A stretch of 28,359 bases of DNA from a virus, in the IMG/VR virus record IMGVR_UViG_3300020472_000130, positions 1 through 28,359 of that record. One strand, written 5' to 3'. The notes beneath the pieces were generated by a model. It had not been told where the DNA came from. It made no database searches and worked only from the letters and a program-made list of their open reading frames with translations. Position numbers and translations under genes: made by a program. Below, one piece after another: positions 1-28,359 of the stretch (its first letter is position 1; every line of letters begins with the position of its first letter).

Positions 1-225
1 AAGTATTTTGTTTTGCTGGACTTAGCAGAGAGGTTTCATCTCACACAGTCTCGCAACTACAAACAGCAAATTAGATGGATGAAAAAAGAGGCGGAAAGAA
101 TTAATTATCTAATTCGGGAAGACAGAAATACTTATAACTATTTGTTTTCTGGATGCGAAACTGAAGAACAAAAAGATGCATTGGTAAAAAGATTTATCGC
201 ACAACTTTTTGCTATTCGCTTATAA
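1..225 (+). CDS. 5'-truncated small protein, unknown function
   Basis: The frame is open from the first base of the window to the TAA at 223-225, so the real start probably lies outside. A TTG at 13 could also serve, but no ribosome site precedes it. The visible 74 residues are rich in Lys, Arg, Gln and Tyr, with a probable long helix (around 'KQQIRWMKKEAERINYLI') and no motif I recognise. A sigma-70-type promoter starts 8 nt after its stop, so it closes one transcription unit. Coding is likely because the frame stays open and the downstream spacing is regular; the function is unknown. Confidence 0.55.
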   Translation, partial: KYFVLLDLAERFHLTQSRNYKQQIRWMKKEAERINYLIREDRNTYNYLFSGCETEEQKDALVKRFIAQLFAIRL

Positions 226-232
226 TATTATC

Positions 233-261
233 TTGACAGACAGTTCAGATGATGCTATATT
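233..261 (+). promoter_or_regulatory. sigma-70-type promoter
   Basis: TTGACA at 233-238, a 17-base spacer, then TATATT at 256-261 preceded by TG (extended -10). This is the same form as the promoters of the 20-28 kb region. It would drive the genes starting at 297. Confidence 0.8.
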
Positions 262-296
262 ATTAGAGTCAACAAAGCCACAACACCGGAGGGAAA

Positions 297-548
297 ATGG
301 CAACCACACATGAACAAAAACAACAATATGTTAAAGAGTATATCCGCTCTCTAGCGGCAATCGAAGATTGCATCGAACCATATCAAGAGCAAAAGCGAGA
401 ACTGCGATCAGAGTTTCGCAACAATGGATGGCTCAATACTGACGAGATCCGCGCTGCTGTAAAGGCATATCGACTTTTTAAAGGTAAAGTAAACATCGAT
501 GAGGTTGTGGAAAACTTTGAAACCATCGCAGGAGAATCCAATGGATAA
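297..548 (+). CDS. small helical protein, unknown (weak GapR/DUF2312-like look)
   Basis: 83 residues, predicted almost all helical: a charged helix (about residues 15-40), a short 'NNGW' turn, then a second helix 'EIRAAVKAYRLFKGK'. The pattern of an N-terminal coiled coil, a turn and a short basic helix recalls the GapR/DUF2312 family of small DNA-associated proteins, but the match is too loose to name it. Start chosen from GGAGGG eight bases upstream. It is the first gene after the promoter at 233-261 and overlaps the next gene by 8 nt, so it is probably co-translated with the methyltransferase. Confidence 0.75.
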   Translation: MATTHEQKQQYVKEYIRSLAAIEDCIEPYQEQKRELRSEFRNNGWLNTDEIRAAVKAYRLFKGKVNIDEVVENFETIAGESNG

Positions 549-1014
549 GAGCACTCAACTTGTGATGTTTTCGTCTAAAACCGGCGAATGGGCAACACCC
601 CAAGAATTTTTCGACAAACTGGATTGGAGATTTGGACCATTTGATTTGGACCCTTGTGCCGATCCCGTGAACACAAAGTGTGCTAACTTCTTCACTGAAG
701 CCGAAGACGGTCTATCCAAGAATTGGGAAGGACACACAGTGTTCGTTAACCCCCCTTATGGTCGCGGCATTGATAAGTGGATCAAGAAGGCTTATGATGA
801 ATCTCGCAAAGAAGAAACGAGAGTGATAATGCTCATCCCAGCACGTACTGATACCAAATATTGGCATCGCTATGTCATGCGGGCAGATGAGGTGCACTTT
901 GTCAAGGGGAGACTTAAGTTTGGCGACTGCGATAACAGTGCGCCATTCCCATCCGCAGTCGTGGTATTCGACGGCAGTAACCAGAGGCAGATTTTTGGTG
1001 CCATCAACCGATAA
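541..1014 (+). CDS. phage N6-adenine DNA methyltransferase (Dam-type, PF05869-like)
   Basis: 157 residues. It would transfer a methyl group from S-adenosylmethionine to adenine N6 in DNA. Visible marks are 'WATPQEFFDKL' near residue 17, 'FDLDPCADP' (34-42), the catalytic NPPYG (70-74) and 'IMLIPARTDTKYWH' (96-109), the order typical of the short phage Dam family. The length suits the family. An ATG 42 bases upstream in the same frame has no ribosome site; this start has AGGAGAA just upstream and overlaps the preceding gene by 8 nt. The likely role is to modify phage DNA against host restriction, or to mark it for replication or packaging. The target sequence cannot be told from here. Confidence 0.9.
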   Translation: MDKSTQLVMFSSKTGEWATPQEFFDKLDWRFGPFDLDPCADPVNTKCANFFTEAEDGLSKNWEGHTVFVNPPYGRGIDKWIKKAYDESRKEETRVIMLIPARTDTKYWHRYVMRADEVHFVKGRLKFGDCDNSAPFPSAVVVFDGSNQRQIFGAINR

Positions 1015-1026
1015 GGAGAAATAAAT

Positions 1027-1380
1027 ATGGCTAAAGATATCATAGAGTCAGCAATCTTGCTGCTCCGCAGCAGAGCGCTGGAACAATATGGAATAATGAA
1101 AGACCTTATTAAAGGACCGCTAAAGGAACAAGACACCGACAGGTTAGCCCAACATGTTGTTAAGTTGGCACAGTTTGAAAATGCAATGGTTACGCTTCAA
1201 CAGTATAGCCCTCATTTGATTGAATCACTATTGAACGCTGCACCGCCCACGGTTGTTGAAGCAGAAGAAGAAAAAGAAACCCCCACAGGGGAGCCTATAT
1301 CAATCAACGAAACGAATTCGCCATCCTTTGCGCGCTCCCAACAATTCCGCACCCCCGATCAGGAAAAAGATGAATCGTAA
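1027..1380 (+). CDS. hypothetical protein with acidic, disordered C-terminus
   Basis: 117 residues. The first 75 are helical and amphipathic ('ESAILLLRSRALEQYGIMKDLI', 'LAQHVVKLAQFENAMVTLQQ'); the rest is Glu/Pro/Ser-rich and probably disordered. No recognised family. It starts 12 bases after the methyltransferase stop with AAGGAGAAATA before the ATG, and its 3' end overlaps the next gene by 11 nt. It belongs to the same operon as the methyltransferase and thioredoxin-like genes. Function unknown. Confidence 0.75.
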   Translation: MAKDIIESAILLLRSRALEQYGIMKDLIKGPLKEQDTDRLAQHVVKLAQFENAMVTLQQYSPHLIESLLNAAPPTVVEAEEEKETPTGEPISINETNSPSFARSQQFRTPDQEKDES

Positions 1381-1621
1381 GCAGCGCCGAGCCACAGCAA
1401 AGGCTTTGGGAAAGGAAAATACAGAGCAATTAGCCCAAAAGGTAGCTCAGTTTAATCAACTCCCTCAGCAGTGTATGACTTGCGATGAAACTTTTGATAA
1501 AACAAACAAAGATATGGTGCAATCTTGGTCGGTGGTTGTGCGCCAAGAGACAGTTAGACTTTTTTGCCCGGACTGCATTAAAAAAACACAGGAGACAATG
1601 AATGAGCATTGCAAGACTTAG
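1370..1621 (+). CDS. small zinc-ribbon-like protein
   Basis: 83 residues from the ATG at 1370, which has AGGAAA just upstream; longer in-frame starts would run deep into the previous gene. It begins with the basic 'MNRKQRRATAKAL', a stretch common in small phage proteins. Two CxxC pairs follow, 'CMTCDE' near residue 35 and 'CPDCIKK' near residue 68, spaced as in a treble-clef or zinc-ribbon fold. A nucleic-acid or protein-binding role is likely but unspecified. It overlaps the thioredoxin-like gene by 20 nt. Confidence 0.75.
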   Translation: MNRKQRRATAKALGKENTEQLAQKVAQFNQLPQQCMTCDETFDKTNKDMVQSWSVVVRQETVRLFCPDCIKKTQETMNEHCKT

Positions 1622-1973
1622 TTTGGGAGCACTAGAAAAAATCCTACAAGGAGAAGTAAAGGAAGACGCCACTTGCGTGGTTAAATTTTATTCGAATGGG
1701 TGTCACCTCTGCCATGCTCTGCAGGAATACTACGCAGAGATCGCTAAAGAGGATAAATATTCTGATTTACATTTCTTTGCTTTTAATGTAGATGACTATC
1801 CTTCGATCGAGGGCAGATTAAAGTTTAATGGCGTTCCAACCATATCCGTCATTCGCACCCGCACAGGGAATAAAACTTCTAAGGTCAGCATTATGCCCGA
1901 TCCTGAAACCCCCAACAAGGCAACTTGGTATCGCACCAGCGAGATTAAGAGATTTATCGAGAAGGAAAAATGA
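1602..1973 (+). CDS. thioredoxin-like protein
   Basis: 123 residues with a thioredoxin fold. 'VVKFYSNGCHLCHALQEYY' carries the redox pair C34-H-L-C37, and 'NGVPTISVIR' supplies the cis-proline (P79). The active site CHLC is not the CGPC of classical thioredoxin, so it may be an adapted oxidoreductase rather than a general reductant. Family knowledge suggests electron supply to ribonucleotide reductase or control of cysteine enzymes; which partner is unknown. It may reduce the adjacent IMPDH-like enzyme, which also relies on a catalytic cysteine, but that is a guess. It overlaps the next gene by 4 nt (ATGA). Confidence 0.8.
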   Translation: MSIARLSLGALEKILQGEVKEDATCVVKFYSNGCHLCHALQEYYAEIAKEDKYSDLHFFAFNVDDYPSIEGRLKFNGVPTISVIRTRTGNKTSKVSIMPDPETPNKATWYRTSEIKRFIEKEK

Positions 1974-3007
1974 CAAGTAGATTTACCGCGCTCTCCTATG
2001 ATGATGTGTTGTTGGCGCCCCAATTTTCTGATATACGCTCAAGAAGTGAAATTGCGCTTGAGACAGATTTGCGCAACAATCTAAAGCTTAAACTTCCTGT
2101 CATTGCATCTCCTATGGATACAATCTCCGAAGATCAAATGGCGATAGGGATGGCTGCGTGCGGTGGAACCGCTGTGATTCATCGCTACAACACCATAGAA
2201 CAGCAAGCCCGAATGGTTGGCACTGCTATCGATCAGGTCGAAGAAGGCGGCGTCGTTGGCGCCGCGATCGGTATTTCAGGAGATTTCATCAACAGAGCTT
2301 CTGTCTTGCGCGCACTGGGCATAGATTTCATTTGTGTTGATGTGGCGCACGGTCATCACATCCTAATGAAAGATGCTATAGCAAAACTAAGGACGGTTTT
2401 GGGCCCAGACGTTCATCTTATGGCAGGAAACGTTGCCACTCTGCAGGGCATCAACGATCTGGCAGACTGGGGTGCGGACTCTGTTCGATGTAATATTGGC
2501 GGAGGATCTATTTGTTCCACGCGAATTCAAACAGGACATGGCATGCCCGGACTTCAGACTATTATAGATTGCGCACAGACAGATAGAGATGTCGCGATAA
2601 TTGCAGACGGCGGAATTAAAAACTCCGGAGATATGGTCAAAGCTCTCGCTGCAGGAGCCGATGCAGTTATGGTGGGTTCGCTGTTGTCTGGAACAAGCGA
2701 AACACCCGGCACTGTTATGCAAGATAATGAAGGTCATAAGTGGAAAATGTACCGTGGTATGGCTAGCAAGGAAGCCCAAGTAGACTGGAGGGGCGACTAC
2801 GCATCTCTTGAGGGGGTTGCCACAAGAGTTCCGTATCGCGGGAGTGTCAAGAGCACCTTAGAAGATTTGGAGCGCGGCATACGCTCCGGTCTGTCATACT
2901 CAGGCGCGCGCGACATTAGGGAACTTCAAGCAAAGGCTAGATTTGTGAATCAAAGCACTTCAGGATTATCCGAAAGCCACACCCACATACTGAATAGGAG
3001 ATGGTGA
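1970..3007 (+). CDS. guaB: IMP dehydrogenase/GMP reductase family enzyme, lacking CBS domains
   Basis: 345 residues, a (beta/alpha)8 barrel. IMP dehydrogenase makes XMP from IMP with NAD, the committed step to guanine nucleotides. Seen: '[11 protein letters not shown]' (10-20), '[10 protein letters not shown]' (43-52), 'VDVAHGHH' (123-130), catalytic loop 'GGGSICSTR' with C182, 'IADGGIK' (211-217), '[10 protein letters not shown]' (261-270), '[13 protein letters not shown]' (281-293) and a C-terminal 'SGLSESHTH'. The last two resemble the IMPDH flap and tail, while 'MASKEAQ' is nearer GMP reductase. Ordinary IMPDH has a CBS pair inserted after 'IEQQA'; here that site (about residue 80) runs straight back into the barrel, giving GMP-reductase length. 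I favour an IMPDH without allosteric CBS control; GMP reductase remains possible. AAGGA precedes the ATG. Confidence 0.85.
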
Positions 3008-3336
3008 TGGTAGACGAAAGCGACTCCTATGGAAAGAACACCAAACGAATAGTGTTTACCGACACAGACCATCGCCATGCCCAACTTATTGTAAGACTCA
3101 AGCATGATGGACTGCGGCAGTCAGATTTTTTTCGTTCTTTAATAAGTGGATATTTGAATGGAGACGAGCGTATTCAAAGCTTCGTCTTGGAAAATGGCAC
3201 CCATTCTCAAAAGCGTAAAGCTAAATCTGAGAAATTAATAAAACAAGGCAAGAAGGCTGCAGCCGAGTTGGGCTTTAACGAGGGGGAGATCGACAACATC
3301 TTTGATCTCATTGAAAAGGAGCATCCCAATTTATGA
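3007..3336 (+). CDS. conserved marine-phage protein, ribbon-helix-helix-like
   Basis: 109 residues. 'KRIVFTDTDHRHAQLIVRLKHDGLRQSDFFRSLISGYL' has the strand-helix-helix rhythm of ribbon-helix-helix DNA binders; a basic helix follows ('SQKRKAKSEKLIKQGKK') and the tail 'IDNIFDLIEKEHPNL' is acidic. I recognise the overall pattern from small conserved proteins of T4-like marine phages, whose function is not established. Start at 3007 rather than 3001, because TAGGAG at 2994-2999 would touch the earlier ATG but sits 7 nt from this one, and TGATG couples it to the IMPDH stop. Its position beside a sigma-like gene fits a transcription role. Confidence 0.75.
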   Translation: MVDESDSYGKNTKRIVFTDTDHRHAQLIVRLKHDGLRQSDFFRSLISGYLNGDERIQSFVLENGTHSQKRKAKSEKLIKQGKKAAAELGFNEGEIDNIFDLIEKEHPNL

Positions 3337-3584
3337 AAGGCAACGGATTACGAAAATGCTCGATGGAGTGCATGAAAAACAATACAAACTGCAGAGAAAA
3401 GGACTGTCGACTGTGGATTGATTTTGAGGACGAAAAGAACTGTTCTTTGATAGCTATTTTTGAGAATGGTCCCATGACCCTACGCCAGATTGGAGACAGA
3501 ATAGGTGTCTCATTCGCACGCGTTAAGCAGATAGAAACGGAGGCGTTGCGAAAAATGAAAAAGAACAGTCTTCTATCGGAATAA
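3333..3584 (+). CDS. sigma-70 region 4-like mini-protein with N-terminal cysteine cluster
   Basis: 83 residues. The C-terminal half, 'MTLRQIGDRIGVSFARVKQI' followed by 'ETEALRKMKK', matches the -35-binding helix-turn-helix of sigma-70 region 4 (compare the TLEEVG...RERIRQIEAKALRKLR pattern of bacterial sigma factors). The N-terminal half has cysteines 9, 13, 20, 25 and 37, spaced as if to bind a metal. Regions 1-3 are absent, so it cannot be a full sigma factor; it could act as a co-activator, an anti-sigma-like decoy or part of a split factor. It overlaps the preceding gene by 4 nt (ATGA). Confidence 0.85.
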   Translation: MKGNGLRKCSMECMKNNTNCREKDCRLWIDFEDEKNCSLIAIFENGPMTLRQIGDRIGVSFARVKQIETEALRKMKKNSLLSE

Positions 3585-3622
3585 TAAATTTTAAGCGAAT
3601 ATGGGAAGTTAAGCAAAACACT

Positions 3623-3634
3623 AACTATTTATAG
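3623..3634 (+). promoter_or_regulatory. candidate phage-specific (late?) promoter element AACTATTTATAG
   Basis: A 12-base sequence in the gap before the acidic protein gene. An identical copy lies at 11444-11455, before the largest gene, and a near copy at 17883-17892. Its reverse complement contains TATAAATA, the T4 late-promoter core, but in the wrong direction for the plus-strand genes, so the assignment is uncertain. Confidence 0.35.
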
Positions 3635-3664
3635 GTGAGTTTACCACTTTGAGGAGAGAACATA

Positions 3665-4321
3665 ATGGCTCGTAAAGCACTATTAACAGAAACTGAAATC
3701 CGCAGATTTTTAAAATTAGCAAAATTAGGCACCGTCAAGGATACGCGATTGCACGAAATCGGCGCGATTGATGAGAGAGGTGAAGAAGATCATTTAGAAG
3801 ATGAACTTGAGGCAACTGAGGATGAATTGGGTGCCGAGGATCATATGGCTGATGAGGAAGGCGACGAGTTAGACGCCTTAGAGATGGGTGACGAACTTGA
3901 TGCAGAAGACGACTTGGGTGCAGACGCAGGCGGCTTAGACGGAGAGTTAGAAGATATGTTAGCACAGGGAGTTGAAGCTCTCGCCGCAGCTTGGGGAATT
4001 GAAGACCGAGTTGATGTAGAAGGCGGAGAAGGGGGTGATGTAGATCTAGAAGAGCCTCTCCCAGATGACGAGCTAGCTGGCTTGGGCGGCGAAGAAGAAG
4101 TGGCTATGGACGTCGATGTCGAAGCTGGACCAGACGGTCTTGAGGTCGGCGCCGAGGAAGAAGAGGAAGAAGTTCTGCCCGGTGGTCGTGTATACCAAGA
4201 AGAGAAGATCGTAGCCGAGGTTGCCCGCCGTGTGGTGGCACGCCTCGCTGCAAGTCAAAAGAAAGAGTCGCTCTCCGATGAGTTGGCAGAAAGAATCCTT
4301 AAGAGACTCACATCAAAATAG
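3665..4321 (+). CDS. highly acidic scaffold/prohead-core-like protein
   Basis: 218 residues. A short basic head 'MARKALLTETEIRRFLKLAK' leads into about 150 residues dominated by Glu, Asp, Gly and Ala, then a helical tail 'AEVARRVVARLAASQKKESL'. Acidic proteins with this head-and-tail plan are common in T4-like marine phages and resemble prohead core (scaffold) components, but there is no sequence proof here. GAGGAG sits before the ATG. It begins a new unit after a candidate phage promoter and is followed by a sigma-70-type promoter and a palindrome. A role in capsid assembly is inferred from composition and from the ClpP-like protease nearby. Confidence 0.7.
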   Translation: MARKALLTETEIRRFLKLAKLGTVKDTRLHEIGAIDERGEEDHLEDELEATEDELGAEDHMADEEGDELDALEMGDELDAEDDLGADAGGLDGELEDMLAQGVEALAAAWGIEDRVDVEGGEGGDVDLEEPLPDDELAGLGGEEEVAMDVDVEAGPDGLEVGAEEEEEEVLPGGRVYQEEKIVAEVARRVVARLAASQKKESLSDELAERILKRLTSK

Positions 4322-4323
4322 TC

Positions 4324-4352
4324 TTGACTTTTACACATAACAGAGTTATAAT
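4324..4352 (+). promoter_or_regulatory. sigma-70-type promoter
   Basis: TTGACT at 4324-4329, a 17-base spacer and TATAAT at 4347-4352. A second TATAAT follows at 4352-4357. The start of transcription should fall inside the perfect palindrome at 4353-4378. Confidence 0.75.
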
Positions 4353-4378
4353 ATAATGGTCACACACGTGACCATTAT
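4353..4378 (+). promoter_or_regulatory. perfect 11-bp inverted repeat at the transcription start (operator or hairpin)
   Basis: ATAATGGTCAC (4353-4363), loop ACAC, GTGACCATTAT (4368-4378). The arms match without error. It directly follows the -10 box, so it could be a repressor operator or a 5' hairpin of the transcript. The TTTGTTTG that follows also leaves open a weak terminator for the upstream gene. Confidence 0.6.
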
Positions 4379-4395
4379 TTGTTTGCGGAGATAAT

Positions 4396-4797
4396 ATGGA
4401 ACATTGGTGGTTTGGTTTATTAACATTTATTTTTGGATATATTACCTGTAGGACTTTTTATTTCTTGCGTTCGATGAGACTTAGCATTATGCTCCAGACC
4501 GCATCGCAGGTAATTTATTTAGCCTCGACCATAAAAGCAATTGAGTATTTATCTCACTCCCGAGAGCTAATGCTGGAGTACATGTTGCGCACCGAGCGCA
4601 ACGCTAGCCATATTAGCAATTTTGAATATCAATTCGATCAGGATGTTCGACACATCAAAGAACGCTCAATCACCTGTTTCAAAGAACTTCATCCAGAGTT
4701 TTTTAAAAGTCGTGTAGACTTTGAAGATTGGGATTCGGCAATGCATTATCTTGAGCAGCACAACACGGCTGTATTTAGTTTTTGGAGGGAGAAGTAA
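4396..4797 (+). CDS. single-span membrane protein, conserved hypothetical
   Basis: 133 residues. Residues 4-24 ('WWFGLLTFIFGYITCRTFYF') form one hydrophobic span; the remainder is soluble and helical, with aromatic and charged residues ('FEYQFDQDVRHIKERSITCF'). No catalytic motif is visible. GCGGAG lies upstream of the ATG, and the stop overlaps the ClpP-like start (TAATG), so the two are likely translated together. The first gene after the palindrome-bearing promoter. Function unknown; an inner-membrane association is inferred from the N-terminal span. Confidence 0.75.
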   Translation: MEHWWFGLLTFIFGYITCRTFYFLRSMRLSIMLQTASQVIYLASTIKAIEYLSHSRELMLEYMLRTERNASHISNFEYQFDQDVRHIKERSITCFKELHPEFFKSRVDFEDWDSAMHYLEQHNTAVFSFWREK

Positions 4798-5441
4798 TGA
4801 TCAATAAGATTAAAGAAAAGGTCAGTAGCCTCATCGATTCGGCGGATGCCCCTGAGACTGCGAGCAAGGTTGTTCTCGTGGACACGGGCGCCTCTCAGTT
4901 AATCGATTCGGAACCAGACATGCGTATCTTAGGGCTCTTCACAGATGTGGGAGAGGAAAAGGTAGCAGAATTAGTGCAGGGTTTGTTATATATGGATGAG
5001 GTAAATAAGATGGAGGAAGATTCAGAAAATTGGAAACCTATCGAGTTTTACCTTTCTACCTACGGCGGGTCAGCGGATGACATGTTTGCGCTGTATGATG
5101 TTATGCGCCAGATTGAAAGTGAAATTCATACCATTGGCGTTGGAAAAGTAATGTCTGCCGGTGTGTTGTTGTTGGCTGCAGGCACCAAGGGAAAAAGAAA
5201 GATAGGAAAGTATTGTCGCGTTATGATACATTCAGCTATGGCAGGGAGCCACGGCTCTCTTCCAAATTTGCTAAATGAGGTCGAGGCACTACAGATTTTG
5301 CAAGCAGATTACATTAGTGCGCTCGTAAGCGAGACAAAGATGTCCGAAGAAGATATCAAAAACATGTTAGAACGCAAAGTTAATGTCTATTTATCTGCAG
5401 AAGAAGCTGTAGAATTAGGTATAGCTGACATAATTATTTGA
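4797..5441 (+). CDS. clpP: ClpP-like serine protease
   Basis: 214 residues, close to the ClpP subunit length. Seen: 'IEFYLSTYGGSADDMFALYD' (oxyanion region, about 82-101), nucleophile in 'GKVMSAGVLLL' (S120), histidine in 'RVMIHSAMAG' (H145), and 'VNVYLSAEEAVELGIAD' near the end, where the third triad position appears to be N196 rather than Asp. Family ClpP forms tetradecamers fed by ClpX or ClpA; no ATPase partner is encoded here, so it would need the host's or act alone. Lying after a scaffold-like gene, it might mature heads, as ClpP-fold proteases do in some tailed phages. Start at 4797, overlapping the upstream stop, with GGAGGGAGAAG before it. Confidence 0.88.
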   Translation: MINKIKEKVSSLIDSADAPETASKVVLVDTGASQLIDSEPDMRILGLFTDVGEEKVAELVQGLLYMDEVNKMEEDSENWKPIEFYLSTYGGSADDMFALYDVMRQIESEIHTIGVGKVMSAGVLLLAAGTKGKRKIGKYCRVMIHSAMAGSHGSLPNLLNEVEALQILQADYISALVSETKMSEEDIKNMLERKVNVYLSAEEAVELGIADIII

Positions 5442-5451
5442 GGTTTCAAGA

Positions 5452-7032
5452 GTGGATTTAAAAAATATATTAACAGAAGAGTATTCAAAGAAAAAGAGCG
5501 CCTTCACCCCTGATAGCTTGATGACCCTGATAGAAGAGGTGATGAAGCTGCCGCTGGGGCTGTTGACAGAAGAAACCCGAGAGGGTTTTAGTGTGCGCTT
5601 ATCGCTACCTAGGCTGACCCCTAACGAGGCATGGGGAAACCCTGACAGTCAATCAAGAAAAGACATCGACAGAATCTTCGCGTCAATCACCAGAAAAGGC
5701 ACGATCAAGGAAAGAATAGATCACATCAACAGCTTTGCTGATCCTGTTCGTGCAAAACGAAAAGGTACTGGTCAGAGATTCAATACTATCCTAAACATGA
5801 TGATGATTTTGGAATCATTGCAAGCATGTCTTAACGACTATAGCGAGTCATCCTCCGGTTTTGTTTTCGAGGGATTCATGGCTGCGGTGACGGGCGGTAA
5901 ACAGATCGCTGGTCGTGTTGGGGGAACGTTGCCCATTGAGGACTTTGTTGCTGGCGACGGCGAACCAGTCAGTCTTAAGTTGTTGAGTCCCAAGACACCT
6001 ATTCACGGAAGCTTCACCAACCTTGTTGATTATTTGTTTATTCGTGGTGGAACCGGTGTCGATAACATCAAATACTTGATTGGTCGAAAAAACTCCGACG
6101 ATGCCGGTAGTGTTACAGAACTAATGCTACTTGAGTTCGTCATCAATAGACGGAATTTTGTAGAGATTATGTTGGCTTCTGGTAATGAAGACCTCCTTGG
6201 AGATCAGGCCGCGGCAATTGAAGCCCTTGCTAAAACTTGGAAAGGTAGCGAAGAAGAAATAATCAAAATGCGAGATGTTCTTTTGCGAACTCCCGGGTAT
6301 AACCAAACTCTGGGGATGTTTAAGAAGAATGTAGACGATCAGGGTGGTTTTAATCCCGAAGCTAGCGAGCCGAAAGATCCAGTTGTAAAACAGAAACAAT
6401 ATAAAGGAGAAAAAGGAAGAGCAGAAACCTTCGATGCGCGAAAACAAGGCTTTGCTGACGCCGCCGCAGGCAAAGAGCCTGATTTTGAAAGTTGGCTTGA
6501 AGTAAATGTACCTCAATTAAAAGATCCCGAAACGAAGGAGCAGAAGAGTGACTACCGTAAGGCACTAAGAATGTACAACGCCGGCTATGCTGAATACAAA
6601 CCGGAGCCACCCGAGCCGCTAGCTGAATCTTATTTCGGAGAATTCCACGAAAGAGAGAAGCTTATGATGGAACATGAGCGCAAACTTATGGAAGCCAAGG
6701 GCGCCACCGGTGGCAAACAATGGAAAATTAGTGCGGCAGCTACAGCAAAGTTAACCAACATTGCCGATGTTGATTATTATGGCGAACTTAATTTATCCGA
6801 CGAGAACATCAAAGCCTGCACCGACATCTACATCGAGATTATGGGTGAAAACCTTGTAACTCTCTTAAAGACAACAGAAGAGTTTACCAAAAATATTGGC
6901 AAATACTTTAGCGCAGATCGCCGCTCGACTGCGATGAATGCCAACATGCAAGCGCAGGACGATGGAAAGGCTATCGTTAAAACACTTGCAGCAGAACAAG
7001 TCGCCGGTCAAAAAGAACCTGAAATTGAGTAA
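5452..7032 (+). CDS. 526-residue protein of unknown function, possible nuclease-like N-terminal half
   Basis: GTG start with GAGG eight bases upstream; no better start lies nearby. N-terminus 'MDLKNILTEEYSKKK'. Residues 136-200 contain 'FVFEGFMAAVTGG', 'IEDFVAGDGEPVSLKLL' and 'GSFTNLVDYL'; the E140...D164...SLK176 arrangement is reminiscent of PD-(D/E)xK nuclease folds, but this is only a visual likeness. The middle (about 300-420) is charged and low in complexity, with Lys/Glu/Pro-rich linkers; the C-terminus is helical ('SDENIKACTDIYIEIMGENL'). It follows ClpP by 10 bases, so the two probably work at the same stage. A structural or packaged protein is as likely as an enzyme. Confidence 0.75.
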   Translation: MDLKNILTEEYSKKKSAFTPDSLMTLIEEVMKLPLGLLTEETREGFSVRLSLPRLTPNEAWGNPDSQSRKDIDRIFASITRKGTIKERIDHINSFADPVRAKRKGTGQRFNTILNMMMILESLQACLNDYSESSSGFVFEGFMAAVTGGKQIAGRVGGTLPIEDFVAGDGEPVSLKLLSPKTPIHGSFTNLVDYLFIRGGTGVDNIKYLIGRKNSDDAGSVTELMLLEFVINRRNFVEIMLASGNEDLLGDQAAAIEALAKTWKGSEEEIIKMRDVLLRTPGYNQTLGMFKKNVDDQGGFNPEASEPKDPVVKQKQYKGEKGRAETFDARKQGFADAAAGKEPDFESWLEVNVPQLKDPETKEQKSDYRKALRMYNAGYAEYKPEPPEPLAESYFGEFHEREKLMMEHERKLMEAKGATGGKQWKISAAATAKLTNIADVDYYGELNLSDENIKACTDIYIEIMGENLVTLLKTTEEFTKNIGKYFSADRRSTAMNANMQAQDDGKAIVKTLAAEQVAGQKEPEIE

Positions 7033-7039
7033 ATAACAT

Positions 7040-7068
7040 TTGACATTTACACCAAAAGTGATTATAAT
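7040..7068 (+). promoter_or_regulatory. sigma-70-type promoter of groEL
   Basis: TTGACA at 7040-7045, 17-base spacer, TATAAT at 7063-7068. It lies in the 58-base gap before groEL, so the chaperonin can be transcribed apart from the upstream block. No CIRCE-type repeat is visible. Confidence 0.8.
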
Positions 7069-7090
7069 ATAAACAACATGTGAGGTATCA

Positions 7091-8674
7091 ATGAGTCGCA
7101 AATATGACGACAACCAAACCCTTAGACAGAAAATAATGACTGGCGCTAATAAGCTGGCGGACAATGTGGCATCCACTCTTGGACCCAGAGGTAGAAATGT
7201 ACTTCTACAGGAGGCTGGTCGCACTCCCTTTGTTACTAAAGATGGCGTCACTGTCGCGCACTTTGTAGCGATGGATGATCCGTTTGAAAATGCTGCAGCC
7301 CAAATCATAAAACAAGCAGCAATCGAAACCAATAACGAGGCAGGAGATGGAACGACAACGGCTACTGTTTTAGCGCGCGCCATTCTTCGTGAGTCACAAA
7401 GATTTATTGCGGCAGGCACATCGCCTACCGAATTACAAAGGGGGATCAATCTTGCTACCAAAGAAGTTTTACACAACCTATCAAACTTGGCGCGCCCAGT
7501 TACAAGTCTTGATGACATCGAACACATCGCTACCATTTCTGCGAACAATGATAAATCCATCGGAAAGCTTATCGCTATGGCTGTGGATCGCGTTGGTCAA
7601 GATGGATCAATTACTATTGAAGAGTCTCGTTCACTAGAGACGTCATTAGACATCAACGAAGGCTTTAAATTTAATTCTGGATATTGCGCAGGTGCATTTG
7701 TTACCGACGAACGCCGCGCCGTAATGCAACACGACGATCCGCTTATACTGGTTACTGACCACAAGATAAGCTCAGTAGAAATGATCATCACAACACTGGA
7801 GATGTGCGCCAGAGAAAGCAGACCACTCATAATTATTGCAGAAGAAATCGAAGGACAAGCCTTAGCGGCGATGATTATGAATGCAATGCGCGGTACGCTT
7901 AAGGTGGCTGGGATTAAAGCTCCGTCTTATGGTGAAGAGCGCCGTCACATCTTAAGCGACATTGCTCTTTCAACCGGCGCTACATTCATCTCGCGCGAAA
8001 GCGGCATCAAGCTGAAAGATGTGCAAATGAGCCACCTAGGGTCGACAGATTTTGTGGAAAGCACAAAATATCAAACCACTTTTGTTGGTGGTGCTAGTGA
8101 TCACGAGGCGCTTGAAGAGAAGGTCGAGTCTCTCAAGGCTTTGATTGAGCAGACAGATTCCTTGCAGGAATGTGAGTACCACCAAGGAAGGTTAGTTAGG
8201 TTGCTTTCGGGTGTTGCAGTTATTCGAGTCGGCGGAGCCACTGAGGTGGAAATGACCGAAAAGAAACATCGCATTGAGGATGCGCTGGAGGCAGTAAAAT
8301 CAGCACAAGATGAAGGATTGGTGCCGGGTGGTGGTACAGCCCTTCTTCGCGCATCTGAATCTATTTGCATAATTACCGAAGGCGCACACCCGGAGCAGGG
8401 TGCGGGAGTCGCTATTATCCAAGCAGCATGCCGAGATCCCATCAAGCAGATGGCGCGAAACGCAGACGAATCGTCGGATATTGTAGTCCAAAAAGTATTG
8501 CAATCAACCGGGATGCAGGGTTGGGACTTCAACCAAGGCGATATAGTTAATTTAATAGACAGCGGCGTGGTTGACCCGGTTAAAGTAACAAAAGCTGCCT
8601 TAAAGAACGCCGCTAGTTGTGCTGGCACCTTAATCACCACTAATTATGGTATAATACAAACGGAGGACAAATGA
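7091..8674 (+). CDS. groEL: phage-encoded chaperonin GroEL (Hsp60)
   Basis: 527 residues, slightly shorter than bacterial GroEL (about 548). Seen: 'LGPRGRNVLL' (30-39), 'TKDGVTVA' (49-56), the ATPase motif GDGTTT (85-90), 'IIAEEIEGQALAAMI' in the apical domain, 'RIEDALEAVKSAQDEGLVPG' with the ATP-hydrolysis Asp, and 'DSGVVDPVKVTK' near the C-terminus. The GGM repeats of the bacterial tail are missing; the protein ends 'TTNYGIIQTEDK'. It would form a folding chamber for ATP-driven folding, probably of capsid or other phage proteins. No GroES gene is adjacent, so it may use host GroES, a distant phage co-chaperonin, or work without one. TGAGG precedes the ATG; it has its own sigma-70 promoter. 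Confidence 0.96.
   Translation: MSRKYDDNQTLRQKIMTGANKLADNVASTLGPRGRNVLLQEAGRTPFVTKDGVTVAHFVAMDDPFENAAAQIIKQAAIETNNEAGDGTTTATVLARAILRESQRFIAAGTSPTELQRGINLATKEVLHNLSNLARPVTSLDDIEHIATISANNDKSIGKLIAMAVDRVGQDGSITIEESRSLETSLDINEGFKFNSGYCAGAFVTDERRAVMQHDDPLILVTDHKISSVEMIITTLEMCARESRPLIIIAEEIEGQALAAMIMNAMRGTLKVAGIKAPSYGEERRHILSDIALSTGATFISRESGIKLKDVQMSHLGSTDFVESTKYQTTFVGGASDHEALEEKVESLKALIEQTDSLQECEYHQGRLVRLLSGVAVIRVGGATEVEMTEKKHRIEDALEAVKSAQDEGLVPGGGTALLRASESICIITEGAHPEQGAGVAIIQAACRDPIKQMARNADESSDIVVQKVLQSTGMQGWDFNQGDIVNLIDSGVVDPVKVTKAALKNAASCAGTLITTNYGIIQTEDK
8647..8655 (+). promoter_or_regulatory. possible extended -10 promoter inside the 3' end of groEL
   Basis: TGG-TATAAT at 8647-8655 just upstream of the next gene. 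No -35 at a normal distance is seen, so this is weak; the GGAGG at 8662-8666 that follows is the ribosome site of the next gene. Confidence 0.3.
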
Positions 8675-8886
8675 TGCAACAAGGAGATTTGATTCACATC
8701 CCACAAGGCGTTGAGCTATGGTGTGAGACAGCAAAAGGAATGAGATTGCGCATGACCGAAAGACCAACTGTGGGTGTTTACTTGAGTGGTACCAATCGTA
8801 TTTATCAAGTCTACGCCAACGGCGACGAGTGGAATCTTAAGAGAAGGGATGTATACCCAATGGAGAGCGAACATGCCATTAGTTAG
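8674..8886 (+). CDS. small GDLV-type beta-barrel protein (outlying member)
   Basis: 70 residues, starting 'MQQGDLIHIPQGVELW'; later 'RPTVGVYLSGTNRIYQVYAN' and 'EWNLKRRDVYPM' give the beta-strand pattern of the GDLV mini-proteins of the 21-28 kb array. ATGs at 8671 and 8674 are both possible; 8674 has the better 7-nt spacing from GGAGG. It overlaps the groEL stop and, by 14 nt, the next gene. It is far too short and lacks the mobile loop to be a GroES, despite its position after groEL. Function unknown. Confidence 0.75.
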   Translation: MQQGDLIHIPQGVELWCETAKGMRLRMTERPTVGVYLSGTNRIYQVYANGDEWNLKRRDVYPMESEHAIS

Positions 8887-9169
8887 ACTTACAGAGGTGT
8901 GCCACAACAACACCCTCACTACACAGCAGGATTATACGCTGCGAGAAGTATATGTTAACCCCGAACATGTTGTAATGATAAGAGAGGAAGCGCGTATGCA
9001 GCAACTCCACGAATCCGGCGCACTGCCGGCAGAACTTCATGCAAGCCACCGCTTCACCAAGTTGACCATAAATCGTGGACACACAGGGACTGAAATCATT
9101 GTAGTGGGCGCGCCCTCAACAGTAGAAGATAGTCTCACCAAGAATTCAAAGAAACTTATACAAGGATAA
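8873..9169 (+). CDS. conserved T4-like marine phage hypothetical protein
   Basis: 98 residues. 'LREVYVNPEHVVMIREE' and 'KLTINRGHTGTEIIVVGAPS' form two conserved-looking blocks that I associate with a small protein present in many cyanophage-like genomes, with no assigned function. Start at 8873 because GGAGAG lies upstream; the longer in-frame ATG at 8786 would run through most of the previous gene. The predicted structure is a mix of beta strands and one helix. It is followed at 2 bases by the next gene. Confidence 0.75.
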   Translation: MPLVRLTEVCHNNTLTTQQDYTLREVYVNPEHVVMIREEARMQQLHESGALPAELHASHRFTKLTINRGHTGTEIIVVGAPSTVEDSLTKNSKKLIQG

Positions 9170-9171
9170 CA

Positions 9172-9561
9172 ATGTTTTCAGATCGCATAAATATTCAATA
9201 TTCTCTTGATGTTGAGGAATTGCCGACCGAAGTATGTCGTTTAATCTCCAAGATTGAAGAGCAAGCAGCCGAACTGGTGACGTCAATTAAAGCTCACCCT
9301 CAAGATAAACGAACAGTGCTTTCCCCTCATACCCTTGAGGAAATAGATCTCTTTCGGCGCCGCTTGGCAGCGATGGACTACGCTTTATCGGATGTAAATA
9401 ATATTATCAGTAGCTATCTTGAATATAAGACTCAAGCATCTTCAGACACTGCCACCAACACGCAAAGCGAAGTCACCAAAGATGTGGTGATTTCGCAGGA
9501 CGATCTTTTTAGAGATTTAAGTGTATTACAAGATCAGGTAAATTCCCTGCAAGAGAAGTAA
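9172..9561 (+). CDS. conserved marine-phage helical protein
   Basis: 129 residues beginning 'MFSDRINIQYSLDVEELPTE', a start I associate with a conserved hypothetical of T4-like marine phages. Mostly helical: 'VCRLISKIEEQAAELVTSI', 'LEEIDLFRRRLAAMDYALSD', a Thr/Ser-rich linker and a C-terminal coiled-coil 'DLSVLQDQVNSLQEK'. Probably oligomeric. Ribosome site AAGGATAA. Function unknown; its constant neighbours in this unit suggest a shared late or assembly role, which is inference only. Confidence 0.75.
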   Translation: MFSDRINIQYSLDVEELPTEVCRLISKIEEQAAELVTSIKAHPQDKRTVLSPHTLEEIDLFRRRLAAMDYALSDVNNIISSYLEYKTQASSDTATNTQSEVTKDVVISQDDLFRDLSVLQDQVNSLQEK

Positions 9562-9567
9562 TGTCAG

Positions 9568-10338
9568 ATGCCACCTTCACCCATCAAAGAACCACACGAT
9601 TTTCGATCCGCAAGTTTTCTTAAGAAAATAATCCCACCTGACGCCGTAGTGAATACGGCATTATTTTTTTCCGGTCAACTGGAGTTTGCTCTAAGCGCTG
9701 CCGGGAGAACCGTTAAGGCATCTACGACAAAATATGTTGTTTATGAATTTTGGAAATGCGCGATGCGCGATCCACACCGCATCATAAAAATAGCTGAATT
9801 CATGTATGCGCGCAAAGATCCGAACATGCTTTATTATTTACAAGAAGACTGGCCGACTTATAAAGATCCCTTCATGCGGTCGTGCATGTTTTTTCTATTA
9901 AATCGATTTTCTAGCACTGGCGAACAATCTAGGGGAGTTCTTTCTTATGATAATTATAACCCCATTGTGTTGAGCAGACTAAAGAACCTTAACTATACCA
10001 ACTTTACCCTGAATCTAACTGAATCGGATAATCTTACAAAGTCATTGTGCGAACTTCCTAATGACGAATATGTGCTTATCCCTGTGGGTCGCTTTAGTTA
10101 CAATCTTTTTGAACATGGAAAGACGGAAGGGTGGGAGACAACAAAAGTAGATCATTCTCAGATAAAAGAATTCTTACATAACACCGACAAGAAGACGCTG
10201 TTGGTTTACAAATGGCACAATGCTCTTGCATCCTTCTTTGAAGATTTTAATATAACACGCTTGAATGAGTATGGGTTACCTACTCAAGATCCACTCCAAA
10301 CTAAAGAGGTGATAATTGCAAATTTCAGAATTGATTAA
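9568..10338 (+). CDS. D12-class adenine methyltransferase-like protein without the DPPY motif
   Basis: 256 residues. The layout looks like a Dam/D12 methylase: 'VNTALFFSGQLEFALSAAG' sits where the SAM-binding 'PFxGGGxxF' would be, 'YVVYEFWKCAMRDPHRI' follows, then 'LKNLNYTNFTLNLTESD', a strand 'EYVLIPVGRFSYNLF' where the catalytic DPPY would sit, 'TKVDHSQIKEFLHNTDKKTL' and 'FNITRLNEYG'. The catalytic tetrapeptide and the Gly-rich SAM loop are both missing, so it is unlikely to methylate; it may bind DNA or have become structural. Start at 9568: the ATG at 9561 is out of frame. GAGAAG lies about 10 bases upstream. Confidence 0.65.
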   Translation: MPPSPIKEPHDFRSASFLKKIIPPDAVVNTALFFSGQLEFALSAAGRTVKASTTKYVVYEFWKCAMRDPHRIIKIAEFMYARKDPNMLYYLQEDWPTYKDPFMRSCMFFLLNRFSSTGEQSRGVLSYDNYNPIVLSRLKNLNYTNFTLNLTESDNLTKSLCELPNDEYVLIPVGRFSYNLFEHGKTEGWETTKVDHSQIKEFLHNTDKKTLLVYKWHNALASFFEDFNITRLNEYGLPTQDPLQTKEVIIANFRID

Positions 10339-10666
10339 AGCATGTAGCATAATGGCTGCAGGGCAAACCCTTATTTGGTTTCAACTTTATTCTCATTATA
10401 TTTGGACTTGGTGGGAAAACAAGCCCCTACAGGCAGCTTTGATTTATGGTATTCCGGCTAGCCTTTGTTTTTGGTATGGTACTCGAATGGCGGTCGACGC
10501 CACACAAGCAGCTTGGACTGCTCGCCTTCTAGGTTTTGGAATGTCATATTTAACTTTCCCTTTCTTAACGTGGTGGTTTCTTAATGAGAGCATGTTCACC
10601 ACCAAAACAATGGTGTGTGTCTTTTTATCTATGATGATCGTATTCATCCAATTGTTTTGGAAATAA
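10316..10666 (+). CDS. four-helix membrane protein, DUF486/small multidrug-transporter-like
   Basis: 116 residues from a TTG start with AGAGGT five bases upstream, overlapping the previous gene by 23 nt. Four hydrophobic helices are visible: around 'CSIMAAGQTLIWFQLY', 'AALIYGIPASLCFWYG', 'GFGMSYLTFPFLTWWF' and 'VCVFLSMMIVFIQLFW'. The size, four spans and 'LTWWFLNES' pattern recall the DUF486/DMT-related small membrane proteins, and similar proteins occur in marine T4-like phages. No transported substrate can be assigned. An alternative ATG at 10352 would cut into the first helix. Confidence 0.75.
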   Translation: MQISELIKACSIMAAGQTLIWFQLYSHYIWTWWENKPLQAALIYGIPASLCFWYGTRMAVDATQAAWTARLLGFGMSYLTFPFLTWWFLNESMFTTKTMVCVFLSMMIVFIQLFWK

Positions 10667-10670
10667 AACT

Positions 10671-11429
10671 ATGGCCAGTATTTATCTTTTTGATGTCGAT
10701 GGAACCTTAACGCCGCCGAAAGCCCGCGTAGACGATAGTTTTAAGAGTTTGTTTTTAAAGTGGATGAAAAACAAAGAAGTCTATATTGTATCAGGTGGTT
10801 CGTTTGTCAGGATAATAGATCAATTGGGAGATGAAATTGTAAACAAAACGGAAGGTGTCTTTGCGTGCATGGGAAACATTTTTTATAGACAAGTCGAAAA
10901 CATCAACCCCACCGGCTTCAACGAATGGCAAATTGTATATGAGAATAAATTCAAGGCGCCGGCTGGGTTATATCGCGATTTGGATACAATTGTTCACAAT
11001 TCTCACTACGATGCCAAGACACAAAATCATTATGAAGCCCGAACCGGTATGGTAAACTTTTCGATCGTCGGAAGAGACGCTACGGAGTCGCAACGAAAAG
11101 ATTATGCCGACTATGATGCGGAGGAGTTTGAGCGCGCACACATAGTCGAAGATTTAAAAGAAAAATACCCCAAATTAGATTTTGTTATTGGGGGCGCCGT
11201 TAGTATTGATATATTTAATATAGGCAACGATAAGTCTCAAGTTATCGACCGCCATCTAGAAGAGGCTCTAGAACATAATAGGGTTCACTTTGTTGGAGAT
11301 AGAATACCCTTTCCGGGCAATGACTATTCGATAGCCGTAGCGTTACAACAGCACCCCAACGGCGCTACCTACGAGGTTGAAAACTGGAAAGATACAGCCA
11401 AACTATTAAAGACGGAGCCTTTTGCGTAG
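10671..11429 (+). CDS. HAD-superfamily phosphatase/phosphomutase, eukaryotic-type phosphomannomutase-like
   Basis: 252 residues. HAD motif I 'LFDVDGTLTPP' gives D8 and D10. 'VYIVSGGSFVRI' resembles motif II. 'GMVNFSIVGRDA' (about 126-137) and the closing 'FVGDRIPFPGNDYSIA' match the cap and motif IV of phosphomannomutases of the eukaryotic type (compare GDKTxPGGNDxEI). It would interconvert mannose-1- and -6-phosphate, or act as a sugar-phosphate phosphatase; the true substrate is not evident. The ribosome site is weak. A role in sugar-nucleotide supply, e.g. for glycosylated DNA or surface glycans, is inference. Confidence 0.8.
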   Translation: MASIYLFDVDGTLTPPKARVDDSFKSLFLKWMKNKEVYIVSGGSFVRIIDQLGDEIVNKTEGVFACMGNIFYRQVENINPTGFNEWQIVYENKFKAPAGLYRDLDTIVHNSHYDAKTQNHYEARTGMVNFSIVGRDATESQRKDYADYDAEEFERAHIVEDLKEKYPKLDFVIGGAVSIDIFNIGNDKSQVIDRHLEEALEHNRVHFVGDRIPFPGNDYSIAVALQQHPNGATYEVENWKDTAKLLKTEPFA

Positions 11430-11443
11430 TTACTGATAAAAAC

Positions 11444-11455
11444 AACTATTTATAG
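11444..11455 (+). promoter_or_regulatory. candidate phage-specific (late?) promoter element AACTATTTATAG
   Basis: Exact copy of the element at 3623-3634, in the 41-base gap before the 1189-codon gene, with its end 15 bases from the ATG. Confidence 0.35.
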
Positions 11456-11470
11456 TGTTGGGAGAAAATA

Positions 11471-14400
11471 ATGGATATTTCTACAGGAAATTGGTTTGAG
11501 TATCTTCGAGAAGAAGTTTTAACGGAAGGGTTGAGAGATATAGGTCTCCCCGAAAAGATTGTCGACTTTATTGAGAACGCGATGGCAAAGGCGCCCGAGA
11601 AGGCAAAGATGTACGCGGGCAATCAGTGGAAGGCGTACGAATTGAGCCGCGGCTATAGCGAGAGACCCGCGCGGCAGTGGCGTTCCTTCATGGAGGAAAA
11701 CTTCGAAGACGAGATACAGGTGCAGATGGGGACCGACCCCGACTCCAAGCCCGAAATCACCGCCCGAACAATCACTCCCTACCGCGTCGACCGCGACGTT
11801 GGACCACAGCAGCGCAAGTCGTACGACGATGAAATGGTCGACCGGAACAAGAAGATCGCTTTCGTTGTCCAGAATGTGACAGCCGCTTTTAACAAACCAT
11901 GCGGCACTTGGCGCAAGACATTCATGAAAGCAGTCAAGGCTTTAAGCAAAGCCGGCGTGGAATCTGAGAAGGTCGAAAAAGTAAAAGAGTGGCTCGCAGC
12001 ATTTATGTTCCAAGAGTTCCGTTCGTTCTATTCACAATACAGTGAATTGTTTGATTGGCTCAATGACGAGCCCACCAACTACGAAATGATTAAAAACGAA
12101 GACGACATCAACTCAGCATACAACACAGCCAAACAAGATCTAGAGAACCGCGAGGACCCAGACTATGTTATCCACGAATTCGATGACGGCTCGTACTGGT
12201 ATAACTTAAATGTATCCAGTTGCGGTGTTGAAGGCGAGCGAATGGGACACTGCGGGTCAGACTCTCGCGGTGTGCTGGTGTCGCTCCGCAAGCGCCAAGG
12301 CAAACGCAAAGCATCCTCGTCCTACGTCACGATGACTTGGGAAGCCGAAGGATACGGAGGCAACTATCTCTACCAAATTAAGGGACGCTCCAACGAAGCG
12401 CCTCCCGAGGAAGTATGGGATCACATCAGTTGGTTCATCAGCAATATGGGTGTTAACAATGTTCAAGAAGACGGCGAACACTCACGCAACCCGGAAGAAT
12501 TCGCAGAGATGCTGGAGTACCTCCAGCGAGAAAACCCCAACGTTGCGTTCACAGGTGTTGTCGATGAGCAAGCAATCCAAGAAGCACTAGACGAGGTGGA
12601 AGGAGCATATGATGACCCAAATGAAAACTCCAGCATTGATGCACAAGTGATGGGTCCAGATGAACACGGCGGCGAAGGACACTATATCTATATGAACGCC
12701 TACTGCAATCTTCAGATTGACTTGGGATGGCCAGACATTGTAGTGCGCGATGGTGGTGACGCTTATCCTGCTGTAGAGGCAGGCTCCGGCGACTATGACG
12801 ACAACTTCCATCCGATCCCCGCCAACACTTGGGGTCGCGAAGCCCGAGACTTCTCATCTGAGATTGAGATCGAGAACATCGAATGGGATCTTCCCGGCGA
12901 AGGTGAGACTGAATGGGACGTTAAAATGTTAGCGGGAGCCGATCCTAACTGGGAAGCCGGTGACCCCGAGCCAGCAAAAACCGCACACCTTGAGATAGAG
13001 ATTCGCATGACTCACCAAGAGGCAGCGAGCGATCCCGAAGAAGCCAAGTGGGAGTTTGAGCAGTTTGCCGAACAGGTCAAAGAAAACTTTGCAGACAACT
13101 ATGACGAGATCGTAGAGAAGATACGCAGGAATTTGGTGGAAGGTGAGTTCATAGCCAAGACAGCCTATGATCGCACACGTACCGAATTGACAGAGACCGA
13201 TCTTCGACACTGGCATGTGTACAACGATGACAATAGCAGCGCCGTCGAGTTCTGGTTCAGGCTCTCCGAAAATCACCACACCGCAATCAACAACCTTGGC
13301 GGCGAACTTGGCTCAATTCCAAATGAGTATAAGATGTGGGCGTTCGATGAAGGGCAAGAAGGGATGATCGATGGGCTATACAGCAAGATGTTTGGCTCTC
13401 CTTCGATTGGAGGCGCCGGCGCCGACAGACCTCGCATCGAGAACCCGACACTCAATCAGGAAATGGCATATGCTTTAAAGCAGCGTTACTCAGAGTTTCA
13501 CGATGGGCCCGACCGCGCACAACAGCAGCTTGCACTGGGAGACAAATACAAACAACAGAGACGAGGACCTCCGTGGTTGTCTGTGCTGAGGGAAAACTCT
13601 CGCTTTATTATCCACGCCGAATCAAGCCTCAAAGGTAGTGGATATCGAACTCAATTAGTTAACTGGAAGTTTGAGATTTTTGTGGATGCTAGATCCGACG
13701 AAGAGACTATCGAAGCAGTTAAAGCTATGGTTAAATACTTTAACGACAACCCCGATATGGTAGAGGACGCAGCCCAAGACGTTATTGGAACAAGATTTGC
13801 CACCATCAAAGCACTCGCAGCCGCAAACAAAGAAGAGGTACTCTCAGGTAAGCGCCTTGAGGTTGCGGTCCAGCGCATCGACAGCATGTACGCAGCACAG
13901 GTCGCTTCCGGCTCAGACGAATGGGCAGAGAGGGCGGTTGCGACAGCAAAATGGATTAGAGATAACTGGGACAGCATGGATGAGGTTGAGAAATGGGTTG
14001 GTTACTATAAGTATGTCCTGCCGCTGGCAACGCGGCGACTCAATTTTGCGTTGACCATCCCCGGCATTGAGATGGATGATGGCGACAACTACGGTAGACC
14101 TTCTACATGGAATAAACTTGTCAAGGACCAGCTTAACAAGCTGGGTGCGTTTGGCGGCACCGTGCGTGACTATGGCGGCGTTCAACGCGGAGAAACGCAG
14201 GCAGGCTCGGTTGGAGAACCAAGGACAGCACAAGAGAGCATCGAGCAGCAGATTGATAGGATTGAGAGTTTGCTTAAAGAAAAAGACGACGCGTACGATC
14301 TTAGACTTTACAGCATCAAGATCGACGTCGCTGTGCAAAAAGACATAGGAGGCGAGGTTCAAGAAACCCAAACGGAGATTAGAGGTATCGAAGGGGTTAC

Positions 14401-15040
14401 GACGGTCCGAACTATCGGAGCTACGCAGAATACCCCACAAGCGTTACTGGCAACGTATGAAGTTAAATTTGAATTGGTAGGCGCAATCAGTCGTGTTAAG
14501 TATCGGGATCGTATTTTAATACCCGGACTCATGCAAGTTAAAGGATTCCGAGTCTTAAGAGTTAGCCCAATTCATCGTACCAACATGCGAGGAACAATTA
14601 GAACGGTGCGCGAAAGCCAGCAGTCCTTAAAAGAAGACGGCTTTGGGGGAGTAGCCGGCGCAATGGGTTCAGTGCGTACAGGAAATTCTAGACCCCTTCC
14701 AACTCCGCGAGGCTCCATTGATTCAATCGCACAGGATTGGGCATCGGGAGGCGTAATGGTATACGACATGCCAATGGACACGTCCAATATGGCATATCAC
14801 GTGATGATGCCGGTATCAGAGTTGCTTCCTTATACGTCTCGGGAATTCCGTGCGCCTATGGATGCCTTCGATGGAATGTATCAACAGTTTATCAAAAACG
14901 GGGCGACAGCGCCCGTCTATGTAGCCATTGGAAAGAACGGAAGAGTTAAAATAACAGGCAACGAGGACTTGGTATGGTTCGCTAAAAAGAGCGGATTAGA
15001 AGATCTCCCAGTCTTTTTCAGTTATCAAAGGCAAGTTTAG
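11471..15040 (+). CDS. 1189-residue multidomain virion or injected (polyvalent-like) protein
   Basis: The largest gene. The N-terminus 'NWFEYLREEVLTEGLRDIGL' looks like a head-targeting peptide, with L-T-E|G (17-20) fitting the T4-type prohead protease site [LI]xE|[GAS]. Residues 239-325 hold 'CGVEGERMGHCGSDSRGVLV' and 'YLYQIKGRSNEAPPEE', a Cys/His motif block like that of PcfJ-type proteins. The centre (about 370-560) is acidic and Gly/Asp/Glu-rich. The last 82 residues ('MMPVSELLP', 'PVYVAIGKNGRVKITGNEDL', 'LEDLPVFF') follow the ParB N-domain pattern, though the usual 'GNHR/GERR' is 'GNED'. GGGAGA precedes the ATG. I infer a packaged multidomain protein; a tail or baseplate component is possible. 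Confidence 0.8.
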   Translation: MDISTGNWFEYLREEVLTEGLRDIGLPEKIVDFIENAMAKAPEKAKMYAGNQWKAYELSRGYSERPARQWRSFMEENFEDEIQVQMGTDPDSKPEITARTITPYRVDRDVGPQQRKSYDDEMVDRNKKIAFVVQNVTAAFNKPCGTWRKTFMKAVKALSKAGVESEKVEKVKEWLAAFMFQEFRSFYSQYSELFDWLNDEPTNYEMIKNEDDINSAYNTAKQDLENREDPDYVIHEFDDGSYWYNLNVSSCGVEGERMGHCGSDSRGVLVSLRKRQGKRKASSSYVTMTWEAEGYGGNYLYQIKGRSNEAPPEEVWDHISWFISNMGVNNVQEDGEHSRNPEEFAEMLEYLQRENPNVAFTGVVDEQAIQEALDEVEGAYDDPNENSSIDAQVMGPDEHGGEGHYIYMNAYCNLQIDLGWPDIVVRDGGDAYPAVEAGSGDYDDNFHPIPANTWGREARDFSSEIEIENIEWDLPGEGETEWDVKMLAGADPNWEAGDPEPAKTAHLEIEIRMTHQEAASDPEEAKWEFEQFAEQVKENFADNYDEIVEKIRRNLVEGEFIAKTAYDRTRTELTETDLRHWHVYNDDNSSAVEFWFRLSENHHTAINNLGGELGSIPNEYKMWAFDEGQEGMIDGLYSKMFGSPSIGGAGADRPRIENPTLNQEMAYALKQRYSEFHDGPDRAQQQLALGDKYKQQRRGPPWLSVLRENSRFIIHAESSLKGSGYRTQLVNWKFEIFVDARSDEETIEAVKAMVKYFNDNPDMVEDAAQDVIGTRFATIKALAAANKEEVLSGKRLEVAVQRIDSMYAAQVASGSDEWAERAVATAKWIRDNWDSMDEVEKWVGYYKYVLPLATRRLNFALTIPGIEMDDGDNYGRPSTWNKLVKDQLNKLGAFGGTVRDYGGVQRGETQAGSVGEPRTAQESIEQQIDRIESLLKEKDDAYDLRLYSIKIDVAVQKDIGGEVQETQTEIRGIEGVTTVRTIGATQNTPQALLATYEVKFELVGAISRVKYRDRILIPGLMQVKGFRVLRVSPIHRTNMRGTIRTVRESQQSLKEDGFGGVAGAMGSVRTGNSRPLPTPRGSIDSIAQDWASGGVMVYDMPMDTSNMAYHVMMPVSELLPYTSREFRAPMDAFDGMYQQFIKNGATAPVYVAIGKNGRVKITGNEDLVWFAKKSGLEDLPVFFSYQRQV

Positions 15041-15055
15041 CATACTTACTATAAG

Positions 15056-15829
15056 ATGCAAACGTTTTTAAAATGGGTAAGGATTCTTTTTTGGGCTTTC
15101 CTGATCGCGTGTCCTGTGGCGCTTTTAGTAACATCCGCAATAATAAATTATAACACAATGCCCAGCTGGGCAGAGATAACAGAAGAAAACAACATAGCAT
15201 GGGCAAATGTAGAGCCCGGCGTTGCAGCTGTCACCAAATCTCGATCAAGTGCTGTTCTCATTCGGTCGACCGCCCTAGGTTTGTGGGGTACCGCCACCTC
15301 CAGCATGACCGGCACTTATTTTGTAGCTAACGGCAGACATTATGTTCTCACTGTTCATCATGGAGTGAACGGTCCGTGTTGGCTCATAACCATAATCCAC
15401 AACGGTCACGAATACGAATGTAAAGAGTATATTATTAAAGACGAAGAAAACGATTATGTTATATTGGAAACCAAGGAGCCAATTGACAACCGCACCCCCA
15501 TTCGAATACCAGAAGATTTGCCATACCGCTCACAATGGAAGCCGGCTTACTCTCTTTTGAATAAGATAATATATACTGGCTACCCGAACACTCTTGGTCC
15601 TTTAACTTTGCGTGGAGATGTGGTAGGATATGGCAATGAATATCTGTATGTGTTTTCACACGCTTATGGTGGCGCCTCGGGATCGGGAGTGTTCACAAAG
15701 GATGGAAAATATATCGGCTATATCGTAGCCATTGATGTGGGTAGCACCGACTTTGGTGTGGACATATTAGAAAATGTAGTTATAGTTGCACCTGCATTTA
15801 ATGTTGACTGGAGTGCGGTTCTAGACTAA
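15056..15829 (+). CDS. membrane-anchored trypsin-like serine protease
   Basis: 257 residues. Residues 5-30 are a hydrophobic anchor ('ILFWAFLIACPVALLVTSAI'). The triad of the chymotrypsin fold is visible: H102 in 'YVLTVHHGV', D133 in 'ENDYVILE', S208 in 'YGGASGSGVFTKDGKYIGYI'. The order and spacing fit the S1/Htra-like peptidases found in some marine T4-like phages. It may process phage or host envelope proteins from the membrane, or act during lysis or entry. No PDZ domain is present. The ribosome site before the ATG is poor ('CTATAAG'). Confidence 0.87.
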   Translation: MQTFLKWVRILFWAFLIACPVALLVTSAIINYNTMPSWAEITEENNIAWANVEPGVAAVTKSRSSAVLIRSTALGLWGTATSSMTGTYFVANGRHYVLTVHHGVNGPCWLITIIHNGHEYECKEYIIKDEENDYVILETKEPIDNRTPIRIPEDLPYRSQWKPAYSLLNKIIYTGYPNTLGPLTLRGDVVGYGNEYLYVFSHAYGGASGSGVFTKDGKYIGYIVAIDVGSTDFGVDILENVVIVAPAFNVDWSAVLD

Positions 15830-15847
15830 TTATAGTATTAAGGGATA

Positions 15848-16069
15848 ATGATGAGAATGAAAAAAGTAACAGACGAATACGATACCTTGGTAGGTAAAAT
15901 TGAGGATTTAGACGTTCAGATTTTAAAAATGAGCGCCCAACTAAGAGAGTTGCGAGGGATGCTCGTAGAGAAATTGGTAAAATCTTCTACAAAAAAGAAG
16001 GAAGAGGCACGTGTACCTTCTGAGATAGTTTTTTTAGAAGTAGATGACAAGACCGGAGGTCTGTCGTGA
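15848..16069 (+). CDS. small coiled-coil protein
   Basis: 73 residues; ATGs at 15848, 15851 and 15857 compete, and 15851 has the best distance from AAGGGA. Residues 8-45 form a heptad-like helix ('LVGKIEDLDVQILKMSAQLR'), followed by a basic 'STKKKEEAR' and a short tail. No known family. GTG of the next gene overlaps its stop by 4 nt, and GGAGG for that gene lies within its 3' end. Probably an oligomeric accessory of the neighbouring virion genes, which is inference. Confidence 0.65.
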   Translation: MMRMKKVTDEYDTLVGKIEDLDVQILKMSAQLRELRGMLVEKLVKSSTKKKEEARVPSEIVFLEVDDKTGGLS

Positions 16070-16407
16070 CTGATATTGATGACGATGTAATAGAAATGGT
16101 GGCAGCCGAGTCTGAAGATCTAAAACCTAAACCCCCGCCGCGACTCGCTCCCCGAGGAATACGCACTTTCACTGTCTGTAGACAGAATGATGAAACCGGC
16201 GTTAGTGGGGAAGGAGTTGTTATCGAGGGAGTATCGCTAGCTTCAGGACACTGCATTATCCATTGGTTGTTTCCCCCGCCGCGTGGAGGAATTGCCATCT
16301 TTGATTCTTTGGACGACTTTTTAAAGGTTCATGTGAAACCTCATCCGTCAAATAAAACAATTATCACATTTGAAGACGGCGAACAGAACACATATGAAGG
16401 AGGCTGA
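16066..16407 (+). CDS. conserved small phage protein with SGxGVVxEGV motif
   Basis: 113 residues from a GTG start, GGAGG at the correct distance. 'RQNDETGVSGEGVVIEGVSL' and 'CIIHWLFPPP' match a widespread small family in phages and bacteria typified by 'DxSGxSGTGxVAEGVxFxDGxxxxxW', whose function is unknown. Here the usual 'IHGHGG' block is replaced by 'VHVKPHPSNKTII'. The N-terminal 40 residues are acidic and proline-rich. It ends 3 bases before the tail-fibre-like gene. Confidence 0.75.
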   Translation: MTDIDDDVIEMVAAESEDLKPKPPPRLAPRGIRTFTVCRQNDETGVSGEGVVIEGVSLASGHCIIHWLFPPPRGGIAIFDSLDDFLKVHVKPHPSNKTIITFEDGEQNTYEGG

Positions 16408-16410
16408 ATC

Positions 16411-17862
16411 ATGGCTTATAAACAATCAGATGGCACGCGAAATTTTGGAGACATAAAATACGAAGGCGATGCGGCTGAAACTCAGATAGATTTTGAGAAT
16501 GATTTTATCGCTTTAAAGACTGGGGGCAATCAAGTGTTGGTTGTCTCTGGTTCCGCCGTTGGCATCGGAACAGCAACCCCCGACTACACACTTGATGTGG
16601 CAGGCGACATTGGAGTCGACCAGTACATTTATCACAACGGGGATGCCAACACGCACATTAACTTTACGGACGATCAAATAGTCCTCAAGGCCGGAAACAT
16701 CTCAATGGTTAAAATGGAGGAAAAATCCTCCGCACCACATGAAGTTACCATTAACGATGGAAGTAACAACATAGATTTCGTTGTTAAGGGTAATGGATCT
16801 GGGGAAGGAAACCCCGGAATGAAGTTTGATGCTTCTACAAATAGGTTAGGTATTAACGGAGTAGGTACTCCCGATCACACACTAACTGTCGATGGTGATA
16901 TATCAGCGTCAATAAACATTTCAGCGTCCGCTTTCTATGGCGATGGTTCAAACTTAACTGGTATTGGTGGCGGGGGATCACCAGCCGGCTCAGACTCTCA
17001 AATTCAATACAACAACGGAGGCTCTTTTGGTGGCGCACAGGGGCTAATATACGATGATTCAAATACGCGCGTGGGAATTGGACTAACTGCTCCATTAACC
17101 ACGCTTCACGTTCACGCCGACACTATCAACAATGGTGCAGTAACAATCAGTCAAGCGGACAACTCCGGTGATGCATCACAACTTGATATATCAAAGGCTA
17201 GAGGAAGCGGTGCTTCACCTACAGCAATTCAGAGCGGCGACTTTATTGGACAAATTAGGACGCTGGGTTATGATGGCGATAGCTATGACAATTTTGCAGA
17301 CATTTATGTTCAGGCAGCAGGTACCGTCAGCACAACATCACACCCATCAAAAATGGTGATAAGGACTACCAAGGATGGTGCAACGTCGTTAACAACGGCA
17401 GTTACCATAGATGAAAACCAAGACATGACAGTTAATGGGAACATTTACGGAAAGATGACGCATATGACTCATCATCGCTACAACGACGGCTCTGGTACAG
17501 GCAAAGAGTATATCCCGTGGGCTGGAACTTCGGAAATAAATAGCCCCAGTTGGATCACGCAGGGCGTTGCGCCTTACGAGGGTAAGCTATTAAAAGTGTT
17601 AATCAGATCTAGCAAATCAGGTGGAATGGGCTCCACAGTTGTTGGAATTCACACAAACGTGGATGGGAACTCCGTTATCAGCGCAACTGCTGAAGAAACT
17701 GAAACAGTCGATATGACAACAGCAAACACGACCTACACTTTTGCCTTCTCTAACGCCACTCATTTTGGCCCCGGTGATATTATTGGGGTCAGCATTGATC
17801 CTACGAACGCGCATGGTAATGTTAATGTTACTTGTGTGTGGGAATATGATGTTACCCAATAG
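16411..17862 (+). CDS. tail-fibre-like structural protein
   Basis: 483 residues, Gly/Asn/Thr/Asp-rich and beta-dominated. It contains three imperfect copies of a fibre motif: 'VGIGTATPDYTLDVAGDI' (50-67), 'RLGINGVGTPDHTLTVDGDI' (145-164) and 'RVGIGLTAPLTTLHVHAD' (220-237). Others are 'YHNGDANTHINFTDDQI' (74-90), 'AFYGDGSNLTGIGGGGSP' and 'SDSQIQYNNGGSFGG', phrases typical of marine phage tail fibres. The C-terminal 140 residues form a different beta domain that may be the receptor-binding or trimerising head. No chaperone gene follows directly. GGAGGCTG lies before the ATG. Confidence 0.85.
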   Translation: MAYKQSDGTRNFGDIKYEGDAAETQIDFENDFIALKTGGNQVLVVSGSAVGIGTATPDYTLDVAGDIGVDQYIYHNGDANTHINFTDDQIVLKAGNISMVKMEEKSSAPHEVTINDGSNNIDFVVKGNGSGEGNPGMKFDASTNRLGINGVGTPDHTLTVDGDISASINISASAFYGDGSNLTGIGGGGSPAGSDSQIQYNNGGSFGGAQGLIYDDSNTRVGIGLTAPLTTLHVHADTINNGAVTISQADNSGDASQLDISKARGSGASPTAIQSGDFIGQIRTLGYDGDSYDNFADIYVQAAGTVSTTSHPSKMVIRTTKDGATSLTTAVTIDENQDMTVNGNIYGKMTHMTHHRYNDGSGTGKEYIPWAGTSEINSPSWITQGVAPYEGKLLKVLIRSSKSGGMGSTVVGIHTNVDGNSVISATAEETETVDMTTANTTYTFAFSNATHFGPGDIIGVSIDPTNAHGNVNVTCVWEYDVTQ

Positions 17863-17882
17863 TGACAATACCAGCTAAAGAG

Positions 17883-17892
17883 ACTATTTATT
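17883..17892 (+). promoter_or_regulatory. near copy of the AACTATTTATAG element (ACTATTTATT)
   Basis: Lies only 3 bases before the ATG of the nucleotidyltransferase gene, which is too close for an ordinary -10 box. It may be a coincidence, or the gene may start further in. Confidence 0.2.
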
Positions 17893-17895
17893 ATT

Positions 17896-18687
17896 ATGAA
17901 TGGAACAAACTGGAAAGATTTTGTAGACTCAGTTTACGGAATATCGACACATGAACCAGCGATGGAAGAAGAAGTCGAGGCAGACTCTTTTACCAATCAT
18001 GAGGATCTTGAGCCAGCTTTCTGGAAAGACATGGAACTCAACCCGCATCTCCAAGAAAGAATGATCAAGATTGCAAACTTCTTCATGCAGCACCTACCCG
18101 TTGAAGCCGAAATCAAAGATATAAGATTGACAGGCTCTTTGGCAAACTATAACTGGTCAAACTACTCAGATGTAGACTTGCATATTGTGGTGGATTTTTT
18201 AGATGTTGACGAGAACCTTGACTTAGTTAAAGCATATTTTGACAACGCTCGCATGCGCTGGAATTCAAATCACCAAATGAGACTGAAAGGTTATGATGTG
18301 GAAGTTTATGTGGAGAATGCTGACGAGAAGCATCTGTCATCTGGCGTCTACTCGGTATTGAACGGAGAGTGGATCAAGAAACCCGAGCGATATCAAAAAA
18401 ATATAGACTTTAGTGGCGCCCGCCAGAAGGCAGAAGATATCGAATTTCAGGTGAACATTGTCGGCAATCTCTTAACGGCTCGCAAATTTAAAGCAGCCCT
18501 TAAAAATATATACCGCCTAAAGTCCAAGATTAAAAACATGCGTCGTGCTGGTTTGGAAAGCAAACGCAGAGAGTTTTCCGTAGAAAACATAGCATTTAAG
18601 ATTCTACGCAGAAATGGTACAATTGAAAATCTAAACAACTATAAGACTCAACTTGAGGATACCATGTTGAGCATGCCGGAGCAATAA
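17896..18687 (+). CDS. nucleotidyltransferase-fold protein
   Basis: 263 residues. 'IRLTGSLANYNWSNYSDVDL' has the GS (80-81) and D92/D94 of the Pol-beta-type nucleotidyltransferases; the third carboxylate is probably E135 in 'GYDVEVYVEN'. A helical C-terminus follows ('KFKAALKNIYRLKSKIKNM'). It could transfer a nucleotide to RNA, protein or an antibiotic; the substrate is unknown. The N-terminus 'MNGTNWKDFVDSVYGIS' resembles that of the 1189-residue protein ('GNWFEYLREEV'), hinting at a common head-targeting peptide. No clear ribosome site precedes this ATG; ATG at 17962 is an alternative but would remove that N-terminus. Confidence 0.8.
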   Translation: MNGTNWKDFVDSVYGISTHEPAMEEEVEADSFTNHEDLEPAFWKDMELNPHLQERMIKIANFFMQHLPVEAEIKDIRLTGSLANYNWSNYSDVDLHIVVDFLDVDENLDLVKAYFDNARMRWNSNHQMRLKGYDVEVYVENADEKHLSSGVYSVLNGEWIKKPERYQKNIDFSGARQKAEDIEFQVNIVGNLLTARKFKAALKNIYRLKSKIKNMRRAGLESKRREFSVENIAFKILRRNGTIENLNNYKTQLEDTMLSMPEQ

Positions 18688-18924
18688 ATGAAACTATCTC
18701 CCCTTGCGGCTGGAACCGATGCATCACCGGGCGAATATCTTTTTCACGAACCTACACAACAAATCGTACTGTGTGGGCGATTCGATGACGTTTCGGGACA
18801 CATTCAAGCTATGGGGGAAGGGAGGTTGTTATATGATGAAGTAAAGAACTTCAAAAAGATAAACCTATCGCCTACCGAGAGGCGAGATTCTCTCGTACGT
18901 GGGTGTAAAAAGTGTAAAGGATAA
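18688..18924 (+). CDS. conserved small marine-phage protein with C-terminal CxxC
   Basis: 78 residues, starting immediately after the previous stop. 'GEYLFHEPTQQIVLCGRFDD' then 'VSGHIQAMGEGRLLYDEVKN' and 'INLSPTERRDSLVRGCKKCK' form an ordered beta-then-helix small domain; the terminal C-K-K-C could bind a metal with another cysteine or in a dimer. I associate this pattern with conserved hypotheticals of marine phages. GAGCAATAA serves as a weak ribosome site. Function unknown. Confidence 0.7.
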   Translation: MKLSPLAAGTDASPGEYLFHEPTQQIVLCGRFDDVSGHIQAMGEGRLLYDEVKNFKKINLSPTERRDSLVRGCKKCKG

Positions 18925-18929
18925 AAACA

Positions 18930-19208
18930 ATGTCAACCAAACTGAGCAAAACAATTTTTACCGTAGGACCATTTGCCTCGGCATCAATCAATGCGTCCGA
19001 ATTGGGAGCGAATCTTTATTTTTCTCTTCTGTTTCAAGAGTCGATGGGCGCACAACTAAAGATGGAGCGAGATTATGAGATTATGCTGAAAGAGGGATCG
19101 GCTGATGAGGTTTCGATGGCGGAAAAGAGAAAAGAATTAGACTATGCAGAGAACTTATTGGGATTAAACATACTATACAGCATGACCGATGAGGAATTAG
19201 AATCATGA
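18930..19208 (+). CDS. small helical hypothetical protein
   Basis: 92 residues. After 'FTVGPFASASINASELGANL' the rest is helical and acidic ('QLKMERDYEIMLKEGSADEV', 'MAEKRKELDYAENLLGLNIL'). AAGGAT lies before the ATG; the stop overlaps the next ATG by 4 nt. No family recognised. Confidence 0.65.
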   Translation: MSTKLSKTIFTVGPFASASINASELGANLYFSLLFQESMGAQLKMERDYEIMLKEGSADEVSMAEKRKELDYAENLLGLNILYSMTDEELES

Positions 19209-19468
19209 CAAAGATAAACATCTATTGTCTTTATGATAGGGAGCAGGTGCTTCACGGCGTGTATTCCTCCCTTAAAGCAGTACATCGAGATGCCATTAAA
19301 TTATGCAATCGGGGTTTGACGCCGGTTTTAGTTGAATCGGGAGACTCAAGACTCACAGCCTCCCTAACTCTTTTGAGAAATATGTTTAAGGGTGAAATGG
19401 ATACTAAGGTGGTATATCTGTCGGACAACGCCCGCGCTACAATCCTAAAAACAAGACTAAAGGAATAA
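19205..19468 (+). CDS. small hypothetical protein
   Basis: 87 residues, predicted alternating beta and helix: 'INIYCLYDREQVLHGVYSS', 'AVHRDAIKLCNRGLTPVLV', 'KVVYLSDNARATILKT'. Nothing marks an active site. Coupled by ATGA overlap to the preceding gene and abutting the glutaredoxin gene with no gap, so all three are probably one operon. Confidence 0.65.
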   Translation: MTKINIYCLYDREQVLHGVYSSLKAVHRDAIKLCNRGLTPVLVESGDSRLTASLTLLRNMFKGEMDTKVVYLSDNARATILKTRLKE

Positions 19469-19723
19469 ATGGAAGTTTATATTATATATGGAATAACGGA
19501 CTGTCCCGCGTGCCTACGAGCGTGCGCAGATTTAATGGACCTCGACCTTGAATATGCGTTTGTTGAGACTGATTTTTCCCAAAGCTATCGAAGTGCGTTA
19601 AAAGATGAATTCAATTGGTCAACTTTTCCGATGATAGTTAAAGTTTCTGACGATGAAGAAAAGTTTATCGGTGGCTACGAAGAACTACGGCAACTAATTT
19701 GTTGCGATCCTGCGCCGGACTGA
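19469..19723 (+). CDS. glutaredoxin-like protein
   Basis: 84 residues, the normal size of a glutaredoxin. 'GITDCPACLRACADLM' has the CPAC redox pair (near residues 12-15), 'WSTFPMIVKVSD' the cis-proline and 'FIGGYEELRQLI' the closing GG-[YF] glutathione-site helix. It would pass electrons from glutathione to disulfides, commonly to a phage ribonucleotide reductase. Together with the thioredoxin-like gene at 1602 it gives this phage two redox carriers. Confidence 0.88.
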   Translation: MEVYIIYGITDCPACLRACADLMDLDLEYAFVETDFSQSYRSALKDEFNWSTFPMIVKVSDDEEKFIGGYEELRQLICCDPAPD

Positions 19724-19776
19724 ACACTTTAACGACGCAGGTTGCGTTAAATAAAAAAAACAGCTATAGTTACTAT

Positions 19777-20025
19777 ATGGCACTTAAACGCGGCGATTTG
19801 GTACGGTGGATAGTAGATCACAATATATACGAAGCCGATGTTGACGTTTTAAGAGGGATTAGTCCTAATTATAGACATGGAATCATCATGGAAGTATCTG
19901 CAATAGATCCTAAATCTGTGATGGTTTTGTGTTATGATTGCAAACACAGAAGAGAGGGCAGTTGGATGATACTTAACATGGTGCATGACGACTTTGAAGT
20001 GTTGAGTGGTGCGTCTGATGGGTAG
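19777..20025 (+). CDS. GDLV-type small beta-barrel protein (outlying member)
   Basis: 82 residues from the ATG at 19777; the longer frame upstream runs through the glutaredoxin gene and has no start signal. 'MALKRGDLVRWIVD' carries the family motif; 'YRHGIIMEVSAIDPKSVMVL' and 'DFEVLSGASDG' follow the strand pattern of the array members. An insert has two cysteines ('CYDCKHRR'). Only AT-rich sequence ('TAGTTACTAT') precedes the ATG, with no ribosome site. Confidence 0.7.
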   Translation: MALKRGDLVRWIVDHNIYEADVDVLRGISPNYRHGIIMEVSAIDPKSVMVLCYDCKHRREGSWMILNMVHDDFEVLSGASDG

Positions 20026-20320
20026 ATTTACGTTAGGCGAAAAAGCCCCTAAACAAACTGCCATAAATGAGCTTACTGTCATGATCTCCAACTATTATGG
20101 AGGGAGATACGAAGTGTTGGCTGTGGCGGATGACGGGGGTACTCTCTTGGAGGTACAAGTGGAACTATCGGACGTTTCTAAATCTATAGAAATGCAGGCA
20201 CCAGATTTTCCGTTTTTTGATATATGGCCAAAATGGATGGGGTGGCGCGTGGTGGTCTGCAAAGTTCCGCCGGGTTATATTGACGCTATAACAAATCGTT
20301 CTGATCCTGATGACTACTGA
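20018..20320 (+). CDS. small hypothetical protein
   Basis: 100 residues from the ATG at 20018, which overlaps the previous gene by 8 nt; a GTG at 20006 is the alternative. 'EVLAVADDGGTLLEVQVELS' suggests a beta hairpin, then a Trp/Pro-rich 'DFPFFDIWPKWMGWRVVVCK'. No known motif. It ends before the promoter at 20342, so it closes its unit. Confidence 0.65.
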   Translation: MGRFTLGEKAPKQTAINELTVMISNYYGGRYEVLAVADDGGTLLEVQVELSDVSKSIEMQAPDFPFFDIWPKWMGWRVVVCKVPPGYIDAITNRSDPDDY

Positions 20321-20321
20321 C

Positions 20322-20355
20322 ATGTCTCTCACAACTAATGCTTGACATTTGTGAG
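20322..20355 (+). promoter_or_regulatory. interleaved inverted repeats around a -35 box (possible operator)
   Basis: CTCACAA (20328-20334) pairs with TTGTGAG (20349-20355), and ATGTC (20322-20326) with GACAT (20344-20348). The -35 box of the promoter at 20342-20370 lies inside. Short arms make this suggestive only. Confidence 0.35.
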
Positions 20356-20370
20356 TTATGTTGCTATATT
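20342..20370 (+). promoter_or_regulatory. sigma-70-type promoter
   Basis: TTGACA at 20342-20347, 17-base spacer, TATATT at 20365-20370, the same -10 context (GCTATATTATAG) as the promoters at 22281 and 26149. Confidence 0.8.
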
Positions 20371-20393
20371 ATAGAGGAAGCGGAGAAGTGCAA

Positions 20394-21038
20394 ATGTTAG
20401 ACCAAAAGAAAATTGAAGCAGCCTTAAACCGCTCAGTCTGTGGGGGCTGGGATCGCAGCTTTTTAGAATCCATTGCCCAACAGATAGGGAAGGGCAAAGA
20501 ACTTAGTGTAAAACAAAAGCAAACACTGGGAAAGGTTCTCGCTCGAACCAGTGCGGAGTGTCAAGCGGTTCACGAAAGTTGGGAAGGAGTTTACCAATCC
20601 GACTACAAAGAAAAAGCCATAGCCCTTGCTATGTATCACATCCAGCAACCTTACTACAAGCCAATGGCACAAGACATTCTGAAAGGATTGATCCCTGAGA
20701 GAAATAAGTTCTTACGCATGTACGATAACAAATACTCCAAAAAGGTATTGAGCCAGTATGCCGTAGAACCAAAATATCAGGTGGGAGCCTATTTGCTCCC
20801 GCGTTCCACATTTGACTCTTATCGCGATGCGACTATGCCCGGCCCAGAAGCAACATGGGCAACCAAAACCGGAGTCATTAAGGCTTTCCGAGACAGGGGA
20901 GGTTTCGTGGTACGAGTTTGCGATGAGATCCACAGTGCCGCCAAGGGAGCCAAAAGATATAAGATATTGCCCATAGGTGCCACCATTCCTCTCATCATAG
21001 AGGAGCGTCACTTAAAGAAGGGAAGAATCAAGAAGTAA
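20394..21038 (+). CDS. 214-residue protein of unknown function
   Basis: Start at the ATG at 20394 since the upstream promoter's transcript should begin near 20377 and CGGAGAAG (GGAG 20382-20385) lies 8 bases before it. N-terminal helices 'WDRSFLESIAQQIGKGKELS' then 'VKQKQTLGKVLARTSAECQA' have the 'S-x-KQ-x-x-L' look seen at the ends of several phage replication-associated proteins. Two conserved-looking C-terminal strands are around 'GGFVVRVCDEIHS' and 'GATIPLIIEERHL'. Strongly basic. A nucleic-acid-binding role is a guess. Confidence 0.75.
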   Translation: MLDQKKIEAALNRSVCGGWDRSFLESIAQQIGKGKELSVKQKQTLGKVLARTSAECQAVHESWEGVYQSDYKEKAIALAMYHIQQPYYKPMAQDILKGLIPERNKFLRMYDNKYSKKVLSQYAVEPKYQVGAYLLPRSTFDSYRDATMPGPEATWATKTGVIKAFRDRGGFVVRVCDEIHSAAKGAKRYKILPIGATIPLIIEERHLKKGRIKK

Positions 21039-21042
21039 AGTG

Positions 21043-21074
21043 TCGTCTTTCCTATTTAGAGTATGGAAAGACGA
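21043..21074 (+). promoter_or_regulatory. 10-bp perfect hairpin spanning a start codon
   Basis: TCGTCTTTCC (21043-21052) and GGAAAGACGA (21065-21074) pair perfectly around a 12-base loop; TCTTTT follows. The ATG of the next gene (21063-21065) sits at the loop/stem edge. It may end transcription of the upstream gene or shield the downstream start. Confidence 0.6.
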
Positions 21075-21311
21075 TCTTTTGAAGTAGGGGACTTGGTAGC
21101 TTGCAAGTATGATCTTCATCATTTTTTGTATTATGTTTTTGGGGCTGACGAAAATAATGATGTGCCAATCTTTCACGGGGTCATAATAGCAAAAGAAGAA
21201 GGAACTCCCTACTTTGAAGAGTATATCTACGAAATATATTGCACCGATGGACAATATAGATATTTTATGGAAGACGAGGTTTATCCTATTTCATGGTTGA
21301 CATTTCCTTAA
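21063..21311 (+). CDS. GDLV mini-protein 1 of the array
   Basis: 82 residues, longer N-terminus than most: 'MERRSFEVGDLVACKYDLHH'. A large insert ('FLYYVFGADENNDVPIFHG') precedes 'VIIAKEEGTPYFEEYIYEIY' and 'EDEVYPISWL'. The start lies in a 10-bp hairpin and there is no ribosome site, so translation may be controlled by that structure. It precedes the tRNA-Leu gene. Function unknown. Confidence 0.7.
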   Translation: MERRSFEVGDLVACKYDLHHFLYYVFGADENNDVPIFHGVIIAKEEGTPYFEEYIYEIYCTDGQYRYFMEDEVYPISWLTFP

Positions 21312-21321
21312 CAAAACTAGC

Positions 21322-21350
21322 TTGCCTGTACCATGTGAATAGGATATAAT
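21322..21350 (+). promoter_or_regulatory. sigma-70-type promoter of tRNA-Leu
   Basis: TTGCCT at 21322-21327, 17-base spacer, TATAAT at 21345-21350. Transcription would begin within a few bases of the mature tRNA 5' end at 21359. Confidence 0.65.
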
Positions 21351-21358
21351 ATATATAT

Positions 21359-21444
21359 GGCTGATTGGTGGAACTGGTATACACACAAGACTTAAAATCT
21401 TGCGCCCGTTGGGCTTGCGGGTTCGAATCCCGCATCAGCTACCA
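21359..21444 (+). tRNA. tRNA-Leu(UAA)
   Basis: Acceptor GGCTGAT/ATCAGCT (first pair G-U), D arm, anticodon stem CAAGA/TCTTG with loop CTTAAAA (anticodon TAA at 21393-21395), long variable arm GCCC-GTT-GGGC as expected for Leu, T stem GCGGG/CCCGC with TTCGAAT, and encoded CCA. Reads UUA. Confidence 0.95.
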
Positions 21445-21462
21445 TTTTAATAAGGAGGGAAA

Positions 21463-21654
21463 ATGTCCAACATTTTCAAATACATGATAGCAGGAGTTTT
21501 AATTTACTTTGGACTCAACTGGATTGCGGATAATCCACAATCAGTAAAAAACATCAGAAAAATGATGAATGAGGGAGTTGCAACCGCAGCGGAATATGCA
21601 GGAGAAGGATTAAAGAGCGCCCAAGAAAGCGCCACACAATCTATTGACAAATAA
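21463..21654 (+). CDS. small single-span membrane protein
   Basis: 63 residues. 'YMIAGVLIYFGLNWIA' near the N-terminus is one hydrophobic span; the rest is an Ala/Glu/Ser-rich amphipathic helix ('GVATAAEYAGEGLKSAQESA'). Excellent ribosome site AAGGAGGGAAA. It sits 18 bases after tRNA-Leu and likely shares its transcript. A membrane-binding helix with a single anchor could perturb the host membrane, but no toxin or holin family is identified. Confidence 0.75.
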   Translation: MSNIFKYMIAGVLIYFGLNWIADNPQSVKNIRKMMNEGVATAAEYAGEGLKSAQESATQSIDK

Positions 21655-21658
21655 ACTC

Positions 21659-21687
21659 TTGCTATTGGGTATCATAGCAGCTATATT
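21659..21687 (+). promoter_or_regulatory. sigma-70-type promoter
   Basis: TTGCTA at 21659-21664, 17-base spacer, TATATT at 21682-21687. A TTGACA lies 15 bases upstream (21644-21649), part of a recurrent double -35 pattern. Confidence 0.65.
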
Positions 21688-21709
21688 ATAAGTAATCATA
21701 GGAGGAAAT

Positions 21710-21865
21710 ATGGATTTCAACATAGGCGATATTGTAAAGCACAACCGAAAGGGAGTGGGAGTAGTGCAGCTTATCGACGGCATTGCTGTCTGGGTGCGAT
21801 GGACAGGCGGTGAACTTAACCACTCAAGCTCATTTGATCTTGAGGTTCTTGACAAGGCACCATGA
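21710..21865 (+). CDS. GDLV mini-protein 2 of the array
   Basis: 51 residues, the smallest member: 'MDFNIGDIVKHNRKGVGVVQ', then 'LIDGIAVWVRWTGGELNHSS' and 'FDLEVLDKAP'. This is close to the minimal family core: an entry strand with G-D-I-V, a turn and strand G-V-V, the strand V-x-V-x-W, and a closing L-E-V-L. ATAGGAGGAAAT supplies a strong ribosome site. Its last codon overlaps the next ATG (ATGA). Confidence 0.8.
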   Translation: MDFNIGDIVKHNRKGVGVVQLIDGIAVWVRWTGGELNHSSSFDLEVLDKAP

Positions 21866-22071
21866 GAGTTGGCGATCTCGTAAAGTACATCCCGAGTCCT
21901 TCTGCTACCTTTAAGTGGGAGAAGTATACGGATGCGTTCAAGGTGCTTCCGGGCATTATTGTCCGTGAGGTGGAGTCGAAAGGCACTACCACGCGCCGGT
22001 TTGAGATACGCTGGCACGACGGAGAAATCTCAGAAGAATGGATAAGCTATCTGGAGCCGTATGAAGTTTAA
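21862..22071 (+). CDS. GDLV mini-protein 3 of the array
   Basis: 69 residues: 'MRVGDLVKYIPSPSATFKWE', 'GIIVREVESKGTTTRRFEIR', 'WHDGEISEEWISYLEPYEV'. Fits the family core, with an extra loop after strand 1. Coupled to the previous gene by a 4-nt ATGA overlap. The terminal 'LEP' codons supply the GGAG ribosome site of the next gene. Confidence 0.85.
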   Translation: MRVGDLVKYIPSPSATFKWEKYTDAFKVLPGIIVREVESKGTTTRRFEIRWHDGEISEEWISYLEPYEV

Positions 22072-22261
22072 GAAAGGCGATCTGGTTGTGCATGCAAAAG
22101 GTACGATCCATCCCTTTAGGGAGTTGCGCGGAGTTGTGGTGAGCGATGATATATTTAATGACTCAGAGTTTGGAGTTTGTCGAGTGTTCTGGTATACCAC
22201 CAGCCGCTACCAGAACATTCAAGAAGATTGTCTTAAATCTCTTGACAACTCCTTGACTTGA
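22061..22261 (+). CDS. GDLV mini-protein 4 of the array
   Basis: 66 residues: 'MKFKKGDLVVHAKGTIHPFR', 'GVVVSDDIFNDSEFGVCRVF', 'WYTTSRYQNIQEDCLKSLDN'. Overlaps its predecessor by 11 nt, the predecessor's TAA lying inside this gene's codons 3-4. Its own 3' end contains the first two TTGAC boxes of the next promoter, so coding and promoter sequence overlap. Confidence 0.85.
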   Translation: MKFKKGDLVVHAKGTIHPFRELRGVVVSDDIFNDSEFGVCRVFWYTTSRYQNIQEDCLKSLDNSLT

Positions 22262-22286
22262 CGTTGAGGGGTTTGGGTGCTATATT
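22258..22286 (+). promoter_or_regulatory. sigma-70-type promoter with upstream second -35
   Basis: TTGACG at 22258-22263, 17-base spacer, TATATT at 22281-22286. Extra TTGACT at 22253-22258 and TTGACA at 22242-22247, the latter 16 bases upstream of the working -35. Confidence 0.85.
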
Positions 22287-22305
22287 ATAGGTATAGAAAG
22301 GAGAA
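22273..22305 (+). repeat. 33-nt perfect direct repeat (promoter-leader cassette), copy 1
   Basis: Identical to 26141-26173. It spans the -10 box, the transcription start, the leader (ATTATAGGTATAG) and the ribosome site (AAAGGAGAA). A recent copy of an expression cassette is the simplest reading. Confidence 0.9.
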
Positions 22306-22308
22306 GAA

Positions 22309-22650
22309 ATGAAACTTTGGGTTTTACACGGAACATACGAGAGTGAAATGTTTACCTCGATCCACTTAACTGAGAAGGGGTGTGCGCTGGCTGCGATTGC
22401 TGATGTGATGGACTTCTTTCACATCGCCAGCGAAGAAGATGCGTTGCAAGTGATGAGTGAGTGTTATGCGTACCGCGACAGTAAAGAGGGTGAGCCAACG
22501 GAAGCGTTTGAGTGGGATCATGACAAGCTGAAAGAAATGACAAGTAAGCAGCTTTGGAAGATTTTTGGTGACTGGACTGAAACGTGCTGGGAACGGATGT
22601 CAGATCGCTCCTACTACATCGACGCCACCCCACAGATGGTGCAAGCATGA
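22309..22650 (+). CDS. hypothetical protein, SxHLTEKG family (paralogue 1)
   Basis: 113 residues. 'LWVLHGTYESEMFTSIHLTE' then 'KGCALAAIADVMDFF', a charged helix and 'KLKEMTSKQLWKIFGDWTET'. The next gene shares the scheme W-V-x(n)-S-x-H-L-T-E-K-G-A..., so the pair is a tandem duplication that has diverged. Strand-then-long-helix fold predicted; no active site seen. Ribosome site AAAGGAGAA from the duplicated 33-nt cassette. Confidence 0.8.
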   Translation: MKLWVLHGTYESEMFTSIHLTEKGCALAAIADVMDFFHIASEEDALQVMSECYAYRDSKEGEPTEAFEWDHDKLKEMTSKQLWKIFGDWTETCWERMSDRSYYIDATPQMVQA

Positions 22651-22952
22651 TGAACATTTGGGTAGTAAGACAGACTTGTTTGTATGATAATGAAACCTAT
22701 GTGTCCTCGCACTTGACCGAGAAAGGTGCCTTGATCACAGCTATCAAGACCGTGCGTTCAGATGTGTGTGATGGTTTTAACGAGGATGAAATGGACGATT
22801 ATCGCCCCGGCTTGCCACATGATCCCGAGGAAGATTTGATGCAGTACGATAGAAAGCAACTGCAAGGGATTGTCCAAGACTGGTGGGAATATGCGTGGGA
22901 TGCAAACGAAGAAGTCCAGTATCAGATTTATGAAACACGAGTGGAAGCATGA
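22647..22952 (+). CDS. hypothetical protein, SxHLTEKG family (paralogue 2)
   Basis: 101 residues (or 100 from the ATG at 22650). 'IWVVRQTCLYDNETYVSSHL' 'TEKGALITAIKTV' and 'LMQYDRKQLQGIVQDWWEYA' align by eye with the previous gene. ATGA overlap joins it to its paralogue, and its own stop overlaps the next ATG. Function unknown. Confidence 0.8.
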   Translation: MMNIWVVRQTCLYDNETYVSSHLTEKGALITAIKTVRSDVCDGFNEDEMDDYRPGLPHDPEEDLMQYDRKQLQGIVQDWWEYAWDANEEVQYQIYETRVEA

Positions 22953-23203
22953 AAGTTTTAACTACATTTATTTTAGTGGGAATGATTGATACTCACGATG
23001 CTCATTTTGCAACGGTCGAACTAAATACTAATCCAGCATCCAATGGCGGTCCAGCAATCGCGGTTATGCCCGTGAACGCTTTTCCATGCGAGATTTACGA
23101 AGGTAAAGTATTTTATGTCGTTAAACTTTCCGAGCTGATGGATGCGGTAGTTATTTGTCAGGAGGATGTAAAAGATGAACCAACACGAGAAAGAGCTGAT
23201 TGA
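22949..23203 (+). CDS. small hypothetical protein
   Basis: 84 residues: 'MKVLTTFILVGMIDTHDAHF' then 'ATVELNTNPASNGGPAIAVM' and 'EGKVFYVVKLSELMDAVVIC'. Beta-rich with no clear active site; the first strand is hydrophobic but too short and polar to be a certain signal peptide. ATGA overlap with its predecessor; 29 nt overlap with the next small gene. Confidence 0.65.
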   Translation: MKVLTTFILVGMIDTHDAHFATVELNTNPASNGGPAIAVMPVNAFPCEIYEGKVFYVVKLSELMDAVVICQEDVKDEPTRERAD

Positions 23204-23339
23204 CAGATGCATCGAATCGCATTATAATATGATTAGGATGCACAGAAGGGCAATCATCGAGTTGTCCCGCAAGACCATCAAGGAGCGAGAGTGGTGCGAG
23301 GAATGTTTCGATTTAGAGATCAAAAATGAAAATCGGTGA
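23175..23339 (+). CDS. small basic helical protein leading into the GDLV run
   Basis: 54 residues, too short for standard length cut-offs. 'MNQHEKELIDRCIESHYNMI' 'RMHRRAIIELSRKTIKEREW' is one long amphipathic helix, ending 'CEECFDLEIKNENR' with a possible metal-binding C-x-x-C. Its TGA lies inside the Gly-Asp codons of the next gene (14-nt overlap). AGGATGTAAAAG lies before the ATG. Confidence 0.65.
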   Translation: MNQHEKELIDRCIESHYNMIRMHRRAIIELSRKTIKEREWCEECFDLEIKNENR

Positions 23340-23523
23340 TTTGGTAAAGTTTGAAAGTGAGTTGGTTGACGACATGGATCACCATTCGGCACAGTACGGC
23401 TTGGTCATGCAGTTGTCAAAGACCGGTCACGATACAACGTCTGTGCAAGTGCTGTTTACCGATGGAGATCCTTGGTGGGTTGATTCGTCAAGATTGGTGG
23501 TGGTAAATGAAAGCGGGAGATAA
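23326..23523 (+). CDS. GDLV mini-protein 5 of the array
   Basis: 65 residues: 'MKIGDLVKFESELVDDMDHH', 'QYGLVMQLSKTGHDTTSVQV', 'LFTDGDPWWVDSSRLVVVNE'. Full family core. Starts inside the preceding gene by 14 nt and is itself overlapped by 17 nt at the 3' end, where the terminal 'NESGR' is simply the next gene's start read in another frame. Confidence 0.85.
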   Translation: MKIGDLVKFESELVDDMDHHSAQYGLVMQLSKTGHDTTSVQVLFTDGDPWWVDSSRLVVVNESGR

Positions 23524-23686
23524 AGTGTCGATGGACGATGTGTGGAAGCATGGCTACGCAATAGGCGAGATTCAGAAGGTAACGGCAGACGGCTACGTGG
23601 TTGTCAAGTGGGAGAACGTCCCCGGCCAGTGGCACTACACCGAAGAACAAGCAAAGAGATTGGAGGTTATGGACAATGAAGAATAA
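23507..23686 (+). CDS. GDLV mini-protein 6 of the array (GDKV variant)
   Basis: 59 residues: 'MKAGDKVSMDDVWKHGYAIG', 'EIQKVTADGYVVVKWENVPG', 'QWHYTEEQAKRLEVMDNEE'. The motif is G-D-K-V instead of G-D-L-V. Overlaps the previous gene by 17 nt. Its terminal 'RLEVMD' codons hold GGAGGT, the ribosome site of the following lipoprotein gene. Confidence 0.8.
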   Translation: MKAGDKVSMDDVWKHGYAIGEIQKVTADGYVVVKWENVPGQWHYTEEQAKRLEVMDNEE

Positions 23687-23930
23687 TATAATGAGGTTTT
23701 TGCCGCTGATAATGCTATTGGGATGTGCAGCGAATAAGACAAAGATGATGGGAGTTATCTCGGCAAACGAGATTTATTTTGATGGATGGGTGCCGGTTGA
23801 AGTTACAAATGCGCCTGACGCCCCTATTATGTGGGTGAGATTAGACAAAAGACAACTTGAACAAGCAAAGAAAGGGACGAATGTTGTTTTCTATGTTGAA
23901 GCAACGGAGATTCATAATGAAGGTTGGTGA
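23676..23930 (+). CDS. small predicted lipoprotein embedded in the array
   Basis: 84 residues from the ATG at 23676. 'MKNNIMRFLPLIMLLGCAAN' is a short signal peptide with a lipobox L-L-G-C (Cys17), so the mature protein would be lipid-anchored. The mature part 'EIYFDGWVPVEVTNAPDAPI' 'MWVRLDKRQLEQAKKGTNVV' is beta-rich. Its end overlaps the next GDLV gene by 14 nt with the usual TGA-in-GGTGAT junction, showing that unrelated genes can also be spliced into this arrangement. Possible roles include superinfection exclusion, which is inference. Confidence 0.75.
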   Translation: MKNNIMRFLPLIMLLGCAANKTKMMGVISANEIYFDGWVPVEVTNAPDAPIMWVRLDKRQLEQAKKGTNVVFYVEATEIHNEGW

Positions 23931-24144
23931 TTTGGTTAAACTAAGGGCGATGCACCGTCGCCAAAAATCCCGCGCCGGATTGATTGTTGAACTTGTTGAC
24001 AAAAAATGCTGGCGTACAGATATGCGTGGAAACAAGGTAGATTGGAGCAAGATCGACCCGGAGCCACATGCGGTAGTGGTAGTCAACGGAGCGACTCTGA
24101 CGATCCCCCTAACGGACTTGGAGCCGCTGGATGAAGATCGGTGA
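23917..24144 (+). CDS. GDLV mini-protein 7 of the array
   Basis: 75 residues from the ATG at 23917: 'MKVGDLVKLRAMHRRQKSRA', 'GLIVELVDKKCWRTDMRGNK', 'LTIPLTDLEPLDEDR'. GGAG lies 8 bases upstream inside the lipoprotein gene. The longer in-frame ATG at 23857 would run through that gene and is not favoured. Very basic N-terminal half, compatible with nucleic-acid binding. Confidence 0.85.
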   Translation: MKVGDLVKLRAMHRRQKSRAGLIVELVDKKCWRTDMRGNKVDWSKIDPEPHAVVVVNGATLTIPLTDLEPLDEDR

Positions 24145-24292
24145 TCTCGTGCGTCCAAAGTCGTTCCAGTTTCGGGAACAGATCGGTGTTGTGATTGCTG
24201 TGGGTTTTATGGGGAGTATTGGTGTGCGCTTAATGTGTGGGCGCATAGCCACCTATAACCGAGGCTCGCTGGAGATCCTAAATGAAGGATAG
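24131..24292 (+). CDS. GDLV mini-protein 8 of the array
   Basis: 53 residues: 'MKIGDLVRPKSFQFREQIGV', 'VIAVGFMGSIGVRLMCGRIA', 'TYNRGSLEILNEG'. Overlaps the previous gene by 14 nt and the next by 11 nt. GGAG before the ATG lies in the 'LEPL' codons of its predecessor, and its own 'LEIL' codons carry the GGAG for the next gene. Confidence 0.85.
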   Translation: MKIGDLVRPKSFQFREQIGVVIAVGFMGSIGVRLMCGRIATYNRGSLEILNEG

Positions 24293-24479
24293 CGGCGCAC
24301 CAAGCATCGGAGACATTGTGCAAGTGCTTCACACAACAGCACGCAGAGGTCTGGTTGTCGAGGTGAAAGGCGCACGAATAGGCATCATCTATTTCAAGTC
24401 TTGGAAGGTTGTGGGGGTTCCTCTCGATCATGTTTGGTGGGTTCACCGCGCAAACGTCAAAGTTATCAGCGCGGCTTGA
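24282..24479 (+). CDS. GDLV mini-protein 9 of the array (GDIV variant)
   Basis: 65 residues: 'MKDSGAPSIGDIVQVLHTTA', 'RRGLVVEVKGARIGIIYFKS', 'LDHVWWVHRANVKVISAA'. Five extra residues precede the motif. It ends with a plain C-terminus, without the overlap tail, and its stop falls just where the next promoter begins, so it closes the 21.7-24.5 kb set. Confidence 0.85.
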   Translation: MKDSGAPSIGDIVQVLHTTARRGLVVEVKGARIGIIYFKSWKVVGVPLDHVWWVHRANVKVISAA

Positions 24480-24491
24480 CATTTCTTTGAC

Positions 24492-24520
24492 TTGACGTTT
24501 AGCTTGTGGGTGGTTATATT
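24492..24520 (+). promoter_or_regulatory. sigma-70-type promoter with upstream second -35
   Basis: TTGACG at 24492-24497, 17-base spacer, TATATT at 24515-24520. TTGACT at 24487-24492 and TTGACA at 24476-24481 repeat the exact spacing of the 22.25 kb promoter (11 then 5 bases). Confidence 0.85.
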
Positions 24521-24526
24521 ATGAGT

Positions 24527-24616
24527 ATGGGTATGAAAGGACTATTGGTGACACTTGGAATGATGGTGGCGACGTTTGCGTTCGCTTTTCTCACAACTTG
24601 GTTTTTGTCAACATGA
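24527..24616 (+). CDS. very small membrane protein, possibly leaderless
   Basis: 29 residues from the ATG at 24527, 'MGMKGLLVTLGMMVATFAFA' then 'FLTTWFLST': one hydrophobic span and almost nothing else. ATGs at 24521 and 24533 are in frame too. The ATG at 24527 falls 7 bases after the -10 box, where transcription should start, so the message may have no leader. The stop overlaps the next GDLV start by 4 nt. A second gene of this type is at 25345. Confidence 0.55.
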   Translation: MGMKGLLVTLGMMVATFAFAFLTTWFLST

Positions 24617-24795
24617 AAGTAGGTGACTTGGTTATCAATGTTCACGATGATGGCTACCACGGCATCATCGTGGAAACTGCGCCCATAGAGACACGCATCG
24701 ATCATGGCGACAACGTGTGCAAGGTGCGGTGGTTTGATGGTGATGTTTCTTTTGAGTTTTTGAAGGTGTTGGTGGTCCTAAGTGAAGGTAGGTGA
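24613..24795 (+). CDS. GDLV mini-protein 10 of the array
   Basis: 60 residues: 'MKVGDLVINVHDDGYHGIIV', 'ETAPIETRIDHGDNVCKVRW', 'FDGDVSFEFLKVLVVLSEGR'. Classic family core, including V-x-W-x-D-G and the closing L-K-V-L. Begins by ATGA overlap with the tiny membrane protein. Its last residues S-E-G-R are the next gene's GTG-AAG-GTA read out of frame, and its stop is the TGA inside that gene's Gly-Asp codons. Confidence 0.88.
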   Translation: MKVGDLVINVHDDGYHGIIVETAPIETRIDHGDNVCKVRWFDGDVSFEFLKVLVVLSEGR

Positions 24796-24976
24796 TCTGG
24801 TTAGAGTTACCGGCAACTTTATCTCTGAAAATGGAGCAGGGACCGTAAGCATTGTGTTGGAGATCGATACCAGCGAGAACCACCCAAACGGGTTTCAGTT
24901 AGTTAAAGTATTGGAGAACGGACAAGAACAATGGTATCCTGTTGGCTACATCGAGGTGATAAATGAACGTGGGTGA
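24782..24976 (+). CDS. GDLV mini-protein 11 of the array
   Basis: 64 residues from a GTG start: 'MKVGDLVRVTGNFISENGAG', 'TVSIVLEIDTSENHPNGFQL', 'QEQWYPVGYIEVINERG'. 14-nt overlap at both ends. The terminal I-E-V-I codons contain GAGGTG, the ribosome site of the next gene. Confidence 0.88.
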   Translation: MKVGDLVRVTGNFISENGAGTVSIVLEIDTSENHPNGFQLVKVLENGQEQWYPVGYIEVINERG

Positions 24977-25136
24977 TCTGGTTCAGCTTGAAAGCTGGTG
25001 CAAGAACAAGGGCCGCAGAGGTATTGTGATCGAAGCCGTGGAGTATATGGGGTGCGTTAAAATCCGCTATCTGGACACAGGTGAGATTTCAAGTGCGTTG
25101 AGGGATAACTTGAGGGTGCTTAGTGAAGGTCGGTGA
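24963..25136 (+). CDS. GDLV mini-protein 12 of the array
   Basis: 57 residues: 'MNVGDLVQLESWCKNKGRRG', 'IVIEAVEYMGCVKIRYLDTG', 'ISSALRDNLRVLSEGR'. A near-minimal member. 14-nt overlaps on both sides; the L-R-V-L codons include GAGGGTG, used by the next gene. Confidence 0.88.
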   Translation: MNVGDLVQLESWCKNKGRRGIVIEAVEYMGCVKIRYLDTGEISSALRDNLRVLSEGR

Positions 25137-25332
25137 TCTCATATCGTTCAAGCCGATCAACTTTGGTCTGGAGGAGTGGTCAAACCCGTGCATTGTTATG
25201 CTTGAATATGACAGCCCCAACGAAGGGCTATGGTCTGTTTGGTGCGATGGGGTTTTTTGCGTCATAGACGACACCAACTATGAAATACTCCACTTGACAG
25301 GTTCTTTACTTGACGAGACAACAAAAGGGTGA
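25123..25332 (+). CDS. GDLV mini-protein 13 of the array
   Basis: 69 residues from a GTG start: 'MKVGDLISFKPINFGLEEWS', 'NPCIVMLEYDSPNEGLWSVW', 'CDGVFCVIDDTNYEILHLTG'. The 3' third codes for the protein and at the same time carries the two -35 boxes of the next promoter (25294 and 25310). It therefore ends with an unusual hydrophilic tail, 'SLLDETTKG', outside the core. Confidence 0.85.
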   Translation: MKVGDLISFKPINFGLEEWSNPCIVMLEYDSPNEGLWSVWCDGVFCVIDDTNYEILHLTGSLLDETTKG

Positions 25333-25338
25333 TATATT
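25310..25338 (+). promoter_or_regulatory. sigma-70-type promoter with upstream second -35
   Basis: TTGACG at 25310-25315, 17-base spacer, TATATT at 25333-25338; an extra TTGACA at 25294-25299, again 16 bases upstream. The whole element lies in the 3' end of the previous gene. Confidence 0.8.
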
Positions 25339-25344
25339 ATGAGT

Positions 25345-25467
25345 ATGAATGACGAGAAAGTTAGGAATGTGATAGCCAAAGTCGAGTGTTTCGCTTTGGT
25401 TGTGAGCGCAATAGGGATTTTATCAGCGTTAGGTGTCATTGTCTGCGCGGTATTGGAGTTAGTGTGA
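25345..25467 (+). CDS. very small membrane protein, possibly leaderless
   Basis: 40 residues: a short acidic/basic head 'MNDEKVRNVIAKVE' and one span 'CFALVVSAIGILSALGVIVC'. The ATG at 25345 is exactly 7 bases after the -10 box, the same geometry as the tiny gene at 24527, and the same TATATTATGAGTATG context. Its stop overlaps the following GTG start (GTGA). An ATG at 25339 is also in frame but lies before the expected transcript start. Confidence 0.55.
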   Translation: MNDEKVRNVIAKVECFALVVSAIGILSALGVIVCAVLELV

Positions 25468-25748
25468 AAGTAGGTGATTTGGTAACATTGTCGGCGTATG
25501 CGATGCAGTCGGAGCCGATGTGGAAAGTGAAGCAAAAGGTTTGGAACAAGAAGAAGCCTCTGATGGGTTTGGTGGTGCGCGTAGAGGAAAACCCCTACGG
25601 GCATAGTTTCACATCTAAGAATGAAAAGACGTTCTACTACGTCAACTGGATGCAGGACTACGGACCAGCAAGCCGCTATGGTAGTGCGGGCTACCGCGCC
25701 AAGCACAACGGCTATTTTCTCCGCAACGATCTAAAGTTTGTGAAGTGA
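25464..25748 (+). CDS. GDLV mini-protein 14 of the array (long variant)
   Basis: 94 residues from a GTG start: 'MKVGDLVTLSAYAMQSEPMW', a basic insert 'KVKQKVWNKKKPLM', 'GLVVRVEENPYGHSF', then 'TFYYVNWMQDYGPASRYGSA' and 'GYFLRNDLKFVK'. Start at 25464, since the longer frame would run through the small membrane gene. The extra C-terminal loop makes it the largest member of the array proper. Confidence 0.85.
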   Translation: MKVGDLVTLSAYAMQSEPMWKVKQKVWNKKKPLMGLVVRVEENPYGHSFTSKNEKTFYYVNWMQDYGPASRYGSAGYRAKHNGYFLRNDLKFVK

Positions 25749-25765
25749 AACAAAAGGAAGCAAGA

Positions 25766-26110
25766 ATGATGACAAACGAGTTTTTTAACACAGCCGGGAC
25801 TGATCGCAACCGACAGGTTGTGTGTGCCGATGGCTTCACCATGAGCGTGCAGGCGCACGATGGCGCATACTGTACGCCGCGCATGAGTGGCGCACCCGTG
25901 TATACGCATGTAGAGGTGGGCTTCCCAAGTCAGCGAGAGGATCTGTTGATGCAGTTTGCCGAAGAACCAGACAGCCCAACACAGACAGTATATGGGTGGG
26001 TGCCGGTGCAGACGGTGACGAACGTGCTGGCAAAGCACGGCGGTATTGTTGACGGCGAGATCCCCAAGGGTGTCGCGCCCATCCCCGCAAAGTTTACCGT
26101 TGACGATTAG
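25766..26110 (+). CDS. conserved hypothetical protein
   Basis: 114 residues from the ATG at 25766, seven bases after AAGGA; a GTG at 25745 that overlaps the previous stop is the alternative. 'DGFTMSVQAHDGAYCTPRMS' 'GAPVYTHVEVGFPSQRED' then 'TVYGWVPVQTVTNVLAKHGG' read as a compact beta/alpha domain. I have an impression of similar proteins in environmental phages without known function. GC-rich compared with its neighbours. Confidence 0.75.
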   Translation: MMTNEFFNTAGTDRNRQVVCADGFTMSVQAHDGAYCTPRMSGAPVYTHVEVGFPSQREDLLMQFAEEPDSPTQTVYGWVPVQTVTNVLAKHGGIVDGEIPKGVAPIPAKFTVDD

Positions 26111-26125
26111 TTGACAACTTAGGCG

Positions 26126-26154
26126 TTGACAGCAGCCCGGTTGGGTGCTATATT
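26126..26154 (+). promoter_or_regulatory. sigma-70-type promoter with upstream second -35
   Basis: TTGACA at 26126-26131, 17-base spacer, TATATT at 26149-26154. TTGACA at 26111-26116 (15 bases up) and TTGACG at 26100-26105 add to the cluster of -35-like boxes. Confidence 0.85.
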
Positions 26155-26173
26155 ATAGGTATAGAAAGGAGAA
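26141..26173 (+). repeat. 33-nt perfect direct repeat (promoter-leader cassette), copy 2
   Basis: Identical to 22273-22305; contains the -10 box, leader and ribosome site of the gene at 26178. The downstream genes are unrelated, so the cassette moved without its gene. Confidence 0.9.
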
Positions 26174-26177
26174 ATAC

Positions 26178-26579
26178 ATGGGTTATCGTTCAGAAGTTGT
26201 TTTATATGTTGGTCCCGAGGTTATGCCTCAGTTCATGGTCACTATGGCTAAGTCGCAGCAAGCGCGAGAGTTGTGCTTTGGCGAGAATGATCAGATGATC
26301 AAAGACTATCAGGGAGAAAAGGGATCGTTTCTGTTCAAGTGGGGCTGGCTCAAGTGGTATGATTCCTATGAGTGTATTCGCGCTATCACCGACTTCATGG
26401 ATTGGTGCGATGGCGAGGATCTTCCTACGGGCGAGAAAGATGCCGAAGGCAAAGAAAAGACCGTTCACGGAGAAGCATTTTACAAGTTCATTCGCATCGG
26501 TGAAGAAATGGAAGATGTTGAGACACGGGGCGATGCGATGTGGGGCGATATTTGCGTCAACAGGAGCATTGAGTTTTGA
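26178..26579 (+). CDS. conserved phage protein, MGYRSxV family
   Basis: 133 residues. Opening 'MGYRSEVVLYVGPEVMPQFM' then 'FKWGWLKWYDSYECIRAITD' 'FMDWCDG' and 'FYKFIRIGEEMEDVETRGDA' match the pattern of a small, widely distributed phage protein of unknown function. Alpha/beta with many aromatic residues. Start at 26178 with AAAGGAGAA from the repeated cassette. TTG of the next gene overlaps its stop. Confidence 0.82.
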   Translation: MGYRSEVVLYVGPEVMPQFMVTMAKSQQARELCFGENDQMIKDYQGEKGSFLFKWGWLKWYDSYECIRAITDFMDWCDGEDLPTGEKDAEGKEKTVHGEAFYKFIRIGEEMEDVETRGDAMWGDICVNRSIEF

Positions 26580-26863
26580 GGTTTAAGAAAGGCGATAAGG
26601 TTTGGATGGTCGGCAAAGATCGGCGTGGTATCTCGGTGCCATCTATGCGTGGAACGGTGATCGGGATCAACAACCGGTATTATGATCCGCCAAAGATGAT
26701 GGTGGAGTTGGAAAATGGAGATCGGGTTATCCAAGATATAACGGAGAATGGAGATTGTATAGCTGCTTTTAAGCCCAACTATATACTTGTGGATTTAGTG
26801 AATGTTGCAGTTGGTTTGTTGATGGCAGCCCAGCTTATAGGTGCCATCGCAAATCTCACGTAG
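26576..26863 (+). CDS. GDKV mini-protein 15 of the array with hydrophobic C-terminal extension
   Basis: 95 residues from a TTG start with CAGGAG nine bases upstream: 'MRFKKGDKVWMVGKDRRGIS', 'MRGTVIGINNRYYDPPKMMV', 'ELENGDRVIQDITENGDCIA'. After the usual barrel a hydrophobic segment follows, 'LVNVAVGLLMAAQLIGAIA', so this member may be membrane-tethered. The fusion of a GDxV domain to a membrane segment is not seen in the others. TTGA overlap with the preceding gene. Confidence 0.75.
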   Translation: MRFKKGDKVWMVGKDRRGISVPSMRGTVIGINNRYYDPPKMMVELENGDRVIQDITENGDCIAAFKPNYILVDLVNVAVGLLMAAQLIGAIANLT

Positions 26864-26875
26864 CGCAAAGAACAC

Positions 26876-26951
26876 GGGTCAATAGCTCAATCGGCAGAGC
26901 AACAGGCTTTTAACCTGTAGGTTCTGGGTTCGATTCCCAGTTGACCCACCA
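26876..26951 (+). tRNA. tRNA-Lys(UUU)
   Basis: Acceptor GGGTCAA/TTGACCC, anticodon stem ACAGG/CCTGT with loop CTTTTAA (anticodon TTT at 26909-26911), T arm CTGGG/CCCAG, encoded CCA. Confidence 0.95.
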
Positions 26952-26970
26952 CTGATAAAGGAGAAAGATA

Positions 26971-27138
26971 GTGCAATATACGATCATGGAATACAATATG
27001 AAAACAGGAAAGTACACCGTGATAGGTGAAGCTGCCGGGGATGATTCGGGTGAAGCAAAAAAACGATTCATGGAAAAAACCGGGTGGAAACCTCGCGAGG
27101 GTGTTTGGCTGTTTGCGAAAGGTCCGGTGTGCCGTTAA
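26971..27138 (+). CDS. small protein between tRNA genes
   Basis: 55 residues from a GTG start with AAAGGAGAAAGATA before it: 'MQYTIMEYNMKTGKYTVIGE', 'AAGDDSGEAKKRFMEKTGWK', 'PREGVWLFAKGPVCR'. Looks like a compact alpha/beta domain; the 'A-K-x-x-F-x-x-x-T-G-W' helix may be conserved. An internal ATG at 26986 is less well placed. Function unknown. Confidence 0.7.
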   Translation: MQYTIMEYNMKTGKYTVIGEAAGDDSGEAKKRFMEKTGWKPREGVWLFAKGPVCR

Positions 27139-27145
27139 ACTTTTA

Positions 27146-27222
27146 GGGCTTTTAGTTCAGTTGGTTAGAACACCCGGCTCATAACCGGATGGTCCTCGGT
27201 TCAAGTCCGAGAAAGCCCACCA
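27146..27222 (+). tRNA. tRNA with CAU anticodon (Met, or Ile2 if modified)
   Basis: Acceptor GGGCTTT/AAAGCCC, loop CTCATAA with anticodon CAT at 27180-27182, T stem CTCGG/CCGAG, encoded CCA. Not an initiator, as the first pair is G-C. The outer anticodon-stem pair is a C-A mismatch. Whether it is elongator Met or lysidine-modified Ile cannot be settled from sequence. Confidence 0.88.
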
Positions 27223-27237
27223 TTTTAAGGAGAAGAA

Positions 27238-27429
27238 GTGATTTACACAGCAGTTTTTCAAGACAACAAGGGCGCGTTTACGTTTGAAACTCATGTATCA
27301 ACTCATGATCGTAGTTGTGCATGGCGAGATATATACGAGAAGCGCGAGAGCGAGAACGCCTGTTTGGTGCTTTTGATTGACGGTCAGGCAAACGTAAGAA
27401 CATTTGACACCACATCAGAAGCGAGTTAA
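27238..27429 (+). CDS. small protein between tRNA genes
   Basis: 63 residues from a GTG start with AAGGAG upstream: 'MIYTAVFQDNKGAFTFETHV', 'STHDRSCAWRDIYEKRESEN', 'ACLVLLIDGQANVRTFDT'. Beta-helix-beta pattern like the Arm-DNA-binding or DUF-type single-domain proteins, but no name can be given. It follows the CAU tRNA with the same 'ACCATTTTAA' linker that follows tRNA-Leu. Confidence 0.7.
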   Translation: MIYTAVFQDNKGAFTFETHVSTHDRSCAWRDIYEKRESENACLVLLIDGQANVRTFDTTSEAS

Positions 27430-27440
27430 ACTATCTATAT

Positions 27441-27516
27441 GCATCCGTAACTCAGTGGATAGAGTATCGGCCTTCTAAGCCGAGAGTCGTAGGTTCGAAT
27501 CCTACCGGATGTGCCA
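27441..27516 (+). tRNA. tRNA-Arg(UCU)
   Basis: Acceptor GCATCCG/CGGATGT, anticodon stem TCGGC/GCCGA, loop CTTCTAA (TCT at 27474-27476), T arm GTAGG/CCTAC, discriminator G, encoded CCA. Reads AGA. Confidence 0.94.
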
Positions 27517-27519
27517 CAT

Positions 27520-27595
27520 ACGGGCGTAACTCAGGGGTCAGAGTAGTCGTCTTATATGCGATTTGTCGCTGGTTCAAATCCAGCCGCCCGTACCA
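27520..27595 (+). tRNA. tRNA-Ile(UAU)
   Basis: Acceptor ACGGGCG/CGCCCGT, D stem ACTC/GAGT, anticodon stem GTCGT/GCGAT (G-U at both ends), loop CTTATAT with anticodon TAT at 27553-27555, T stem GCTGG/CCAGC, encoded CCA. Reads AUA directly, which most bacteria do instead with a modified CAU tRNA. Confidence 0.85.
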
Positions 27596-27621
27596 CCCAC
27601 ACCCACACAAAAAGGAATCAA

Positions 27622-27828
27622 ATGTCATATCACGGAAGCCCCCCGCCTGAGTACAATAAAGTAGGAATAGCAGTAGTCAATCCCATCCACGAGTTGCAAC
27701 GGAAACTTGACAAGATTACTCAGTTAGTTAATGAGTTGAGTACCGAAGAACATGAAGATGCGAAGGTGATTAGCATTGAGCATCTATGGGCGATTCAAGA
27801 TATTCTCGACGGGGAAGATGTAAAGTAA
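27622..27828 (+). CDS. small helical protein after the tRNA cluster
   Basis: 68 residues from the ATG at 27622; the earlier in-frame ATG lies inside tRNA-Ile. 'MSYHGSPPPEYNKVGIAVVN' is a flexible head, followed by coiled-coil 'PIHELQRKLDKITQLVNELS' and 'ISIEHLWAIQDILDGEDVK'. AAAGGAATCAA is the ribosome site. No family known. Confidence 0.7.
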   Translation: MSYHGSPPPEYNKVGIAVVNPIHELQRKLDKITQLVNELSTEEHEDAKVISIEHLWAIQDILDGEDVK

Positions 27829-27840
27829 ATGTAAAGCGCC

Positions 27841-27868
27841 TTGACGCGCCGCCCATCGGGGTTATATT
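27841..27868 (+). promoter_or_regulatory. sigma-70-type promoter
   Basis: TTGACG at 27841-27846, 16-base spacer, TATATT at 27863-27868, with TATATTATAGG like the other array promoters. No second -35 is seen here. Confidence 0.75.
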
Positions 27869-27890
27869 ATAGGAGTAAGTCACAGAGATC

Positions 27891-27916
27891 GCGCGATTTT
27901 TTTCCGCGCATTTTTT
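27891..27916 (+). terminator. hairpin plus T-run in a 5' leader (attenuator-like)
   Basis: GCGCG (27891-27895) pairs with CGCGC (27905-27909); a 9-base T-rich loop lies between, and after one A a run of six T (27911-27916) follows. It lies between the promoter at 27841 and the ATG at 27958, so it could stop or pause transcription before the gene. Confidence 0.45.
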
Positions 27917-27957
27917 CTCGACCTAAAAATCTATTTTCCCAAAGCACGGAAAGCACA

Positions 27958-28236
27958 ATGAAAATGACAATCGTTATAGACTCCGAGGATACGCAAGGCA
28001 TTGACGCCGCACTAAAGATGACACGTTTGATGCACGATAAGTACGTCGGCACTGGTGTATCCCACAAAGAATCGTTTGGGAAGATTGAGTTTATCAAGAT
28101 GCTCCGCAAGTTTATGAAAGAGTCTGTGGAACACTTGAACGATGAGGATTCAGATCAAGTGAAATCTCTGAGTGACATGGGCAACCTTCGCAACGCCAAG
28201 CGTTTCGCTGACCGTATGTTTAGAGGTGAGCGATGA
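27958..28236 (+). CDS. small hypothetical protein with long 5' leader
   Basis: 92 residues: 'MKMTIVIDSEDTQGIDAALK' 'MTRLMHDKYVG', then a Lys-rich helix 'IEFIKMLRKFMKESVEHLND' and a basic tail 'NAKRFADRMFRGER'. Start at 27958; the frame is open farther upstream but only across promoter and hairpin. The leader of about 80 bases is the longest in the array and contains the attenuator-like hairpin. Its TGA overlaps the next ATG (ATGA). Confidence 0.75.
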   Translation: MKMTIVIDSEDTQGIDAALKMTRLMHDKYVGTGVSHKESFGKIEFIKMLRKFMKESVEHLNDEDSDQVKSLSDMGNLRNAKRFADRMFRGER

Positions 28237-28359
28237 AAGTAGGCGATCTGGTGAGGATGAAAACCCATGACACGGGACTTGTCGGCATTGTAGTGGGGAG
28301 ATATGCGGGCTGGAAGGCGACTCAATCCGCGCAGATAGGTATAAAATGGTTCGGCGGTT
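28233..28359 (+). CDS. GDLV mini-protein 16 of the array, cut by the window end
   Basis: The first 42 residues are visible: 'MKVGDLVRMKTHDTGLVGIV' 'VGRYAGWKATQSAQIGIKWF' and two glycines, the family core as far as strand 3. Starts by ATGA overlap with its predecessor, with AGAGGTGAG upstream. The array therefore continues past the window. Confidence 0.85.
   Translation, partial: MKVGDLVRMKTHDTGLVGIVVGRYAGWKATQSAQIGIKWFGG

Follow-up and report, generated by a model that had tools for sequence, protein, structure and literature searches.

The window, which here means the whole stretch of DNA analysed, is a 28.4-kb uncultured virus record from IMG/VR. The gene considered here belongs to a T4-like marine phage of bacteria and encodes a protein of 1189 residues, the predicted parts of which are listed in Table 1 together with their coordinates and those of the neighbouring features. 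Pfam and PHROGs scans of this protein yielded nothing significant. Because these library scans of the protein alone were empty, families were built from IMG/VR. Full-length homologues were found in dozens of uncultured T4-like phages, including three close relatives (L001–L003) with a best-segment identity of 68–86% in one IMG/VR scan. A scan of IMG/VR with the MGHC domain, named after its M258-G-H260-C261 block, identified 88 encoding loci, many of them on contigs of 190–560 kb, and the last ≈110 residues, used as a query in the same way, led to 87. In the GTDB genomes, the MGHC domain was present on only two MAG contigs, and it is therefore essentially viral. A scan with gp31 of Salicola phage SCTP-2 alone gave no matches. 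Weak hits to DUF1326, SnoaL and XRN1 differed from homologue to homologue and were rejected. The family appears to have been annotated by no one so far. The full-length structure was modelled with AlphaFold (pLDDT 79, pTM 0.43).

Table 1. Coordinates of the predicted features in and around the gene, in window positions.
Feature	Position	Strand	Remarks
Promoter-like motif CTATTTAT	11446..11453	+	17 nt upstream of start codon
Ribosome-binding-like GGGAG	11460..11464	+	from sequence; 6 nt upstream of ATG
Predicted head-packaged multidomain protein (whole ORF)	11471..15040	+	1189 aa, ATG start; full-length homologues
Capsid-targeting-like N-peptide MDISTGNWFEYLREEVLTE	11471..11527	+	residues 1–19; predicted cut after E19; [LIM]xE 44/44
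Exchangeable N-terminal module, MGHC type here	11528..12565	+	residues 20–365; other module in 9 non-redundant relatives
PcfJ-like domain	12167..12460	+	residues 233–330; C251, E254, H260, C261, R273, QIKGRSN 302–308
Conserved body, fold unrecognised	12566..14281	+	residues 366–937; common to both architectures; ends in linker with candidate site LKE937
DUF211-like ferredoxin-fold domain	14297..14581	+	residues 943–1037; 2x3d, 3bpd, 2raq, probability 0.99–1.00; region from topology
Disordered Gly-rich linker; LKE1055 as second predicted protease site	14591..14704	+	residues 1041–1078; [LIM]xE 41/44; pLDDT 28–43
ParB/sulfiredoxin-like tail	14792..15037	+	residues 1108–1189; GNED1163–1166 replaces arginine motif
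Nucleotidyltransferase-like neighbour, same conserved locus	17896..18687	+	CTS-like N-terminus in relatives; CTATTTAT motif

The surroundings of the gene are always the same, in the order GroEL, o9172, o9568, (HAD), 1189-aa gene, trypsin-like, o16066, (fibre) and nucleotidyltransferase, and the tail is encoded once per genome in 16/16 contigs (two listings of two copies proved to be pieces of one protein). At this locus, a second architecture was found, a protein of 1293–1675 aa with the same type of N-peptide, in which homology to the window protein sets in at about residue 366 and residues 366–1189 are 22–49% identical. The alternative “SCH” module of these proteins carries LRMSD-x5-SCH-x-E and is a Cys/His module unrelated to the MGHC one. 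We do not claim that the SCH module is a diverged PcfJ: it reached 74% as the second alignment in a full-length comparison, and ≈1% or less on its own. In two phages (L115 and L141), the body is gone, and the N-peptide, the DUF211-like domain and the tail remain. The constant part therefore consists of the N-peptide and the C-terminal cassette.

N-peptide, predicted protease sites and promoter-like motif

The head protease of T4, gp21, cuts after L/I-X-E, and internal proteins are directed into the core by short N-terminal peptides, the capsid-targeting sequences or CTSs (PMC9026906). T4 Alt is cut at both ends, at ITE-6 and LTE-619 (PMC5694885). A preliminary description of this DNA had noted a head-targeting-like N-terminus, and the relatives bear this out, every one of them having an L/I-x-E after a short N-peptide. 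In the AlphaFold model, the N-terminus forms a low-confidence helix (residues 2–16) followed by a loop, and the N-peptide ends in VLTE|G; E19 belongs to the sole [LIM]xE found in all 44 homologues. An N-terminal [LI]xE was present in 45/45 proteins of the MGHC type and in all 13 other proteins with the same tail. Even in the distant, short MGHC proteins, the N-terminal sequences of which otherwise differ, [LI]xE[AGSNI] occurs near the start in 29 of 38, compared to 20.5% in the control N-termini (p = 2.6e-13 if the sequences are taken as independent). In gp31 of Salicola phage SCTP-2, LFE|S is found close to the N-terminus. Shuffling and binomial figures for L/I-x-E overstate the significance, because the homologues are not independent and the motif is short. 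The motif is rare in other N-termini, such as those of GroEL (1/15), IMPDH (1/9) and HAD (0/25). A gp21-type protease was encoded in 10/10 and a gp23-type capsid protein in 9/9 of the relatives’ contigs tested; the window, a 28-kb fragment and too short to include one, is without a protease gene, and the presence of the enzyme is deduced from the relatives’ contigs, one of which (82 kb) carries a homologue with 70% identity.

The linker behind the DUF211-like domain contains a second potential site. The LKE1055-type site was found in 46 of 55 sequences, compared to 14.9 expected by shuffling, while two control stretches of low confidence, residues 480–502 and 645–700, had an [LIM]xE in only 8/41 and 9/43. 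The linker site, kept in all but three of the 44 homologues, matches the cutting of T4 Alt at both ends and speaks for protease processing. A weaker, third candidate is E937, where [LIM]xE is found in 75% of the homologues and the pLDDT is 47.

The window contains five copies of CTATTTAT, where 0.98 would be expected. Four copies lie on the plus strand, upstream of o3665, o5452, the 1189-aa gene and the nucleotidyltransferase gene, and these are the four genes with L/I-x-E-type N-termini in the relatives. In the non-redundant relatives, CTATTTA precedes the 1189-aa gene in 33/35 cases and the scaffold-like o3665 in 15/16, compared to 0/64 for o9568, 0/51 for o9172, 0/26 for HAD and 1/26 for GroEL; it almost never precedes the IMPDH or the trypsin-like gene. 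The motif has a strong strand bias, with 69 copies on the gene strand and three on the other. It was also found on the gene strand 1.2–2.5 kb upstream of gp23, in the head operon, in 7/7 cases, and never there on the other strand. The classical T4 late promoter, TATAAATA, was upstream of the gene in only 1/37 and was dropped in favour of CTATTTA, which we take to be the late promoter of these phages.

PcfJ-like, DUF211-like and ParB-like domains

The preliminary description had likened a Cys/His block in this protein to that of PcfJ-type proteins and had located its residues correctly, as C251-x2-E254-G-x2-M258-G-H260-C261 and Q302-I-K-G-R306. In the 44 full-length homologues, C251, E254, R257, M258, H260, C261, S271–R273, T287, Q302, K304, G305, N308 and P311 are invariant. 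Over 48 diverse MGHC domains, with identities down to ≈20%, W243, L246, C251, E254, M258, H260, C261, S271, R273, T287, N308 and P311 are retained throughout, and the second block has the consensus [QE]-[IM]-K-G-R-[GAS]-N. The conservation of these positions is far from chance. The conserved Cys, His and Glu suggest catalysis or a thiol or metal site.

PF14284 (PcfJ) is the Pfam family that matches most MGHC members, below its gathering cut-off: the window protein itself has no hit, the best relative scores 17.5 bits against a cut-off of 25, and two close homologues give sub-cut-off matches with E-values of 0.0045 and 0.0037. Bridging proteins that score above the PcfJ Pfam cut-off, such as one reading WWKLTGPSCLDREGNLMGHCVADY...ILSLRDSKNNPHVTVEL...QIKGKENEPP, are encoded in jumbo phages that have an MGHC protein as well. 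In HHalign comparisons with PcfJ proteins that had been collected independently, from plasmids and from phages, the close family alone reached 90.6%, all MGHC sequences 95.2%, and all with the bridging sequences 97.0%, with reversed controls at 0.2%. The domain model (pLDDT 88.9, pTM 0.70) had as its best viral structure matches a protein of 735 aa, as long as SCTP-2 gp31, together with several PcfJ proteins; the PcfJ matches, from BFVD, had probabilities of 0.87–1.00 and E-values of 2e-3 to 2e-2, with low global TM-scores. The proposed link to PcfJ thus holds up in both sequence and structure comparisons. The HCV motif of PcfJ is absent, HC being kept and followed by G. Because defining features of PF14284 were tested and not found, the MGHC domain is classified as a divergent branch of the PcfJ-like proteins and not as PF14284.

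PDB sequence profiles gave no relatives of the MGHC domain. The PDB structure matches were mostly histone and small-molecule acetyltransferases of the MYST, HAT1 and GNAT types (E = 0.06–0.4, TM ≤ 0.35). Sequence profiles gave no support for a link to GNATs (HHalign 0.03–0.1%), and the likeness in fold is suggestive only. The literature searched contained no activity for any PcfJ protein.

At the C-terminal end, Foldseek matched the full-length model to PadC, KorB, ParB, Noc, Srx and SbnI at probabilities of 0.99–1.00, with modest E-values because the query is long. These hits were placed at residues 1108–1189, and the DUF211-like ones at 943–1037, by predicted topology. The latter are archaeal ferredoxin-like proteins, which we take to be DUF211 members. 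The last 82 residues have a β-α-α-β-β-α-β topology in the AlphaFold model, and HHalign aligned 53 tails with ParB at 60% and in the right register, against a thin set of four ParB sequences. PF02195 matched none of 11 tails, nor this gene on any contig tested, and PDB sequence profiles gave no relatives of the tail. The resemblance to a ParB N-terminal domain, already suspected from the sequence, is therefore one of fold: since defining features of ParB were tested and are absent, the tail is a ParB-fold domain and not a ParB. A nucleotide-binding motif of the G-E-R/H-R type is absent, and GNED is found there. D1166 is invariant (44/44), G1163 and E1165 are conserved in at least 90% of the full-length homologues, and one close relative has HGID. 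The earlier reading that GNED stands in for the arginine motif was right, but “degenerate” is misleading: GNED is conserved, and the site is thus altered or a maintained alternative, not decayed.

Proposed mechanism and comparison with known systems

We consider it probable, at roughly two chances in three, that the gene encodes a head-packaged multidomain protein that is processed by the prohead protease, probably ejected, and equipped with an exchangeable module, in analogy with Alt and the internal proteins of T4. A late-type promoter would drive the expression of the gene alongside that of the virion genes, and the N-peptide, serving as a capsid-targeting sequence, would bring the protein into the core of the prohead. 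There, a gp21-type protease would cut after E19, probably after E1055 and perhaps after E937, setting free a body of ≈115 kDa and a ParB-like tail of ≈134 residues. The body may then enter the cell with the DNA, where the exchangeable PcfJ-like domain, with its putative C251/E254/H260/C261 site, would act on a target of the host or of a competitor. The invariant N-peptide with the DUF211-like and ParB-like part would constitute the carrier, and residues 20–365 the swappable payload. Architecture, conservation, motifs, synteny and module swap were read from the sequence; packaging, cleavage, ejection and enzymatic action are what we infer. The overall interpretation of the preliminary description is supported in its links to PcfJ, ParB and head targeting, with packaging as a prediction.

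For the large conserved body, a structural role is equally possible. The protein might be a cleaved component of the head core or scaffold that gives the prohead its shape or fills it, undergoes processing in the manner of the T4 core proteins and has no function in the host. It shares its L/I-x-E and promoter features with the scaffold-like o3665, there is one conserved gene per genome, and the body is kept in both architectures. However, two phages are entirely without the body, and the invariant Cys/His/Glu cluster of the PcfJ-like domain and its replacement by an unrelated domain fit a payload better, and we consider a core component rather unlikely. Less probable still is a late-expressed cytoplasmic or tail-associated protein in which L/I-x-E is a coincidence of conserved helix and linker sequence. 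Localisation in the head is a prediction, and the neighbours include fibre-like, GroEL, ClpP-like and HAD genes, consistent with such a protein, but the motif is universal across otherwise unrelated modules and missing from the N-termini of GroEL, IMPDH and HAD proteins at the frequencies given above.

It would be surprising if the ParB-like tail were the active part, a nuclease or NTPase as predicted for polyvalent proteins, with the PcfJ-like body serving only as a regulator. The tail and the DUF211-like part do form an invariant unit that stands alone in two phages, and E1165 and D1166 are strongly conserved; against this, the tail lacks the arginine motif and gives no PF02195 match, and the PcfJ-like site is conserved more strictly than the tail.

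Taking the packaged, protease-processed protein as the preferred reading, a more specific and tentative proposal is that of a head-delivery cassette, in which a fixed capsid-targeting peptide and a fixed DUF211/ParB-like C-terminal carrier flank an exchangeable effector, the head protease separates them, and a single locus serves T4-like phages for exchanging the payloads they inject; the PcfJ-like payload would be an enzyme with an acyltransferase fold that has gone unrecognised and may be GNAT-like. If true, this would be the first predicted function for PcfJ proteins. The 1189-aa protein links the uncharacterised, widespread PcfJ family with proteins that are apparently placed in the heads of large T4-like phages. 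The short N-peptide, L/I-x-E and the CTATTTA promoter provide a simple signature for other packaged proteins in uncultured phages. Since the predicted payload is swapped and the carrier fixed at one locus, cultured relatives, Salicola phage SCTP-2 among them, offer a way to test what is injected and how the payloads evolve. The preliminary description had no view of the module swap, the promoter motif shared with other genes, the DUF211-like domain or the second cleavage-like site.

The MGHC domain shares with the PcfJ-like proteins of plasmids and phages (PF14284) EG-x2-M-x-HC, S-x-R, T and [QE]-x-x-G-x-x-N in register, and the likeness extends to the bridging jumbo-phage proteins (WKLTGPSCLDREGNLMGHCV...) above the Pfam cut-off and to the structural matches. 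It differs by HCG in place of HCV, by an extra invariant Cys ten residues upstream, by its score below the Pfam cut-off and by being embedded in a packaged-type protein of ≈1190 residues. With T4 Alt and IPI–III, the protein has in common the short N-peptide ending in L/I-x-E and its occurrence in phages that have a gp21-type protease and a gp23 capsid; as in Alt, both ends may be cut. Unlike these, it is ≈1190 aa long, has a constant C-terminal cassette and no ADP-ribosyltransferase domain that we found, and its presence in the virion is predicted. The tail has the β-α-α-β-β-α-β topology of PadC, KorB, Noc, Srx and SbnI, with GNED instead of the arginine motif and a negative PF02195 result; neither a helix-turn-helix nor a ParB C-terminal domain follows, because the protein ends with the ParB-like domain. 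The polyvalent proteins (Iyer et al. 2017, PMC5512222), in which PcfJ is unmentioned, likewise combine several unrelated domains, among them a ParB-like one, with swapped architectures and presumed ejection, whereas Pfam recognises no metallopeptidase, MuF or ArdC-type hub domain in the 1189-aa protein. The suggested kinship with them stands as far as the PcfJ-like, DUF211-like and ParB-like domains in one polypeptide and the module swap are concerned, and transfer into the host would be a further, presumed likeness.

CTS-like N-termini and a candidate late promoter

In relatives, the nucleotidyltransferase-like protein starts with peptides resembling capsid-targeting sequences (CTSs), MDKWFRFLNE and MSFKRWQDFLTE, and is a candidate second packaged protein. 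LLTE/LLNE is conserved near the start of the scaffold-like ORF (17/17), and the N-terminus of the 526-aa ORF is of the L/I-x-E type in 14 of 16 relatives. A CTATTTA motif accompanies the former in 15/16 and lies upstream of the latter. CTATTTAT, which is strand-biased in relatives (69 vs. 3), is a candidate late promoter and seems to replace TATAAATA of T4 in this role. The 113-aa ORF, at 59–95% identity in relatives, ranks with the best-conserved genes at this locus. Many small ORFs are interspersed with the tRNA genes.

Features of the window and of related contigs
Feature	Sequence	Position
Phage-encoded IMPDH-like protein	window	1970-3007
Candidate late promoter	window	3625, 5387, 11446, 17884
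Acidic scaffold-like ORF	window	3665-4321
Phage-encoded ClpP-like protein	window	4782-5441
526-aa ORF	window	5452-7032
Phage-encoded GroEL	window	7091-8674
Phage-encoded phosphomannomutase/HAD-like protein	window	10671-11429
113-aa ORF	window	16066-16407
Nucleotidyltransferase-like protein (Pol-beta type)	window	17896-18687
Five tRNA genes (Leu, Lys, Met, Arg, Ile)	window	21359-27595
Mini version (N-peptide, DUF211-like domain and ParB-like tail only)	L115	5566-6342
Same	L141	5587-6372
Homologue with large insertion (1490 aa)	L038	9419-13888
Alternative Cys/His module	L105	2041-6363
Same	L116	2374-6336
Same	L128	1330-6345

Variants of the main protein

The mini versions comprise 259–262 aa. 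The enlarged homologue has the highest PcfJ score of all full-length homologues, 17.5 bits (PF14284; gathering cut-off 25 bits). In L105, L116, L128 and other contigs, the PcfJ-like part is exchanged at the same locus for a different Cys/His module with the signature DVLRMSD-x-I-x-SCH-x-E-G-x4-C, for which a Pfam search gave no match. In one further contig (L102), the gene is broken into several ORFs.

A bridging PcfJ protein

A 360-kb phage (L089) encodes a bridging PcfJ protein. Upstream of its PcfJ domain are HITV/HITVS motifs, which resemble those of 2H phosphoesterases.
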